This document shows positions 1 through 64,000 of a DNA stretch of 64,000 nt, in pieces. The translations under genes were made by a program, and so were the position numbers. The notes under the pieces are model-generated. The model worked only from the letters and a program-made list of their open reading frames with translations, was not told the origin of the DNA and made no database searches. Origin of the DNA: Embleya hyalina (lineage in GTDB: Bacteria > Actinomycetota > Actinomycetes > Streptomycetales > Streptomycetaceae); contig NZ_BIFH01000038.1 of NCBI RefSeq assembly GCF_003967355.1, positions 63,249 to 127,248 on the forward strand, written 5' to 3'. Numbering within the stretch: position 1 is the stretch's first letter; each line of letters starts with the position of its first letter.

Positions 1-528
1 GAATACCGGCTGTGGTTCGTGCCCACCGGCCTGCTCGACCGGGTCGGGCCGGTGCTGTTCGCGGGCGCGCGGCTGAAGTTCCGGATCGGCCGGCGGATCC
101 TGGCCGCCTACCGGGCGGCCCGACCCGGCGCCGGGCGCGGCGAACTGCTCGGCGCGCTGGCCACCGACCTGCTGGTCCGACTACCGATCAACCGCCTCGC
201 GGACGCCCGCCTGGACGGTGGTGGAGCCCCCACCCACGTCTACGAGTTCGCCTGGCGCAGTCCGGTGCGCGACCTCGGCGCCGCGCACGCGATGGAGTTG
301 CCGTTCGTCTTCGACGGCCTCGACTCCGGCGCGTGGACCTCGCTCACCGGGGACACGCCGCCGCAGTCGCTCGCCGACGAGATGCACGCCGCCTGGGTGC
401 GGTTCGCCAAGACCGGCGATCCCGGCTGGGAACCGTGGGACGCGCGGCGGCCGGTACGGGTGTTCGACGCACCGACCACGACCACCGTGCTCGCCCCGCG
501 CGAGGCCGAACGCGCCGCCTGGGGCTGA
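1..528 (+). CDS. Carboxylesterase type B family protein, C-terminal part
   Basis: Partial gene: the reading frame is open from base 1 (it begins EYRLWFVPTG) and ends at a TGA at 526-528, so the start lies outside the window. The roughly 175 visible residues look like the C-terminal end of a type B carboxylesterase. The sequence AHAMELPFVFDGL followed by DEMHAAWVRFAKTGDPGW resembles the region after the catalytic histidine in that family, where the protein closes with a W-x-x-F-A-x-x-G-x-P segment. The nucleophile and acid residues are not in the window, so activity cannot be judged. Expected role: hydrolysis of carboxylic esters. No downstream gene is close enough to be clearly co-transcribed. 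Confidence 0.75.
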   Translation, partial: EYRLWFVPTGLLDRVGPVLFAGARLKFRIGRRILAAYRAARPGAGRGELLGALATDLLVRLPINRLADARLDGGGAPTHVYEFAWRSPVRDLGAAHAMELPFVFDGLDSGAWTSLTGDTPPQSLADEMHAAWVRFAKTGDPGWEPWDARRPVRVFDAPTTTTVLAPREAERAAWG

Positions 529-851
529 TCGACGGCCCGGCCGGGAGCCGGACGACCGGGCCCGGCGGCCTCCCCCGGAACGCGCCCCGACGGGGGTAAC
601 CTGGTGCGATCGCACGATCACAGTCGGTCGGGCGTCGGGAGGTCACGGACGGCAAGGACACACAGGGTCGTCGTCGGGGACACCCCGTCGGCACCGGCCG
701 ATCGGTTCCACATGGCCTGATCGGCCGGCGCGAGGGCCTGCCGCCCGCCCGCCCGACGGCGGGCCCGGCGGCGACAGCGCGCCCGGGACCATAGGCTGAC
801 CGCCCACCGGCGCGGCCGGTGGACGGTATCGACACGGTTGAGGGTGCACGA
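529..851. other. Intergenic region with a perfect 12-bp palindrome
   Basis: 323 bases between the esterase fragment and the next gene. No convincing gene is seen. The only distinct element is the perfect palindrome GTGCGATCGCAC at 604-615, followed by a second CGATC. It could be an operator, but nothing ties it to a regulator. The rest is GC-rich sequence with small C/G runs. Confidence 0.3.
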
Positions 852-1583
852 ATGAGCGCGCGTTTCGAGGAACTCGACTGGCGGACGACGCCGATGGGCG
901 AGATCAGCCTGCGCCGCAGGCGCGACCCGGTCTCCGGCGAGGACGTGCACGAGGTCAAGCTCGGCGACGAGTTCCTGATGTCCAGTCTGTTCACGGCGGG
1001 CGAGATCGCGCTGACCCGGCTGGGCCTGGCCGAGTTGCCCGACGTCGAACTCGACGTCGTGGTGGGCGGTCTGGGCCTGGGCTACACCGCCCGCGCGGCG
1101 CTGGACGATCCGCGCGTACGTGACCTGATCGTGGTCGACGCGCTCGGCGAGGTGATCGACTGGCACCGACGCGGCCTGGTCCCGCTCGGCGCCGGCCTCG
1201 CGGGCGATCCCCGCTGCCGGCTGGTCCAGGGCGACTTCTTCGCCCTGGCGGGCGAGGCGCGCGGGTTCGATCCGCGGGAGCCGGGTCGGCGCTTCCACGC
1301 GATCCTGCTGGACGTCGACCATTCCCCGCGCCACGTGCTGCACCCGAGCCATGCCGCGCTGTACCGGCCCGCCGGGCTGCGCGCGTTGGCCGATCGGCTG
1401 CGTCCGGGCGGGGTGTTCGCGCTGTGGTCCAACGACCCGCCGGACCTGGAGTTCGGCGCGGTGCTCGGCGAGGTCTTCGCCGCCTCGGCCGCGCACGTCG
1501 TCGACTTCGACAATCCGCTCCAGGGCGGTACGGCCACCAACACCGTGTACGTGGCCCGGACACCGGAGGAGCCCGCGTCCTGA
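852..1583 (+). CDS. Spermidine synthase-like methyltransferase-fold protein
   Basis: 243 residues from ATG 852. An in-frame ATG at 819 is possible, but 852 has the GAGGG-type ribosome site just upstream. The fold is that of the spermidine synthase/class I methyltransferase family. A glycine loop DVVVGGLGLGYTARAAL (about residues 60-76) is followed by an acidic strand end IVVDALGEVIDWHR and by LDVDHSPRHVLH, in the place where true spermidine synthases carry a D-x-x-D motif. The C-terminal part has LRPGGVFALWSNDPPD, a normal strand-5 segment. Polyamine synthesis is not proven; many actinomycete proteins with this fold are of unknown function. It stands alone, with no partner gene such as speD nearby. 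Confidence 0.7.
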   Translation: MSARFEELDWRTTPMGEISLRRRRDPVSGEDVHEVKLGDEFLMSSLFTAGEIALTRLGLAELPDVELDVVVGGLGLGYTARAALDDPRVRDLIVVDALGEVIDWHRRGLVPLGAGLAGDPRCRLVQGDFFALAGEARGFDPREPGRRFHAILLDVDHSPRHVLHPSHAALYRPAGLRALADRLRPGGVFALWSNDPPDLEFGAVLGEVFAASAAHVVDFDNPLQGGTATNTVYVARTPEEPAS

Positions 1584-1671
1584 CCCGCCGTGAGGGCCGG
1601 CCGACGGGTCGGGACGCGGGTCGGGGTATCGGGTCCGGCGACAGGGCACGCGCCGCCGGACCCGACCCCGG

Positions 1672-2574
1672 TCAGGAGGCGCGCAGGTGGTCGATCGCCG
1701 CGCGGGCCGCCAGGCCGATCGAGGCGTCGGCCGCGGGCGCGCGAAAGCCCAGCGACTCCAGGCGCAGGAACACGCCCACCGCGTAGCGCTTGCCGTCGGG
1801 GTACTCGACCACGCCGACCTCGTTGCGCACGCCCCACAGGGTGCCGGTCTTGCCGGAGACCCGGATCTCGTCCGCGAATCCCGACGCGAGCCGGTGCGGC
1901 CAGATCTGCCGGCCCATGATGTCGCGCACCTCGGCGCAGGCCTCGGTGGAGCCCGCCTCGTCCCGCCAGATCGCGGCGAGCAGCTTGGTGATCTCGCGCG
2001 GGGTGGTCGCGGCGGTGCGCTTCGGGTCGCGCACGGTCAGCGCGCGGATCTGCTCGGGCGTGGCCCGGGCGACCTGCTCGTCGACATTGCCGCCGGGGTC
2101 GACGCCCAGGTCGTTCAGGACCGATTCGAACAGGTCCTTGCAACCGGTGACGGAGGTGTCGCGGCAGTCCAGCGCGTCGAGCGTGGCCCGCACGTTGTCC
2201 CGGCCGACCAGGCGCAGCACGATGTCGGTCGCGGCGTTGTCACTCTGGGTGATCATCATGAAGGCGAGGTCGCGCGCGCTCATCTCCACGTCGTACATAC
2301 AGCCGTCGGTGCCGATGCCGTCGCCCTCCCGGTCGGCGGCGGTGACCAGGTGCCGGCCGGCCCGGTCGAGCCGGCCGTCGGCGGCCTGGCGGGCGTACTC
2401 CAGGACGATCGGCACCTTCAGGACCGAGGCGAGCACGACCGGGTCGTCGGCCTGGTAGGCGACCTCGTCGGCGGTGTCGAGGTCGCGTACGTGCAGGAAA
2501 CCGTCGACCCGGGCCGCGTCGAAGATCGCCCGGATGCGCTGTGCGGGTTCTACCGGCTCTCGATCGGTGCTCAT
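1672..2574 (-). CDS. Class A beta-lactamase-like serine hydrolase without signal peptide
   Basis: 300 residues from ATG 2574, with GGAGCGGAC as ribosome site. All class A beta-lactamase/transpeptidase signatures are visible in order: S50-V-L-K53 (SxxK), S111-D-N113 (SDN), E150-S-V-L-N154 (the ExxLN omega-loop motif) and K242-T-G244 (KTG). The gap between ExxLN and KTG is longer than usual, about 90 residues instead of nearly 70. The N-terminus (MSTDREPVEP...) is hydrophilic, with no secretory, Tat or lipoprotein signal, so as annotated the protein stays in the cytoplasm. That is unusual for a beta-lactamase. It may be a cytosolic peptidase or esterase on the same scaffold. It is divergent from another serine hydrolase at 2928. 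Confidence 0.8.
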   Translation of the reverse strand: MSTDREPVEPAQRIRAIFDAARVDGFLHVRDLDTADEVAYQADDPVVLASVLKVPIVLEYARQAADGRLDRAGRHLVTAADREGDGIGTDGCMYDVEMSARDLAFMMITQSDNAATDIVLRLVGRDNVRATLDALDCRDTSVTGCKDLFESVLNDLGVDPGGNVDEQVARATPEQIRALTVRDPKRTAATTPREITKLLAAIWRDEAGSTEACAEVRDIMGRQIWPHRLASGFADEIRVSGKTGTLWGVRNEVGVVEYPDGKRYAVGVFLRLESLGFRAPAADASIGLAARAAIDHLRAS

Positions 2575-2927
2575 GTCCGCTCCGTGTGGGTGGTCGGATG
2601 CCCCGAAGGGCCGGTCGCCGGCGGTGGTCGCCGGGGTCGGCGCCGACGCGAGGGGTGGTGGGGGAGGCGCGGCGGGCCGGTCCGTCGTCGGTCGGGTCGC
2701 CCGCGAGAAGGTGGTGCGCGCGCGTCGTGCGCCCCGAGCCGGCCCGGTTCACGCCCCCCGGCGGCCCCTGCCGAGCATCGTGCCCCGCGGCATGGCTCGG
2801 CGTCGGTGATTCGGACAGGTTCGCCGACCGTTCTTCGTCCGGGACGACGATTCGGGGTTTTCGGGCGCTGCCTACCGTGATCGTCCTCTGCGGCACTCGC
2901 CGCCGCCTTCCGAGGAGGTATCCCACG
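2575..2927. other. Divergent intergenic region between two serine hydrolase genes
   Basis: 353 bases between the leftward class A-like gene and the rightward peptide-transport operon. It must hold both promoters, but I do not see clear -35/-10 boxes or an operator repeat. The sequence is GC-rich up to the GAGGAGG ribosome site at 2912-2918. Confidence 0.35.
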
Positions 2928-4400
2928 ATGGGACGATCCGATGTGTCCGGGGCCGCTGCCCGGACACTGCCGACTCCCGAGTACCTAGCGACCCGTCTCG
3001 GCGAGCTGGCCAAGCGTGGCAATATCCCCGGCGCGAGCGTCGCGGTGCGGATGGGCGACGAGACGGTCGCGGCCGCCACGGGCGTGCTCGACGCGGAGAC
3101 CGGGTACCCGGCCACGACCGGGTCGATCTTCCAGATCGGTTCGATCACCAAGGTCTGGACGGCGACGCTGATCATGCAGCTGGTCGACGAGGGCGTACTC
3201 GACCTCGACGCGCCGGTGCGGACCTTCCTCCCCGACTTCAAGCTGCCCGACGAGGCCGCCGCGGCTAGCGTGACGGTCCGTCAACTGCTGTGCCACACCG
3301 CGGGGTTCGAGGGCGACCTGTTCGAGGACTTCGGTCCCGGCGACGACGCGGTGGCCGGGCTGGTCGGGCATCTGGCCGACCACGGCGGCCGACTCTTCGC
3401 GCCCGGCGAGATGTTCTCCTACTGCAACAGCGGATACGTCGCCCTCGGTCGGATCGTCGAGGTGCTGACCGGGCAGACGTGGGAGGCCACGCTGCGCGAG
3501 CGGATCACCGTCCCGCTCGGGCTGACCCGGGTGGCGAGCGGTGCCGCCGAGGCGATCCTGCACCGGGTGGCGATCGGGCACGTGGCGGGCCCCGACGGGA
3601 CCACCGTGAAGGCGCCGGTGTGGCAGCTGCCCCGCTCCAACGCGCCGGCCGGCTCGACGCTGGCCACCACCGCGACCGACCTGGTCGCGTTCGCCGCCGC
3701 GCACGTCGCGCGCGGCCTGTTGCCCGACGGCACCCGTCTGCTGTCCGAGGCGTCGGCCCTGGCCATGCGCGAGTCGCAGGTGGACGTGCCCGACATCGGC
3801 GCGGTCGGCACCGCGTGGGGCCTGGGATGGAACCTGTTCGACTGGGCGGGCGGCCCGGTGATCGGCCACGACGGCGGCACCCTCGGCCAGGCCGCGATCC
3901 TGCGGGTGGCCCCCGAGAGCGGCGTCTCGATCGCGATCCTGACCAACGGCGGCGAGCTGGGCGTGATGTACGAGCTGGTCCGCGAGGTGTTGGCGAGCAC
4001 CGCGGGCGTCGGCATGCCCGAACCCGTCGTGCCGCCCGTGGACCCGCCGCTGGTGGACGCGCGCTTCTTCGTCGGCCGCTACGCGTCGCAGGTGCTGGCC
4101 ATGGACGTGGTCGAGTCCGAGCGCGGATTCGAGCTGACCACGCGCACCCTGGGCGCCGCGGCCGACGTGATGGGCGAGACCGTGCACACGACCGCACTGG
4201 TGGCCCGCGACGCCCGCACGCTGATCGCCGTCGAGGCGAAGGGCGGGCAGCACGAGCAGTACGCCTTCGTCGGCGACGGCGACCGCGCGCGCTTCCTGCA
4301 CATGACCCGCGCGCTGCCCCGCGTGGTGGCCGGCGAGCCGGTCGCGACGACCGGTGCCGAGCGGGCCGACGCCGACTCCGGTAGCGGAGGCGCGCGATGA
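2928..4400 (+). CDS. Serine hydrolase, class C beta-lactamase/D-peptidase family
   Basis: 490 residues from ATG 2928, chosen because a strong GAGGAGG lies 9 bases upstream and the frame before it is not protein-like. The beta-lactamase/penicillin-binding fold is clear: S72-I-T-K75 is the nucleophile motif, FSYCNSGY supplies the Y-x-N motif (about Y165/N167), and VIGHDGGTLG is the usual H-x-G segment replacing KTG. The extra C-terminal region of about 140 residues resembles the beta-barrel tail seen in D-aminopeptidase/Pab87-type members. No export signal is visible. It is the first gene of an operon with an oligopeptide ABC importer: the next gene overlaps its stop by 4 bases. A role in trimming imported peptides, perhaps D-residue or lactam-containing ones, is an inference. 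Confidence 0.8.
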   Translation: MGRSDVSGAAARTLPTPEYLATRLGELAKRGNIPGASVAVRMGDETVAAATGVLDAETGYPATTGSIFQIGSITKVWTATLIMQLVDEGVLDLDAPVRTFLPDFKLPDEAAAASVTVRQLLCHTAGFEGDLFEDFGPGDDAVAGLVGHLADHGGRLFAPGEMFSYCNSGYVALGRIVEVLTGQTWEATLRERITVPLGLTRVASGAAEAILHRVAIGHVAGPDGTTVKAPVWQLPRSNAPAGSTLATTATDLVAFAAAHVARGLLPDGTRLLSEASALAMRESQVDVPDIGAVGTAWGLGWNLFDWAGGPVIGHDGGTLGQAAILRVAPESGVSIAILTNGGELGVMYELVREVLASTAGVGMPEPVVPPVDPPLVDARFFVGRYASQVLAMDVVESERGFELTTRTLGAAADVMGETVHTTALVARDARTLIAVEAKGGQHEQYAFVGDGDRARFLHMTRALPRVVAGEPVATTGAERADADSGSGGAR

Positions 4401-5968
4401 GACGGGCCTCGCGCGGGGCCGCCGCGGCCGTCGCGCTGGGCCTGTTCGCCGCAGGATGCGGCGGGACGGGCGTGGGCGGGAGCTCGGGGGACGGCGACAC
4501 CGTCACCATCGCGATCCCCAGCGACCCCAGCAACCTGAACCCGATGACCACGCTGGTTTCGTACGCGACCATGATGAACCGCTTCTCCTACGACTCGCTG
4601 GTCAACGTCCGGACCGACGGGCGGATCGTGTCCGGCGTCGCGGAGAAGTGGACCTCCGACGCGAACTCGGTGACGTTCACGCTCAGGCGCGACGTGAGGT
4701 GCGAGAACGGCGCGCCGCTGACCGCGGCCGATGTCGCCGCCCAGTACAAGCACATCGTCGACCCGGCCAACAAGTCGCCGCTGTACGGCCTGATGGTGCC
4801 TCCCGGGGTCACCGCCACCGCCGACAACGAGGCCGGCACGGTGACCCTCGCCTCCTCGCAGCCGACCCCGTTCCTGCTGCGCGGCACCTCGATGTTGCGG
4901 CTGGTGTGTCCCTCGTCGCTGAAGGACTCGGACAAGCTCGCGCACACCTCCGACGGCACCGGTCCCTACCGGCTCGCCGAGGTGGTCGCGGGCGACCACT
5001 TCACCTTCGTCAAGCGCCCCGGCTACACCTGGGGGCCGGACGGCGCCGACAACTCCGCGTCGCCGGATCGGGTGGTCTTCAAGGTCGTCGGCAACGAGTC
5101 CACCCGGACCAATCTGCTGCTCAGCGGGCAACTCGACATCGCGTCGGTGATGGGCGCCGACCGGGCCCGATTGACCGCGGCCGGAATCAAGGCGGTGATC
5201 GAGCGGGACCCGTTGGGGATGCTGCTGTTCAACGAGGCACCGAATCGCGTCACGGCCGATGTCCGGGTGCGCCGGGCGCTGCTGTCCGCGATCGACCTCA
5301 AGCAGATCGGTGCGGTGGCCACCGGCGGCAAGGGCATGGCCCCGCTGCGGCTCGGTATCACGATGGGCCCACCGTGCACCGAGGACTCGGTCACCGGCCA
5401 CCTCCCGCCGCACGACCCGGCGCAGGCCGCGGCGCTGATGCGCGAGGCCGGCTGGAAGAAGTCCGGCGGGCGCTGGAGCAAGGACGGCAAACAGCTGTCC
5501 ATCTCGATGCCGTATCCGGGCGTGTTCGGCACCCAGCTCGTCTCGGCCGTCGAACTGGCGGTCAAGCAGTGGGAGTCGTTCGGGGCGAAGGTGAGCATCC
5601 AGCCGACCACGGCGTCGACGAACGCGTCGATCCTGATGGGCGGTCAGTGGGAACTCGCGTGGGCGCCGATCTCGGTGTCCACGCCCGATCAGATCCTCCC
5701 GTTCTTCTCCGGACCCAAGCCCCCCGAAGGGCTCAACTTCGGATCGCTCGACAACCCCGAATACCAGCGTCTGGTCGGTGCGGCGATGGCCAGACCCGAC
5801 ACGGCCGGCTGTCCCGAATGGACCGCCGCCGAATCCGAGTTGATCAAGCGTGCCGACGCGGTGACATTCGTGGACTCGATGACTCCCTACTTCGTTCGGG
5901 GCTACAGCTTCGAACTCGACGGTGGCGGCGTGGTGCCGTCCTCCCTGCACAAGGTCGGTGGCCGATGA
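4397..5968 (+). CDS. Oligopeptide/nickel-type ABC transporter substrate-binding lipoprotein
   Basis: 523 residues of solute-binding protein family 5 (DppA/OppA type). The N-terminus is a lipoprotein signal: MRRASRG, a hydrophobic stretch, then the lipobox LFAAGC with Cys21 as lipid anchor. Family features follow: DPSNLNPMTT near the mature start, the segment VTFTLRRDVRCENGAPLTAADV (shortened here to its core, FTLRRDVRCENG), and the FNEAPNRVTADVRVRRAL core. It captures the ligand outside the membrane and delivers it to the permeases that follow. ATGA overlaps join it to both neighbours, so it is translationally coupled. Substrate cannot be deduced; the upstream serine hydrolase suggests a peptide. 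Confidence 0.9.
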   Translation: MRRASRGAAAAVALGLFAAGCGGTGVGGSSGDGDTVTIAIPSDPSNLNPMTTLVSYATMMNRFSYDSLVNVRTDGRIVSGVAEKWTSDANSVTFTLRRDVRCENGAPLTAADVAAQYKHIVDPANKSPLYGLMVPPGVTATADNEAGTVTLASSQPTPFLLRGTSMLRLVCPSSLKDSDKLAHTSDGTGPYRLAEVVAGDHFTFVKRPGYTWGPDGADNSASPDRVVFKVVGNESTRTNLLLSGQLDIASVMGADRARLTAAGIKAVIERDPLGMLLFNEAPNRVTADVRVRRALLSAIDLKQIGAVATGGKGMAPLRLGITMGPPCTEDSVTGHLPPHDPAQAAALMREAGWKKSGGRWSKDGKQLSISMPYPGVFGTQLVSAVELAVKQWESFGAKVSIQPTTASTNASILMGGQWELAWAPISVSTPDQILPFFSGPKPPEGLNFGSLDNPEYQRLVGAAMARPDTAGCPEWTAAESELIKRADAVTFVDSMTPYFVRGYSFELDGGGVVPSSLHKVGGR

Positions 5969-6954
5969 GCACCGCAACCCTGTCCGGCCGGATGACGGAT
6001 TTCCGTCTCGGACCCTGGACCTCCTTCTTCCTGCGTCGCACCGGCCGCCTGGTGGTCTCGCTCGCCGCCCTGGTGACCGCCGCGTTCGCGATGATCCACT
6101 TCGTCCCCGGCGACCCCGTCCGCGGCGCCCTGGGCATGAACGCCACCCCCGAGGCGGTGGCCGCCCGCAAGGAACAGCTGGGCCTGAACGACTCGCTGAT
6201 CACCCAGTACAAGCACTTCGTGAGCGGCCTCTTCCACGGCGACCTCGGCGAATCGATCACCGCCCGGGTCTCGGTGTCGAGCATGATCGGCGACCGGCTC
6301 CCCGCCACCCTGGAGATCGCGATCTACGCGTTCGTCCTGGTGATGGTGGTGTCCATCCCGCTCGGCATGGCGATGGCCGTGTTCACCCTCAACGGCCGCC
6401 GCCGACGCAGCGAACTGGCCTTCGCCTCCTCGACCGGGGCGATCGTGGCCATCCCGGAATTCCTCCTCGCCGTCGGCCTGGCCTCGGTGTTCGGCGTCAG
6501 CCTCGGCTGGTTCCCCGTGGCACTGCGCGAGGGGCCCGACTCCTACGTACTGCCCGTGCTCGCCCTGGCCATCACCCCGATCGCCGCCCTGTCGCGGATC
6601 GTCCGGGTCGAGGCGCTGCGCGTGTTCGAGACCGACTACATGCGCACCGCCCGGGCCAAACGGCTGCCGACCCGACTGGTCTACCTGCGGCACGCGCTGC
6701 CGAACCTGCTCACCTCCTCGCTCACCCTCGGCGGCCTGATCCTCAGCAGCCTGCTCGCGGGCACCGTGCTGATCGAGAACGTCTTCGCCTGGCCCGGCCT
6801 GGGCATGACCATCGTCCAGGCGATCCTGCAGAAGGACTATCCGCTCGTCCAGGGCATCGTGCTCGTCTACGGAGCCGCCGCGCTCGCGATCCACTTCGCG
6901 GTCGACCTCGCCGTCGCCGTCGCCGACCCCAAGTCCACGATTCGCGGGAGCTGA
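5965..6954 (+). CDS. ABC transporter permease, DppB/OppB type
   Basis: 329 residues from the ATG that overlaps the binding-protein stop. Six membrane segments are expected. Typical DppB features are IHFVPGDPVRGALG after the first membrane helix, LGLNDSLITQYKHF-like text (here QLGLNDSLITQYKHF) and GDLGESI. The EAA loop that docks to the ATPase is ALRVFETDYMRTARAKRLPT, followed by the typical RHALPN. Together with the permease half of the next gene it forms the channel of the importer encoded by this operon. Confidence 0.9.
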   Translation: MSTATLSGRMTDFRLGPWTSFFLRRTGRLVVSLAALVTAAFAMIHFVPGDPVRGALGMNATPEAVAARKEQLGLNDSLITQYKHFVSGLFHGDLGESITARVSVSSMIGDRLPATLEIAIYAFVLVMVVSIPLGMAMAVFTLNGRRRRSELAFASSTGAIVAIPEFLLAVGLASVFGVSLGWFPVALREGPDSYVLPVLALAITPIAALSRIVRVEALRVFETDYMRTARAKRLPTRLVYLRHALPNLLTSSLTLGGLILSSLLAGTVLIENVFAWPGLGMTIVQAILQKDYPLVQGIVLVYGAAALAIHFAVDLAVAVADPKSTIRGS

Positions 6955-6956
6955 CG

Positions 6957-8813
6957 ATGTCCAAGGCCCCTAGACTGCGCCAGGCGCTGCGCACCCCGAT
7001 GGGGATCGCCACGGCGATCCTCAGCGCCCTGATCCTGCTCGTGGCGATCTTCGGCCCGATGCTGGCCGGCGACACCGCCGACCGGATCGACACCGACGCG
7101 ATCGGCCGACACAGCGGCACCGAGCACCTGTTCGGTACCGACGCGCTCGGTCGCGACATCGCCGCCCGGGTGGTGGTGGCCACCCGACTCACCCTCGAAC
7201 TGACCCTGTTCGCCACGTTGATCGCGGTGCTCGGCGGGCTGATCCTGGGTGTGCTCCCGGCGGTCCTCGGCCGGCGCGCCGGCCGGCTGATCACCGCGAC
7301 GGTCAACCTGCTCGTGGCCTTCCCCGGCCTGCTGTTCGTGCTGTTCCTCGCGGTCATCTTCGGCGTCGGCACCTTCTCCGCCGCCTTCGCCATCGGCCTG
7401 GGCGCGGCCCCCGCCACCGCCCGGCTCGTGCAGAACCTGACCGCCGCCGTCGCCGGCACCGACTACGTGGCCGCGGCGCGGATCCTGGGCGTCGGGCGGT
7501 TCCGGATCATCGTGCGGCACATCCTGCCCAACATCGCCGAACCGGTCGCGCTGTTCGTCGCCCAGGTCGCCGCTGGCATCCTGGTCGCCTTCTCCGGCCT
7601 GTCCTTCCTCGGCCTGGGCGTGCAGGCGCCCGACTACGACTGGGGGCGCCTGCTCAACGAACAACTCGACCGGGTCATGGTCGACCCGATGTCGGCGGTC
7701 GGCCCCGGTGCCGCGATCGTGCTGACCGGCATCACCTTCGGCCTGATCGGCGAGGTGGTCGCGGGCGCCAGCGGCGGCCGCGGCGCCAACCGGCCCGAGG
7801 CCGAGCCGGTCGCCTCGATCGACGAACAACCCACCGCCGAGGCGGAGTCGGCCCTGCTGCACGTCGACCACCTGCGCGTGCGCTTCCCCGGACACACCGC
7901 CGTGCACGACGTCTGCCTGAGCGTCACCGAGGGCGAGGCGGTCGGCATCGTCGGCGAGTCCGGTTCGGGCAAGAGCCTGACCGCGCTGGCCGCGGCCGGA
8001 CTGGTCCCGCACCCCGGCCGGGTCAGCGCCCGTACCCTGCGCTTCGCCGACCGGGACCTGAACCGCCAGGCGCCCAAGGGCACTTCGCTGGCCATGGTGT
8101 TCCAGGACCCGATGGCCTCGCTCAACCCCGCGCTCACCGTGGGCCGGCAACTCGCCGAGGTCGCCGAGGTGCACCACGGTGCCGGCCGCGCGGCGGCACT
8201 GGCCCGAGCCGTCGCCCGACTGGGCGCGGTGGGCATCATCAACCCCGAACAGCGCGTCTCGAAGCGCCCGCACGAGTTCTCCGGCGGCATGCGCCAGCGG
8301 GTGATGATCGCGATGGGCCTGATGGGCGAGCCCCGGCTGATCATCGCCGACGAGCCCACCACGGCACTGGATGTCACCGTCCAGGCCCAGGTGTTGGCCC
8401 TGCTGCGGGACGTGCGGGACGAATCCGGCGCCGCGCTGTTGCTGATCTCGCACGACATCGCCGTCGTGTCGCAGGTGTGCGACCGGGTCGTGGTGATGTA
8501 CGCGGGCCGGATCGTCGAGGAACTGCCGGTCGGCGACCTGGCCGACGGCGTCGCGCACCCGTACTCGGCCGCGCTGATCGGCGCGGTACCGACCATGACC
8601 ACCGACCGGGACGTGCCGCTGGCGACCATCCCCGGCCGCCCGCCGGAGCCCGGCGAGGAGAGCGTGGGCTGCCCGTTCGCGCCGCGCTGCGCCCGGGCGA
8701 GCGACCGCTGTCGGACCGAGGAGCCGGTCCTGGAACGCATCGGCCCCGGACGCCGTGTGGCGTGCTGGGACCCGATCACCACCGCTGTGCACGAACTGGA
8801 GGAGGTTCGATGA
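6957..8813 (+). CDS. ABC importer fusion protein: DppC-type permease joined to DppD-type ATPase
   Basis: 618 residues from ATG 6957, two bases after the previous stop. Residues 1-270 are a DppC-like permease with several membrane helices and the EAA loop AARILGVGRFRIIVRHILPN (172-191). A hydrophilic linker (about 271-298) leads into a full ABC ATPase: Walker A GESGSGKS at 333-340, Q-loop FQDPMASLNP, signature FSGGMRQR, Walker B LIIADEPTT and the switch histidine in LLISHDIAV. It ends with the Cys-containing tail CPFAPRCARASDRC that is normal for DppD/OppD proteins. In most systems these are two genes. The fusion fixes a 1:1 ratio between one permease and one ATPase. Confidence 0.9.
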   Translation: MSKAPRLRQALRTPMGIATAILSALILLVAIFGPMLAGDTADRIDTDAIGRHSGTEHLFGTDALGRDIAARVVVATRLTLELTLFATLIAVLGGLILGVLPAVLGRRAGRLITATVNLLVAFPGLLFVLFLAVIFGVGTFSAAFAIGLGAAPATARLVQNLTAAVAGTDYVAAARILGVGRFRIIVRHILPNIAEPVALFVAQVAAGILVAFSGLSFLGLGVQAPDYDWGRLLNEQLDRVMVDPMSAVGPGAAIVLTGITFGLIGEVVAGASGGRGANRPEAEPVASIDEQPTAEAESALLHVDHLRVRFPGHTAVHDVCLSVTEGEAVGIVGESGSGKSLTALAAAGLVPHPGRVSARTLRFADRDLNRQAPKGTSLAMVFQDPMASLNPALTVGRQLAEVAEVHHGAGRAAALARAVARLGAVGIINPEQRVSKRPHEFSGGMRQRVMIAMGLMGEPRLIIADEPTTALDVTVQAQVLALLRDVRDESGAALLLISHDIAVVSQVCDRVVVMYAGRIVEELPVGDLADGVAHPYSAALIGAVPTMTTDRDVPLATIPGRPPEPGEESVGCPFAPRCARASDRCRTEEPVLERIGPGRRVACWDPITTAVHELEEVR

Positions 8814-9715
8814 AAGCCGCAGGTACGGTTACCCCGGTCGCGGCCGAGGCCGGCGCAGCGCCCGTCGGGGCCGGCACGTCCGGTTCGCTCGAACTGCGCC
8901 ACATCACGGTGCGCTACGGCCGTGGCCGCTCGGCGGTGACCGCCGTCGACGACGTGTCCCTGGAGGTGCCGGCGGGCCGTGTGGTCGGCCTGGTCGGCGG
9001 CTCCGGGTCGGGCAAGTCCACCCTCGGCCGGGCCGCGGTCGGGCTGGTGCCGATCACCGCGGGCAACGTCCTGGTGGACGGCGTCGACCAGGGCCGGCGG
9101 CCCGGGCGCAGGCCGGTGCAACTGGTCTTCCAGGACCCGTTCGCGTCGCTGAACCCCCGGCTGAGCGTGGGCGCCTCGGTGGCCGAGGCGGTGCCGCGCG
9201 AGGACCGCGCGCGGCGCGCCGAGGAGGTGGCCCGGTATCTCGACCTGGTCGGGATCGACCCCGGGATGAGCACCCGACTTCCGCACGCGCTCTCCGGCGG
9301 CCAGCGGCAACGGGTGGCGCTGGCCCGCGCGTTGGCCGCGCGACCGGCGGTCCTGGTGGCGGACGAGGTCACCTCGGCGCTCGACGTCTCGGTCCAGGGC
9401 GCGGTGCTCAACCTGATCCGCGACCTGCAGCGCGAGCTGGGCTTCGCGATGTTGTTCATCACGCACAACCTGGCCGTGGTGCGCTACCTGGCGGACCGGA
9501 TCGCGGTGATGGACCGGGGTGTCCTGGTCGAGGAGGGACCGGCCGGACAGGTCCTGGAGGACCCCGAACACGAGTACACGCGGGCGCTGTTGTCGGGCGT
9601 ACCGCGGATCGGTGAGCCGCTGCCGGAGAGCGCGGGTGCCGAGGGCGCGAAGACCGCGGGAGCGGCGGGGGCCGCCTCCGGTACGGACGAGGGAACGGAG
9701 ACCGGGAACCGATGA
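8810..9715 (+). CDS. ABC transporter ATPase, DppF/OppF type
   Basis: 301 residues, start ATG 8810 overlapping the stop of the fusion gene, with GGAGGAGG as ribosome site. The ATPase motifs are complete: Walker A GGSGSGKST, Q-loop FQDPFASLNP, signature LSGGQRQR, Walker B LVADEVTSALD and the H-loop FITHNLAV. It is the second ATP-binding half of the peptide importer and pairs with the ATPase domain fused to the permease. An Ala/Gly-rich, low-complexity tail follows the conserved domain. The next gene starts inside its stop codon. Confidence 0.9.
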   Translation: MKAAGTVTPVAAEAGAAPVGAGTSGSLELRHITVRYGRGRSAVTAVDDVSLEVPAGRVVGLVGGSGSGKSTLGRAAVGLVPITAGNVLVDGVDQGRRPGRRPVQLVFQDPFASLNPRLSVGASVAEAVPREDRARRAEEVARYLDLVGIDPGMSTRLPHALSGGQRQRVALARALAARPAVLVADEVTSALDVSVQGAVLNLIRDLQRELGFAMLFITHNLAVVRYLADRIAVMDRGVLVEEGPAGQVLEDPEHEYTRALLSGVPRIGEPLPESAGAEGAKTAGAAGAASGTDEGTETGNR

Positions 9716-10641
9716 CCCCGACACCGGCGGGCGCGCGGATCGGCGGCGACCTGTACCGTGCCGAACCCGAGCCCGCACCCGATTCCGGTGCGTTCCGCGA
9801 CCGCGCGACCGCGGCGGCCGTCCGCGCGGCTCGCGCGGCGCACGTCGAGATCCGCGAACTGCACACGCCGACCGAGATGTCCGACGTGTGCGAGCTGTTC
9901 GGGCGCATCTGGCGGCCGGATCCGACCAGCCCGATGATGGTGCCCGAGTTGATGATGGCGCTGGTGCACGCGGGCGGCTATGTGGCGGGCAGCTACGAGG
10001 ATGACCGGTTGACCGGCGCCTGTGTGGGGCTGCTCGCCACCGACGGCCTGCACTCGCACATCGCGGGCGTCGACGTGCGCTCGCGAGGACGCGAGGTGGG
10101 CCACGCGCTCAAGGTGCACCAGCGGGCGTGGTGCCTGGAACGGGGCCTCACCCGGATCAGCTGGACGTTCGACCCTCTGGTGGGGCGCAACGCGTTCTTC
10201 AATCTGGCCAAGCTCGGCGCGGTGCCCGCCGAGTACCTGGTCGACTTCTACGGGCGCCGTACCGACGCGATCAACGCCGGCGACCACACCGACCGGCTGC
10301 TGGCCCGCTGGGATCTGACCACCCCTCGGGTGGCCCTCGCCTGCGAGGGCATTCCGCAGCCCGCGGACGACGCGGTGGCTCCGGGGGAGGAGGGGGTCGC
10401 GATCGCTCTGGAGGTGGGGGCCGACGGTCGACCCGTGCTCGGGCGGACCGACGCCGACGTGGTGGTGGTCCGGGTGCCGCGTGACATCGAGGGACTGCGG
10501 CGCACCGATCCGGACGCGGTGCCCCCGTGGCGCCTGGCGGTGCGCGAGGTGCTCGGCGGGCTGATGGGGGAGGGCCGGGTGGTGCGCGGCTTCGGGCGGC
10601 TCGGGGGGTATGTCGTGGACCGGCGACGGGACGGGGGCTGA
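9712..10641 (+). CDS. GNAT-like acetyltransferase family protein
   Basis: 309 residues, start ATG 9712 overlapping the previous stop (ATGA). The central part reads like a GNAT domain of the COG3375 type: GYVAGSYEDDRLTGACVGL, then HIAGVDVRSRGREVGHALKVHQRAWCLERG in place of the acetyl-CoA binding R/Q-x-x-G-x-G/A loop, then WTFDPLVGRNAFFNLAKLG. The substrate is unknown. As the last gene of the serine hydrolase/peptide importer operon, it may acetylate a product of imported peptides, for example a free amine or an amino acid analogue, to detoxify or route it. That role is inferred from position only. Confidence 0.65.
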   Translation: MTPTPAGARIGGDLYRAEPEPAPDSGAFRDRATAAAVRAARAAHVEIRELHTPTEMSDVCELFGRIWRPDPTSPMMVPELMMALVHAGGYVAGSYEDDRLTGACVGLLATDGLHSHIAGVDVRSRGREVGHALKVHQRAWCLERGLTRISWTFDPLVGRNAFFNLAKLGAVPAEYLVDFYGRRTDAINAGDHTDRLLARWDLTTPRVALACEGIPQPADDAVAPGEEGVAIALEVGADGRPVLGRTDADVVVVRVPRDIEGLRRTDPDAVPPWRLAVREVLGGLMGEGRVVRGFGRLGGYVVDRRRDGG

Positions 10642-10926
10642 GCGCGGCTCGGCCCGACCCGAAGAGCTGTGACGCACCCTGCCCGGTTCGGTTCGGCGGC
10701 ACCCGCGGCCGTCGGATCGAACCGGGCGCGGGCCGGAGTCCTCCCCTTTTCGGCCCAAGATCGTTTAGACTCCCGCACACGGATCGGCCACCGGCGACAC
10801 GGCCGCTTCGGTGCGTTCGACGGGGGCTCGTGTCGACCGAATGGATCCCCTCGTGACGGACCTGACCGACAACCGGCGGATATCCGCCCGGGCCGACGTG
10901 CCCGCCGGCGCCTCGACGGACCCGCG

Positions 10927-12588
10927 ATGACCGCGCGTTCGCGCGCCGTGCTCGGGCGCATCATCGACGACCTCGGCTCGACCCTGTTCGAGGTCGCCGC
11001 CGGCGAACCGGACCCGAACCGCGAGGTCACCGGCGTCCTCATCCACGACCCGGGCGACGAACCCGCGCACCCGCCCGGCGCGGTGGTGCTCGGCGTCGCG
11101 GTCTACGGGTCCTCGGCCATCGCCACCCTGGTGCACCGCGCGGCCGCACTGGCCGCCTCGGCCGTCGTGGTGCGCGGGCCGCTCGCGGTGGACGCGGAGA
11201 TCCGGGACGCGGTGGCGGAGACCGGCGTGGTGGTGCTCGCGCTGACCCCCGGGGCGTCCTGGTCCCAGGTCGCCACGCTGCTGCGCTCGCTGCTCGCGGT
11301 GGACGAGATCGGCAGCGCGCAGACCGGCGAAACCCTGGACGGCGCGCCCTCCGGCGACCTGTTCGCGCTGGTCAACGCGATCGCCGCGCTGCTCGACGGG
11401 CCGGTGACGGTGGAGGACCGCAGCGGGCGCGTACTGGCCTTCTCCAGCCGCCAGGACGAGGCGGACGAGCCGCGGATCGCCACCATCCTGGACCGCCAGG
11501 TGCCCGCCGAGTGGTTGCGGATCCTGGAGGAGCGCGGCGCGTTCCAGGCGCTGTATCGCAGTGAGGGGCCCGTGTACCTGGCGGGCGTCTCGGACATGCC
11601 CCGGGTGGCCATCGCGGTGCGCGCCGGGGACGAGATCCTGGGCTCGATCTGGGTCGTGGTGCGCGGGCCGCTGTCCGCCGAGTTGCAGCGGTCGCTGATC
11701 GAGGCGGCCAAGGTGGTCGCGCTGCACCTGCTGCGCCGACGCGCGGGCGCCGACGTGGAGCGCCGGTTGCGCACCGACCTGCTGGCCACGGTGTTGGAGG
11801 GCGGGCCGGCGGCGGTGGACGCGGCGGGCCGACTCGGCCTGGCGCACCAGCCGGCGTGTGTGCTCGCGCTCGCGGTGGTGGGCGACGCGGCACCGGCCGA
11901 ACGCACGGCCGAGGAGCACCGGATCGTCGACGCGCTGGCGCTGCACCTGGCGGCGGTACACCCGCGGACCGCGACCGCCCGGCTCGGCGGCTTCACCTAC
12001 GCGATCCTGCCGACCGAGTCGGACGCGCGGGCGGTACGGCTGGCCGAGGAGTTCCTGGCCCGGATCGGCGGGCGGATCGAGGCGGTGGTGGGCATCGGCC
12101 GGGTGGCCGCCCGCGCCGTCGACCTGCCCTCGTCCCGGGCGGACGCGGATCGTGCGCTGCGCGTGTTGCGCTCGGGCCGATCCCCGCTGCGGGTGGCCAG
12201 GTTGTGCGACGTGTACGTGTCGTCGCTGCTGGTCGAGGTGGCCGACCGGGTGGCCGCCACGGACGACGCGCCGGCCGGACCGGTGGCCCGACTGCGGGCC
12301 TACGACGCCGAACACGACACCCATCTCACCGAGACGTTGGCCGCGTGGCTGGACACGTTCGGCGACGTCACCGCCGCCGCGGCGGCCGTACACGTGCACC
12401 CGAACACGTTCCGCTATCGGCTGCGCCGGTTGTCCGAGGTGGGCGCGATCGACCTCGCCGACGGCGACGCGCGCTTCGACGCGATGTTCCAGCTCCGGTT
12501 GTACGGGGTGCACGGGAGCGGCCCGGCGCACCGGTCGCTCGACGCGGCGCGGCTGGTGCCGACGGCGCTGCGGGGGACGGTGGGGTAG
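10927..12588 (+). CDS. PucR-family transcriptional regulator
   Basis: 553 residues from ATG 10927. The N-terminal part (to about residue 130) matches the PucR-type ligand-sensing domain, with GAVVLGVAVYG and AAALAASAVVVRG. A middle GGDEF-like (CdaR) region follows. The C-terminus is the PucR helix-turn-helix: GDVTAAAAAVHVHPNTFRYR then LRRLSEVGAIDL, the usual H-x-N-T-x-x-Y/F-R-L signature. Such proteins generally activate or repress genes for nitrogen compound or amino acid catabolism. It lies 285 bases downstream of the peptide importer operon, on the same strand with its own spacer, so it may control that operon, but no shared binding site was identified. Confidence 0.85.
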   Translation: MTARSRAVLGRIIDDLGSTLFEVAAGEPDPNREVTGVLIHDPGDEPAHPPGAVVLGVAVYGSSAIATLVHRAAALAASAVVVRGPLAVDAEIRDAVAETGVVVLALTPGASWSQVATLLRSLLAVDEIGSAQTGETLDGAPSGDLFALVNAIAALLDGPVTVEDRSGRVLAFSSRQDEADEPRIATILDRQVPAEWLRILEERGAFQALYRSEGPVYLAGVSDMPRVAIAVRAGDEILGSIWVVVRGPLSAELQRSLIEAAKVVALHLLRRRAGADVERRLRTDLLATVLEGGPAAVDAAGRLGLAHQPACVLALAVVGDAAPAERTAEEHRIVDALALHLAAVHPRTATARLGGFTYAILPTESDARAVRLAEEFLARIGGRIEAVVGIGRVAARAVDLPSSRADADRALRVLRSGRSPLRVARLCDVYVSSLLVEVADRVAATDDAPAGPVARLRAYDAEHDTHLTETLAAWLDTFGDVTAAAAAVHVHPNTFRYRLRRLSEVGAIDLADGDARFDAMFQLRLYGVHGSGPAHRSLDAARLVPTALRGTVG

Positions 12589-12620
12589 GGCCGCTCCCGG
12601 AGGGGGTGGGTGCGGCGCGG

Positions 12621-13436
12621 TCAGGTGTCGAGCGGCTCCGGTTCGATCAGGAACAGCGCCGCGTCGCCGGGGAAGGTCGGGGCGAAGTGCGCCTCGACGT
12701 CGACCGCCAGGCGCCGCAACGCGTCGGCGAAGTCGCCGCCCAGGTGGCTCGGGGCGCGCTCGGCGAACGGGTAGCGCGTGCCGTCCGCGCCCGCGGCCTC
12801 GGCGAGTTCGTCCGTGTACAGCAGCACCCGCTCGCCCCGGCCCGCCGCGACCGTCAGCTCCGGCGGGCGGAACGTGCCCGGCGTCAGTGCGCCGATCGGC
12901 GGGGTGGGGTAGATCGGTTCCAGGGTGAGCACCCGCCGGCCGACGACCAGGAGCGGGTTCGGATAGCCGCGGTTGACCAGCGTCAGCGAGCCGTCCCCGG
13001 CCGGGCCGCCGGGGCGCTCGGCCAGCAGCAGGCGGACCAGGGGGCGATGGCCGCGCAGATGGTCCTCGCGCAGGGACAGCGCGATCCGGTAGGAGACCTC
13101 GGTCAGCGCGGGCAGTTCGGGAGCGACCGCGCCGAACGCGGCGAGCACCTCCGCCGCCAGGTCGGGGGCGCACAGCGGGTCGCCGGCCACGTCGCCGAAG
13201 ATCACCCGTGCGCCCAAGGGCGTCTCGCGGATCTCGCCGAACCGGTACCGGTCGGGCGGGTCGGCGGGCCGCGCCGCGCCCTCGATCCGCCGGGCGGCCA
13301 CGCGCAGCCCGTCGACCCCGGCGAGGACGGTGTCCCCCGCCCGCGGCGCGAGGTCGTACACGGCAGGGGCGGGATGGCCACGGTCGCTCGACGTGCTGGA
13401 CTCGTCGGACTCGGGCGGCTGTGCGTCGGTGCTCAC
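12621..13436 (-). CDS. SpoIIE/PP2C-like phosphatase-domain protein, probably metal-site defective
   Basis: 271 residues from GTG 13436, placed by a GAGGAG ribosome site. The frame upstream runs into repeats and should not be included. The pattern is that of an RsbU/SpoIIE phosphatase domain: IFGDVAGDPLCAPDLAAEVL (80-99) stands for G-D-V-x-G-x-G, LVNRGYPNPLLV (153-164) for the N-A-G-H/Y-P-P-P segment, and VLLYTDELAEA (204-214) for the L-Y-T-D-G-x-x-E-A segment. Several key positions differ. FGEI (67-70) stands where G-G-D-F/Y supplies a metal ligand, and YTDG is YTDE. It may be a pseudophosphatase or anti-sigma pathway regulator. No anti-sigma kinase or antagonist gene is nearby. Confidence 0.7.
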   Translation of the reverse strand: MSTDAQPPESDESSTSSDRGHPAPAVYDLAPRAGDTVLAGVDGLRVAARRIEGAARPADPPDRYRFGEIRETPLGARVIFGDVAGDPLCAPDLAAEVLAAFGAVAPELPALTEVSYRIALSLREDHLRGHRPLVRLLLAERPGGPAGDGSLTLVNRGYPNPLLVVGRRVLTLEPIYPTPPIGALTPGTFRPPELTVAAGRGERVLLYTDELAEAAGADGTRYPFAERAPSHLGGDFADALRRLAVDVEAHFAPTFPGDAALFLIEPEPLDT

Positions 13437-13522
13437 GGGTCTCCTCGACGGCGGGATCGCTCCGACCAGTGTCACCCGAACAGCCGCCCCCGAAACGACC
13501 CCAACCCCCACGCCCACCCCGT

Positions 13523-13700
13523 GCCCACCCGGGTTTGCCCGTGCCCACTTCATCTCCGCCCGTGCCCACTCGGGTTTGCCCGTGCCTGCTTCATCTCCGC
13601 CCGTGCCCGCTCCGCGCTCGCCCGCGCCCACCGGCACCCACTCCGCGCCCACCGGCACCCACTCCGCGCCCACCGGCACCCACTCCGCGCCCACCTGCAC
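13523..13700. repeat. Short tandem repeats, 41-bp pair and 21-bp triplet
   Basis: This is the first part of a C-rich spacer. GGGTTTGCCCGTGCC recurs at 13531 and 13572, a period of 41, with CTTCATCTCCGCCCGTGCC in each copy. From about 13624 to 13690 there are three head-to-tail copies of a 21-bp unit, GCGCCCACCGGCACCCACTCC. Further degenerate GCCCGTGCC/GCACCCGCGCC motifs follow to about 13800. No gene start with a ribosome site reads through it convincingly. Confidence 0.85.
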
Positions 13701-14003
13701 CCGCGCCCACCTGCACCCGCGCCTGTGCTCGCCCGTGTCTGCCCCGCGCCCGCTCGTGCTTGCCCGCGCCCACCCGCCCTCGTCCGCCCGGGCTCGCCCG
13801 TGTCCGTCCCATGGCCGTTCGTGCCTGCTCTGCGCCTGCCCCTGCCTGCCCCGCGCTCACCTGCGCCCGGCGTTTGCCTGTGCCTGCGTCGCCTCCGCCC
13901 GCGCCTGCTCTGTGCTCGCCTGCGCCCACCTCCGCGTCCATCCCCGTCCCCGCTCCCGCGTCCATCCCCGTCCCTGCTCCCGCGTCCGCCGTCGCCCCGC
14001 TCC

Positions 14004-14347
14004 GCGTTCGTCCCCGTCCCCGCTTCCGGGTCCGCTGCCGCCCCGCTCCGCGTTCGTCCCCGCTTCCGGGTCCGCCGTCGCCCTGCCCCGCGTTCGTCCC
14101 CGTCCCTGCTCCCGCGTCCGCCGTCGCCCCGCTCCGCGTTCGTCCCCGTCCCCGCTTCCGGGTCCGCTGCCGCCCCGCTCCGCGTTCGTCCCCGCTTGCG
14201 GATCCGCTGCCGCCCCGCTCCGCGTTCGTCCCCGTCCCCGCTTCCGGGTCCGCTGCCGCCCTGCCCCGCGTTCGTCCCCGCTTCCGGGTCCGCTGCCGCC
14301 CCGCTCCGCGTTCGTCCCCGCTCCCGCGTCCGCCGCCGCGCCGCCCC
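14004..14347. repeat. Minisatellite of eight units with 46- and 40-bp periods
   Basis: The anchor GCGTTCGTCCCC begins at 14004, 14050, 14090, 14136, 14182, 14222, 14268 and 14308, giving spacings of 46, 40, 46, 46, 40, 46 and 40. The long unit differs from the short one by an extra six bases (CGTCCC-type) next to CCGCTTCCGGGTCCGCTGCC. Related but more degenerate CCCGCGTCCATCCCCGTCCC units precede it from about 13930. Neither 46 nor 40 is a multiple of three, so this is not a coding repeat. It sits in the roughly 1-kb divergent spacer between the SpoIIE-like gene and a methyltransferase gene, with nearly all cytosines on the plus strand. Confidence 0.9.
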
Positions 14348-14493
14348 CGTGACCGTTTCCGCTGCGCGCTCGTGCTTCGAGGGGCTCGGGTTCGTTGGGT
14401 TGGGAGGCTTTGGGGGGTTGGGGGGTGGGCAGGGTTGGGGGGAGGAGAGGGGTTCTTGTGGTGAGTGGTGGGCGTGGGGTCGAGACCGAGGCC

Positions 14494-15333
14494 ATGACCT
14501 CGTTCGACGAGATTTATGATCGGCCGGATCCCCGGGGGTTCTTCCGGGCGCTCGGCGCGTGGGACTACCAGACGCCGCATCACGCGCAGGAGGTGTTCCG
14601 GCGGCTCGTCGCCACCCGGGCCGACGGTGCCGCGGATGTCGCGGTCCTGGACATGTGCTGCTCGTACGGGATCAACGCGGCGCTGCTCAACCACGACGTG
14701 ACCCTGGCCGAGTTGTACGACCGGTACGGCTCCGCGCCCGTCGTCGCGATGGACACCGCCGAGCTGATCGAGGCCGACCGCGAGTGGTACGCCGCCCGCC
14801 GCCGCGCCGACGCGGTGCCGGTGATCGGCCTGGACGTGGCCGCCAACGCCATCGCCTACGCGCTGGCGGTCGGCCTGCTCGACGCCGGGTTCGCCGAGAA
14901 CCTCGAGGTCGCGCCGCCCTCGCCGGAACTGCTCGCCGCCGCGCGCCCGGCCGGCCTGATCACCGTCACCGGCGGCGCCAGCTTCCTGTCCCCGCGCAGC
15001 TTCCGCCCCTTCCTGACCGACGCCCCGGCACCCGTGTGGGTGGCCGCGTTCGTCCTGCGCACCGGCTCCTACCGGGCCATCGCCGACGGACTCACCGCAC
15101 ACGGCCTGGTCACCGAGAAGTTCGGCCCGCATACCTTCCCGCAACGCCGCTTCACCAGCGATCGGGAACAGCGCTACGCCGTCGAGGCGGTGATCGCCAC
15201 CGCCGAGGACCCCGAAGGCCGCGAGACCGCGGGCTGGTTCCACACCGCGCTGCACCTGTCCCGTCCCGAGGACCACACCACCACGTTCCCCCTCGACACC
15301 CTCCTGCCGGACGAGCCGCCGGCCCGGACCTGA
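14494..15333 (+). CDS. SAM-dependent methyltransferase-like protein of unknown substrate
   Basis: 279 residues from ATG 14494. Upstream in-frame GTG codons at 14458 and 14461 have a better ribosome site (GGAGGAGAGG at 14441-14450), so the real protein may be 11 or 12 residues longer. Rossmann-like features are VAVLDMCCSYGINAALL (motif I position, with two cysteines where glycines are normal), PVVAMDTAELIEADREWY and VIGLDVAANAIAYALAVGLL. The order of the second half (LITVTGGASFLSPRSF, then a C-terminal RYAVEAVIATAED) agrees with a class I fold but I cannot name a family. It converges with the frameshifted gene at 15340, leaving six bases between stops. Confidence 0.6.
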   Translation: MTSFDEIYDRPDPRGFFRALGAWDYQTPHHAQEVFRRLVATRADGAADVAVLDMCCSYGINAALLNHDVTLAELYDRYGSAPVVAMDTAELIEADREWYAARRRADAVPVIGLDVAANAIAYALAVGLLDAGFAENLEVAPPSPELLAAARPAGLITVTGGASFLSPRSFRPFLTDAPAPVWVAAFVLRTGSYRAIADGLTAHGLVTEKFGPHTFPQRRFTSDREQRYAVEAVIATAEDPEGRETAGWFHTALHLSRPEDHTTTFPLDTLLPDEPPART

Positions 15334-15339
15334 CCGGGG

Positions 15340-15971
15340 CTACACGAAGCGGATGTGCCGCAGCCCCGTCCAGGCCCGGCGCACCCGAGCCCGCGCGGGG
15401 GAGTCGGTGTTGGGCGCCAGGGTCAACCCGGTCGCGTCGGCGATCAGGTCGGCCACCTTCGGCGTGTCGATGTGATCGGTGTGGATTGGTCGGCGAACTC
15501 CGGGCCGGCCAGACGTTCCAGGCACAGATCGAGCCGGTCGACCGCGAAGCTCTCCCGCCGCAGCGGCGCCTCCCGGCCCGCCACCACGCGCACCGCACGC
15601 CCGAAGCCACGCTCGGCCAGCCGCCGCAACACCGTCCCGCGCTCGGCCAACAACGCGAAGTGCCGCACGTCGTGGCCCCGTTCGCGCAGCCGGCCGACGA
15701 TCTCCCGGAAGTAGTCCGGCTCGATCACCGTCATCGGCGCCAACACCGGCCCCGGATGCCTGGCCAGGGTCAGATCCAGCACCTCGTACACCCCCTGCCG
15801 CCACGCCGGCAGATCCTGGAAGTCGCCGCGCAGCGCACGCGGCGTCATCCGGTGCAGCCCGAAGCCGACCTCCTCCGGGTCGCAGACCACACTGCCCGGC
15901 AGCCGCCGGTGCATCTCGTGCGCCGTCTGCGTCTTGCCGCCCCCGAAGGGACCGTTGATCCAGATGAGCAT
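15340..15971 (-). pseudogene. P-loop nucleoside-kinase-like ATPase gene with a one-base frameshift
   Basis: The start is ATG 15971 after GGGGACACGGGC. The first part reads MLIWINGPFGGGKTQTAHEM, with a perfect Walker A G-x-x-x-x-G-K-T, then VCDPEEVGFGLHRM and GDFQDLPAWRQGVYEVLDL, as in small actinomycete AAA/kinase-like proteins. After LERLAGPEFAD the frame breaks. At 15487-15488 one base appears to be missing, and the expected continuation (IHTDHIDTPKVADLIADATG to RAWTGLRHIRFV) lies in the next frame and stops at 15340. The repaired protein would have about 209 residues. It may be a real inactivating mutation or a sequencing error in the CCA/ATCC context. It follows the dehydrogenase gene on the same strand by 26 bases. 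Confidence 0.7.
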
Positions 15972-15997
15972 GCCCGTGTCCCCGATCCGCCGACGAC

Positions 15998-16945
15998 CTA
16001 CAACTCCCGCACCGGCGCGCCCGCGAGGAACGCGGCGACGTCCTCGACCGCCTCGGCGTACGCCAGTTCGTAGTTGTCCCGCGTCGCGTACCCGATGTGC
16101 GGGGTGAGGACGGTATTGGGCGCCGCCAGGATCGGATCGTCCGCCGGGATCGGCTCCACGGGGTACACGTCCAGCCCGGCCCCCGCGATCCGGCCCTCGT
16201 GCAGCGCGGCCAGCAGCGCGGCCCGGTCCACGATCGGCGCGCGGGAGGTGTTGACCAGATACGCGGTCGGGCGCATCAACGCGAGTTCGGCCGCGCCGAC
16301 CAGCGACCTGGTGCGCTCGCCGTAGCGCACGTGCACCGTGACGAAGTCGGCGCGCCGGAACAACTCCTCCTTGGCCACCACCTCGACGCCGACCGCCGCG
16401 CCCCGTTCGGCGGTGAGGTTGGCGCTCCAGGCCAGCACCCGCATCCCGAACGCGGCGCCGACCCGGGCCACCCGGGTGCCCAGCTTGCCCAGACCGATCA
16501 CGCCGAGCGTGGCGCCGGCGAGGTCGACGCCCACGCCGCGCTGCCAGGTACCGGCCCGCAGGCTCGCCTCCTCGGCGCCGGCGCGCCGGGCCAGTTCGAG
16601 GATCAGCGCCCACGTCAACTCCGCCGCCGGGTGCGGGAGCAGACTCGTGCCGCAGACGGTGATGCCCCGGGCACGCGCCGCCTCGACGTCGATCGCGGCG
16701 TTGTTCATCCCGGTGGTGATCAGCAGCCGCAACGCGGACAGCCGGGCCTGCAGTTCCGCCGGGAACGCGGTGCGCTCGCGCATCGCCACCACCGCGTCGA
16801 ACCCCGACAGGCGCTCGACCAACGCGTCCGGGTCGTGCACGTGGTCCGGGAAGAAGACCGCCTCGGTGTCGTCCGGCAGCTTGCCCCAGCAGTCGAGCGC
16901 CGCGGCCTGCCCCTGATAGTCGTCGATCACGGCCACCCGAAACAC
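15998..16945 (-). CDS. D-2-hydroxyacid dehydrogenase, NAD-dependent
   Basis: 315 residues. The family features are complete. The N-terminal flavodoxin-like catalytic lobe has LLITTGMNNAAID. The NAD-binding loop is GVIGLGKLGTRVARV (G-x-G-x-x-G). The three catalytic residues appear as NTSRAPIVD (Arg), LDVYPVEPIP (Glu) and LTPHIGYAT (His). Such enzymes reduce 2-keto acids or oxidise D-2-hydroxy acids; the exact substrate is unknown. It is transcribed toward the frameshifted P-loop gene, with which it may form an operon. Confidence 0.85.
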   Translation of the reverse strand: MFRVAVIDDYQGQAAALDCWGKLPDDTEAVFFPDHVHDPDALVERLSGFDAVVAMRERTAFPAELQARLSALRLLITTGMNNAAIDVEAARARGITVCGTSLLPHPAAELTWALILELARRAGAEEASLRAGTWQRGVGVDLAGATLGVIGLGKLGTRVARVGAAFGMRVLAWSANLTAERGAAVGVEVVAKEELFRRADFVTVHVRYGERTRSLVGAAELALMRPTAYLVNTSRAPIVDRAALLAALHEGRIAGAGLDVYPVEPIPADDPILAAPNTVLTPHIGYATRDNYELAYAEAVEDVAAFLAGAPVREL

Positions 16946-17058
16946 GTGCGCCCCCTCGCCTGCGGCCCCCGTCGCGTGGCTCGCCCGGCCGGACCGCGTC
17001 CGACCCTACCGGCGGCCTCGGCCGCGCGCCGCCCGATGTCCACCGGCGTCGGCCGGGG

Positions 17059-17343
17059 TCAGAGGGACGCCAGACCCGTGCGCAGGTCGTCCAGGTTCAT
17101 CACCGGCCGGACGGCGACCTTGGCACCCAACTCGAAGAACGGTTCGGCGATGGGCGGCAACTGGGACGAGTCCTGCATGTCGAACACCAGCAGGCACGTA
17201 CGGTCACCCTCGAACGCGGCGAAGTAGGCCGCCTCGGGGTGCACCCGCTCGACGATGGACTGGATCCGCTTGCCCAGCGACCCGTCCGCGATCGCCTGGT
17301 TGCCCGCCTCGGTGTCGATCCGAGCGGAGAGAAGCACGCGCAT
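17059..17343 (-). CDS. Small conserved-looking protein, unknown function
   Basis: 94 residues from ATG 17343, with AGGTGAG eight bases before it. The frame extends further upstream, but this start is the first with a ribosome site. The sequence has a ferredoxin-like or dimeric alpha/beta-barrel feel: MRVLLSARIDTEAGNQAI, then PEAAYFAAFEGDRTCLLVFD, then PPIAEPFFELGAKVAVRPV and LDDLRTGL. Small proteins of this type are common in Streptomyces, but I do not know a function. There is no signal peptide or membrane segment, so it is probably cytosolic. Confidence 0.65.
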   Translation of the reverse strand: MRVLLSARIDTEAGNQAIADGSLGKRIQSIVERVHPEAAYFAAFEGDRTCLLVFDMQDSSQLPPIAEPFFELGAKVAVRPVMNLDDLRTGLASL

Positions 17344-17503
17344 CGATCTCACCTGCGTTTCGGTACGGATCGCGCTCGACACTCGCCTCGGGCGTCGCGG
17401 AGGACTCGATCACGTACGTTTCCAGCGTCCTCCCGTGCTCCCACCCGTGCAAACGCCCGGCGCGCGACCGCGTACCGGGTGTGCCGTCGGGTATGCGAAA
17501 GGT

Positions 17504-17797
17504 ATGAACGCGCGACATCGCGCTTCGGCCAGGCGCCCTCCCGGCAGCGAGGCGGCCCACCCCCGCAGCGACCTCCCCGCGCGTCGGGTGATGTCCCGGA
17601 TCGCGCTGCCCTTCTTCGTGGTCGCGTGCGCGGCGTGCGCCGTGGCCGCCGCCGGGGACGTCGCCGACAACGTGCGCACCCTCTGGCTGATCGCGGCGAT
17701 CGTCTGCGCCCTCACGGCCGTGATCGCCTGGATCGACCTGCGGGTGATCGCCCGCCGGATGCGCGAGGAGCGGACCCGGTCCGGCCGACCCGGGTGA
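17504..17797 (+). CDS. Small membrane protein with two helices
   Basis: 97 residues from ATG 17504. The upstream part of the frame overlaps the previous gene on the other strand and is not protein-like. After a basic N-terminus there are two clear hydrophobic stretches, SRIALPFFVVACAACAVAAA and LWLIAAIVCALTAVIAWIDL, ending in a basic tail RVIARRMREERTR. That is the shape of a small two-helix inner-membrane protein. The ribosome site is weak (AAAGG). No function is recognised. It converges on the siderophore-interacting protein gene. Confidence 0.55.
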   Translation: MNARHRASARRPPGSEAAHPRSDLPARRVMSRIALPFFVVACAACAVAAAGDVADNVRTLWLIAAIVCALTAVIAWIDLRVIARRMREERTRSGRPG

Positions 17798-17804
17798 GGC
17801 GATC

Positions 17805-17849
17805 AGCCCTCGACGCACGGCCGCCGTGCCGCGACCGACGCCGAGGGCT
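17805..17849. terminator. Inverted repeat between convergent genes
   Basis: AGCCCTCG at 17805-17812 pairs with CGAGGGCT at 17842-17849, and an inner GCACGG/CCGTGC hairpin lies between them. It sits just after the small membrane protein gene and before the end of the siderophore-interacting gene, so it could end both transcripts. There is no U-tract, as is usual for this GC content. Confidence 0.4.
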
Positions 17850-17965
17850 CGCCCGTGCCCACCGCGGTCGGCGGCCGGCCGCGCCGGCCGCGGTCCGGGT
17901 CGATCCGGGGGCACTTGGGCCCGGGCCCGTGTACAGGCTCGCCCGCCGCCTCGAAGTCGCCCGAT

Positions 17966-18775
17966 TCAGTGGGTGAGCTGCACCCTCGGAGCGGCGGCGC
18001 CCGGTTCGGTGTGCGCGGTTTCCTCGGTGTGGCCGACCCGCCAGTAGCCCATGAAGGCGATCGCGCGGGGGTCCATGCCGCGTTCGTCCTTGAGGTGTCG
18101 GCGCAGCGCCCGCACCCGGCCGGCCTCGCCCGCGAGCCACGCGTAGCCGTGTTCGGTCGGCGGCCGGGCGTCGCGGACCGCGTCCAGGAGGCGGTGGTCC
18201 CCGGCCGGCGCGCCACCGCGGTGCAGCCAGTTCACCCGTACGCCGGGCGGCGCGGCCAACTGCTGGCGGTCCGCCTCGGTGGTCACCTCGACGAACACGT
18301 TCCCCTCGGCGTCGGCCGGCAGCGATTCGACGATGGACCCGATCGCCGGCAGCGCCGCGTGGTCCCCGACCAGAAGCAGGCGGCGGCCCGCCGGCGGCTC
18401 GAAGCTGTAGCCCCCGTTGCGGGCGGCGGTCGGCCCCAGCACCTCGATCGGGTCCCCGGGCCGGGCCGCGCGCGCCCAGCGGGACGCCGGCCCACCGGGC
18501 GCGTGCAGCGCGAAGTCGATGTCGATCTCGACCGGATCCGAACGGTGCGCGCGCACGGTGTAGGTGCGCTGATACGGCCGATCCGCCTCGGGGATCCGCG
18601 CCCACGCCTCGCGCCAGGTCAGGTCCGTCCGGGTGATCCGGGGTGCCGGTCGACCCTCGCGCGGGACGAACAGCTTGATCCGCTGATCCGGTCCGCCGGG
18701 CACGAAGCTCGCCAGGCGCGGGCCGGTCAGAGTGATCCGGACCGCGTTGCGGGTGATCGGGATGTTGCGGACCAC
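17966..18775 (-). CDS. Siderophore-interacting protein, FAD-dependent ferric-siderophore reductase family
   Basis: 269 residues from GTG 18775, the nearest standard start. The true start is probably 18 codons upstream. The frame there reads TTERERRAQLYRPFHLTV, which looks like the usual family N-terminus, and begins with ATC at 18829 behind GAGAGGG. Family features are the FAD-binding RTYTVRAHR with ASRWARAARPGDPIEVLGP, the second-domain LLLVGDHAALPAIGSIVESL and WLAGEAGRVRALRRHLKDE. These enzymes reduce Fe(III)-siderophores inside the cell to release iron. An iron box at 18888 lies in its promoter, and it is divergent from a siderophore biosynthesis operon, which supports the role. Confidence 0.85.
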   Translation of the reverse strand: MVRNIPITRNAVRITLTGPRLASFVPGGPDQRIKLFVPREGRPAPRITRTDLTWREAWARIPEADRPYQRTYTVRAHRSDPVEIDIDFALHAPGGPASRWARAARPGDPIEVLGPTAARNGGYSFEPPAGRRLLLVGDHAALPAIGSIVESLPADAEGNVFVEVTTEADRQQLAAPPGVRVNWLHRGGAPAGDHRLLDAVRDARPPTEHGYAWLAGEAGRVRALRRHLKDERGMDPRAIAFMGYWRVGHTEETAHTEPGAAAPRVQLTH

Positions 18776-18887
18776 GGTGAGGTGGAAGGGCCGGTACAGC
18801 TGCGCACGACGTTCACGTTCGGTGGTGATGGGAACTCGCCCTCTCGGACACGGGTCGACCGGTGGACGACACGGGACGATGTCGGAG

Positions 18888-18906
18888 TTAGGTTAGCCTA
18901 ACCGGG
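18888..18906. promoter_or_regulatory. Iron box (DmdR/IdeR-type operator), strong match
   Basis: TTAGGTTAGCCTAACCGGG matches 16 of 19 positions of the actinomycete iron box TTAGGTTAGSCTAACCTAA as I recall it. It lies 59 bases upstream of the proposed ATC start of the siderophore-interacting gene. With sufficient iron, the Fe(II)-bound repressor would block that gene. Confidence 0.85.
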
Positions 18907-18981
18907 CCGGATTCACGATCACCCCCGACGCGCCGACACTGGGCCGAACGGGCTTGGCAAGGGCCGGATTTGGCCAGGAGG

Positions 18982-19000
18982 TATGGCTAGCCTAAGTTGG
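18982..19000. promoter_or_regulatory. Second, weaker iron box
   Basis: TATGGCTAGCCTAAGTTGG keeps about 12 of 19 positions of the same iron box, with the right half CTAGCCTAA best preserved. It lies about 125 bases before the ATP-grasp gene, so each arm of the divergent siderophore locus has its own candidate operator. Confidence 0.6.
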
Positions 19001-19124
19001 TCCGGGTCCCCGGCCGGTCGGGGTCGGGACGCCCGGCGGCGGGGTGTGTTCGCCGAGGGCGGGGCGTGCCCGGGCCCGGTGTCCGGATCGACGAGTCGAC
19101 GTGTCCGAGGGGGACCGATCACGC

Positions 19125-20333
19125 ATGCGGCTGTACCTGCTCGCGCTCAACCCCACCGACTCGGTGACCGACGGCTTCCTGCCCGCCGCTCATCGCCTGG
19201 GCCTGGACGTCACCCTGCTCACCGACCCCGCGTACGCGCCGGCCCACCGCGCGGTGTGCGCCGGCCGGGACTTCGTCCGGGTGGTGGAGTGCGACGTCCG
19301 CGACTTCCGCGCGGTGATCGACCGGATCGCCGGCGGCCCCCGCCCCGACGCGGTGTTCAGCAACAGCGACCACCTCCAGGTGCAAACCGCCCTGGCCGCC
19401 GCCTGGTTCGACCTCCCGGCCAAGGACTGGCGGGCCGCGCTGCACGCCAAGAACAAGGCGCACACGCGCCGGCGACTGGCCGCGACCGGCGTCGACCCGG
19501 TCTGGGCCGCCGAACTGGCGCCGGAGCAGGACGCGAAGGAACTGCTCGCGCTCGACCCGCCGTTCCCGTGCGTGGTCAAACCCCGCGAGGGCGTCGCGGG
19601 CGAGGACGTCGTGCTGGTCGCCGACGACGGGCAACTCCTCGCGCGCTGTGCCGAGATCCGATCCCGTCGACCCGGCGAGGCGCTGGTGATCGAGGAGTTC
19701 CTGAGCGGCGAGCCGTACACCCTGGAAACCCTCGGCGACCGAAACGGCACACGGGTCGTGGCCGGATTCCACACCCACCTGTCACCGCCGCCGCACTTCA
19801 TCGAACTGCGGCTGGATCTGGTCCCCCACCCGCCCGCCGCGAGCACCGCCGGCGTGCTCGCCCGGCTCGACGCGCTCGGCGTCGGATTCGGGTCCTGCCA
19901 CACCGAGTTCGTGCTCCAGGACGATCGCCCCCGGATCATCGAGGTCAACTACCGCGCCATCGGCGACCAGTGCGACCTGCTGCTCGCCGACGTCCTGGGC
20001 ATCCCGCTGTTCGAGTACATCCTGCGCGTGCACCTCGGCGACGACCTCCCCGCCGACCTGGGCGCGCGCACCGATCGACACGCCCGCATCGACTGGCCGT
20101 GCGCCGACCGTGCCGGCGTCCTCACCAGCGCGCCGGGCCGCGAGGACACCACATCCGACGCGGGTGTGCGGACGGACTATCACCCGCTGCGAGCGATCGG
20201 CGAACGGCACGAACTGCACCACTCCAACCGGGACTACCTCGGCGTGCTGCGCACCATCGGCGCCGACCGGGCGGCCGTCGACCACGCGGCCGAGGCGTTC
20301 CTCGCCGGCCGCACGTGGGGCATCACCCCGTGA
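19125..20333 (+). CDS. ATP-grasp ligase of siderophore biosynthesis operon
   Basis: 402 residues from ATG 19125 (GAGGGGG upstream; a GTG at 19101 is an alternative). ATP-grasp features are visible: PCVVKPREGVAGEDVVLVAD (ATP-binding lysine and glycine loop), ALVIEEFLSGEPYTLETL, and TEFVLQDDRPRIIEVNYRAI with the E-x-N metal-binding motif near the C-terminus. Such enzymes join a carboxylate to an amine through an acyl-phosphate. Here it is the first gene of an operon with two IucA/IucC synthetases and a PLP decarboxylase, and the next gene starts inside its stop codon. I infer that it makes one amide bond of the siderophore, or supplies an amino acid-derived building block. Confidence 0.8.
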   Translation: MRLYLLALNPTDSVTDGFLPAAHRLGLDVTLLTDPAYAPAHRAVCAGRDFVRVVECDVRDFRAVIDRIAGGPRPDAVFSNSDHLQVQTALAAAWFDLPAKDWRAALHAKNKAHTRRRLAATGVDPVWAAELAPEQDAKELLALDPPFPCVVKPREGVAGEDVVLVADDGQLLARCAEIRSRRPGEALVIEEFLSGEPYTLETLGDRNGTRVVAGFHTHLSPPPHFIELRLDLVPHPPAASTAGVLARLDALGVGFGSCHTEFVLQDDRPRIIEVNYRAIGDQCDLLLADVLGIPLFEYILRVHLGDDLPADLGARTDRHARIDWPCADRAGVLTSAPGREDTTSDAGVRTDYHPLRAIGERHELHHSNRDYLGVLRTIGADRAAVDHAAEAFLAGRTWGITP

Positions 20334-22039
20334 CCGGACCCACCGTCGCCGACCCGGCGCCATCCGACCCGGTCCCACCCGGCCCGTCGGCGAACGCCCC
20401 CGACGGCGAACAACTCCGGCGCGTGCTCGACGCCATACTGCGCGAGGACGTCCTCGGACTGCGCTCCACCGCCGAGACCCTGCACCGACCCGACGGCACT
20501 TGGCTGCGACTGAACGCACCACACGGCACGGCCGGTTGGTTGCTGCCGGTGCGGCCCGACGGTTTCCAGTGCGAGTACGCGACCCGCGCACCCGTCCTGC
20601 TCGCCGAACGCGACGGCACCCGACTGACCACCACCGACGCCGTGCTGGCCACCCTGCGCGACCTGGCCGACCCCCGCGACCGGTCCGGCTTCGACGACTT
20701 CGCCGAGGAGTGCCGCCAGTCGGCCCGGGCCGGCCGCGCCATGGCCGACGCGGTCCCGGCAGTCCGTGCCCGGCTCGCCGCCGACCACGGCCCGGACCCG
20801 AGCACCTGGACCGGACCGCGCGCCGGCCCGGCCCTGGACACCCTCGCCGCACACCTCGACCACCCCATCCACCCGACCCCGCGCGCCCGTTCCGGCCTGG
20901 ACGAGACGGCGCTGCGCCGCTACGCCCCCGAACACCACCCGACCTTCCGGCTGCGCTGGGCCCTGCTCCCGCACGACGCGGCCACGCTCACCGGCACCCT
21001 GCCCGACTGGTGGCCCACCCCCACCACACTCGGCCGACCCGACCTGGAACACCGCCGGCTCGCGCTGCCCGTCCACCCGCTCACCCTCGACCGGCTCCCG
21101 GACCCGGCCGTGCCCACCGCGCCGGCCCACCTGGACGTGCGCCCGACCCTGTCGATGCGCACCGTCGCGGTGCTCGACCACCCCGGCGTACACCTCAAGC
21201 TCCCGCTGCCGATCGCCACCCTCGGCATGCGCAACCGACGCACCATCAAACCCGGCACGCTCGTCGACGGCGCCGCCGGACAGCGCCTGCTCGCCGCCGT
21301 CCTGGACCACGAACCCCGGTTACGGGACCGGGTGCTGCTCGCCGACGAACAGACCCATCTGCACGCCGGCCACGAACTGCTCGCCGTCATGGTGCGCCGC
21401 TACCCGAACCTGCCCGACGACACCCTCGTACTCCCGGTCGCCGCCCTGCTCGCCCGGGCGCACGACGGCGCGTCCGTCCTGGACCGGGTCGCCGAACGCT
21501 GGTACGGCGGCGACCGGTTCGCTCTGCTCGACGCCTACCTCACGCTGCTCCTGGACTGGCAGACCACGCTGTTCCGGTACGGCGTCGCGCTCGAATCGCA
21601 TCCGCAGAACCTCTCCCTCGTACTCGCCGACGACCGACCCGTCCGCCTGCTGCTCAAGGACAACGACGGCCCACGGATCAACCGGGCCCGCTGCCCGGTC
21701 GACCACGACGGCTTCGACGACCCGCGCACCTACAGCCCCGACGACGGACCGCTCGCCGACCTGTTCGTCACCATCACCGTGCATCTGTGCGCCGGCGCCC
21801 TGGCGTTCGCCCTGTCGGACCCCGAACGCGCCCGCCTGCTGGACCTGGTGCGCGACCGACTGGAGGCGATGGCGGATCCGTGGTTGCGCCGCCGGATCCT
21901 CGACGCGGACCGGCTCCCAATCAAGGCGATGGTCACCGCCGGCACCCTGCTCAGCAAGGAGCGCTCCGGCGCGGCCGACATCAACAAGCACTACACGACC
22001 GGACCGAACTACCTGCGCCGGCCGGCCGAGACCCCGTAG
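20330..22039 (+). CDS. NRPS-independent siderophore synthetase, IucA/IucC family (first)
   Basis: 569 residues from GTG 20330, overlapping the ATP-grasp stop. Family marks include the HPTPRARSG segment in the N-terminal half, LALPVHPLTLDRL, and the nucleotide/substrate segment PTLSMRTVAVLDHPGVHLKL. Later come LLLDWQTTLFRYGVALESHPQNLSLVL (catalytic HPQN region) and DNDGPRINR. These synthetases activate a carboxylate such as citrate as an acyl-adenylate and couple it to an amine or alcohol. The HPQN segment is typical of the family. Which carboxylate it uses, and its type A/B/C class, cannot be fixed by reading alone. Confidence 0.9.
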   Translation: MTGPTVADPAPSDPVPPGPSANAPDGEQLRRVLDAILREDVLGLRSTAETLHRPDGTWLRLNAPHGTAGWLLPVRPDGFQCEYATRAPVLLAERDGTRLTTTDAVLATLRDLADPRDRSGFDDFAEECRQSARAGRAMADAVPAVRARLAADHGPDPSTWTGPRAGPALDTLAAHLDHPIHPTPRARSGLDETALRRYAPEHHPTFRLRWALLPHDAATLTGTLPDWWPTPTTLGRPDLEHRRLALPVHPLTLDRLPDPAVPTAPAHLDVRPTLSMRTVAVLDHPGVHLKLPLPIATLGMRNRRTIKPGTLVDGAAGQRLLAAVLDHEPRLRDRVLLADEQTHLHAGHELLAVMVRRYPNLPDDTLVLPVAALLARAHDGASVLDRVAERWYGGDRFALLDAYLTLLLDWQTTLFRYGVALESHPQNLSLVLADDRPVRLLLKDNDGPRINRARCPVDHDGFDDPRTYSPDDGPLADLFVTITVHLCAGALAFALSDPERARLLDLVRDRLEAMADPWLRRRILDADRLPIKAMVTAGTLLSKERSGAADINKHYTTGPNYLRRPAETP

Positions 22040-22142
22040 CGACCGGAGCAGCCCGCCCACCCGACGGCCCCGAGCCGCGCACCTCGCACCGCACATCGCG
22101 CATCCCGCACCTCGCACCTGCCAAGAACCGCCGGAGTCGCCC

Positions 22143-23876
22143 ATGTCGCCGCAGTCGGCCCGACCCACGACCACCTCGGCCCCCGCGGCCCAGGCCCCAC
22201 CCGCGCCGCCCTCGGCCGACGACGCCGTCGCGCACACCCTGCTCAACTGCCTGCTCCGGGAGGTCTGCGGCCCGGAACGGCACAGCGTGGTCGAACCCGA
22301 CGGCGGCCACCTGCGGCTGTGGCTGGCCCGATCCGGTGTCGAGCTGCGGGTCCGGCTGCGCCGCACCTCCCTTCTCGGCGACCACCGCTTCACCGGGCCG
22401 GTGACCGAACGGCGCGGGGCCGGTTGGCAACCGCTGACCTGGTCCCAGCTGGGCCGGCGGGTGCACCGCGAACTGAGCACGCGTACCGGCGTGCCCAACG
22501 ACGAGTTCCTGGGCCAACTCGCCTCCAGCCACGCGGGCGTGAGTGCCGGGCTGGCCCGCCGCGCCGCACCGCCCGCGTCGCGCTACCTCGAATCCGAACA
22601 GGCGCTGCTGTTCGGACACCGCTTCCACCCCACCCCCAAGGCACGCGGCACCGACCCGACCACCTGGGCCGCCTACGCCCCCGAGGCCCGCGCCGAGTTC
22701 CGGCTGCGACACCTGGCCGTGCGCGACGAACTCGTGGCCCAGGAACGCGTATCCGCCGCCGACACCGCCGTCCTGGACCGGCTCGGCCCGGTGCCGGCCG
22801 GGTACACGCTGCTGCCCGCGCACCCGTGGCAGTACGAACTCCTCGCCGGCCACCCGCGCCTGCGCGCCGCACTGCTCCGCGGCGACATCCGCGACCTGGG
22901 CGAGACCGGCCCGCACTTCGCCGCCACCGCGTCGGTACGCACCCTGGCCGGCGCCGGGGTGTTCCTCAAGTTCAGCCTGAACGTGCGGATCACCAACTGC
23001 GTGCGCAAGAACGCCGCCTACGAACTGTCCGGCGCGGTCGCGCTCACCCGGGTGCTGGCCACGATCGCGGCCCGCACCGCCGCCCGCTTCCCGGACTTCG
23101 CCATCCTCGGCGAGCCCGCCTACCGCAGCCTGTCGGCGGACGTCGCCCCCGAACTCCTCGAAGGTTTCGGGGTGATCGTCCGCGACGGGCTCGACGCGCG
23201 GTCGCGGCCCGGGACCACGCCGCTGCTCGCCGCCGCCGTGGCCGCCGAGTACCCGACCGGGTCCGCGCACCTGTCCCGACTGCTCGACGGCGCCGGGCCC
23301 GACGAGGCGCTGCGCTGGTGGGAGGACTACCTGCGGCTGCTCGTCCCGCCGGTGCTGGCGCACTACTTCGCACACGGCGTGGTCCTGGAACCGCACCTCC
23401 AGAACGTCTTGGTCGCGGTCGACGCCGGCGGTCGACCCCGGCAGGTGCTGATGCGCGACATGGAGGGGACCAAGCTGCTCCCCGAGCCGCACGCCGCCGT
23501 GCTGGCCGCACTGCCGCCGTCGGTGGCCGCGCCCATGACCTACGACGCCCGGCGCGGCTGGGACCGGGTGGTCTACTGCCTGCTGGTCAACAACATCGCC
23601 GAAACGCTCGCCGCGCTGGTCGACGTGCATCCACGTCTGGAGGCCCGCGGCTGGGAGCTGGTCCGCGCGGTCCTGGCCGAGTGCGCCGTCGAACACGGCG
23701 ATCCCGAGCCGCTGCGTGCGCTGCTCGCGGGCGCGCCGCTGCCCGCCAAGGCCAACCTCCTTGCCCGCTGGGAGCGGCGCGCCGACCGCGAGGCGGAGTA
23801 CGTCCGCATCCCCGCGCCGGCGGTCGAGCCGACCCCCGACGGCACACCCCGCACCCCCGTCCGAGGCACCCGATGA
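22143..23876 (+). CDS. NRPS-independent siderophore synthetase, IucA/IucC family (second)
   Basis: 577 residues from ATG 22143 after GGAG. After a proline-rich N-terminus the family pattern is clear: FGHRFHPTPKARG, TLLPAHPWQYE, SVRTLAGAGVFLKFSLNVRI then TNCVRKN, GVVLEPHLQNVLV and LMRDMEGTKLL. This copy looks closer to canonical IucC/AlcC-like members than the first one does. Two different synthetases plus an ATP-grasp ligase suggest three condensations on one backbone. The 103-base gap to the previous gene is GC-rich without an obvious terminator, so it probably belongs to the same operon. Confidence 0.9.
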   Translation: MSPQSARPTTTSAPAAQAPPAPPSADDAVAHTLLNCLLREVCGPERHSVVEPDGGHLRLWLARSGVELRVRLRRTSLLGDHRFTGPVTERRGAGWQPLTWSQLGRRVHRELSTRTGVPNDEFLGQLASSHAGVSAGLARRAAPPASRYLESEQALLFGHRFHPTPKARGTDPTTWAAYAPEARAEFRLRHLAVRDELVAQERVSAADTAVLDRLGPVPAGYTLLPAHPWQYELLAGHPRLRAALLRGDIRDLGETGPHFAATASVRTLAGAGVFLKFSLNVRITNCVRKNAAYELSGAVALTRVLATIAARTAARFPDFAILGEPAYRSLSADVAPELLEGFGVIVRDGLDARSRPGTTPLLAAAVAAEYPTGSAHLSRLLDGAGPDEALRWWEDYLRLLVPPVLAHYFAHGVVLEPHLQNVLVAVDAGGRPRQVLMRDMEGTKLLPEPHAAVLAALPPSVAAPMTYDARRGWDRVVYCLLVNNIAETLAALVDVHPRLEARGWELVRAVLAECAVEHGDPEPLRALLAGAPLPAKANLLARWERRADREAEYVRIPAPAVEPTPDGTPRTPVRGTR

Positions 23877-25069
23877 TCCCCCCGCACATCCGCGCCCACG
23901 TCACCGACCTCGTGCCCGAGGCGCTGCCCGCCTACCTGTACGACCGGGCCGGGCTGCGCGCACACGCGGCGGCGGTGCGCGCCGCACTGCCCGAGCGGGT
24001 CGAGGTGTACTACGCGGCAAAGGCCAACCCCGCGCCGGAGATCCTGACCGCGCTGCACGGTTCGGTGCACGGCTTCGAGGTTTCCTCGGGTGGCGAACTC
24101 GCGCATCTGCGGGCTCACTTGCCCGATGCCCGGATCGCCTTCGGCGGACCGGGCAAGACCGACGACGAGCTGATCGCCGCGCTGCACGCGGGCGTCGGGC
24201 GCATCCACGTCGAGAGCCGGTCCGAACTGCACCGCCTGATCGTGCTCGCCGCCCGGCACACGCCCGACCGCGACGTCGACGTGCTGCTCCGGGTCGATCC
24301 GCCCGTGGGCGGCGAACTGCTGCGCGGCGCCGCGCTGACCATGGGCGGCGATCCGTCCCCGTTCGGCCTGGACCCGGACGACGCCGACGCATGCCTGCAC
24401 CTGCTGCGCGGCCCGGAGGCCGGCCGGGTCCGGGTGCGCGGGATCCACGCACACCTGGCCAGCGGACTGGACGCGGACACCCAGGTCGCCGTCGCCGCGC
24501 GGATCGTCGACTGGACCCGAACGGTCGCCGAACGGCACCGGATCGCCCTGCCCGAGGTCAACGTCGGCGGCGGCATGGCGGTCGACTACACCGATCCGAC
24601 CGCCCGCTTCGACTGGTCCCGCCTGGGTGCCGGACTGGCCGAGATCCTGGCCGATCGTGCGGACTTGTCCCTGCGGATCGAACCGGGCCGGGCGCTGACC
24701 GCGTACTGCGGTTGGTACGCCACCGAGGTGCTGGACCTCAAGCACAGCCACGGCGCGGCCTTCGCGGTGCTCCGCGGCGGCACGCACCACCTGCGCACCC
24801 CCGCGGCCAAGGCCCACGACCAGCCCTTCGCCGTGCTGCCGAGTCCACACCCGTGGCCGCATCCGTGGCCGCGCCCGCGGGTGAGCGCCACCGAGGTCAC
24901 CCTGGTCGGCCAACTGTGCACCCCCAAGGACGTGTTCGCCCGCCGCCGACCGGTCGCCCGACTGGCGGTCGGCGACCGGATCGTGTTCGCGATGGCCGGC
25001 GCCTACGCGTGGAACATCTCCCACCACGACTTCCTGATGCACCCTCACCCGACGTTCCACCACCTGTGA
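23873..25069 (+). CDS. Type III PLP-dependent decarboxylase, LysA/SbnH-like
   Basis: 398 residues, ATG 23873 overlapping the synthetase stop. Alanine racemase-fold decarboxylase marks: VEVYYAAKANPAPEIL with the PLP lysine, GFEVSSGGELAHLR, RIAFGGPGKTDDEL, GIHAHLASGLD, VNVGGGMAVDY (phosphate-binding GGG) and RIEPGRALTAYCGWYATEVL. LVGQLCTPKDVFAR carries the active-site Cys-x-x-x-D. In siderophore clusters such enzymes decarboxylate a citrate-amino acid intermediate (as SbnH does for staphyloferrin B) or make the diamine itself. That, rather than lysine biosynthesis, is the likely role here. A strong terminator follows. Confidence 0.85.
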   Translation: MIPPHIRAHVTDLVPEALPAYLYDRAGLRAHAAAVRAALPERVEVYYAAKANPAPEILTALHGSVHGFEVSSGGELAHLRAHLPDARIAFGGPGKTDDELIAALHAGVGRIHVESRSELHRLIVLAARHTPDRDVDVLLRVDPPVGGELLRGAALTMGGDPSPFGLDPDDADACLHLLRGPEAGRVRVRGIHAHLASGLDADTQVAVAARIVDWTRTVAERHRIALPEVNVGGGMAVDYTDPTARFDWSRLGAGLAEILADRADLSLRIEPGRALTAYCGWYATEVLDLKHSHGAAFAVLRGGTHHLRTPAAKAHDQPFAVLPSPHPWPHPWPRPRVSATEVTLVGQLCTPKDVFARRRPVARLAVGDRIVFAMAGAYAWNISHHDFLMHPHPTFHHL

Positions 25070-25107
25070 CGACGCGGCACCGCGGGTGCGGGTGCCGGGG
25101 GCACACA

Positions 25108-25143
25108 CCGCCGGCCCGGAGCCTGGTGGCTTCGGGCCGGCGG
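25108..25143. terminator. Strong hairpin terminator between convergent genes
   Basis: CCGCCGGCCCGGAGCC (25108-25123) can pair over its full 16 bases, with one G-U pair, with GGCTTCGGGCCGGCGG (25128-25143) around a four-base loop. It ends the siderophore operon and, from the other side, the methyltransferase gene. Confidence 0.75.
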
Positions 25144-25195
25144 GTGGTCCGACGCGGTGCCGGCGCTCGATGTTCGGCCGGTCCGGTCCCGACGG

Positions 25196-25987
25196 TCAGT
25201 GCTTGCCCGGCTTGGTGCCGACGGTGGAGATCAGCCGCCAACCCGTGGTGACCAGGTCCGGCTGGAGCACGATCTCCTGGAAGCGGTCCAGGAGTTCGTC
25301 GGCCACGCCCAACGCCAGCAATTGGGGTCGCAGTTGCCGGGCGTTGCAGGCGTACAGGCGGTGGGCCGGGCCCGGACCCGCGCAGTCGGGTTCGGTACGC
25401 ACGGCCCGGATGCCGCTCAGCCCCGCCTCGGCGAACGCCTCGTGCGTGGACGCCGCCCATTCGAGGTCGGCGCCCCGGTTGCGCAGCACCGCCAGGATGC
25501 CCTCCACCACCTCGGTGAAGATCTTGGCGTCGGTCGAATCGGCGCAGTTCAGCACACGCGGCGCGGTCGGGCAGAACCAGTCCTCCAGGACCAGTACGCC
25601 GCCCGGCTCCAGCGCGTCGACCAGGCGGGTCAGGATCTCCCGGCGCTCGGGGATGTGCAGCAGCACCAGCCGGCCGTGGATGCCCAGGAACGGACGGGGC
25701 GGCAGGGAGTCGGTGCGCAGGTCGAGCGGGAAGGTGTGGATGGGCGCGCCGCCCGTCGGCGCCGACACCGAGCGTGTGGACAGGTCGGTGGCGTGCACCG
25801 CGCCGGACGGGCCGATCCGGCGGGAGAGTTCGCGGGCGATGCTGCCCAGGCCGTACCCGATCTCCAGCCACTCCTGGCCGGTGGGGGTGTCGAGCGAGTC
25901 CAGCACCATTCGGGTGGTGGGGTCGAGCAGGCGTTGCAGGGTCTCCAACTGGTAGGTGATGTCGTCGGCTTCGGCGAACGCGTACAA
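25196..25987 (-). CDS. Class I SAM-dependent methyltransferase
   Basis: 263 residues from TTG 25987, supported by GAGGAG seven bases upstream. Motif I is WLEIGYGLGSIARELSRRIG, followed by AVHATDLSTRSV. The next parts are DLRTDSLPPRPFLGIHGRLVLLHIPERREIL and the post-motif strand LEPGGVLVLEDWF. That is the usual small-molecule methyltransferase layout. The substrate is unknown. It is the last gene downstream of the binding protein/roadblock/kinase series on the same strand, 48 bases after the binding-protein gene, so it may be co-transcribed. It is separated from the siderophore operon by a two-way terminator. Confidence 0.8.
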   Translation of the reverse strand: MYAFAEADDITYQLETLQRLLDPTTRMVLDSLDTPTGQEWLEIGYGLGSIARELSRRIGPSGAVHATDLSTRSVSAPTGGAPIHTFPLDLRTDSLPPRPFLGIHGRLVLLHIPERREILTRLVDALEPGGVLVLEDWFCPTAPRVLNCADSTDAKIFTEVVEGILAVLRNRGADLEWAASTHEAFAEAGLSGIRAVRTEPDCAGPGPAHRLYACNARQLRPQLLALGVADELLDRFQEIVLQPDLVTTGWRLISTVGTKPGKH

Positions 25988-26035
25988 GGCCGGCTCCTCG
26001 CGTGGATGGGGTGGAGGGTGGGGAGGTTGGGCGGA

Positions 26036-27268
26036 TCAGCCGCCCAGCACGGCCAGTTGCTCGACCGCGACGTTGGCCCGCTTGGGGCCGTCGTTGCGCA
26101 CCTCGAAGCGGTACCACTGCTGCACCGGCGAATGGGTGGCCGGGTTCAACTGCATCACGCCGCGCGGGCTGTCGATCTGGCCGACACTGCCCAGCGCGGT
26201 GTTCACCGCCTCGGGAGTGAGCGGCTTCTTCTGCGCGCGGACCGCCCCGATGGCGCTGTCCAGGGAGCGGGCGATGTCCCACGCGGCGACCGCGTAGATC
26301 GTCGGGCTGCGGTCGGGGTGGCGCTGCTGCCACGCGGCGACGAAGGCGCGGTTCGCCGGGTTGTCCAGGTCCGCTCCGTAGGTGGCGAACGTGGTGATGC
26401 CGGCGGCGGCGTCGGACTGGGCGTCGAGTTGGCGGCCCTCGGTCAGCGGACCGCTGCCGTACAGCGGGAGCTTGGCCGCCTCGGACGCCCGGTACTGCTT
26501 CACGAAGTCGACCGCCGCGGTGCCCGCGTAGAAGGTGTAGACGGCCTTGGCGCCGCTCTGCGCGATCTTGTTCAGGTAGGGCAGGAAGTTCTGCGTGCCG
26601 GGGAACGGGGTGAACGTGGTCTTGCCGTCCGGGTTGGCCAGCGTGCCACCGGCCTTGGTGAACGAGTCGGTGAAGCCCTTGAGTTGGTCCCAGCCACCCT
26701 GGTAGTCCGGGCCGATCGCGTAGACCGGGCCGTTGACGTGGTCCTTGACCCAGGGCCCGGCGGCGGCGCCGGCCTCGTAGGACTGGGTGTTGAACGACCA
26801 CACGTGCGCGGTCAGTTTGGGGTCGGGGAACTCGGGGCGACCGGCCACGCCCATCAGCGCGGTGTTGTTGGCGGCGGCGATCGGCAACACGCCGGCCACG
26901 CTGCCGCCGCTGACGATGCCGGTGATGGCCAACACGTTCTGCTGCTTGACCAGTTCGGTCGCGGCCGGGACGGCGGTCGGCGGCCCGGCGCCCTCGTCGC
27001 GCACCACGATGTCCGCTTTGAGGCCGCCGAGTTTGCCGCCGTGCGTGTCCCGGTACAGCTCGAGGCCGGCGCGGGTGTCCTCGCCGACCGCGGCGTAGGG
27101 TCCGGTGGCCGGGGTGAGCAGGCCGATCTTCGCCACCTCGTCGGCGGCCTTGCCCTTGTCGTTCCCGGCCGCACTGCCCGCGCACGCGGACAGGACGAGG
27201 AGGAGCCCGGTGGCGAGGGCCACGGGTGTGCGAGTGGAGCGGATCCGTCTACGTATGGAGCTGCGCAT
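26036..27268 (-). CDS. ABC transporter substrate-binding lipoprotein, branched-chain amino acid (Liv) type
   Basis: 410 residues from ATG 27268 (GAGAGAGAC upstream). The signal is a lipoprotein one: basic MRSSIRRRIRSTRTP, hydrophobic ALATGLLLVLSAC with the lipobox cysteine. The mature part follows the periplasmic binding protein type I pattern of LivJ/K: KIGLLTPATGPYAAVGEDTR at the start, VVRDEGAGPPTAVPAATELV, AITGIVSGGSVAGVLPIA and VYAIGPDYQGG. No permease or ATPase genes lie beside it, so it is an orphan receptor. It may deliver ligand information to the sensor kinase upstream, which is a common gene arrangement in Streptomyces. Confidence 0.85.
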   Translation of the reverse strand: MRSSIRRRIRSTRTPVALATGLLLVLSACAGSAAGNDKGKAADEVAKIGLLTPATGPYAAVGEDTRAGLELYRDTHGGKLGGLKADIVVRDEGAGPPTAVPAATELVKQQNVLAITGIVSGGSVAGVLPIAAANNTALMGVAGRPEFPDPKLTAHVWSFNTQSYEAGAAAGPWVKDHVNGPVYAIGPDYQGGWDQLKGFTDSFTKAGGTLANPDGKTTFTPFPGTQNFLPYLNKIAQSGAKAVYTFYAGTAAVDFVKQYRASEAAKLPLYGSGPLTEGRQLDAQSDAAAGITTFATYGADLDNPANRAFVAAWQQRHPDRSPTIYAVAAWDIARSLDSAIGAVRAQKKPLTPEAVNTALGSVGQIDSPRGVMQLNPATHSPVQQWYRFEVRNDGPKRANVAVEQLAVLGG

Positions 27269-27583
27269 GTCGGTCTCTCTCTCGGACTGGAAGAGCACGG
27301 GCGGAAGGAGAGTGGACGGGGGTGCGGCCGGACGGGCCGGGCGCCGACCGTCGTGGCGCGGACGGGAAGCGCGATCCGCGGTGCGCGGTGCGGGTCGAAC
27401 GCCGGCCGGGCCGGCTGCTCGCCCGCGGCGGCGCGGGACGCGGATCTCGGGGTCCGTCCCGGGACGTGCGGAAGCCACGCGGGGCGCGACGCGCCGTTTC
27501 GGCCGGTGGGCCGGGCGCGTGAGTACGCCGGGCGACTCGGGCGGATCGCCGGGTCGCTCGGTGGGGCAGCCGGGCCGTTCGGA
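27269..27583. other. Intergenic spacer between roadblock and binding-protein genes
   Basis: 315 bases, GC-rich. It holds the ribosome site of the lipoprotein gene near 27269-27285. I see no other gene, hairpin with U-tract, or clear promoter boxes. In the corresponding position of complete conservons the DUF742 and GTPase genes would be expected; neither is present. Confidence 0.4.
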
Positions 27584-28096
27584 TCAGAAGACCCGGCTGG
27601 GGGCGGGCATGCGCGCCGGTTGCGGCTGGAGGCCGCGGCCGCGCGCGAGCGGGGTCAGCGAGGGGCCGACCCGCTCCATCAACGCGTGCATCGCCCGGAT
27701 CAACTCGCCGACGTCGGCGTTCCAGGTGGTCGCCACGATCAGCGCGGAGGGGTGGACCTGTCCGTCCGGGCCCGGAGCGGTGTTGCCCATGGTGAGCAGC
27801 AGGCCGTGCTCGGCCTGCGACATCAGCACACTGACCGGCCCGAGGCCCATCAGGTCGGCGCTGTAGTCCTGCATGAGCAGGGCCCCGGGCGCGCTCGACG
27901 CGATCTTCTCGGCGTTCGCGAGCCATGCCGCCCGCGACGCGTCGTCGGCACGTATTCGACCGGGCAGCGCGGCCTGGGCGACCAGCAGCGAGTCCCCGCT
28001 GGCGGCCACCGCGTGCAACACGTCGGGGGCGTGGTCGTGGACGAACTGGCGCATGAAGTCGTCGAGCACGCTCTGGTCGACGGCGGGCTCGGTCAT
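27584..28096 (-). CDS. Roadblock/LC7-domain protein (CvnB-like)
   Basis: 170 residues from ATG 28096, overlapping the kinase stop by four bases (ATGA). The roadblock/LC7 fold is indicated by VLDDFMRQFVHDHAPDVLHA then VAASGDSLLVAQ, and by GLLLTMGNTAPG and PSALIVATTWNADVGELIRA. Proteins of this kind are the second member of Streptomyces conservons, where they work with a small GTPase next to a histidine kinase. Here it is strictly coupled to the kinase gene, but the usual DUF742 and GTPase partners are absent. It probably binds the kinase or a GTPase encoded elsewhere. Confidence 0.8.
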   Translation of the reverse strand: MTEPAVDQSVLDDFMRQFVHDHAPDVLHAVAASGDSLLVAQAALPGRIRADDASRAAWLANAEKIASSAPGALLMQDYSADLMGLGPVSVLMSQAEHGLLLTMGNTAPGPDGQVHPSALIVATTWNADVGELIRAMHALMERVGPSLTPLARGRGLQPQPARMPAPSRVF

Positions 28097-30594
28097 GGGG
28101 ATTCCTTGGGGGTCCGGGTGAAGGGCAGATCGCGGGCGCCGCGGCCGAAGGAGGCGGCGGCGGCGCTGGCCTGCGCGATGTCACGGGTGGGTGGGGCGCT
28201 ACGACGGAACTGGGTCGGTTGGCCCGTGCGCCGCGCCCGCCGAGGCAGGCCCTGGGCGGTCAACTCGGGCGCGAGGTTGGCGGGGAGCGGGCCGCCGAAG
28301 ATCGGGCCGGGCGGCTGCGGGTCGGCGCCGTTCGCGCCGTCGCCGAGCGCGTCGGCGGGGCCGCCGCCGTTGGCGGTGAGCGGGTACGGGCCGTCCGCGA
28401 AGGGGCTGTGGCCGTTGGGACCGCTCGCGAAGGGGCTGCGGCCGTTCGGGCCGTTGCCGTTGCCGTTGGCGCCGGCGGTGATGGCGGCGGACGCGGGCCG
28501 CGGCGCGATCGGCCGGGCGCCGTTGTCCACCCGGCGGCGATGCCGGCCGACGGAGGCGATGATCGCGTGCGGCAGCACGATGTCGACGACCGTGCCGCCG
28601 TCGGTGCCGGGCCGCAGTTCGACGTCGATGGCCAGTGGCCGGGCCTGGAGCGCGACCACGGTCAGACCCGTCTGGCGCAGTGACGGCAGCGCGTCCACGT
28701 CGGCCTTGAGCCGCCGGTTGAGCAGGTCCGGGTCGTGGTGGCCGACGCCCTGGTCCAGGATCCGCACCAGGACGCCCGCCTCGGTGCGGGCGGCGGTGAT
28801 CTCCACTTCGTGCCGGCCGGAGAAGCGGGCCGCGTTGTCGACGATCTCGCCGATGATCTGGGTGACCGCGCCGACCGTGTCGCCGGCGAGGGTGACCGAG
28901 GTCGGGATGCCCTTGAACGCGATGTCGGGCAGGCGTTCGTAGCTGGTCACCCGCTGGGCGCCGGCGCGGACCACCTCGTAGAGCGGGGTGTCCGGCCACA
29001 GCCGGTTCGGCGGTTGCCCACTGAGCACGGCGATCGAGTCGGCGAGCCGCTTGGTGCCCTCGTTGCCGTGGTCGACCTCGAAGACGGTACCCAGCTGATC
29101 CACCGTCAGATTGGATTCCTGAAGCCGGTCGAGCGCGCTGCTGACCCGGCTGGTCTGCACCCGGATGCGCCGGGCGACGTCGCCGAGCGCGTCGTTGTAC
29201 TCGCGCTGGGCCAGCACCAGCGAGGCGCTGTGCTCGACCGTGCTGTACGCGAGGGTGGTCAGCGCGCGGGCCAGGTCGGCGATCTCGTCGGCGCCGCGCT
29301 CGCGTTCGGGTTTGGCGCCGAGCATCTTGAGCGCGTACGTCCGACCCGTCTCGTGCGGGGCCAGCGCGTCGCGTCGGCGCAGGTCGGCCTCGACGGCGGG
29401 CAGCGTCTCCTGGGTCATCACGGTGACCCGCTCGGCCAGGGTCCGCAGGCGCCGGTGCAGGAGTCGGCCGAGCCAGGCGGCGGCCGCGGCGGCGGCGAGC
29501 ACCGCGCCGATCAGCACCGCGCCCTGGATGCCGGCCAGCCACCACCGGTGGTCGGCCACGTCGGCCACCTCGCGGGCCACGTCGGCGTCGGCCTCCTGCT
29601 CCACCGACCATACGCGGTCGGCCCGTTCGGCCAGCGCCGCGCGCCACACCTCGGGCTCCAGCGGGCCGCGCGTCAGCGCGTCCTCGGTCTGCGCGACCCG
29701 GATCATCTCCGGACCGGACAACGATCGGGCCAGCCGCTCGCGCCACCTCGACGGCGCGGTCACCGCGAAGGCCTCCAGGGCCTGGTCGTGCGCGGCGCGC
29801 GCGGTGGAGGACGCCTTGAGGACCGGGCCGCCCAGCGGGTCGGCGCCCAACGAGCGCAGCACGGTGACCTGTTGCTGGCCGAGCGCGGCCCGGGCCTGGG
29901 CGAGCGCGGTGATCGCGCGCAGTCGGCCGGCGGTCTCGCCGGACACGCCGGGATCGAGGGCGACCCGGGCGCGCAGGTCCACGGTGGTGCCGATCCAGGC
30001 CCAATAGCGCACCGCCGCCGCCGAGGTGGCCACGCCGCGCTGGTCGACCTGCAGGCGCAGGCCCGGCAGGCCGCGCAGTGCGGTGTCCACGGCGGTCAGC
30101 GCGTCGCGTTCGGCCGTGGAGACGGTTTCCAGACCGCGCCGGCGGTCCTGGTAGCGGCGGATCGCGGTCTCGCTCGCGTCGATCGCGGTGCGGTAGTCGG
30201 CGCTGGTGATCGGGCCGGGGCCGCGGGAGAGCAGGGTGACCGCGGCGGCGCTCTCGGCCTGGAGTCGGCGGCCCACCTCGCCCGCGTCGGCGGAGACGCG
30301 GACCAGGTCGTGCGCGTGGTCGGCGGCCCGGGCCTGCTCGACCATGTCCAGGATCGCGGACCCGGCGAAGAAGACCATGCCCGCGGAGGGCACGACGACC
30401 ATGAGCGTGATCAGGCCGCGGACCCGGGGCCGGATCCGGGCGGCGAATCGAATCCGCAGCGCGGGACGGGAGCCGGGGTCGACGATGGTCGGCGGCGACA
30501 CGAAGAGCGTGCCGGTGGGCGGCGAGGCATCGGGCGGCGCGTCGGCGGTCGTCTCGGCCGCGCTCGCCTTGCGGGAGGGACGTATCCTCATCAT
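28093..30594 (-). CDS. NIT-type sensor histidine kinase (CvnA-like)
   Basis: 833 residues. A membrane helix around residues 61-80 (LITLMVVVPSAGMVFFAGSA) precedes a long extracytoplasmic helical domain of the nitrate/nitrite-sensing NIT type (to about 350). A second helix, AGIQGAVLIGAVLAAAAAAA, leads to a HAMP-like linker. The kinase core has a divergent phospho-acceptor region, EVDHGNEGTKRLADSIAVL, then the N-box GEIVDNAARFS and G-box LDQGVGHHD. The last 170 residues are Gly/Pro/Asn-rich and repetitive (for example NGNGNGPNGRSPFASGPNGH), as in many conservon kinases. No response regulator follows; the roadblock gene does, with an ATGA overlap. The ligand is unknown. Confidence 0.85.
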   Translation of the reverse strand: MMRIRPSRKASAAETTADAPPDASPPTGTLFVSPPTIVDPGSRPALRIRFAARIRPRVRGLITLMVVVPSAGMVFFAGSAILDMVEQARAADHAHDLVRVSADAGEVGRRLQAESAAAVTLLSRGPGPITSADYRTAIDASETAIRRYQDRRRGLETVSTAERDALTAVDTALRGLPGLRLQVDQRGVATSAAAVRYWAWIGTTVDLRARVALDPGVSGETAGRLRAITALAQARAALGQQQVTVLRSLGADPLGGPVLKASSTARAAHDQALEAFAVTAPSRWRERLARSLSGPEMIRVAQTEDALTRGPLEPEVWRAALAERADRVWSVEQEADADVAREVADVADHRWWLAGIQGAVLIGAVLAAAAAAAWLGRLLHRRLRTLAERVTVMTQETLPAVEADLRRRDALAPHETGRTYALKMLGAKPERERGADEIADLARALTTLAYSTVEHSASLVLAQREYNDALGDVARRIRVQTSRVSSALDRLQESNLTVDQLGTVFEVDHGNEGTKRLADSIAVLSGQPPNRLWPDTPLYEVVRAGAQRVTSYERLPDIAFKGIPTSVTLAGDTVGAVTQIIGEIVDNAARFSGRHEVEITAARTEAGVLVRILDQGVGHHDPDLLNRRLKADVDALPSLRQTGLTVVALQARPLAIDVELRPGTDGGTVVDIVLPHAIIASVGRHRRRVDNGARPIAPRPASAAITAGANGNGNGPNGRSPFASGPNGHSPFADGPYPLTANGGGPADALGDGANGADPQPPGPIFGGPLPANLAPELTAQGLPRRARRTGQPTQFRRSAPPTRDIAQASAAAASFGRGARDLPFTRTPKESP

Positions 30595-31771
30595 CCGTGT
30601 TCGCCCCTCGTGCCCGATCGGGTGTGCGCGGGCGGGTTCGGCGTCGACGGGTGCCGCGGGCCGGCGGTCACGGCCGTGACCGGACGCCGGGCGGCGGACG
30701 TCGGGAACGGCCGGTTCGGCCGGCCGGCGCGGGCCGCGTGGGCGACGTGAGCGGGACGGCGAAGTAATCGCAACACGGGTAGTGATCCCTGAACGATGGT
30801 CGGCGGGGGAGGACTTGCGACGAGCGGTGGACCACGGGCGGGCCGCCGGGAGAGGGTTGGGGCGGCGTCGACGCGGTCGGTTCCGGCGGCCGGTGGATCA
30901 CGGACCGGTCCGGGACGGGGTGGTCCGGGATCGGTGGGTCCGGCGGTGGTCTGCGCGCGGTCCGGGTCGAGCGGGTCCCGATCGCCCGGTAGCGGCGCCT
31001 CCGCTTCCGGTTCGCGGACATTCCGGTCACCCTGCGCCGGGTCTCGACACGATTCGGACCGGTGGCGGGGAGGGCGGGTGTCCGCGAGCGGGTCATGGCC
31101 GCTCGGGGCGGATGCGGGCCCGGGGCATCAGGGCACGGGATGCGGCCGGCTCCCGCGAGACCAAGTGGCGGCCCGCGTGCGGGAGTTCGATGCCGGGTGC
31201 GGCGCCCTCGGACAGTCGGCCCACCGCTCCGGGATCATTCGGTCGTGAGCTTTCGCCGCAAAAACGCCCATGAACGGATCACTCCTCGCAAGGGGGTGCG
31301 GGGTCGACCAGGAAACGCCCGATAGCGGCTGGGGCAACTGTTCGCATCGGTGCGCACACACACTGTCCCTGCGAATCCACCGGACGTCAAACGAAACTTG
31401 GGTCTCGCCGCGCCCCTGTTGTCACCGTCACGTCGCCCGTCGAGGTCGCCGACGTCCGGGGCGCGGGGTGGCCTCCGGCGGTATCGAACCGACCGGATGG
31501 CCGGGATGTCCGAGCCGATCCGCAGAACGAACGAAAGCCCGGTGAAAGGGGGTTGCCGGTCAATTGCACGGCGGCTCGGATCGACGGCGGGCGCCGGTGC
31601 GGGAGTTCGGCACCGGCCGGGTCGGATGACGGAACGGGCGCCGGCCCAACCCGGTTCGTGCGCCGCTCCCGGGCGCGTCGGCCCGGGAGCGGTGTCCGCC
31701 GTCCCGGAAGTCGGCGGCACCGGAAGCGTCGCCCGTCGGGCCCTCGGTGTCCACGCGGGCGCTGTGCCATT

Positions 31772-31799
31772 TTGTGACAGTTGCGGAGCACGGCATTGT
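31772..31799 (+). promoter_or_regulatory. Candidate promoter of the DoxX gene
   Basis: TTGTGA (31772-31777) and CATTGT (31794-31799) are 16 bases apart, in a stretch of lower GC. This fits a vegetative-type promoter about 70 bases before the doxX start. It is a visual match only. Confidence 0.4.
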
Positions 31800-31824
31800 C
31801 GCTGCCCTGCCGGCCGCTCGAATC

Positions 31825-31836
31825 TGGTCTGGACCA
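31825..31836 (+). promoter_or_regulatory. DasR-type (dre-like) operator in the DoxX leader
   Basis: TGGTCTGGACCA at 31825-31836 is identical to the two elements before the chitinase gene at 44856 and 44889. It resembles the DasR-responsive element core TGGTCTAGACCA. It lies downstream of the candidate -10, a position suited to blocking transcription. It may link this gene to the N-acetylglucosamine/chitin response. Confidence 0.6.
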
Positions 31837-31867
31837 ATCTCCCGCATCCGTCCCCCAGGAGCGTCCG

Positions 31868-32410
31868 ATGTCCCCAGTTCCGCACGCCGCCGTCGAATCG
31901 GCGAAACCCCATGTCCTCGGCCTGTTCCGAATCGTCATCGGTCTGCTCTTCACCTGCCACGGTGCCGCGTCGTTGTTCGGCTTCCCGGACAGCGGGCGCG
32001 GCACCGTCCCCGCCGGCGAGTGGCCCGGCTGGTACGCGGCGGTCATTCAACTCGTCGGCGGAGGGCTGGTGTTGCTCGGGTTGGGCACCCGCGCCGCCGC
32101 GTTCCTGTCCTCCGGCTCGATGGCCTACGCGTACTTCACCGAACACCAGAAGGAGGACCTGTGGCCGCTGCAGAACGGCGGTGAGCTCTCCGTGCTGTTC
32201 TGCTGGTCCCTGCTCCTGATCGTCGTCTTCGGCTCCGGCAGCTTCGCCCTCGACAACCTGTTCACCCGCAACGCGACCCCCGCTCCGGACGGAGGACGCC
32301 CCGACTCGGACACCCCCACCGACACCCGAAGGCCGACCAGGAGGCTCCAGCCCACCAAGCCCAACGCCTCGACCGGCCCCAACGAATCCGCCCCGGCGGT
32401 GGTCGGCTGA
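31868..32410 (+). CDS. DoxX-family membrane protein
   Basis: 180 residues from ATG 31868 (AGGAGCG six bases before). Four membrane helices are visible: GLFRIVIGLLFTCHGAASLF, WYAAVIQLVGGGLVLLGLG, TRAAAFLSSGSMAYAYFT and ELSVLFCWSLLLIVVFGSG. This is the DoxX/YphA pattern, with the typical first-helix motif R-x-x-x-G-x-x-F-x-x-H-G. The C-terminal 45 residues are a hydrophilic, Pro/Thr-rich tail. In other actinomycetes DoxX proteins are associated with redox and thiol stress at the membrane. The chitinase-type operator in its leader is unexpected. Confidence 0.8.
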   Translation: MSPVPHAAVESAKPHVLGLFRIVIGLLFTCHGAASLFGFPDSGRGTVPAGEWPGWYAAVIQLVGGGLVLLGLGTRAAAFLSSGSMAYAYFTEHQKEDLWPLQNGGELSVLFCWSLLLIVVFGSGSFALDNLFTRNATPAPDGGRPDSDTPTDTRRPTRRLQPTKPNASTGPNESAPAVVG

Positions 32411-32489
32411 CCCCAATCCCCAGAACGCCGGCCGAACCAACCCCCCAACCAACCCCCGAGGCCCCTCGGCCCGACGCCGTCCGAGCCCC

Positions 32490-32646
32490 AACAGCCCGGC
32501 CGGCGCATGAGCCCAAACAGCCGGGCCGGCGCTTGAGGCCAAGCAGCCGGGCCGGCGCTTGAGGCCGAACAGCCGGGCCGGCGTTTGAGGCCACTCAGCC
32601 CGGCCGGCGTTTGAGGCCAAAAAAGCCCGGTCGACGCTCAAGGCCA
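32490..32646. repeat. Six tandem 26-bp units in a convergent spacer
   Basis: Units start at 32490, 32516, 32542, 32568, 32594 and 32620 (the last is 27 bp). The type unit is AACAGCCGGGCCGGCGCTTG followed by AGGCCA. Each carries a self-complementary GGCCGGC core. The array lies between the ends of the doxX gene and the leftward PucR gene, where it may act as a two-way terminator. I recall similar GGCGTTTGAGGCC words as common dispersed elements in Streptomyces genomes. Confidence 0.9.
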
Positions 32647-32677
32647 AGAGCGCCGCACGGCCCGAGTGTGGGGACGA

Positions 32678-34282
32678 TCAACCCGGACTGTCGCGACGGA
32701 TGCGGGCCGCCAGCCACAGATCGAACCGATCGTCCCCACTCTCCACCCGCCGCCCGGCCACCCGCATCGCCTTGTCCACCCGATTGCGCACGGTGTGCCG
32801 ATGCACGCCGAGGCGCCGACTCGTCTCGTCCCACGAGCCACCCGTCTCCAGCCACACGGCAAGCGTCGCGGCCAACTCGCCCCCCGGATCGGCGGCGTCG
32901 ATCGGCCCCAGCACGGCGTCCGCGTAGCCCGCCAGCGTGCGCGCGTCGGCAAGACCCAACAGCAGCCGGCTCGCGGTGCCGTGCCGGGCCTCCACCGGAT
33001 GCCCCGCCGCCCGGCTGACCGCGAGCAGACCGCGTGCCTGGCGGATCGACGACCCGGCCGCGTCCGGCTCGACCGCCGGCCCGATGCCCGCCGGCCGACC
33101 GGGCGCGAACCGGCCGAGGATGGCGTACACGTCCAGGTCCGTCCCGAACACCGCCTCCACCGCCCCGCCCGCCACCCGGACCAGCCCGCCGGGCAACGCC
33201 AGGGCCAGATCGGCGGCCAGTTCGCCCGCATCGGCCCACGCGGCGTCACCCGGCGCGTCCGCGCCCTCCCCGGGCCCGCCGTCGAGGCCCACCACCACCC
33301 CGCGCACCGACCCCGCGGCCAGCCCCGCCGCGGCCAGTACGTCCCGCGCCTGCTCGGGCGTGGTCCCCGGAGCGAGCAGTCGGCCCAACAACGCGGCCCG
33401 CCGGCGGCGTACCGGCTCGTCGGCCAGATGCCGCCGCTCCAGTTCCAGGGACAGCAGGGACACCAGTCCGGACACCAGCAGCCGGGCCGCCGACTCCACC
33501 GGCCCCGCCAGCACCAGCAGCCCGCGCAGCCGCCGGGCGCCCAGCGGCTGCACCTCCACCCGCACCCCCTCGGCGTCGCTGCTGCTCCCGCTGCCGTGCA
33601 GGCCGCGCGCGGCCACCCGGCGGATCAGGTCGGAACCGGCGGCCAGCAACGCCACCGCGTCCGGCGAGCCGTCGGCCCCCGGCGCCTCGGGCGGGCCCGC
33701 CAGGCTGTCCGCGACCAGCCGGCCCACCGGGTCGGTGACGATCGCGTCCACCCCGGTCGCCGCCCGCCACGCCCGGAGCGTGGCCAGCACGCCATTGCCC
33801 GACGCCGCCGCGATGGTCAGCCGGCGCTGTGCCTCGAAGGCGTGCTCCAGGGCCAACCGCTGCTGCGCCGCCCGGGCCGCGAAGACCGCCTTGGTGACCG
33901 CGATGAACGGCACCTCGTCCGGCACGGTGAGCAGCGGCAGCCCGGCCTCCCCGGCGGCCCGGATCAGCGGCTCGGGCGCCCGCTGGTGGGGCAGCTCGCG
34001 ACCCAGGCCCAGAACCAGCGCGCAGGCGCCCGCACCCGCGACGTCGCGCACGTACGCGGCGCAGTCCCGATCGGTCATCGGCAGCAGCAGGCCGATCGTC
34101 ATCAGCAATTCGCCGCCCTGGAGCCACTGACCCGGGGTGAGCAGCTCGGACACGTGCGCGGCCTCGACCCGGCGGTCCAGGTGCCCGGCGCCGGACACCA
34201 CGGCCAGGCGCAGCTCGGGAAGGGCCACCAGGTCGGAAATACGGAGAATGCCGGGAAGATCGGCCGAGTGCGATATGGGCAT
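32678..34282 (-). CDS. PucR-family transcriptional regulator of the adjacent amine/guanidino operon
   Basis: 534 residues from ATG 34282; the frame stays open to a TTG at 34306 and the exact start is uncertain. The N-terminal PucR sensing domain is clear: RISDLVALPELRLAVVSGAG, VSELLTPGQWLQGGELLMTI and ALVLGLGRELPHQRAPEPLI. The C-terminal helix-turn-helix is GSWDETSRRLGVHRHTVRNR. It is divergent from an operon of NCS1 permease, amidase and ureohydrolase, with a 144-base shared promoter region. By position it should control that operon in response to its substrate, as PucR-type proteins often do. Confidence 0.85.
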   Translation of the reverse strand: MPISHSADLPGILRISDLVALPELRLAVVSGAGHLDRRVEAAHVSELLTPGQWLQGGELLMTIGLLLPMTDRDCAAYVRDVAGAGACALVLGLGRELPHQRAPEPLIRAAGEAGLPLLTVPDEVPFIAVTKAVFAARAAQQRLALEHAFEAQRRLTIAAASGNGVLATLRAWRAATGVDAIVTDPVGRLVADSLAGPPEAPGADGSPDAVALLAAGSDLIRRVAARGLHGSGSSSDAEGVRVEVQPLGARRLRGLLVLAGPVESAARLLVSGLVSLLSLELERRHLADEPVRRRRAALLGRLLAPGTTPEQARDVLAAAGLAAGSVRGVVVGLDGGPGEGADAPGDAAWADAGELAADLALALPGGLVRVAGGAVEAVFGTDLDVYAILGRFAPGRPAGIGPAVEPDAAGSSIRQARGLLAVSRAAGHPVEARHGTASRLLLGLADARTLAGYADAVLGPIDAADPGGELAATLAVWLETGGSWDETSRRLGVHRHTVRNRVDKAMRVAGRRVESGDDRFDLWLAARIRRDSPG

Positions 34283-34426
34283 GGACACAGTGTCCACCCT
34301 CGCCAATCAGATTCGACATCATATCGATCGTTTACGGTTGTTAACCGGGCGTACCTTCAGGCGTCACCCCCCGACCGTCGACCCCGACGCGTCGACCGCG
34401 CAGGACGCAGGACCGCAGGAGAGCCC
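34283..34426. promoter_or_regulatory. Divergent promoter region of pucR-like gene and permease operon
   Basis: A clearly AT-richer patch lies at 34295-34350 (ATCATATCGATCGTTTACGG and GTTGTTAACC). The small palindromes CGATCG and GTTAAC are inside it. It is the natural place for both promoters and the PucR operator. The permease ribosome site AGGAG is at 34418-34422. Confidence 0.5.
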
Positions 34427-36025
34427 ATGGACGCCACCAGGCCATCGCGCGCAGCCCCGGCCGCCGCCCGCTCCGCCAGTGCTCCCGCGGCGGCCGTACG
34501 GGCCGCGAGCGCCCCCGACGCCGCGTCCGCCTCCGGGCGCGGCGCGCACCGCGCCGCCGACGCCGGCCCCGGCTCGCACCACCCGTCCGACCCCGGCTCC
34601 CGCTCCGGCGGCGTGGCGATCGAGACCCGCTCGATCGACTACGTCCCCGCCCGGGAGCGGCACGGCAAGGTCTGGCACCAGGGTCCGTTCTGGTTCACCG
34701 GCAACTTCGTGCTGACCACGATGGTCACCGGCTTCATCGGCCCGGCCCTCGGCCTGGGCCTGGGCTGGTCCATCCTGGCGGTCGTGCTCGGCGCCTGCTT
34801 CGGCACCTTCTTCATGGCGTTCCACGCCAACCAGGGCCCGCGAATGGGCCTGCCGCAGATGATCCAGTCGCGCGCCCAGTTCGGCATCCGCGGCGCGATC
34901 GTGCCGTTCGTCGCGGTCGTGTTCGTCTACGTCGGGTTCAACGTCTTCAACGTGGTCCTGGCCACCCAGGGCCTGCAGACCGTGCTGCCCGGCGGCTCGA
35001 CGCTCTGGTACGCGGTACTGATCGCCATCGCGATCGTGCTCGCCGTGGTCGGCCACGACCTGCTGCACCTGGTCCAGCGCTGGCTGACGTACGTCCTGAT
35101 CGCCGTCTTCGGCGTGCTCAGCATCGGCGCGATCGTCAACCTCGACGTGTCCACGCCCGGCGGCGGTGGCGGCATGTCCTGGACCGCGTTCCTGGTGGTC
35201 TTCTCCGGCGCGGCCGGCTACCAGATCAGCTACGCCGTCTACGTCTCCGACTACTCCCGCTACCTGCCCGCCGACGTGCCCGCGCGCAAGGTGATCTGGT
35301 GGACGTACGCGGGCGCCGCGGGCTCCGCGGCCTGGCTGATGTCGCTGGGCGCGCTGCTCGCGTCGGCGCTGCCGGACCCGGACGCGATCACGGCGGTGCG
35401 GCAGGTGGGCAACGACATCGTGCCGGGCTTCGGCACGTTCGCCGTGCTGGTGTCCGCACTCGCGCTGATCAGCATCATGGCGGTGAACGCGTACGGCGCG
35501 ATGCTCACCACGACCAGCGCGCTCGACGCGTTCCGGCCGGTGCGGCCGACCGTACGGGTGCGGGTGATCGGCATCGTGGCGATCGAGGCGATCGTCTTCG
35601 TGGTGGCGATCGTGCTGCCGGAGGACTACCTGGGCAGCTTCAACGACTTCATCCTGATGATGCTCTACGGCCTCGTCCCGTGGACCGCGGTCAACCTCGT
35701 GGACTTCTACCTCGTCCGCCGGGGTCACTACGCGGTCACCGCGATCTTCGACCCGCGCGGCATCTACGGGCGCTGGTCCTGGCGCGGACTGACCGCCTAC
35801 GCGGTCGGCTTCGCGGCGATGATCCCGTTCTTCAAGACCTCGTTCTTCACCGGCCCGGCGGCCGACGCGCTGAACGGCGCGGACCTGTCCTTCGTGGTCG
35901 GCCTGCTGGTCGGCGGCGCGCTGTACGCCCGGCTGTGCCGCGGCCTGGACCTGACCGCGGAGCGCGCCGCCGAACGGGCGAGCGAGGCCGAACTCGAAGG
36001 CGCCGACGCGGCGTCGGGGGCCTGA
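34427..36025 (+). CDS. NCS1-family cytosine/purine/allantoin-type permease
   Basis: 532 residues from ATG 34427. About 70 low-complexity Ala/Ser/Gly residues come first. The core begins with GVAIETRSIDYVPARERHGK, where NCS1 proteins usually carry an E-x-x-S/G-I-x-x-V/I-P-x-x-x-R-x-G motif. Twelve membrane helices are expected, for example FVLTTMVTGFIGPALGLGLG and AIVPFVAVVFVYVGFNVF, with the family's YGLVPWTAVNLVDFYLVRRG near the end. It imports a nitrogen-rich compound with cations. The downstream amidase and ureohydrolase suggest a guanidino compound or related amide rather than a nucleobase. Confidence 0.85.
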   Translation: MDATRPSRAAPAAARSASAPAAAVRAASAPDAASASGRGAHRAADAGPGSHHPSDPGSRSGGVAIETRSIDYVPARERHGKVWHQGPFWFTGNFVLTTMVTGFIGPALGLGLGWSILAVVLGACFGTFFMAFHANQGPRMGLPQMIQSRAQFGIRGAIVPFVAVVFVYVGFNVFNVVLATQGLQTVLPGGSTLWYAVLIAIAIVLAVVGHDLLHLVQRWLTYVLIAVFGVLSIGAIVNLDVSTPGGGGGMSWTAFLVVFSGAAGYQISYAVYVSDYSRYLPADVPARKVIWWTYAGAAGSAAWLMSLGALLASALPDPDAITAVRQVGNDIVPGFGTFAVLVSALALISIMAVNAYGAMLTTTSALDAFRPVRPTVRVRVIGIVAIEAIVFVVAIVLPEDYLGSFNDFILMMLYGLVPWTAVNLVDFYLVRRGHYAVTAIFDPRGIYGRWSWRGLTAYAVGFAAMIPFFKTSFFTGPAADALNGADLSFVVGLLVGGALYARLCRGLDLTAERAAERASEAELEGADAASGA

Positions 36026-36026
36026 C

Positions 36027-36935
36027 ATGAGCGACCGTACCGGCGACGCGGCCGAGACCGTGGTGGCCTGCGCGCAACTCGCCCTGTCGGTCGGCGACGT
36101 CGAGGGCAATCGGCGCACGGCGCTGGCCGCGATCGAACGGGCCGCGGCGGCCGGGGCCGACGTGATCGTCCTGCCCGAACTGACCAACAGCGGCTACGTG
36201 ATGCGCGACGCGGCCGAGGCCGCCGCCTATGCCGAGCCGGTGGACGGGCCGACCGTGACCGGCTGGCACGAGGCGGCTCGGCGGCTCGGGGTGATCGTGG
36301 TCGGCGGCTTCGCCGAACGCGATGCCGACGGCGCGATCCGCAACTCGGCGGTCCTGGTCGACGCGAGCGGCGTGCGGGCGTGCTACCGCAAGGCGCACCT
36401 GTGGGGCCGCGAGGGCGAACTCTTCCTTCCCGGCGACGCGTTGCCGCCGGTGGTGCCGACCGACGTGGGCCGGATCGGGGTACTGGTCTGCTACGACGTC
36501 GAGTTCCCCGAATGGGTGCGGACCGCCACCCTGCGCGGCGCGGATCTGCTGTGCGCGCCGGTCAACTGGCCGTACGCGCCCCGGCCGGCGGGCGAGCGGC
36601 CGGCGGAGGACGTCCGGGTCCAGGCGAACGCCGCGGTGAACCGGGTGTTCGTCGCCGCCTGCGACCGGGCCGGCCCCGAACGCGGCACCTCCTGGGTCGG
36701 CGGCTCGATCATCGTCGACCCGGACGGCTTCCCCCTCGCCGGCCCGCCGGCCGAGGACGCCGAACACCTGCTGCTCGCCCGCTGCCGACTCACCGAGGCC
36801 CGGGACAAGCGGATCGGCGCCCACAACGACGTATTCGCGGACCGACGGCCCGAGTTGTACGGGCCGGTGGTCGAACCGCCCCCGTTTCCCGCATCGAACT
36901 CGAACGAGCACACCACCGAAAGGACCGAGCGATGA
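36027..36935 (+). CDS. Carbon-nitrogen hydrolase (nitrilase superfamily amidase)
   Basis: 302 residues, ATG 36027 just after the permease stop. The catalytic triad is visible: E51 in [10 protein letters not shown]122 in YRKAHLW and C155 in [13 protein letters not shown]. An R-x-x-A-N-x-N-R/P-like core is replaced by [19 protein letters not shown]. Such enzymes hydrolyse amides or N-carbamoyl compounds. Because the next gene is an arginase-family ureohydrolase, a plausible reaction is 4-guanidinobutyramide to 4-guanidinobutyrate, as in the arginine monooxygenase route of Streptomyces. N-carbamoylputrescine hydrolysis is an alternative. Confidence 0.85.
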
Positions 36936-37894
36936 CCGGCGCCCCCCAGGGACCCATCGACGCCACGCGCGTTCCGCGCTTCGCGGGCCCCGCCACCTTC
37001 GCGCGCCTGCCGCGCGCCGACGAGGTCGAACGGGTCGACGTCGCCGTCGTGGGCGTGCCGTTCGACACGGGCGTCAGCTACCGGCCCGGCGCCCGCTTCG
37101 GTCCGGCGCACGTGCGCGCCTCCTCGAAGCTGCTGCGGCCGTACAACCCGGCGCTCGACGTGTCCCCGTTCGCCGAGTTGCAGGTCGCCGACGCGGGCGA
37201 CATCGCGGTCAACCCGTTCGACATCGGCGCCGCGATCGCCACGCTCGAAGCCGCCGCCCGCGAGTTCGCGGCGAGCGGCACCCGGCTGCTCACCATCGGC
37301 GGCGACCACACCATCGCCCTGCCGCTGCTGCGCGCGGTCGCCGCCGAGCACGGGCCGGTCGCGGTGGTGCACTTCGACGCGCACCTGGACACGTGGGACA
37401 CCTACTTCGGCGAGCCGTACACCCACGGCACGCCGTTCCGCCGCGCGTCGGAGGAGGGCCTGCTCGACCCCACCCGGTGCCTGCACGTGGGCATCCGCGG
37501 GCCGCTGTACGGGCCCGACGACCTGCGCGAGGACGGTGTGCTCGGCTTCCAGGTGGTGCACAGCGACGACTACCAGGACGCCACCGTCGCGTCGGTGGTC
37601 GAGCGCATGCGGCGCCGACTCGGCACCGGCCCCGTGTACGTCTCGGTCGACATCGACGTCCTGGACCCGGCGCACGCCCCCGGCACCGGCACCCCGGAGG
37701 CGGGCGGCCTGACCAGCCGCGAACTCCTCAACACCCTGCGCGGACTGGTCGGCCTGAACGTCGTCGGCGCGGACATCGTCGAGGTGGCCCCGGCCTACGA
37801 CCACGCCGAACTCACCGGCATCGCCGCGGCCCACGTCGGCTACGAACTCCTGTCCGTCCTGGCCCGCAACCGACGCGACGGCATCCCGGCCTGA
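36932..37894 (+). CDS. Agmatinase/guanidinobutyrase, arginase-family ureohydrolase
   Basis: 320 residues, ATG 36932 overlapping the amidase stop. The binuclear manganese site of ureohydrolases is complete: [10 protein letters not shown] (His), [12 protein letters not shown] (D-A-H-x-D) and [32 protein letters not shown] and GGLTSREL are also typical. It removes urea from a guanidino compound. Agmatine (giving putrescine) or 4-guanidinobutyrate (giving GABA) are the usual substrates; the amidase neighbour favours the second. A terminator follows at 37910. Confidence 0.9.
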
Positions 37895-37909
37895 CCACCC
37901 CCGAGCCGT

Positions 37910-37943
37910 CTCGGCCGACCGCACGGGGGGACGGTCGGCCGAG
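37910..37943 (+). terminator. Hairpin terminator after ureohydrolase operon
   Basis: CTCGGCCGACCG (37910-37921) pairs perfectly with CGGTCGGCCGAG (37932-37943) around a 10-base loop. It starts 16 bases after the stop codon. Confidence 0.8.
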
Positions 37944-38070
37944 GCGTCCCACCACCTCACGACACCGATCACCCCTTCGATCCGGTTTCGGCGGGCCCGG
38001 GCCGGCCGGTTCGCGCTCGCGGGATATGTTCGTGGGCGGTCCGGGGCCTACGGGAAGAGGTGGCGCGGTA

Positions 38071-39042
<972 letters not shown>

Positions 39043-39202
39043 TCCCCGGTCGGCGACCCGCCCGGTGACCCGGGGATCGCCGGGGTGTCGCCGGCGCGCG
39101 CGTACACTGCGCCCAGCCGCTGCTTTGGCGGATGTTCGGGGCGGCGCCGCCGGGTTCGGCGTGTTTGCCGGGTCGGTGTCGATCCGGGCGGAGAGGGCGT
39201 GG

Positions 39203-39394
39203 ATGGCGGTGGAGCGCGGTCGCGACGCGCGCCGGGAGGTGTTCCTGTGGGGGCCGCCGGGGGCGATCGCGGTGCTGATCGCGGTACTCGCGGCGTGCAG
39301 TCGGGAATGGCTGTTGTGCGCGCTGATGGCGGGGACCGCGGGTTGTGTCGCCTTCGGATTCCGGGTCCGGATCCGGCCCGGGCCGCACCGGTAG
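39203..39394 (+). CDS. Small two-helix membrane protein, unknown function
   Basis: 63 residues from ATG 39203 (GGAGAGGG upstream). A GTG at 39177 in the same frame is an alternative start. After MAVERGRDARREVF there are two hydrophobic stretches, GPPGAIAVLIAVLAACS and WLLCALMAGTAGCVAFGF, then a basic end VRIRPGPHR. It is short, so the call rests mainly on the membrane pattern and ribosome site. It converges on the MDR oxidoreductase gene. Confidence 0.4.
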   Translation: MAVERGRDARREVFLWGPPGAIAVLIAVLAACSREWLLCALMAGTAGCVAFGFRVRIRPGPHR

Positions 39395-39433
39395 TCCGAC
39401 GACGGCCCGGCGGCCCCGCCGCCCGGCTCGGGC

Positions 39434-40453
39434 TCAGTCGTCGATCGTGACGACGATCTTGCCCCGGGTGTGCTCCTCGCGGAGGGCGACGTATGCGCGT
39501 ACCCCGTCGGCCAGGGTGTATCGGGCGCCGATCGGATCGGGCAGGGTGCCGGCCAGGGCGTGGGCGGCCAGTGCGTCCAGATCGCCCGGGCGCGCCGCGC
39601 CGTAGACGGTCTCGACGGTGATGTCCCGATCCGCGAAGTCGGCGGGGTCGGGGGCCGGGAAGGCGATGTTGAGCAGTCGGCCGCCCGGGCGGATCAGCGC
39701 CGGGTGGCCGGTCAACGCGTCGCCGGGAAGGGCCAGGTTGACCACCCCGTGCAGGCTGGCGGGGTATCGGCGGGCGACGTCGGCGACGGTGTCCACCGCG
39801 TGGTGGTCGACGACCTCGCCGGCGCCCAGGCCCCGGACCCACCCCGCGTCGACGGCGCCGGCGGTGGCGATCACGTGTACGCCCGCCTCGGCGAGCAGTG
39901 GCAGCACCGCGCTGCCGACGCCGCCGGTCGCGCCGATCACCAGGACCCGGTCGCCGGCGCGGAACCGTCCCGCGCGCAGCACCGCGAGGGCGGTGAGGCC
40001 GACGATCGGCAGGGCCGCCGCGCGTTCGGCGGACAGCCCGGCGGGGCGGGGTGCCAGGGCCGGACTGTCCGCCTCGAACACCGCGTATTCGGCGGCCGTT
40101 CCGGTGGTCAGCGACGGCGGGTCGGCCAACATCGCGGCCATGCCGACCGCGGCGCGCGGCAGGGCGACCCCGAACACCTCGTCGCCCGGCGCGAATCGGG
40201 TCACCCCCGCCCCGACGTCGGTGACCGTGCCCGCGAAGTCGCTGCCCGGTACGTGCGGGAAGGCGAGCGGGACCAGATCGCCGAACGCGCCGCCGAGCGT
40301 GTTCAGATCGGCCGGGTTCAGCGCGGTCGCCGCGATCCGGACCCGGATCCGACCCGGTCCCGGCTCGGGGATCGGCACCTCGGCCAGGGTCAACCCGGTG
40401 GGCGGGCCGTACCCGTGCGCGACTATCGCCCGCATCGTCGCCTGCGTGGACAT
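39434..40453 (-). CDS. NADP-dependent MDR oxidoreductase (quinone reductase-like)
   Basis: 339 residues from ATG 40453. It is a zinc-free medium-chain dehydrogenase/reductase: ALNPADLNTLGGAFG and HVPGSDFAGTVTDVGAGVTR in the N-terminal lobe, then the nucleotide loop VLVIGATGGVGSAVLPL (A-x-x-G-x-x-G) and GRLLNIAFP. Such enzymes reduce quinones or enals with NADPH. It is divergent from a TetR gene and a perfect operator-like inverted repeat lies between them, so it is probably the repressor's target. Confidence 0.85.
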   Translation of the reverse strand: MSTQATMRAIVAHGYGPPTGLTLAEVPIPEPGPGRIRVRIAATALNPADLNTLGGAFGDLVPLAFPHVPGSDFAGTVTDVGAGVTRFAPGDEVFGVALPRAAVGMAAMLADPPSLTTGTAAEYAVFEADSPALAPRPAGLSAERAAALPIVGLTALAVLRAGRFRAGDRVLVIGATGGVGSAVLPLLAEAGVHVIATAGAVDAGWVRGLGAGEVVDHHAVDTVADVARRYPASLHGVVNLALPGDALTGHPALIRPGGRLLNIAFPAPDPADFADRDITVETVYGAARPGDLDALAAHALAGTLPDPIGARYTLADGVRAYVALREEHTRGKIVVTIDD

Positions 40454-40507
40454 CCATGCCTCCCGGAGGTCGCCGAACGCGGCCTCGCCAGAGAAGCGGA
40501 CCGCGCG

Positions 40508-40538
40508 GTCAGGTTATGACGGTAACACGTAACCTGAC
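40508..40538. promoter_or_regulatory. TetR-type operator, 9-bp perfect inverted repeat
   Basis: GTCAGGTTA (40508-40516) and TAACCTGAC (40530-40538) are perfect inverted copies separated by 13 bases. They are centred in the 138-base gap between the divergent oxidoreductase and TetR genes, the expected place for an autoregulated TetR operator. Confidence 0.75.
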
Positions 40539-40591
40539 CATGCGGTCCGGTTCGGCTAGACTGGCGCGAACCTCGGGAGAGTGGGCGACGA

Positions 40592-41311
40592 ATGGCGAGC
40601 ACGGCGGCGGGCGACGGATCCCGACCGGGAGTCGAGGGGCGGCGTCCGCACGACCCGCGCGTCGTCGGCGACGCCCCGGCCCGGCTGCGGGCGGACGCGG
40701 CGCACAACCGTCGCGCGCTCCTGGACGCGGCATCGGCCACCTTCGCGGAAGAGGGGATGGACGCGTCGATCGCCCGGATCGCGGCCCGCGCCGGGATCGG
40801 AAAGGGCACGGTCTTCCGACACTTCGCCACCAAACAGCACCTGGTGGTCGCGATCTTCTGCGACCGACTCGACCGACTGGCGGACCTGGGCGCGGAGTTG
40901 TCCACCGCGCCGGATCCGGCGGCGGCGCTGTCGGAGTTCATGACCGTCGGGGTCGAGCAGCAGGCGAGTGATCGTTCGTTCTGTCAGGCCGCGACGGGCG
41001 ACACCCGCAACGATCCGGCCGTGCGCGCCGCCTCGGTCCGGCTCGCCGAGGTGGCCGAGACCCTGACCGCGCGGGCGCGGGACGCGGGGAGCATCCGCGC
41101 CGACGTCACCGGGCAGGACGTGGTACTGCTGCTCGGCGCGGCCTGCCAGGCGGCCGCTCCGGTGGCCGCCACCGCACCGGAGTTGTGGCGTCGCTACCTC
41201 GCGCTGATCTTCGACGGGCTGCGCCCCCAGGCCGCCCACCCCCTGCCGCACCCGGCTCCGACGCGAACGCAACTGGCCGACGAGGCGGCCGCGGCCGGGT
41301 CGGCGGGGTAA
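40592..41311 (+). CDS. TetR-family transcriptional regulator
   Basis: 239 residues from ATG 40592. After a variable N-terminus the DNA-binding domain reads NRRALLDAASATFAEEGMDA then SIARIAARAGIGKGTVFRHF, the standard TetR helix-turn-helix. The ligand domain contains DRSFCQAATGDTRND and ends in a proline-rich tail. It is divergent from the MDR oxidoreductase and most likely represses that gene and itself through the repeat at 40508-40538. The inducer is unknown; an electrophile or quinone is plausible. Confidence 0.9.
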   Translation: MASTAAGDGSRPGVEGRRPHDPRVVGDAPARLRADAAHNRRALLDAASATFAEEGMDASIARIAARAGIGKGTVFRHFATKQHLVVAIFCDRLDRLADLGAELSTAPDPAAALSEFMTVGVEQQASDRSFCQAATGDTRNDPAVRAASVRLAEVAETLTARARDAGSIRADVTGQDVVLLLGAACQAAAPVAATAPELWRRYLALIFDGLRPQAAHPLPHPAPTRTQLADEAAAAGSAG

Positions 41312-41456
41312 CAGTCGCGGAACGGAGTTGCGATGTGACGGAATATCCGGGCGGTTGGCGGATAGCCTCCGGGACATGGGCGGGGATCCACGGACGTCAC
41401 CGGTGTGGACGGCAGGGACCGCCGGGGAGCCGCGGACGAGTCGGTCGGGGGCAACT

Positions 41457-42308
41457 GTGTCCGAGGAGTGGTGGGTTCCGTCGAACGACGAGACGGAGGT
41501 GGAGACTTCGTCGGAGTGGGGGCCGGGCGGAGTCGACATGGGGGTGCCCAGTGTCGCGCGGGTCTACGACGCGATCCTGGGCGGTAAGGATCATTTCGCG
41601 ATCGACCGGGTGATCGCCGAAAAGGCGATGGCCGTGATGCCCAACGCCCGCACGGGCGCTCGGGTGAATCGGGCGATCCTGGAGCGCGGTGTGCGCTACA
41701 TGGCCCGGGAGGGCATCGATCAGTTTCTCGATCTCGGGTCGGGATTACCCACCGCGCGCAATACCCACGAGGTGGCGCAGCAGGAGAATCCGCACGCCCG
41801 GGTCGTCTACGTGGACAACGATCCGATCGTACTCGCGCACGGCCGCGCGTTGTTGGCCGAAAACGATCGCACCCGGGTGGTGAACGCCGACGTGCGGGAC
41901 GCCCGGGACGTGCTCACCCGGCCGGAGATCACCGAACTCCTGGATCTGAAGCGGCCGTTGGGGCTGCTCATGGTCGCGGTGCTGCACCACCTCGCGGACG
42001 CGGACGATCCCGCGGGGCTCGTACGCACCTACCGCGAGGCCCTGGTCCCGGGCAGCTACCTGTTCATCACCCACTTCTGCGATTCCACGCCGGAGGGGCG
42101 CGAGTTGGAACACCTGTTCCTGTCCACTCTCGGCAGTGGCCGCTTCCGCAGTCGGGCCACCATAGAGGGCTTCTTCGCGGGCACCGAACCGGTCGAGCCG
42201 GGCGTGGTGCTGCTGCCGCACTGGCGTCCCGACACCCCGGTGACGGACGAATCCGCCTACGCGGGCCTGACCATGATCGGCGGCCTGGGCCGCGTCCAGG
42301 AGCGTTGA
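41457..42308 (+). CDS. SAM-dependent methyltransferase, DUF574 family
   Basis: 283 residues from GTG 41457 (GGGGG-type site before it). An ATG at 41376 in the same frame would add 27 residues that do not look conserved. Family marks are PSVARVYDAILGGKDHFAID, the SAM loop FLDLGSGLPTARNTHEVAQ, VVYVDNDPIVLAHGRALLA and LMVAVLHHLADADDP. Members of this Pfam family (SAM-dependent methyltransferase, formerly DUF574) are abundant in Streptomyces, often with unknown substrate. It ends at a terminator shared with the convergent chitinase gene. Confidence 0.85.
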   Translation: MSEEWWVPSNDETEVETSSEWGPGGVDMGVPSVARVYDAILGGKDHFAIDRVIAEKAMAVMPNARTGARVNRAILERGVRYMAREGIDQFLDLGSGLPTARNTHEVAQQENPHARVVYVDNDPIVLAHGRALLAENDRTRVVNADVRDARDVLTRPEITELLDLKRPLGLLMVAVLHHLADADDPAGLVRTYREALVPGSYLFITHFCDSTPEGRELEHLFLSTLGSGRFRSRATIEGFFAGTEPVEPGVVLLPHWRPDTPVTDESAYAGLTMIGGLGRVQER

Positions 42309-42327
42309 GAAGCGGCCCGGGAGGCGG

Positions 42328-42364
42328 CCGTACCGCCGCCCGGTGGTCCCGGACGGCGGTACGG
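42328..42364. terminator. Two-way hairpin between methyltransferase and chitinase genes
   Basis: CCGTACCGCCG (42328-42338) pairs perfectly with CGGCGGTACGG (42354-42364). It is placed between two convergent stop codons, at 42308 and 42407. Confidence 0.75.
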
Positions 42365-42406
42365 TCGGTGCGTGGTGCCGAAGTCGGCTCCCTGTGGCGC
42401 TACTCG

Positions 42407-44737
42407 CTACTTGAGGCCGTTGTCGAGCGCGGTCATCAGCGCTCCGTTGGGGGTGTCACCGGACATCTCCCAGATCATCGCGCCGAGTAGGTGTTTCGAT
42501 TTCAGGTAGGCCGTCTTCTGGCCGATCGACCAGGCGTCGTCGAAGGTCCACCACTGTCCGCCGGCTCCGGTGTAGCCGTAGGTCGAGACGGATTGCGTGT
42601 CGTGATAGACGGTCAGATTCGGCACGCTGCTCAGCAGGTTCTGGTAGCCGCGGGTGCCGGCCTCCTCGGCGAACTGGCCCGGTGCGGCGCCGTTCGCGGA
42701 CTGCCACTCGCCGTGCGCCCCGCCGTCGGCCACCGCCTGCCAGCCCCGTCCGTAGAAGGGGAAGCCGATGGTCAACTTGCGCGGATTGACTCCGGCGTCG
42801 GTGTAGATCTTCACCGCGTCGTCGATGCTGAAGTGGGTCGGGTACGGGTCCTGGGTGTCGGTGTACAGGTTGGCCTGGTGGCCGGCGCGGTTGGGCTCCC
42901 ACGAGTTGTCGCTGCCCGCGCCGTGGAAGTCGTAGCCCTGGATGTTGGCCACGTCCAGGGAGTCGAAGATCTTCGACAGGTCCCAGCCCTGGTTCACCTT
43001 GACCGGGTCGGCCGGGGTGAACGCGGTGAGCAGCTTGCGCTGGCCGCCGGTGGCGTCGAGTTGCTTGCGGAACTCGGCGAGCAGCAGGGTCAGGTTCTGC
43101 TTGTCGTTGGGGTTGTAGTGGTTGCCGGCGTGCCCGTCGGGCGAGCCGGGCCACTCCCAGTCGACGTCGATGCCGTCGAACACGCCCGCGCCGGTGCCCG
43201 GGCCGCCGGCGCCGTTGTAGACCGGCAGGTCACCCTTGATCCAGGTGTCCACGCAGGACTTGACGAACTTCTGCCGGGACGCCTCGGTGGCCGCCGCGTC
43301 GGAGAAGAACTTCGAGTAGGTCCAGCCGCCGAGCGAGACCACCACCTTCAGGTGCGGGTACTTGGCCTTGAGCAGCTTGATCTGGTTGAAGTTGCCGCGC
43401 AGCTTGGCCCATCCGTCGTCGGCCACCCCGTTCACCGACTGCGAGGCCGACATCGGCCTGGCGTAGTCGGCGTCCGCGTCGCCCGCGCCGGTGCCCTGGT
43501 CGGGATCCTGCGGGTTGGCGGTGGTGCCCTTGGTGACGCCGGCCATGCAGGTCAGGTTGACCGGATCGATGTTCTCGAAGGCGTAGTTGATCACGTCCAG
43601 CTTGGCGGCCGAGCCGGAGGTGTCCAGGTTCTTCACGAAGTACTGGCGGCCGTAGATGCCCCACTGGACGAAGTAGCCGACGCGCAGGTTCTTGCCGGCG
43701 CCGGCGATGTCGTCGGTGGTCACGTCCACCGCGTTGGAGGCGGGCGAGGAGTTGTCCGCCGCGTCTCGCGCCTTGACCGTGAAGGTGTACGCGGTGGCGG
43801 GGGACAGGCCGTCGACGGTGGCCGCGGTGGCGGTGCCGGCGACGGTGGTGGCCAGGGTGCCGTTGCGATAGACGTCGTACGCGGCCACGCCGACGTTGTC
43901 CGTCGACGCGTTCCAGGCCAGGGCGACGGTGGCGGAGGTCTTTCCGGTACTGCGCAGCGTGCCCGGCGCGGTCGGCGGGGTCGGGTCGCTCGCCGGGTCG
44001 ACGGTGGTCACCGTCACCGGCGCGCTCGCCGGGCCGAGGTTGCCGCGTTTGTCCTTGGCCCGGACCGCGTAGGTGTACGCGGTGGCGGGGGTCAGGCCGG
44101 TCAACGTGGCCGAGGTGGCCGTGGTGGTGGCGACGGTTGTGCCGCCGGAGGTCACCTCGTAGCCGGTCACCGCGTAGTCGCCGCCGGTCGCCGCGCTCCA
44201 GCCGAGCGAGATGGAGTGCGCGGTGACGGTGGTGGCGTGCGGTGTGCCCGGTGCGGAGGGCGGGACGTCGGGGGTGCCGTCGCACTTGTCGCCGTTGACG
44301 GTGCAGTGGGTGGGCGTGCCCGCGGGGCCGTTGCCGACGAACCAGTAGCTGAACGGGTCGGTGCTGCCGCCGGCGGCGATGGTGCCGTTGTAGTAGGCGT
44401 TCTTGACCGAGACGTGGCTGCCGGTGACGGTGGCGTCGCCGTAGTAGTTGCCGTTGACGGTGACCCCGGGCGGCAGGTCGAACTCCAGTTGCCAGCCGGT
44501 GACGGCGGCGGTGCCGCCGTTGTGTACGACGTAAGTGCCCTTCCACCACGAGCCGTTGTCCTGGACGGAGAACGTCGCGGTGAGTTTGCCGGCCGCCTGC
44601 GCGGCGCCGGCGTTCAGACCGGTGAGTACGGCCAGGGGCAGGGCCAGGATGGCGATCAGGACGGCCGCGCGGCTGCGCAGGCCGGTGCGGAATCTGCCGC
44701 GGAGTGTGCCGCGGAATCTGCGTGGGTGTGGGGACAT
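42407..44737 (-). CDS. Secreted GH18 chitinase with cellulose/chitin-binding and two FnIII domains
   Basis: 776 residues from ATG 44737 (GGGAGAGAG before it). The signal peptide has a basic region, then VLIAILALPLAVLTGL and a likely cut after AAQAA. Next is a CBM2-type carbohydrate-binding module (about 50-150; TFSVQDNGSWWKGTYVVHN and WQLEFDLPPG). Two fibronectin III domains follow (PSAPGTPHATTVTAHSISLG and PTAPGTLRSTGKTSATVALA). The GH18 catalytic domain begins near NLRVGYFVQWGIYGRQY and carries the active-site motif FDGIDVDWEWPG (D-x-x-D-x-D-x-E) and VVSLGGWTYSKFF. It degrades chitin outside the cell. Two chitinase-type direct repeats lie upstream. Confidence 0.95.
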   Translation of the reverse strand: MSPHPRRFRGTLRGRFRTGLRSRAAVLIAILALPLAVLTGLNAGAAQAAGKLTATFSVQDNGSWWKGTYVVHNGGTAAVTGWQLEFDLPPGVTVNGNYYGDATVTGSHVSVKNAYYNGTIAAGGSTDPFSYWFVGNGPAGTPTHCTVNGDKCDGTPDVPPSAPGTPHATTVTAHSISLGWSAATGGDYAVTGYEVTSGGTTVATTTATSATLTGLTPATAYTYAVRAKDKRGNLGPASAPVTVTTVDPASDPTPPTAPGTLRSTGKTSATVALAWNASTDNVGVAAYDVYRNGTLATTVAGTATAATVDGLSPATAYTFTVKARDAADNSSPASNAVDVTTDDIAGAGKNLRVGYFVQWGIYGRQYFVKNLDTSGSAAKLDVINYAFENIDPVNLTCMAGVTKGTTANPQDPDQGTGAGDADADYARPMSASQSVNGVADDGWAKLRGNFNQIKLLKAKYPHLKVVVSLGGWTYSKFFSDAAATEASRQKFVKSCVDTWIKGDLPVYNGAGGPGTGAGVFDGIDVDWEWPGSPDGHAGNHYNPNDKQNLTLLLAEFRKQLDATGGQRKLLTAFTPADPVKVNQGWDLSKIFDSLDVANIQGYDFHGAGSDNSWEPNRAGHQANLYTDTQDPYPTHFSIDDAVKIYTDAGVNPRKLTIGFPFYGRGWQAVADGGAHGEWQSANGAAPGQFAEEAGTRGYQNLLSSVPNLTVYHDTQSVSTYGYTGAGGQWWTFDDAWSIGQKTAYLKSKHLLGAMIWEMSGDTPNGALMTALDNGLK

Positions 44738-44855
44738 GGCTCTCTCCCTGTGTGCGTGGAACAGGGCTGTGCGGAACCGTGCACGCGCGCGTCTCACCGG
44801 AGTGACCGCGCGACGGGGACGTCGGTCGCGGCCGAGAAGCAGTCGCCGGCGAAAT

Positions 44856-44900
44856 TGGTCTGGACCAAAACGCCTCTAGGACGGTAAGTGGTCTGGACCA
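44856..44900 (-). promoter_or_regulatory. Paired chitinase direct repeats / DasR-type elements
   Basis: TGGTCCAGACCA on the minus strand occurs at 44867-44856 and again at 44900-44889, 33 bases apart (about three helical turns). This is nearly the classic Streptomyces chitinase direct repeat TGGTCCAGACCT and close to the DasR-responsive element. It lies 120-160 bases before the chitinase start, so chitin/GlcNAc control of the gene is expected. Confidence 0.85.
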
Positions 44901-44975
44901 AAAGGTCAACAGTGGATGCGCCGGACGCGGCGCCGGAGTCGGTTTTGCCGACCGGTGCGAGCGGTTCGCCGGTGC

Positions 44976-46247
44976 TCAGCGCGGGAGTTCGGCGCGGCGA
45001 ATGCTCGGGGAGGTCAGCCCGACGGCGGCGCCGAGGGCACTGATCCCGGCGAAGATCGCGTAGGCGGGGCCCGGGCCGGTGGCGGCGACGGTGGTGCCGA
45101 ACAGCGGGAAGGCGATCGGGCCGAGGCCGAAGGCGGTCAGGCCGAGGACGGAGGCGACCCGGCCCTGGTAGGCGGGTTCGGTGGCGGTCTGCACGAGTGC
45201 GTAGGCCAGGCCGCCGTTGAGGCCGAACAGCAGGCCGGCGCAGGCCGCGACGGCGACGGCGATCGGCAGCACGGTGGTCGAGCCGAGGCCGGCCAGGCCC
45301 GCGGAGCCGGCGGCCAGGGCGGCGATCAGGACCGCGCCGGCTCGGGGCAGCCGGCCGGTCACGGTGAGGAGCAGTGCGCTCGCGCCCGCACCGACACCGA
45401 ACGCGCCCGCGAGCCAGCCGGCGCCCGAGGCGCCCCAGCCGCGCGCGTCGGCCAGTACGACCATGCCGACGTTCAGCGGTCCGCCGGCGCCGAGTTCGAT
45501 CAGCGCGCTCGCCAGTACCAGCCGACGGATCAGCGGGCGGCGGCGGATGTAGCGCAGGCCGTCGACGAGTTCGCGCCACGCGGCGGCCCGCGAAGGGCGG
45601 CCCGCGGGGGTCGCCGCCGCGGCGGTCGATCCGGCGCCGGGTATCCGTACCGCGAGCAGCAGCACGAGGGAGAGCGCGAACAGCCCGCCCGCGACGGTGA
45701 ATGCGGCGGCCGGGCCGCCGAGGGCCAGTGCCACGCCGGCCAGGGGCGGCCCGGCGGTCTGGCCGAGCCGAATGCACAGCGCGCGCATGCCCTGGACCCG
45801 GACCAGTTCCCCGGGTGCGGCCAGCAGCGGCGGGAGCGCGCCCACGGCCGGCATGAACAACGCGTCGACGACGCTGAACACCAGCGCGACGGCGATCAGC
45901 AGCCACAGCCCGGGGGAGGACAGCGCCAGGGCCGCCGCGGCGCCGAGCACGACCAGGCAGCGCACGGTATCGCTGCCGATCACCACACGACGCGGGCCGA
46001 ACAGGTCGGCGACCACGCCGCCGCCGAGCATCAGCACCGCGCGGGGGATCGCCGCGATCGCCATGATCAACCCGACGCGCGCGGGCCCACCGTGCTGGTT
46101 GGCGGCCCATCCGAGAGCGAGGAAGAACCCGCTGTCACCGACCACGGAGGCCGTATACGCGACCAGCCAGCGCAACACATTGCGATCACGATGCGCGGGC
46201 GGCCCGGCGACGGCGGTCGCCGCCGCCGATTCGTCGGTGGCCGACAT
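44976..46247 (-). CDS. MFS transporter, likely exporter of the peptide cluster
   Basis: 423 residues from ATG 46247 (GGGAGA upstream). Major facilitator superfamily features with about 12 helices: RWLVAYTASVVGDSGFFLAL, the loop motif GGGVVADLFGPRRVVIGSD (a G-x-x-x-D-x-x-G-R-R-like signature), and VALVFSVVDALFMPAVGALP. The pattern resembles the DHA3/enterobactin exporter-like group. It lies downstream of the MalY-like and radical SAM genes on the same strand, but with its own 146-base promoter region containing a strong palindromic operator. Export of or resistance to the NRPS product is a reasonable inference. Confidence 0.85.
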   Translation of the reverse strand: MSATDESAAATAVAGPPAHRDRNVLRWLVAYTASVVGDSGFFLALGWAANQHGGPARVGLIMAIAAIPRAVLMLGGGVVADLFGPRRVVIGSDTVRCLVVLGAAAALALSSPGLWLLIAVALVFSVVDALFMPAVGALPPLLAAPGELVRVQGMRALCIRLGQTAGPPLAGVALALGGPAAAFTVAGGLFALSLVLLLAVRIPGAGSTAAAATPAGRPSRAAAWRELVDGLRYIRRRPLIRRLVLASALIELGAGGPLNVGMVVLADARGWGASGAGWLAGAFGVGAGASALLLTVTGRLPRAGAVLIAALAAGSAGLAGLGSTTVLPIAVAVAACAGLLFGLNGGLAYALVQTATEPAYQGRVASVLGLTAFGLGPIAFPLFGTTVAATGPGPAYAIFAGISALGAAVGLTSPSIRRAELPR

Positions 46248-46290
46248 GGCGGTCTCCCGAAGTCGGATGGTCGGTGGATTCGAGCCCATA

Positions 46291-46338
46291 TCCGCAAGAA
46301 ATATTGCGCAAGATGATTTGCGCAATGATACTTGCGGA
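46291..46338. promoter_or_regulatory. Nested palindromic operator before the MFS gene
   Basis: Outer arms TCCGCAAG (46291-46298) and CTTGCGGA (46331-46338) are perfect inverted copies. Inside are two identical palindromes TTGCGCAA at 46304-46311 and 46318-46325, 14 bases apart. The segment is far more AT-rich than its surroundings. It lies 44-91 bases before the MFS start codon and looks like a site for two regulator dimers; the regulator gene is not in the window beside it. Confidence 0.8.
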
Positions 46339-46393
46339 TCATGCCGGGGTGCACACACGGATGTCCCCGCTCGCGCGTCCCGCTCCTCACGCC

Positions 46394-47638
46394 TCACACA
46401 TGGCCGCGGGTGCGTAGCGCCGTGTGCATGCGGTTCAGGATCGTGTCCAGTACTCCCGCCGAGGTGGCGAAGTTCAGGCGGGCGAACCCATTTCCTTCCG
46501 GGCCGAAGGAGGGGCCGGAGAAGAGCAGCACCTTGGCGTGGTCGCGGAAGAAGACATATGGGTCGTCGCCCAGGCCCAGCGGGCGGCAGTCGAGCCAGGC
46601 CAGGAAGCCCGCCTCGGGGGAGTGGTGGCGGATGCCCTCGGGCAGTCCCGCGGCGAGGCGGCGGCGGTTGCGGTCGAGGAGGCCGCGGACCTCGTCCAGC
46701 CACGCGTCGCCATCCGCCCAGGCCGCGGCCAAGGCGGCCACGGCCAGCACGCCGACCTGGCCGAAGAGCAGCCCCCGCCGCGCGTCCACCGCGTCCCGCA
46801 GTTCCGGCGGGCCGATGTGCGCGGCGGCGCAGCGGATGCCCGCCAGGTTGAACGCCTTGCTCCCCGAGGTCACGGTGACCGTGCGCGCGGCGATCTCCGG
46901 CCCGAGGGACGCGAACGGGATGTGTACGTGCGGCGGGTGGGTCAGGTCCGCGTGCACCTCGTCGGAGATCACCAACAGATCGTGCCGCAGCGCGAGTTCG
47001 GCCAGTCCTTCGAGTTCGTCCCGGCGCAGTACCCGGCCCGTGGGGTTGTGCGGGTTGACCAGGAACAACACCCGGCAGCGGTCCGCCCGGTCGAGCGTCG
47101 CGGCCACCCGGTCCGGGTCGAGCGTCCAGCCGTGTGCGCCCTCCTCGATCGGCACGGTCAGCGGCGGTCGGTCGATCCGGCGCAGGTCGTCGACGAACGG
47201 CGGGCAGGCGGGCGTGTGCAGGACGACCGCGTCGCCGGGGCGGGTGGCCAGGTGCAGGATCGCCGACATCGCCTGGTTGACGTCGGTGAACAGGCGCAGG
47301 TGGGTCGGCTCGGCGGCGAAGCCGAACCGGCGCTTCATCCGGGCCGCGAACACCTCGCCCAGCGGCGCTCCTTCGGTCCCGTCGAACCACACCGGGTAGC
47401 CCAGGTCGCCGTCGATCCGCCGGATCAGCGCGGCGCGGATCCCGGGCGCGATCGGGAAGTCCATGTCGCCGATCCACGCGGACAGCGTGTCCTCGGGCGC
47501 GTAGGCCCACTTCTCGCCGTCGCGACGGGCCAGCGCGTCCGGGTCGAGCGCGTCGAAGACCGGGTGCCGGCGGGCGGGTTCGTGTCCGGCGGGGTCCGAG
47601 GGCTCGAAGTCGGCCGCCGGCGTGGTGTCCGCGCTCAT
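46394..47638 (-). CDS. MalY/PatB-type PLP enzyme (aminotransferase or C-S lyase)
   Basis: 414 residues, ATG 47638 overlapping the radical SAM stop by four bases. Fold type I PLP marks are WIGDMDFPIAPGIRAALIRR, the substrate/PLP stretch LFTDVNQAMSAILHLATRPG, LFLVNPHNPTGRV, LLVISDEVHADL and the PLP lysine in VTSGSKAFNLAG. The order and spacing fit MalY/PatB cystathionine beta-lyase-like proteins. It could supply an unusual amino acid or cleave a C-S bond. The direct coupling to the radical SAM gene suggests both act on the same precursor or tailoring step of the NRPS product. Confidence 0.85.
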   Translation of the reverse strand: MSADTTPAADFEPSDPAGHEPARRHPVFDALDPDALARRDGEKWAYAPEDTLSAWIGDMDFPIAPGIRAALIRRIDGDLGYPVWFDGTEGAPLGEVFAARMKRRFGFAAEPTHLRLFTDVNQAMSAILHLATRPGDAVVLHTPACPPFVDDLRRIDRPPLTVPIEEGAHGWTLDPDRVAATLDRADRCRVLFLVNPHNPTGRVLRRDELEGLAELALRHDLLVISDEVHADLTHPPHVHIPFASLGPEIAARTVTVTSGSKAFNLAGIRCAAAHIGPPELRDAVDARRGLLFGQVGVLAVAALAAAWADGDAWLDEVRGLLDRNRRRLAAGLPEGIRHHSPEAGFLAWLDCRPLGLGDDPYVFFRDHAKVLLFSGPSFGPEGNGFARLNFATSAGVLDTILNRMHTALRTRGHV

Positions 47639-49689
47639 CGGCCGGACTCCTCGGCGGCGGCCACGCCCGGCACGAAACCGGCCACGACCCGCGCGCCGCC
47701 GGGCCCACCGCCATCCGACTCCGCATCCTCCGCCTCGCCGTCGCCCTTCTCCGGCGCGATCCCGTCCCCCTCCCCCGGCAGCGGCGACGAGTCGTTGCGT
47801 ACCGCCCCCCAGCGGCGTTCCGTCTCGCGGTGGATGTGCCAGATGTCGTCCTCGGCCAGCACCACCGAGACCACGCCCGGGAACGCCTCCTCGAAGTAGG
47901 TGTAGGGCCGCCGGTTGTCCACCCGGGGCGAGTGGTAGTCGAGCCGATCGTGCATGCCGTGTACACGGGTGATCGGCGTGGCGGGGTGGTAGGTGAGGAT
48001 GTTCGGGCTGGCCAGGTCGATCAGGCGCGCGTCGATCAGGCCGCCCACCGCCTCGATCGTCTCGTCGATGCTGCCGCGCGTCTCGCCGTCGAGGCCGAAC
48101 AACACCGAGGTGCCCACCCGCATCCCGTGCCGCTTGACCAGCGAAACCGCCTCGCGCACCCGATGCGCCCAGGGCCGGTCGGCACCGCGCCGCAGATTCT
48201 TGTGGATGTGGTCCATCACCTGCGTCGACATGCTCTCGATGCCGACGTACACGTACGAGCAGCCGGCCTCACGCATCCGGTTCAGGATCTCGCCCGCCGC
48301 GTGCCGATCCCGCAGCGCGATCAGGGTGTCCACGGTGAGTTGGGCACCCCATTCGAGGTCCCGCAGCCGGGCCGGATCCTCCGGCTCCGGCAGCAGCCGG
48401 GCGAAGCGCCCGGGTAGCGCCGCCGGTTCGCTCCGACGCAAGTCGCGCAACCGCCCGCAGAACTCGGCGATGTCGTGCGAACGTCCGCTCCAGAACACCG
48501 AGTCGTCGAAGAACAGTGCCTCCGCGCCGTAACCGACGTATTCGCAGACCCGTTCCAGCGCCCGGCCGATCGGATCCTCCCGGAACCGCTTGAGACCGAT
48601 GCCGAGCGCGGACGACTCCGAGCAGAAATTGCAGTGGTAGGGACAGGCGTTGGAGACCATCACGTGTGCCGTGCGTCGCACGCCGCCGTCGGCGTGGGTG
48701 AAGATCGGGAAGCGCGAGCGGATCGCGAACGCCTCGTACGGAGAGGGCAACGAGCCCAGATCGAGCGTGGATCCGTCCTGCGGCAGCACGTCGAACCCGG
48801 CCGCGGACAGCAGCACGATCATCGAACTGCCCACCGACGGACCCTCTTTGTCGAGCAGCCCCTGGAGGCAGGGCAACACCCGATCGCGGTCGACCCAGCG
48901 CCGGTCCAGGTCGGTGGCCAGCGCCAGGGCACGCATCAGCAGGTCGAGCGAGTGGTACGCCTCACCGGTGATCACCGCGTCGAACACCCGGGGCGCGCGC
49001 CCGTCGGCGATCACGGTCGGCGGACTGCTGGGGGCGAGTACCAGGCGCTCCTGATGCGGCACCCGGATCACCGTCTCGTCCGCGTGGCGTCCACCGAGCA
49101 CCACGAAGGCGTCCGGGACCTCGGTGCGGACCAGGCCGGCGATCTCCAGGGCGTATCGGTGCGCCGGGGAGACCGCGCTGATCAACACGACCCGGGGCCG
49201 CACCCGGCGGAGCAGCCGGATCCAGCGCACGCGGGCCGTCTCGTCCCAGATCCGGGGGTCGAAGACGGTCTGGTCGGTGTTCGGATCGGTGCCGTAGTCG
49301 CGGTAGCCGTCGTGGCCGGCCGTCATCCGGTAGGCGTGGTCGGGGAAACGGGTCCACTCGGGCGCCAGGTCGTTGTAATGTTCGGCGCATCGGAGCTGCC
49401 CCGCGTCGGCGACGGCGCGGTGCATGGCCAGGCTGAGCGCGGCGTACAGGCACATCGGGTCGCCGGGGTAGGTGATCTCACCCTCGGCCTGGGTCATCAC
49501 GGGCGCCAGGACGGAGAGCACCGGGAAGTATCGGGTCGCCGTGCGGCCGGCGGCCAGGTCCGTCGCGAGGCGGCGCCTGCGCGTACTCAGGAGTTCCTGG
49601 AAGATCGCCGGCGCGGCGTCGCCGCCCGCGTCGTGAAATCTGATGTCCGCGCCGGCCGAGGTCGGTTCTTCGTCGACGGAATTGGTCAT
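47635..49689 (-). CDS. B12-binding-type radical SAM enzyme
   Basis: 684 residues from ATG 49689 (GGAGGG before it). The N-terminal third looks like a cobalamin-binding Rossmann domain: PRVVLISAVSPAHRYALEIA then VPDAFVVLGGRHADETV, though the D-x-H-x-x-G motif is absent. The radical SAM cluster motif is VSNACPYHCNFCSE with C349, C353 and C356, followed by EALFFDDSVFWSG and YVYVGIESMSTQVMDHIHKN. Such enzymes methylate unactivated carbons or rearrange precursors in antibiotic pathways. It is divergent from the NRPS genes and shares their duplicated control sequence. A 41-residue leader ORF ends inside its start codon. The last 55 residues are acidic/glycine-rich and variable. Confidence 0.85.
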   Translation of the reverse strand: MTNSVDEEPTSAGADIRFHDAGGDAAPAIFQELLSTRRRRLATDLAAGRTATRYFPVLSVLAPVMTQAEGEITYPGDPMCLYAALSLAMHRAVADAGQLRCAEHYNDLAPEWTRFPDHAYRMTAGHDGYRDYGTDPNTDQTVFDPRIWDETARVRWIRLLRRVRPRVVLISAVSPAHRYALEIAGLVRTEVPDAFVVLGGRHADETVIRVPHQERLVLAPSSPPTVIADGRAPRVFDAVITGEAYHSLDLLMRALALATDLDRRWVDRDRVLPCLQGLLDKEGPSVGSSMIVLLSAAGFDVLPQDGSTLDLGSLPSPYEAFAIRSRFPIFTHADGGVRRTAHVMVSNACPYHCNFCSESSALGIGLKRFREDPIGRALERVCEYVGYGAEALFFDDSVFWSGRSHDIAEFCGRLRDLRRSEPAALPGRFARLLPEPEDPARLRDLEWGAQLTVDTLIALRDRHAAGEILNRMREAGCSYVYVGIESMSTQVMDHIHKNLRRGADRPWAHRVREAVSLVKRHGMRVGTSVLFGLDGETRGSIDETIEAVGGLIDARLIDLASPNILTYHPATPITRVHGMHDRLDYHSPRVDNRRPYTYFEEAFPGVVSVVLAEDDIWHIHRETERRWGAVRNDSSPLPGEGDGIAPEKGDGEAEDAESDGGGPGGARVVAGFVPGVAAAEESGR

Positions 49690-49811
49690 CGGCCCTCCAG
49701 GTCGGTCCCGACGTGCCACCAGGCCGCCGACGGCCGAAATCCCGCGCGTGGGCCGCAGAACGATCCCCCATGACGCCGCACGTGCCGTCGCACGGGCATG
49801 GCGTCCACCAT
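49686..49811 (-). CDS. Leader ORF overlapping the radical SAM start
   Basis: 41 codons from ATG 49811 (a second ATG at 49799), stop TGA at 49688-49686, which overlaps the radical SAM start as ATGA. The predicted peptide begins MVDAMPVRRHVRRHGGSF, rich in Arg and His. Its first codons lie in the segment that is duplicated in front of the NRPS gene. No strong ribosome site is seen, so translation is a hypothesis. If translated, it would couple to the radical SAM gene. Confidence 0.4.
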   Translation of the reverse strand: MVDAMPVRRHVRRHGGSFCGPRAGFRPSAAWWHVGTDLEGR

Positions 49812-50026
49812 CGGCGAGGCCCCAGGGGGACGAAAGTGTTGCCCTGTTGCCCAAACGAGGAAACAGCGCCGTCCCGGGAGGCGCGTCGAGCGGGCCCGTG
49901 GCAGGTCGAAAGCCCTCGTGAGAGCCGTGATTCGGCGTGCCGTCGCACGTGGGGAGGTGTTTCCTGGAACGGGCAACAGGGCAACACTTTCGCCCTCCCG
50001 GCCGCCGGTCGATGGTGGTCCGCATG
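49797..50026. repeat. Inverted duplication of the divergent promoter region
   Basis: The two arms are 49797-49865 (read leftward) and 49958-50026 (read rightward). Aligned without gaps over 69 bases, I count 53 matches. They include TGTTTCCT, an identical 22-base block (49831-49852 against 49971-49992) containing GGGCAACAGGGCAACA, and an identical CGATGGTGG at the leader start codon. In each arm the block reads toward its own gene. Inside it, the 8-base word GGGCAACA is directly repeated. Confidence 0.9.
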
Positions 50027-50056
50027 CGTCATCGCCGGTGCGGGCCGGACGGGTGA
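50012..50056 (+). CDS. Leader ORF before the NRPS gene
   Basis: 14 codons from ATG 50012 to TGA 50054-50056, predicted MVVRMRHRRCGPDG. The start context CGATGGTGG is identical to that of the leader before the radical SAM gene, and this peptide too is rich in Arg/His with a Cys. It ends about 110 bases before the NRPS start. A short peptide by itself proves little. The support is the mirrored position in both arms. Confidence 0.35.
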   Translation: MVVRMRHRRCGPDG

Positions 50057-50165
50057 CCAGCCCCCGGAACCCATCCAACCCCCTGAATCCACCGAGCACA
50101 CACGCATTCGCAAGTCGGCCCCGGGCACCCCGTCCCGGGCCCGGATCGGCGATGGGAGAACTGCG

Positions 50166-53100
50166 TTGTCGCACGCCTCGCGGGAACCGGACGATCACGC
50201 GTCGCGGGAACCGGACGACCTGGTGGGGGTGTTCGCGGCGCGCGTCGCCGAACACCCGGACGCGACCGCGATCACCTGCGCGGAGCGGGCGGTCGACTAC
50301 CGCGAACTCGACGAATCCTCGGAGGCGGTACGCCGGTTCCTGGAGGCTCGCGGCGCGGACACCCATCTGGTCGACGACTGCGAGGTGTGCGGGCCGGAAC
50401 TCGCCGACGAGGCGCCGGTCGGCGTGTTCATGGACCGGGGCGTCGACGTCGTCGTCGCGATGGTCGGCGCGGTCAAGGCGGGACGCCCCTATGTACCGCT
50501 GGACATCCGGTCGCCCGCGGCCCGGTCGCGGTTGATCCTGGACGAGTGCGGCATCGGCCTGGTTCTGGTGGACACGGCCGAACGGGCGGCTCGGGTACGC
50601 GAGTTCTGCGCCGAATGGGTCGACGTGGTGTGCTTCGCGGACGCGGTGGCGTCGCCGGGGCTCGTGGCGAGCGGACCCGTCGCGCCGCCCGGACCCGTGG
50701 CGGGGACGCCCCCGCGTCCTCGTTCGCCGCGTCGGCTCGCGTACGTGATCCACACCTCCGGCTCCACCGGCGTGCCCAAGGGCGTCGAGGTCGAGCACCG
50801 CGACCTGGTCGCCTTCGCCGCCGATCCGTGCTGGTCGGACGGCCTGGATCGGCGGGTGCTCCAGTATTCGCCGCTGGCGTTCGACGCGTCGGTGTTCGAG
50901 ATCTGGATGCCGCTGCTGCGCGGCGGCCGGGTGGTGGTGGCCCCGCCCGGCGAGGTGGACGCGGGCGTGGTCGCGCGCCTGATCAAGGAGGAGGGCGTCA
51001 CCTGCGCGTTCGTCACGACCTCCCTGTTCAACGTGATGGTCGAGCAGGATCCGGCGGTCTTCGCGGGCATCGGCCAGGTATGGATGGGCGGCGAGGCGGC
51101 CTCCCCGCTCGCCGTCTCGCGCGCGTTGCGGGCGGGCGGCGCCGGCACCGTGGTCAACGTCTACGGGCCCACCGAGGGCACCATCTTCGCCGCGTTCCAC
51201 GTGCCGACCGAGCCGGTGGGCGCCCCCGTGCCGATCGGCTCGGCGATGGCGGGGGTGCGCACCTACGTCCTGGACGAGCGGCTGGACCCGGTCGAGACCG
51301 GCGCCGACGGCGAGCTGTGCCTGGGCGGGCGGGGTGTCGCACGGGGCTACCGGGGCCGCCCCGGGAGCACCGCCGACCGATTCGTCCCCGACCCGTTCGC
51401 CGGCGGCGGCGCGCGGATGTACCGCACCGGCGACATCGTGCGCCGGCGGCCGGACGGCCTGCTCGAATTCGTCGGCCGCCGAGACCGCCAGGTCAAGGTA
51501 CGCGGCTTCCGCGTCGAACTCGGCGAGATCGAGAGCCGCCTCGTCCTGCGCCCCGACGTCGCGGGCGCCGCCGTGCTGGCCGTGCCGGACGCACACGGCG
51601 ACAAGACGATCGTCGCCTACCTCGTCCCGCGCCGGGACACCCCGATCGGCGACGCGAACCCCCGGGCCGACGACATGGGTTGGGGTCGGTGGGTATTGGC
51701 CGAGTTGGCCGGCACGCTGCCCGCCTACATGGTGCCGACCGACTGCGTGGTTCTGGACGCGCTGCCGCTGACGCCCAACGGGAAGGTGGACTCGGCCGCG
51801 CTGCCCGCACCGACGCACGCCGTCGACGGCCGCGCGCCGCGTTCGGCCGTCGAGGAGCTGCTGTGCGAGGTGTTCGCCGATCTGCTCGGCCTCGACCGGG
51901 TCGGCATCGACGACAACTTCATCGAACTCGGCGGCCACTCGCTGCTCGCCACTCGCGCGGTCGCCCGGATCGCCGCCGCCGGAGCCGGACTGCTGCGGGT
52001 GGTCGACGTGTTCGAGGCGCCGACCCCGGCCGCACTCGCGCTCCGCCTGGACGCGGCGGCCCGGGCCCGGACCGACGAACGCCCGCCACCGACCCCCCGA
52101 CCACGCCCCGACGTCATCCCGCCGTCCTTCGCCCAGCGGCGATTGTGGCTGGTCAATCGCCTGGAGGGCGGCGCCGACCCGGGCTACCACATCCCGCTGC
52201 TGTTCCGCCTGCACACCGAGCCCGACCTCGAAGCCCTGCGGGCCGCGCTGCGCGATGTGATCGAACGCCACGAGAGTCTGCGCACGGTCTTCCCCGTGCA
52301 CGACGACATGCCGCGCCAACACATCCTGGACATCGACGAGTTCGGGGTACGGATCCCCGTCACCGAGTGTGCGGCCGACGCGCTGGACGCGGAGATCACC
52401 CGCGCCGCCCGGGTCCCGTTCGACCTGACCACCCGGCTCCCGATCCGGGCCGAGCTGATCCGAACCCCGCACGAGAGCCTGCTGCTCGTGGTGGTCCACC
52501 ACATCAGCGCCGACGGCTGGTCGCTCACCACACTCACCGGCGACCTCGGCCGGGCCTACGCCGCCCGAATGCGCGGCACCCGACCCGACGTCGCGCCGCT
52601 GCCGCTGCAATACCGCGACTACGCCGCGTGGCAGCGCGAACAACTGGGCGACGAGAACGACCCGAACAGCCCGCTGGGCAGGCAATTGGTCTACTGGACA
52701 CGGCGGTTGGCCGATGCACCCGCCGCACTGACGCTGCCCACCGATCGTCCGCGCCCGATCGTGGCCGGCCACGCGGGCGACGTACACGCCTTCGAACTGC
52801 CCGCCGACCTGTGCACGGCCCTGGACGCCCTGGCCCGATCCGCGCACACCACGCTGTTCGTCGCGCTGCACGCCGGCCTGGCCGGCCTGCTCACCCGACT
52901 CGGCGCGGGCGAGGACATCGTGGTGGGCAGCCCCATCGCGGGCCGCGCCGACGCCGTCCTCGACGACCTGATCGGGTTCTTCGTCAACACCGTGGTGCTG
53001 CGCACGGACACCTCCGGCGACCCCACCTTCGCCGAACTCCTCGCCAGGGTGGACCGCTCCTGGCTGCCCGCCTACGCCAACCAGGACGTCCCGTTCGACC

Positions 53101-56100
53101 TGCTCGTGGAAAGACTGAACCCGGTCCGCAGCCTGTCCCGACACCCGATCTTCCAGATCTCGCTCGGCCTGCTGAACACCCCCGACGCGATCACCGGACT
53201 GCCCGGACTGGCCGACCCGTGGACACTGGCCAACACCCGATCCGCCAGGTTCGACCTCGCGTTCCACCTCTTCCCGCACCGCACCGAGACGGGCCGCCCG
53301 GGCCGGATCGACGCCACCGTGGAGTACGCCACCGACCTGTTCGACCGGGACACCGTCCGGCGCATGGCCGACCGACTGGTCCGCCTCCTGCGCGAGGCCG
53401 TCGCCCACCCGCACCGCCCGCTCGGCGCGCTCACCATCCTCGACGACGCCGAACTCGCGACCCTGCGCCCGATCGAGCCGGCCGCCCACCCGGAACACGA
53501 CACCCTGAACGCCGCCTTCCACGCCCGAGTCGCCGCACACCCCGAGGCACCGGCCGTCGGCGAAGGCGAAAACGTGCTCACCTACCGGGAACTGGCCCGG
53601 CGCGCCCGAGCGCTCGCGGACGGGCTGACCGACGTCGACGCACCCGTCGCCCTGCTCCTGGAACCCGGCGTCGACGCGGTCACCGCGACCGTCGGCGTGA
53701 TCGAGGCCGGCGGGACCTATGTACCGCTCGACCCGGCCCTGCCCGACCGGCGTCTGGCCACGATCCTCGCCGACAGCGGTGCCGGCACCGTACTGGTCGA
53801 CCACCCCGAGCGGGCGGAGCGGGTCCGCGGCCTGGTCGGCCCCGCGACGCGCGTCCTGCGGGTGGCCGACACGATCCGCGCCGGGGCGGCGGCACCCATC
53901 GCGTCGGCGCCCGTCGAGAGCGACCCCGACCGCATCGCCCGCGTCACCTATACGAGCGACCCCGCCGGCGCCCTCGTCGGCGTGTGCACGAGCCACCGCG
54001 ACCTGCTCACCGCCCCGGACCACCCGGGCGAGCCGATCCTGCGCTCCTCCGGACCCGGCCACGAGCCCGGGCCCCGCGCGCCGTGGGCCCGGCTGGTGGG
54101 TGGTGTCGCCGTGGACGCCGTGAGTGAACCGGATGCCCAGGCCCCACCGACGGCCGGCGGCGCCCGCGCCCGGCTCGTGGACGAGACCGGCACCCTCGTC
54201 GGCATCGGCATGATCGGCGAACTGTGCCTGGCCGAGCCCGGGATCGCGTCCGGCTACCTGGGCCGACCCGCGCTCACCGCCGAGCGCTTCGTGCCCGACC
54301 CGTACGGCCCACCCGGATCGCGGATGTACCGCACCGGCGACCTGTTCCACCGCCGAGCCGACGGCGCCGCGAACCACGTCGGCCGCCGCGACCGGCAACT
54401 GCGCCTGGGCGGACGGCGGATCGAACCGGCCGAGATCGAGGCGGCGCTCACCGAACACCCGGACGTGGCCGAGGCCGTGGTGGTGCTCCGCGACGACGAA
54501 CACCTCGGCGAGATCCTGGTGGGCTACCCGGTGCCGGCCCCCGGCCACCCGGATCCCGTCGACCGACTCCCCGCGTTCCTGGCCGAACGACTGCCCGCGC
54601 ACCTGGTGCCGACCGCCCTGATCCCGCTGCCCGCGCTCCCGCGTACCCCGGCCGGTACCGTCGACGAGGCGGCGCTGCCCGCCCTCGACCTCGCCGGCCC
54701 CTCCCGGCCGCCGCGCACCGCCGAGGAACGGGCACTGTGCGCGCTGTACGCCCGCATCCTCGATCTGCCCGAAGTACGCCTCGACGACGGCTTCTTCGAA
54801 CTCGGCGGGAACTCGCTGGCGGCGATCCGCCTCGTCGGCCGGCTGCGCGCGGACCACACGATCGAGGTGCCGGTCAAGAACGTCTTCCGCCACCCGACGC
54901 CCGCCGCGTTCCTGGCCGGCATGCCCACCGAGGCGCGGCTTCGACTCACCGCGTCCGATCACGACCGCGGCCGGGACCCCGACGAGCACACCATCCCGCG
55001 CACCACCACGCCCGACGACCTCGTGCCGCTGTCCTTCGCCCAGCGTCGATTGTGGTTCCTCGACCAACTGCGGCCGAACCGAGCGGACTACAACCTCCCC
55101 GTCGCGCTGCGTCTGACCGGCCCGTTGGACCCGGATCGGGTGCGTAACGCGCTCACCGGGCTGATCGCCCGACACGACATCCTCCGTACCCGCTATGTGC
55201 TCCGCGACGACGAGGCACGTCAACTCGTCGAACCGGCCGTACCGATCGTGCCGCGCGAGCTCGACCTGCGCGCGTTGCCGATCGACGAGGCGGCGCGCGC
55301 CGCCGACGCGGCGATCGCCGACGACCTCGGCCGCCCGTTCGATCTCGCCGCCGCACCTCCGGTGCGCACACTGCTGGTTCGATTGGCCGACGACGACCAC
55401 ATCCTCCTCCTGGTCGTACACCACATCGCCACCGACGGCTGGTCCAGCGAGGTGTTGTGCCGCGAATTGGCCGAGCGATACCGACTGGGCGCACGGTACG
55501 CACCGGATCCGCCCGCGCTGCGCTACGCCGACTACGCGGCCTGGGAGAGCGGTCCGGCGGCGGACCGGGTCCGGCGGGCACAGGCCGACTATTGGCGCAC
55601 CCACCTGGCCGGACCGACCTCGGTGGAACTGCCGGGCGATCACCCGCGCCCGCCGGTCATGTCCGGTCGGGGCGAGCAGTTCGACTTCGAGATCCCCGCC
55701 GACCTGCGCCGCCGACTCCTCGACCTGAGTCGGACACACGAGAGCACGCCTTTCATCACCCTGCTCACCGCCTTCCAGGTGCTCGTCGCACGGCGCACCG
55801 GGGCCCGCGACATCGCCGTCGGCACCCCCGTCGCCGGTCGCGGGCGTCCCGAACTCGACGGACTGATCGGCCTGTTCGTCAACACCCTGGTCCTGCGCGT
55901 CGATCTCGATCCCGCACTGGGCTTCGCGGACCTTCTCGCCCGCACCCGCGCGCACGCGGCCGCCGCCTACTCGCACCAGGACCTGCCGTTCGAGCAACTC
56001 GTCGACGAACTGCGGCCGGAGCGCGACCTCGGCCGCAACCCGCTGTTCCAACTGATGTTCTCGATGGCGGACGTCAACCCCGCCCCCGCCGACTGGGGGG

Positions 56101-58307
56101 AACCCGCGGTCGCGCCGCACCCGGTGCCGTTCCGCGCCGCCAAACTCGACCTGGAGATCGCCGTCGCCGAGCGAGGGGACACGTATCTGGGCAGCGTCTA
56201 CTACGCCACCGACCTGTTCGCCCCCGCCACGATCGAACGGCTGGCCCGAGACTATGTCCAGCTCCTCGCGGCGCTGGTCGAGCGACCGGACGCACCGGTG
56301 GGCGGACTCGGCCACGAAGCCCGCCTCGGGGCGCCCGACGCCCTCGGGTCCGCGCCCGACCGGACCGAGGCCCTCGCGTCCCCCACGACCGGCGATGCCC
56401 GGCATGGGGCCGCGGACGACTCCGGGGCCGGCGCCGAGCCGTACGCCCGATGGAACGACACCGCCGTCGACCACGACCTCGACCACGGCCTGCACGAACT
56501 GTTCGCCCGGCAAGCCCGCCGCACCCCGCACACCGCGGCCGTGATCGCCGGACGGGAGACCCTCGACTACGCCGAACTCGACCGCCGCGCGAACCGCTTC
56601 GCGCACCGACTCGTGGCACACGGGGTCCGCTCCGGCCTCCCGGTCGGCCTGCGCCTGGACCGGGGCCCGGACCTGGCCGTCGCGCTGCTCGGGATCCTCA
56701 AGGCCGGCGGCGCCTACCTCCCGCTCGACCCCGACCTGCCCCCGGCCCGGGTCCGACAACTCCTCGACGAGGCGGGCACGGACATCTGCGTCGTCGACGC
56801 CTCGGCGGGCGACGCGTCGCCGGCCGACGCCGGGATCCGCACCATCACGGTCGACTCGGGCGCACCAACCGACGCCCGGTCGGACACCCCGCCCGACGTC
56901 CCGGTCGACCCCGACGACCTGGTCTCGATCCACTACACCTCGGGCTCGACCGGTCGGCCCAAGGGTGTGGCGAACCCGCACCGGGGCTGGGTCAATCGTA
57001 TGTGGTGGATGCATCGCCGACACGGTCTGGCCGTGGGTGACCGGGTGTTGCACAAGACCGTGCTCAGCTTCGACGACTCCGCGGTGGAGCTGTTCTGGCC
57101 GTGGCTGGTCGGCGGCACCGTCGTGATGCTCGAACCCGGCCTGCACCGCGACCCGCGGGCGATCCTGCGCGCGGCCGTCGAACACGAGGTCGCCGTGCTC
57201 CAGTTCGTGCCCAGCATGCTCGGCCTGTTCCTCGACGAACTCGACGCCGTCGGGCCCACGGGACTCGACCGGTTGCGGGTGGTGGTCTCCAGCGGCGAGG
57301 CGCTGCGCCCGGACCTGGTGGCCCGCTTCCGCGCGCATCTGGACGCGCGGGGCGCCCGGTTGCACAACCAGTGGGGGCCGACCGAGGCGTCCATCGACGC
57401 CACCCACCACGTCTGCGGCCCCGAGGACGCGGAGGCGGACACGGTCCCGATCGGCCTGCCCCTGGACAACTACCGGGTGCACGTCCTGGACGCCGACCTG
57501 CGGCCGGTCCCGGTCGGCGTCGAGGGTGAACTGCACGTCGGTGGACCCGGGTTGGCACGCGGCTACTGGAACGATCCGTCGCGCACCGCCGAGGCGTTCG
57601 TGCCCGATCCGGACGTCCCGGGGGAGCGGCTGTACCGGACCGGTGACCGCGCGATCCGTCGCCCGGACGGCGAACTGCTCTTCCTGGGCCGGGTCGACCA
57701 CCAGGTGAAGATTCGCGGCATCCGGGTCGAACTCGGCGAGATCGAGGCCATGTTGGTGGCGCACCCGGACATCGCCGACGCCGTGGTCACCAAATGGGAG
57801 CCCACCCCCGGCGACCACCGTCTGCTCGCCCACCTCGTCGCCGCCGCCGGCACCCGCCTCGAACCCGAACACGTGCGCGCCTACCTGGGCGAGCGGCTGC
57901 CGCCGTATCTGGTGCCCACCCGGCTGACCCTGCTCGACGCACTGCCGCTGAGTCCGAACGGCAAGGTGGACCGCGGAAGACTGCCCGCACCGGAACGAGA
58001 CGCCGAACCGGCCCCGATGCCCGGCCCGATCCGCGCCCCCGAGACCGACGCGGAAGTCCTGGTCGCCCAGGTCTGGGCGCAGTTCCTGGCCGCCGACGAC
58101 GCCGACGCCGACTTCTTCGCCCTGGGCGGACATTCGCTCCTGGCCACCCGGATCGTCTCCCGACTGCGCCGCGCCCTGGACGTGGAACTGCCACTGATGC
58201 TGCTCTTCGAGCATCCGACGATCGCCGGGCTCGCCGCCGCCGTCGAGGCCGAACTGCTCGACGAAGCGACCGACGACGACACGTGCGCCGGGGACTGCGA
58301 TGACTGA
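50166..58307 (+). CDS. Nonribosomal peptide synthetase, A-T-C-(A degenerate)-T-C-A-T
   Basis: 2713 residues from TTG 50166 (GGGAGAA seven bases before); no ATG fits, GTG 50223 is an alternative. Domain order by approximate residue: A1 20-545 (HTSGSTGVPKG, NVYGPTEG, NGKVDS), carrier T1 with Ser near 593, C1 655-1080 (HHISADG), A2 1110-1500, T2 with Ser near 1550 (LGGNSL), C2 1630-2070 (HHIATDG), A3 2120-2605 (YTSGSTGRPKG, NQWGPTE, NGKVDR), T3 with Ser near 2658 (LGGHSL). A2 lacks about 100 residues between A3 and A6 core motifs. The loop is YTSDPAG and the A10 lysine is Thr1498 (AGTVDE), so it should be inactive. My reading of the A1 pocket is D-A-F-F-W-G-V-I-F, closest to Ile/Val-type codes; A3 is D-D-V-Q-V-S-Q-I-D, which I cannot assign. 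It starts directly with A, so this is probably the first protein of the assembly line. Confidence 0.9.
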   Translation: MSHASREPDDHASREPDDLVGVFAARVAEHPDATAITCAERAVDYRELDESSEAVRRFLEARGADTHLVDDCEVCGPELADEAPVGVFMDRGVDVVVAMVGAVKAGRPYVPLDIRSPAARSRLILDECGIGLVLVDTAERAARVREFCAEWVDVVCFADAVASPGLVASGPVAPPGPVAGTPPRPRSPRRLAYVIHTSGSTGVPKGVEVEHRDLVAFAADPCWSDGLDRRVLQYSPLAFDASVFEIWMPLLRGGRVVVAPPGEVDAGVVARLIKEEGVTCAFVTTSLFNVMVEQDPAVFAGIGQVWMGGEAASPLAVSRALRAGGAGTVVNVYGPTEGTIFAAFHVPTEPVGAPVPIGSAMAGVRTYVLDERLDPVETGADGELCLGGRGVARGYRGRPGSTADRFVPDPFAGGGARMYRTGDIVRRRPDGLLEFVGRRDRQVKVRGFRVELGEIESRLVLRPDVAGAAVLAVPDAHGDKTIVAYLVPRRDTPIGDANPRADDMGWGRWVLAELAGTLPAYMVPTDCVVLDALPLTPNGKVDSAALPAPTHAVDGRAPRSAVEELLCEVFADLLGLDRVGIDDNFIELGGHSLLATRAVARIAAAGAGLLRVVDVFEAPTPAALALRLDAAARARTDERPPPTPRPRPDVIPPSFAQRRLWLVNRLEGGADPGYHIPLLFRLHTEPDLEALRAALRDVIERHESLRTVFPVHDDMPRQHILDIDEFGVRIPVTECAADALDAEITRAARVPFDLTTRLPIRAELIRTPHESLLLVVVHHISADGWSLTTLTGDLGRAYAARMRGTRPDVAPLPLQYRDYAAWQREQLGDENDPNSPLGRQLVYWTRRLADAPAALTLPTDRPRPIVAGHAGDVHAFELPADLCTALDALARSAHTTLFVALHAGLAGLLTRLGAGEDIVVGSPIAGRADAVLDDLIGFFVNTVVLRTDTSGDPTFAELLARVDRSWLPAYANQDVPFDLLVERLNPVRSLSRHPIFQISLGLLNTPDAITGLPGLADPWTLANTRSARFDLAFHLFPHRTETGRPGRIDATVEYATDLFDRDTVRRMADRLVRLLREAVAHPHRPLGALTILDDAELATLRPIEPAAHPEHDTLNAAFHARVAAHPEAPAVGEGENVLTYRELARRARALADGLTDVDAPVALLLEPGVDAVTATVGVIEAGGTYVPLDPALPDRRLATILADSGAGTVLVDHPERAERVRGLVGPATRVLRVADTIRAGAAAPIASAPVESDPDRIARVTYTSDPAGALVGVCTSHRDLLTAPDHPGEPILRSSGPGHEPGPRAPWARLVGGVAVDAVSEPDAQAPPTAGGARARLVDETGTLVGIGMIGELCLAEPGIASGYLGRPALTAERFVPDPYGPPGSRMYRTGDLFHRRADGAANHVGRRDRQLRLGGRRIEPAEIEAALTEHPDVAEAVVVLRDDEHLGEILVGYPVPAPGHPDPVDRLPAFLAERLPAHLVPTALIPLPALPRTPAGTVDEAALPALDLAGPSRPPRTAEERALCALYARILDLPEVRLDDGFFELGGNSLAAIRLVGRLRADHTIEVPVKNVFRHPTPAAFLAGMPTEARLRLTASDHDRGRDPDEHTIPRTTTPDDLVPLSFAQRRLWFLDQLRPNRADYNLPVALRLTGPLDPDRVRNALTGLIARHDILRTRYVLRDDEARQLVEPAVPIVPRELDLRALPIDEAARAADAAIADDLGRPFDLAAAPPVRTLLVRLADDDHILLLVVHHIATDGWSSEVLCRELAERYRLGARYAPDPPALRYADYAAWESGPAADRVRRAQADYWRTHLAGPTSVELPGDHPRPPVMSGRGEQFDFEIPADLRRRLLDLSRTHESTPFITLLTAFQVLVARRTGARDIAVGTPVAGRGRPELDGLIGLFVNTLVLRVDLDPALGFADLLARTRAHAAAAYSHQDLPFEQLVDELRPERDLGRNPLFQLMFSMADVNPAPADWGEPAVAPHPVPFRAAKLDLEIAVAERGDTYLGSVYYATDLFAPATIERLARDYVQLLAALVERPDAPVGGLGHEARLGAPDALGSAPDRTEALASPTTGDARHGAADDSGAGAEPYARWNDTAVDHDLDHGLHELFARQARRTPHTAAVIAGRETLDYAELDRRANRFAHRLVAHGVRSGLPVGLRLDRGPDLAVALLGILKAGGAYLPLDPDLPPARVRQLLDEAGTDICVVDASAGDASPADAGIRTITVDSGAPTDARSDTPPDVPVDPDDLVSIHYTSGSTGRPKGVANPHRGWVNRMWWMHRRHGLAVGDRVLHKTVLSFDDSAVELFWPWLVGGTVVMLEPGLHRDPRAILRAAVEHEVAVLQFVPSMLGLFLDELDAVGPTGLDRLRVVVSSGEALRPDLVARFRAHLDARGARLHNQWGPTEASIDATHHVCGPEDAEADTVPIGLPLDNYRVHVLDADLRPVPVGVEGELHVGGPGLARGYWNDPSRTAEAFVPDPDVPGERLYRTGDRAIRRPDGELLFLGRVDHQVKIRGIRVELGEIEAMLVAHPDIADAVVTKWEPTPGDHRLLAHLVAAAGTRLEPEHVRAYLGERLPPYLVPTRLTLLDALPLSPNGKVDRGRLPAPERDAEPAPMPGPIRAPETDAEVLVAQVWAQFLAADDADADFFALGGHSLLATRIVSRLRRALDVELPLMLLFEHPTIAGLAAAVEAELLDEATDDDTCAGDCDD

Positions 58308-61300
58308 GCGCACCGGCGCGGGTGACCCGCGCCTGGCGGAACGACTGCGGGAGGCCCGGGCGCGGCTGGCCGACCCGGGTCCCGACTCCCCGGACGCGCA
58401 CGCGGGATCGTTGCCCCGGCGCCCGGCCGACGCCCCGATCGTGGCCTCGTTCGAGCAGGAACGGGTCTGGTTGGTCGATCGCATCCTGGGCCGGGCCCCG
58501 GAGTACAACGTGCCGCAATGCATGTGGTTCCGGGACGAATTCGACCCCGACGCGTTCGGTCGGGCGCTCACCGCGCTGGTCGCCCGGCACGAGGTGTTGC
58601 GGACCGTGTTCACCGAGGTCGACGGCCTGCCCCGGCCCGTGCTCCGTCCCGAGGGCCCGGTGACGATCGAGACGGTCGACGGCACCGAACTCGGCGATCC
58701 GGCCGACCCCGACGCCCTGCGCCGCCTCGCCCGAAGGGTCGCCGACCTCGCCGACCGCCCGTTCGACCTGGCCGGCGAAATCCCGCTGCGTGCGGCGGCG
58801 GTGCGCTGCGTCGACGGCTCCGCGCTGGTGCTGCTGACGGTGCACCACATCGCCACCGACGGAACGGCCATGGCCCGGACCTGGGACGAACTCGCCAGCG
58901 GGTACGCCGCCGCCCGCGCCCGCCGGCCGCTGCCCGCGGACCCGCCGGCCCGGCAATACGCCGACTTCGCCGCCTGGCAGCGCGCCCACGCCGCCGAGAC
59001 CGAGGCCGCCGACCTGCGCTACTGGGCCGACCGGCTGACCGGACTGCCCGAACTCACGCTGCCCACCGACCATCCCCGACCCGCCGCGAGTGAGCGCGCC
59101 GGCGCGGAGGTGCGCTTCACCCTGCCCGCCGCGACCGCGGCCCGCGTGCGCGCGTTGTCCGTACGGTACGGCGCGACGCCGTTCATGACCCTGCTCGCCG
59201 GTTTCAAGGCGCAACTCGCCCTGCTCGGCGGGCAGACCGACATCGCGGTCGGCACCCCGGTCGCCGGGCGGGACCGCCCCGAACTCGAAACCATGCTCGG
59301 TACGTTCGTGAACACCGTGGTGCTGCGTACCGAACTGGCCGACTCGCCGAGCTTCGTCGACCTGATCGGCCGGGTGCGCGAGAGCGCGCTCGGCGCGTAC
59401 GCCCATCAGGGCCTGCCGTTCGCGCACCTGGTCGAACACCTCCACCCCCGTCGCGACCTGAGTCGAAACCCGCTGTTCCAGGTGTTGTTCGCACACCGGC
59501 ACGAGCCGGCGCCGGGGGCGGGGACACGGTCCGAACCGCGCCTTCGTCCCGTACCGCTGCCCGTCACCACCTCGAAGTTCGACCTCGCGCTCACCCTGAC
59601 CGAAGCCGGCCCCGAAGCGCCGATCACCGGATCGATCGTCTTCGACCCCGACCTCTTCGAGTCCGCGACCATCCATCGCCTGGCCGCCGGATACGTCCGC
59701 CTCCTGCACGCGGCCACCGCCTACCCGGACCTGCCTCCCGACCGGCTTCCGCTCGCCGACCCGGCCGAAGCGGCCACCCTCGTACACGACTGGGGACGCG
59801 GCGAGTTCCGCGCGCCGAACGGCGCCACGCTGCCCGAACTGATCGCCGCGCAGGCCGTACGCACCCCCGAGGCGATCGCGCTCGGCTGCGGCGAGCGCAC
59901 GGTGACCTACGCCGAGCTGATCGAGCGAGCCGACCGCCTGGCCGCCCGGCTCGCTGCCCTGGGCCTGCCGGCCGAGGGCGTGGTCGCGGTCTGTCTGGAC
60001 CGCTCCGTGGACCTGGTGATCGCGCTGCTCGGAGTGCTGCGCGCGGGCGGAGGCTACCTGCCGATCGACCCGAGCCACGCCACGGCCCGAATCGGCGCCC
60101 TCCTCGCGGACAGCGAGACCCGGCTGGTACTCACCCACGCCGCGACCGCGCGGACCATGCCCTGGGCCGACCTCGGTGTGCCGGTGCTCGACCTCGACAC
60201 CGTCGCCGACCACGCGCCGGGCCCGCGACCGCCCGCCGCCGCACCCGACCCGGACCAGGTGGCCTACCTGATCCACACCTCCGGTTCCACCGGCCGGCCC
60301 AAAGGCGTCATGGTCACCCACGGGGGCGTGGCCAACCTCGCCCGGGACATGATCGAACGTCTGGCCCTGGACGGGTCGTCCGTGGTGGGCGCGCTGACCA
60401 CCGTCTCGTTCGACATCGCGGTGCTGGAACTGCTCGTCCCGCTCGCGGCCGGCGCCCGGGTCCAGGTGCTCCCGCAGGCGGCGCTCGCGGACGGCGGCCG
60501 GCTCGGCGCCGCGCTGACCGACGCCGGCGCCACCGTGGTCCAGGCCACCCCCGCCGGCTGGGCGATGCTGCTGGACGCGGGCTGGCCGGGCGGCGAGATC
60601 CGGGCGCTGTGCGGCGGCGAGGCACTGCCGGGACCGCTCGCCGAGCGCATCCGTGCGCGGGTGGCGCGCCTGTGGAACGTGTACGGCCCGACCGAAACCA
60701 CCATCTGGTCCGCCGCACACCTCGTGGAGCACACCCCCGCCCCGCCCGGGCCGGATACCCCCGACCCCGCCGCCCCGCCGCTCGGCCGCCCGCTCCTGAA
60801 CACCTCGCTGTACGTCCTCGACAACCGCCTCGCCGCCGTGCCCATCGGCGTGGTCGGCGAGCTGTACATCGGCGGGCTCGGCCTGGCGCGCGGCTACGCC
60901 GCCGACCCCGGCCGGACCGCCGAACGCCTGCTGCCCGACCCGTTCGCGGCGGGCGCCGGCCGCGCCGGGGCGCGGATGTACCGCACCGGCGACCTGGTCC
61001 GCTACCGCCCGGACGGCCGGCTGGACTTCCTCGGCCGAGCCGACCAGCAGATCAAGATCCGGGGCCATCGCATCGAGCCCGGCGAGATCGAGGCCCGCCT
61101 GCTGGCCCACCCCGACATCGCCCGGGCCGCGGTGCGGGTGCACGGCGAGGGGCTGGACCGGGTGCTCGTCGGCTACCTGGTGCGCCGCGCCGGCCACGAC
61201 GACCGGGACCCCGGCGTGCTCGCCCGGGAGTGGCTGCGGGGGAGCCTGCCGGAATACCTGGTGCCGCCGCTGATCGTCGAACTCGACGCGCTGCCGCTGA

Positions 61301-64000
61301 CACCGAACGGGAAGCTCGACCGCCGCGCGCTGCCGGACCCGCCCTCGCCCCGGACGAACGCCGCCCATGTCGCGCCCGTCGGCGAGCGGGAGCGGCGCAT
61401 CGCCGAGGTGTGGGCGCGCGTCCTGGACGTGGAACGGGTCGGCGCGCACGACGACTTCTTCGCCCTGGGCGGCCACTCGCTGCGCGCGGCCCGGCTGGTC
61501 GCCGCGCTGCGCGAGGAACTGGCGGTGGAGGCGCCCGTGCGGCTCGTGTTCGACCGGCCCACGGTGCGCGGGTTCGCCGCCGCGCTCGACCCGGAGCGGC
61601 CCGTCGAGCGCATCCCGCGGCGCGCCGAACCGGGTCCGGCGCCGCTGTCGTTCCTCCAGCGGCGACTGTGGTTCCTGGACCGGCTGCGCCCGGATCGGGC
61701 CGACTACAACGTGGCGTCCGTCCTGCGACTGCGCGGCCGGGTGGACCCGGCCCTGCTGCGTCGGGCCGTCGAGGGGGTCCTGGCCCGGCACGACGTGCTG
61801 CGCGGGCGGTTCGTGTCCGGCCCCGACGGCCCCGTCCAGGTGAGCGACCCGGTCCGGCCGCCGTGGGACGAGGTGTACGAGCCGGGCGCGCCGGATCCGG
61901 GTGAGGCGGAATCGGCGGCGTTCGCCGAGGCGCGGCGGCGCTGCGCCGAGCCGTTCGACCTGGCGCGCGGCCCGCTGTTCCGGGCCACGCCGATCCGGAT
62001 CGCCGCCGAGGACCACCTGTTGGTGGTGGTCGTGCACCACGCGGTCGTCGACGGTTGGTCGTTGCCGCTGTTCTGGGCGGAGGTCGGCGCCGGGTATCGC
62101 GCGCTCGCCGGGTCCGGGTCGGCGGCGGCGACGCCCGAGCCCGTTCGACCGCCGGTGCAGTACGCCGACTTCGCCGCGTGGGAGCGGGCCGACACCACCC
62201 GAGGCGCGGCGGATCTGCACTACTGGCGCGCGAAGTTGGCCGGAGCGAGCGCCACCGAGATCCCCGCCGACCGGCGCCGACCGGCGATGTTCGACGAGGA
62301 AGGCGCCTCGGTCGACTTCGAACTGCCCGAGACGGTGGCGCGGCGTACCGCCGAGGTGGCGCGCGAGCTGGGGGCCACGCCGTTCGTCGTCCTGTGCGCC
62401 GCGTTCGCGGTCACCGCCGCCCGGCTCTCCGGGAGTGCGGACGTCGTGCTCGGGACCCCGACCGCCGGTCGCGGCCGTCAGTATCCCGAACTGGCGGATG
62501 TGATCGGCCCCTTCGTCAACACCCTCGTACTGCGGACGCACGCCGAGGAGGAGCGCGTCTTCGCGGACCTGGTGCGGGAGGTGCGGACCACCGTCCTGGA
62601 CGCGACCGCCCATCAGGACCTGCCGTTCGAGCGGTTGGTGGAGGAGCTGCGGCCGGAGCGCGAATTGAACCGACACCCGCTGTTCCGGATCATGTTCGCG
62701 CTCGACCGGGACGAGGCCGGTGCGCTCGACCTGCCCGGGGTGCGGACCGAATCCGTACGGATCCCGCACCACAGCGCCAAGTTCGACCTTGGCCTGACCC
62801 TCACGGAGCGTCGGGACGGCACGCTGACCGGATCACTGGCCTACGCCACGGCGCTCTACCACCCCACCACCGCCCACGGCATCGCGGACACGTTCCGGCG
62901 GGTGCTCACCGCGGCCCTCGCCCACCCGCACCGCCCGGTGGCGGGACCCGAACTGCTCGACCCGGCCGCCGCACGACGCCTGTCGCCGATCGACGGGCCG
63001 AGCGAGGCCGAGGACGGGTGCCTGCACACCCTGATCGCCGCCCGGGCGGCCGAGCGGCCGACGGCCCCGGCCCTGGAGTTCGGCGAACAGGTGCTCACCT
63101 ATGCCCGGTTGGACCGGCGCGCGAACGACCTGGCCCGGCGACTGCGGGCGGCCGGGGCCCGGCCGGGCGTGTTCGTCGGCGTGCTGCTGCCCCGGTCGAT
63201 CGAGCTGGTCGTGGGCCTGCTCGCGGTGTTCCGCACCGGAGCCGCCGCCGTACCGCTCGATCCGGGCCAACCCGCCCGGCGCAACCGCCTGTTGCTCACC
63301 AGCGCGGGCGCGTCCCTGGTGCTGACCGACGACGCGTCACCGACCGGCGACACGACGGACCGGTTCGCCGGGTCGGCGGTGGTGTCCGCGTCGACCATCG
63401 AGGCCGACAACCCTCCGGATTCCCCAGCCGGCCCGGCGGACCTCGCCTACGTGACCTTCACCTCCGGATCCACCGGCCTGCCCAAGGCGGTGCCCACCAC
63501 CCACGCGGCGGCGACCCGCTATCTGCGCCTGCTCGCCGCCGAGTTCGGCATCGGCGCCGAGGACACCGTGCTCCAGGTGGCCGCCGTCTCCTTCGACGCG
63601 GCGATCCGGGACATCTTCGGCACCCTCGCCGCCGGCGCCCGCCTGGTGCTTTCGGCCGACGAACACGCCCGCGACCCGAGGGCGATCCTGGCCACGATCG
63701 ACCGGCGCGGGGTGACCGCGCTGCTGTCCGTGGTGCCGTCGCTGCTGGGGGTGTTGACCGCGGTGGCCGACGGCCCGGGTGACGCCGACGCCGACGCGGC
63801 GCCCGCCGCGAGCCGGCTCCGGCTGATCCTGCTCAGCGGCGAGGAGCCGAACGCGCAGGTGTTGCGCCGGGTGCGCCGACTGGGCACCGGGATCGTCGTG
63901 GTCAACCAGTACGGGCCCACCGAATGCACCATGACGTCCACGTTCCGGCGCATCACCGACGCCGACCTCGACGCCGAGTCGATCCCGATCGGCGCGCCGC
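58300..64000 (+). CDS. Nonribosomal peptide synthetase, C-A-T-C-A..., runs off the window
   Basis: At least 1900 residues from ATG 58300, overlapping the first NRPS stop by eight bases; the end lies outside. Approximate order: a short N-terminal stretch (MTERTGAGDPRLAERLREAR), C1 50-480 (HHIATDG near 181), A1 510-1010 (HTSGSTGRPKG, NVYGPTETT, NGKLDR), T1 with Ser near 1060 (LGGHSLRA), C2 1110-1545 (HHAVVDG near 1246), A2 from about 1570 (FTSGSTGLPKA, NQYGPTECT), cut by the window. The A1 pocket reads D-I-L-Q-L-G-V-I-W, eight of nine positions like the glycine code D-I-L-Q-L-G-L-I-W, so glycine is a fair prediction. The A2 pocket D-A-R-S-L-S-Q-M-T is not recognised. No epimerase, methyltransferase or thioesterase domain is seen yet. 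Coupling to the first NRPS gene makes them successive proteins of one assembly line. Confidence 0.9.
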   Translation, partial: MTERTGAGDPRLAERLREARARLADPGPDSPDAHAGSLPRRPADAPIVASFEQERVWLVDRILGRAPEYNVPQCMWFRDEFDPDAFGRALTALVARHEVLRTVFTEVDGLPRPVLRPEGPVTIETVDGTELGDPADPDALRRLARRVADLADRPFDLAGEIPLRAAAVRCVDGSALVLLTVHHIATDGTAMARTWDELASGYAAARARRPLPADPPARQYADFAAWQRAHAAETEAADLRYWADRLTGLPELTLPTDHPRPAASERAGAEVRFTLPAATAARVRALSVRYGATPFMTLLAGFKAQLALLGGQTDIAVGTPVAGRDRPELETMLGTFVNTVVLRTELADSPSFVDLIGRVRESALGAYAHQGLPFAHLVEHLHPRRDLSRNPLFQVLFAHRHEPAPGAGTRSEPRLRPVPLPVTTSKFDLALTLTEAGPEAPITGSIVFDPDLFESATIHRLAAGYVRLLHAATAYPDLPPDRLPLADPAEAATLVHDWGRGEFRAPNGATLPELIAAQAVRTPEAIALGCGERTVTYAELIERADRLAARLAALGLPAEGVVAVCLDRSVDLVIALLGVLRAGGGYLPIDPSHATARIGALLADSETRLVLTHAATARTMPWADLGVPVLDLDTVADHAPGPRPPAAAPDPDQVAYLIHTSGSTGRPKGVMVTHGGVANLARDMIERLALDGSSVVGALTTVSFDIAVLELLVPLAAGARVQVLPQAALADGGRLGAALTDAGATVVQATPAGWAMLLDAGWPGGEIRALCGGEALPGPLAERIRARVARLWNVYGPTETTIWSAAHLVEHTPAPPGPDTPDPAAPPLGRPLLNTSLYVLDNRLAAVPIGVVGELYIGGLGLARGYAADPGRTAERLLPDPFAAGAGRAGARMYRTGDLVRYRPDGRLDFLGRADQQIKIRGHRIEPGEIEARLLAHPDIARAAVRVHGEGLDRVLVGYLVRRAGHDDRDPGVLAREWLRGSLPEYLVPPLIVELDALPLTPNGKLDRRALPDPPSPRTNAAHVAPVGERERRIAEVWARVLDVERVGAHDDFFALGGHSLRAARLVAALREELAVEAPVRLVFDRPTVRGFAAALDPERPVERIPRRAEPGPAPLSFLQRRLWFLDRLRPDRADYNVASVLRLRGRVDPALLRRAVEGVLARHDVLRGRFVSGPDGPVQVSDPVRPPWDEVYEPGAPDPGEAESAAFAEARRRCAEPFDLARGPLFRATPIRIAAEDHLLVVVVHHAVVDGWSLPLFWAEVGAGYRALAGSGSAAATPEPVRPPVQYADFAAWERADTTRGAADLHYWRAKLAGASATEIPADRRRPAMFDEEGASVDFELPETVARRTAEVARELGATPFVVLCAAFAVTAARLSGSADVVLGTPTAGRGRQYPELADVIGPFVNTLVLRTHAEEERVFADLVREVRTTVLDATAHQDLPFERLVEELRPERELNRHPLFRIMFALDRDEAGALDLPGVRTESVRIPHHSAKFDLGLTLTERRDGTLTGSLAYATALYHPTTAHGIADTFRRVLTAALAHPHRPVAGPELLDPAAARRLSPIDGPSEAEDGCLHTLIAARAAERPTAPALEFGEQVLTYARLDRRANDLARRLRAAGARPGVFVGVLLPRSIELVVGLLAVFRTGAAAVPLDPGQPARRNRLLLTSAGASLVLTDDASPTGDTTDRFAGSAVVSASTIEADNPPDSPAGPADLAYVTFTSGSTGLPKAVPTTHAAATRYLRLLAAEFGIGAEDTVLQVAAVSFDAAIRDIFGTLAAGARLVLSADEHARDPRAILATIDRRGVTALLSVVPSLLGVLTAVADGPGDADADAAPAASRLRLILLSGEEPNAQVLRRVRRLGTGIVVVNQYGPTECTMTSTFRRITDADLDAESIPIGAP

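Follow-up and report, generated by a model that had tools for sequence, protein, structure and literature searches.

In Embleya hyalina, the control region between the two divergent arms of a nonribosomal peptide synthetase (NRPS) cluster carries two inverted copies of one conserved sequence with promoter-like geometry, and among the clusters compared this motif is paired with a gene for an XRE/NB-ARC regulator. The region is probably a duplicated, divergent, activator-dependent promoter bound by that regulator, binding and activation being what we infer from the sequence comparisons described here.

Architecture of the inverted control region

Positions are those of the window, the whole stretch of 64,000 nucleotides that was analysed. 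The first-pass annotation had described the promoter-leader segments of the radical SAM gene and of the NRPS gene as inverted copies with 53 identities over 69 ungapped bases. This alignment was reproduced and can be lengthened to arms 49796-49870 and 49953-50027, identical at 57 of 75 positions, and the perfect 22-base block reported within it was also recovered, 49831-49852 on the minus strand being the same as 49971-49992 on the plus strand. None of 200 dinucleotide shuffles of the 476-nt intergenic region yielded an ungapped inverted segment scoring above 21, whereas the best one in the natural sequence scores 39. The genome-wide search that had been recommended with that description found no place beyond the two arms: with up to three mismatches, both the 22-mer and a 29-nt pattern occur in just these two places of the 12.05-Mb genome, the motif is present in 2 of 394 family genomes, both of which carry this cluster, and no further copies were found in 98 kb of the cluster region. 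A looser dyad, TGTTNCC-N7-GGNAACA, also has two exact places in the genome, which are the two arms. With one mismatch it has 16 more (reversed control, 2), which might serve the same regulator, or a related one, as weaker sites.

Read toward its gene, the unit of each arm is TGTTTCCT-N5-GGGCAACA-GGGCAACA-CTTTCG. Because TGTTKCC and GGCAACA are near reverse complements, the unit contains three half-sites, an inward-facing pair TGTTKCC...GGCAACA and a tandem third GGCAACA. Operator A (49831-49865, minus strand; TGTTTCCT-CGTTT-GGGCAACA-GGGCAACA-CTTTCG) ends in the presumed -35 of the radical SAM promoter, and operator B (49958-49992, plus strand; TGTTTCCT-GGAAC-GGGCAACA-GGGCAACA-CTTTCG) reads toward the NRPS gene. 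Downstream of the operator both arms continue as TTTCG(N)-N17-GATGGT-N7-ATG. The presumed -10 GATGGT of promoter A lies at 49807-49812 (minus strand), 17 nt after the hexamer TTTCGT, and that of promoter B at 50011-50016 (plus strand), 17 nt after TTTCGC. From its sequence each arm looks like a promoter unit made of three half-sites, a weak -35 (TTTCG), a 17-bp gap and GATGGT as -10. Many activator-dependent promoters have this arrangement, in which the operator stops at a poor -35.

The same regulator could occupy the same operators as a repressor lifted by an intermediate or product of the cluster. XRE-type regulators are often repressors, and some homologues of the regulator have half-sites upstream of their own gene, as an autorepressor would. 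The operator, however, stops where the -35 begins and does not cover the stretch from -35 to -10, and judged by consensus the promoters are weak (a sigma-70 scan of the region gave 0 matches), as expected if they depend on an activator. A repressor is on these grounds an unlikely reading.

The equal distance from block to leader ATG, noted by the first-pass annotation, holds in both arms (49799 and 50024), but these ATGs are probably not the starts of the genes. By eye, the radical SAM gene probably starts at 49689 (an ATG after GGAGGG, 142 nt from the block) and the NRPS gene at 50166 (a TTG after GGGAG, 174 nt from the block). A nearly palindromic direct repeat of 14 bases, CGTGCCGTCGCACG, occurs at 49781-49794 in leader A and at 49936-49949 upstream of operator B.

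Conservation in a congener

A second genome of the genus (G002) has the same cluster, syntenic with gaps and running the other way on its contig, and its two motif copies keep the 121-bp spacing. The sole difference between the operators of E. hyalina (G000) and those of G002 is the first N5 base of each. The spacer between the operators (49866-49957) drifts at the neutral rate: 88 of 104 positions (49860-49963) are identical, close to the 85.7% identity of four-fold sites in the radical SAM and NRPS 1 genes (338/392 and 1446/1690, respectively). The retention of both blocks beside a neutrally drifting spacer supports the functional constraint that had been suggested from the E. hyalina sequence.

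The arms, alike at 57 of 75 positions, do resemble a duplicated promoter, and the inverted copy might have arisen recently or neutrally by duplication, or be a site of recombination, without any function. This is hardly credible given that the blocks are kept while the spacer drifts, that the spacer has the same orientation in both genomes, with no sign of inversion, and that a similar motif is found in a different family (in Saccharomonospora halophila, see below) without duplication. The first N5 base (49857 and 49966) is C/G in the arms of G000 and G/C in those of G002, a swapped pair of changes; inversion of the spacer as its cause was rejected because the spacer orientation is unchanged. 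Nor was an invertible promoter, with the spacer in both orientations, found in these two genomes. Two other genomes of the genus have no radical SAM match at E 1e-100 and no motif.

Leaders of the two transcripts

Both leaders are more conserved than neutral sites. The constrained leader of the radical SAM transcript (49690-49799, minus strand) has a short ORF from the ATG at 49799, and in the comparison with G002 128 of 135 alignment columns agree (49690-49823, P 6e-4). The leader of the NRPS transcript (50024-50165, plus strand), with a short ORF from the ATG at 50024, is strongly constrained (163 of 167 columns, 50000-50165, P 2e-7). In both arms the short ORF (49799-49690 and 50024-50056) begins exactly 7 nt after the presumed -10. 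The ORFs are Arg/His-rich with one Cys each, the peptides being MPVRRHVRRHGGSFCGPRAGFRPSAA... in leader A and MRHRRCGPDG in leader B. As judged by eye, MRHRRCGPDG is unchanged in G002, and the MPVRRHVRRHGGSFCGPRAGFRPSAA... ORF has two synonymous changes there, then a stop. At the equivalent place in S. halophila the ATG is absent. Transcription as a rule starts some 6-8 nt after a -10; placed accordingly, the presumed transcript starts coincide with the short-ORF ATGs in both arms, and a leaderless leader peptide is possible from this arrangement.

The first-pass annotation had considered a leader RNA structure as well as a binding site, and with such short ORFs and conservation beyond neutral in both leaders, the conserved thing might be an RNA element such as an attenuator or a riboswitch. 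Leader structure found no support: shuffled sequences fold just as well as the leaders (z 0.11 and 0.39), an Rfam scan of them returned no family at gathering score (three weak sub-threshold hits were taken as chance), and a terminator scan gave no terminator-like site. Moreover, transcription would presumably start downstream of the inverted blocks, and on visual inspection the first N5 bases of the arms would mismatch in a hairpin in both genomes. We consider a leader RNA element very improbable.

The gene cluster and its probable pathway

On the minus strand, a gene for a B12-binding radical SAM enzyme of 684 aa (47635-49689), probably the SAM C-methyltransferase of methyl-ACC synthesis, is adjacent to that of its probable partner, a PLP enzyme of class I/II aminotransferase fold (46394-47638). 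On the plus strand follow NRPS 1 (50166-58307), with three adenylation, two condensation and three carrier domains, and NRPS 2 (58300-64000), which continues past the window to about 65670 and has a C-terminal thioesterase. A 191-aa ORF at 58518 was dropped as another frame of NRPS 2. Next come an Asp/Glu racemase domain, two Asp/Asn-hydroxylase-like proteins and an Ldh_2 protein; further on lie a PALP enzyme, a thioesterase and an SDR, and a third large NRPS-like ORF, recognized by similarity alone, at 74002-79107. Inside the cluster, the stretch equivalent to window positions 69480-71825 (L037:11480-13825) is about 93% conserved in G002; two ORFs tested in it gave no Pfam match, and its codon bias shows no clear frame. 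The otherwise syntenic G002 lacks, at the corresponding place, an island that spans about 39383-41299 here and includes a TetR-type regulator.

The B12-binding radical SAM gene thus stands beside a PLP-enzyme gene and NRPS genes, its B12-binding Pfam match being below the gathering score. In the sections of PMC7277169 consulted, the pairs Orf29/Orf30 and Swb7/Swb6 are described as making methyl-ACC (norcoronamic acid) for NRPS products, and their clusters likewise have adjacent B12 radical SAM and PLP genes near NRPS genes; those sections contain no discussion of how methyl-ACC clusters are regulated. The present enzyme pair is probably one for methyl-ACC synthesis, as assigned from domain content and gene order rather than from alignment.

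Occurrence of the motif outside the genus

Loci of radical SAM relatives were scanned for the motif. At E 1e-200 the radical SAM protein is matched in its own genome alone among the 394 family genomes, and at E 1e-100 in 11 of the 394 and in 6 of 249 genomes of a second set. Eight genomes were examined beyond the immediate locus (G000, G002, G096, G414, G332, G331, G974 and G763); the more distant relatives of the 394-genome set (47-54%) were scanned in loci of 4-5 kb alone, and four genomes of the second set (G822, G883, G905 and G916) were left out of the scan. It covered 28 loci, overlapping places included, with L017-L034 (18 of 30, 20-26% identity) set aside. Six of the 28, with 0 mismatches, are the two clusters of the genus itself, and in 21 the best match has 8 mismatches or more. 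Upstream of the orthologous radical SAM gene of Saccharomonospora halophila (G763), a copy of the motif was found with 6 mismatches in 24.

The S. halophila site reads TGTTGAGT-N5-GCGCAACA-CGGAAACA-CTTTCC, and TAAGGT stands 17 bases after the hexamer TTTCCC. Of its first 35 bases, 25 match operator B; shuffling the upstream region 300 times gave no more than 22 matches, and 11 other loci gave no more than 21. With up to two mismatches, GMAACANGGMAACACTTTC has a single match in the 3.7-Mb S. halophila genome (reversed control, 0 there and 1 in G002), and for GMAACAN{1,2}GGMAACACNTT this genome provides the sole match among 123 of its family (reversed control, 1). Four other radical SAM upstream regions have no inverted repeats like these arms.

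Half-sites were also looked for around homologues of the regulator. They occur in 4 of 14 homologue neighbourhoods of 16-20 kb each (L091, L092, L094 and L095, one orthologous group), in the form TGTTGCC-N-TGGCAAC-GGGCAACACC or a single-base variant of it, and precede the conserved start of the regulator by 55-95 nt; the other 10 homologues have none in the 300 nt inspected. In all, six homologue genes, all of the one orthologous group, are closely preceded by related half-sites. Their promoter is directed away from the regulator gene, in two cases toward an acetyltransferase-like ORF (by eye), and the sites may control either the regulator or the neighbouring gene.

The pattern GGCAACN{1,2}GGCAACACNTT, fitted to the sites of the cluster and of the orthologous group, has 12 matches in 8 of 180 family genomes (reversed control, 0). 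Four lie in the G000 and G002 clusters, two are inside predicted ORFs of G002:C1, and four (G080, G107, G176 and G163) are just upstream of regulator genes whose products all conserve the helix-turn-helix. The G107 and G176 genes are outside the set of 14 homologues, and the G176 regulator has HTH_31, NB-ARC and TPR by Pfam. Since the pattern was drawn after the orthologous group had been seen, its four regulator-upstream matches, two of which were known beforehand, are no independent test. The matches in G036 and G097 are new. That of G097 is placed between the divergent genes of another NRPS cluster, with an XRE/NB-ARC homologue 10 kb away (L125, about 17300-19150) whose reading frame is broken in this 76%-complete assembly. 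That of G036 is 315 nt upstream of a LuxR-type gene; the 55 kb examined there contain no homologue, and one is encoded on another contig of the same genome.

In all 13 units collected from these sources, a NANNNT hexamer follows 17 or 18 nt after a TTT or TTG hexamer abutting the last half-site, against a mean frequency of 2% for NANNNT elsewhere in the same 70-nt stretches. These units represent 11 distinct sequences, of which four come from the close pair G000/G002, while seven of the remainder include six from the one orthologous group. Counted by lineage there are about five: this genus, S. halophila, the orthologous group, G036 and G097. The units of G131 and G180, with one changed base, were taken from homologue neighbourhoods and are outside the matches of the fitted pattern. 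Operator, -35 and -10 thus keep a constant spacing in 13 of 13 units, although the position of the hexamer and both spacing limits were chosen after the sequences had been seen. Even at about five lineages, chance is a poor explanation of it. The period of the half-sites is 8 in the E. hyalina cluster and in S. halophila, and 7 in the others.

Pairing of the motif with an XRE/NB-ARC regulator

The candidate regulator, a protein of 448 aa with HTH_31 and NB-ARC domains, is encoded at C38:142385-143731 (equivalent to window positions 79137-80483), about 15 kb beyond the window. Its gene and the third NRPS-like ORF meet tail to tail, and the radical SAM gene is about 29 kb away. The G002 protein is 96.6% identical. 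In S. halophila the gene immediately upstream of the motif promoter encodes an HTH_31 plus NB-ARC protein of 454 aa, and the two regulators share 46% identity over 427 aa. Among solved chains, the NB-ARC part is nearest to AfsR (8k60 and 8jke; phmmer, residues 60-431, E 1e-68) and the helix-turn-helix to ClgR (E 2e-5); AfsR being an activator, the former likeness argues further against repression. Pfam assigns the protein HTH_31, HTH_3 and NB-ARC/AAA families alone, without a SARP head (Trans_reg_C plus BTAD) and without TPR, and NF053617 gives a partial match below its cut-off. No such site precedes the regulator gene itself, either in the 300 nt upstream of it in G000 and G002 or in S. halophila.

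Motif and regulator are both present in three clusters (G000, G002 and S. halophila). In contrast, five related clusters (G096, G414, G332, G331 and G974), searched for about 50 kb on each side of the radical SAM gene, yielded neither the motif nor an HTH-bearing homologue of the XRE/NB-ARC regulator. The search had at first covered about 29 kb either side, and it was widened because this distance would barely take in a regulator at the position that it has in the E. hyalina cluster. G974 has two NB-ARC-only matches at a distance of 42-46 kb. The gene-by-gene comparison covered two of the five, G974 and G096. G974 (Actinokineospora enzanensis) has nearly the whole biosynthetic cluster, and S. 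halophila only part of it. In G974 the radical SAM and NRPS genes are on one strand, with the PLP-enzyme gene divergent; its promoter layout differs, and its pathway is probably the same as that of the window. Since G974, with its nearly complete pathway genes, shows neither the motif nor an HTH-bearing regulator in the 50 kb or so searched on either side, the motif would follow the regulator and not the pathway. The pairing, 3 of 3 against 0 of 5, is suggestive in a small sample in which two of the three positive clusters are close kin (G000/G002).

These data bear on two expectations of the first-pass annotation. Its proposal of a binding site for a cluster-specific regulator gains support from the co-occurrence with one regulator family, as read from the genomes. 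It had also held that a regulatory role would be unlikely if related clusters kept the genes and not the motif. Taken literally, this is the situation in the five clusters, but no HTH-bearing regulator was found there either within about 50 kb.

The operators could instead serve another, unlinked protein, for instance a LuxR-type, TetR-type or global regulator, the pairing with the XRE/NB-ARC gene being a coincidence. The motif of G036 would fit this reading, since it precedes a LuxR-type gene and the 55 kb examined there contain no XRE/NB-ARC gene. Yet motif and regulator are present or absent together over eight clusters, and half-sites stand directly upstream of orthologous XRE/NB-ARC genes in several species, which makes an unlinked protein rather improbable. 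The XRE/NB-ARC protein is the likely regulator because the same motif occurs beside this type of regulator gene in other bacteria.

A model for coordinated activation and its relation to AfsR

We propose that the divergent control region consists of two inverted copies of one promoter unit, and that the regulator of about 450 aa with HTH_31 and an AfsR-like NB-ARC part, encoded at the far end of the cluster, binds the three half-sites of both operators. It would recruit RNA polymerase to both weak promoters at once, so that precursor synthesis (radical SAM and PLP enzymes) and the NRPS genes would be switched on together. A nucleotide or signal presumably controls the NB-ARC part, and long operons would run in both directions.

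The closest known system may be AfsR. The portions of PMC10936776 consulted describe AfsR as a large SARP activator at the afs box, studied by cryo-EM, which acts at a poor -35 by engaging sigma region 4, and give as the SARP rule direct repeats at 11 or 22 bp with the 3' repeat 8 bp from the -10. The present system resembles it in the NB-ARC/NOD domain of large SARPs, in repeats at a poor -35 and in a secondary-metabolism target. The cluster regulator differs in having an XRE helix-turn-helix in place of the SARP head, and in the TPR, which was not found in it. Compared with the afs box as presented in those portions of PMC10936776, the repeats here have a period of 8 (7 in others) and not 11, the last half-site is 24 bp from the presumed -10, and the repeats end at the -35, whereas the afs repeats overlap the -35/-10 spacer. 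The NB-ARC part also matches HaaT-type and FxSxx-type TPR proteins (NF041717 and NF040586), far below their curated cut-offs, and in contrast to these proteins the cluster regulator is without TPR.

Searches of PubMed Central full texts with six spellings returned no mention of the motif, and the titles and abstract openings retrieved from it describe no XRE/NB-ARC cluster activator with an operator; most subscription journals are outside the scope of both searches. In the consulted part of PMC12224297, XRE and NB-ARC are mentioned only separately.

Tentatively, and with more doubt than for the regulation of this one cluster, XRE-headed AfsR-like NB-ARC proteins might form a separate family of metabolic activators, with the operator code GTGTTGCC...GGCAAC-n-GGCAACAC abutting a TTG or TTT -35 that is 17-18 bp from the -10, and with the XRE head doing the work of the SARP head. 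Here the duplicated unit would be a single bidirectional switch, both transcripts starting at the ATG of a short leaderless ORF. If this is true, a regulator group with none described in the literature searched would have a readable operator, and its mechanism could be compared with the solved AfsR complex. A protein similar to the regulator at E 1e-40 is found in 199 of 200 sampled family genomes, many of the matches covering the NB-ARC part only. Once the operator is known, sequence searches could reveal silent clusters that such regulators govern, and expression of a single gene could activate them.
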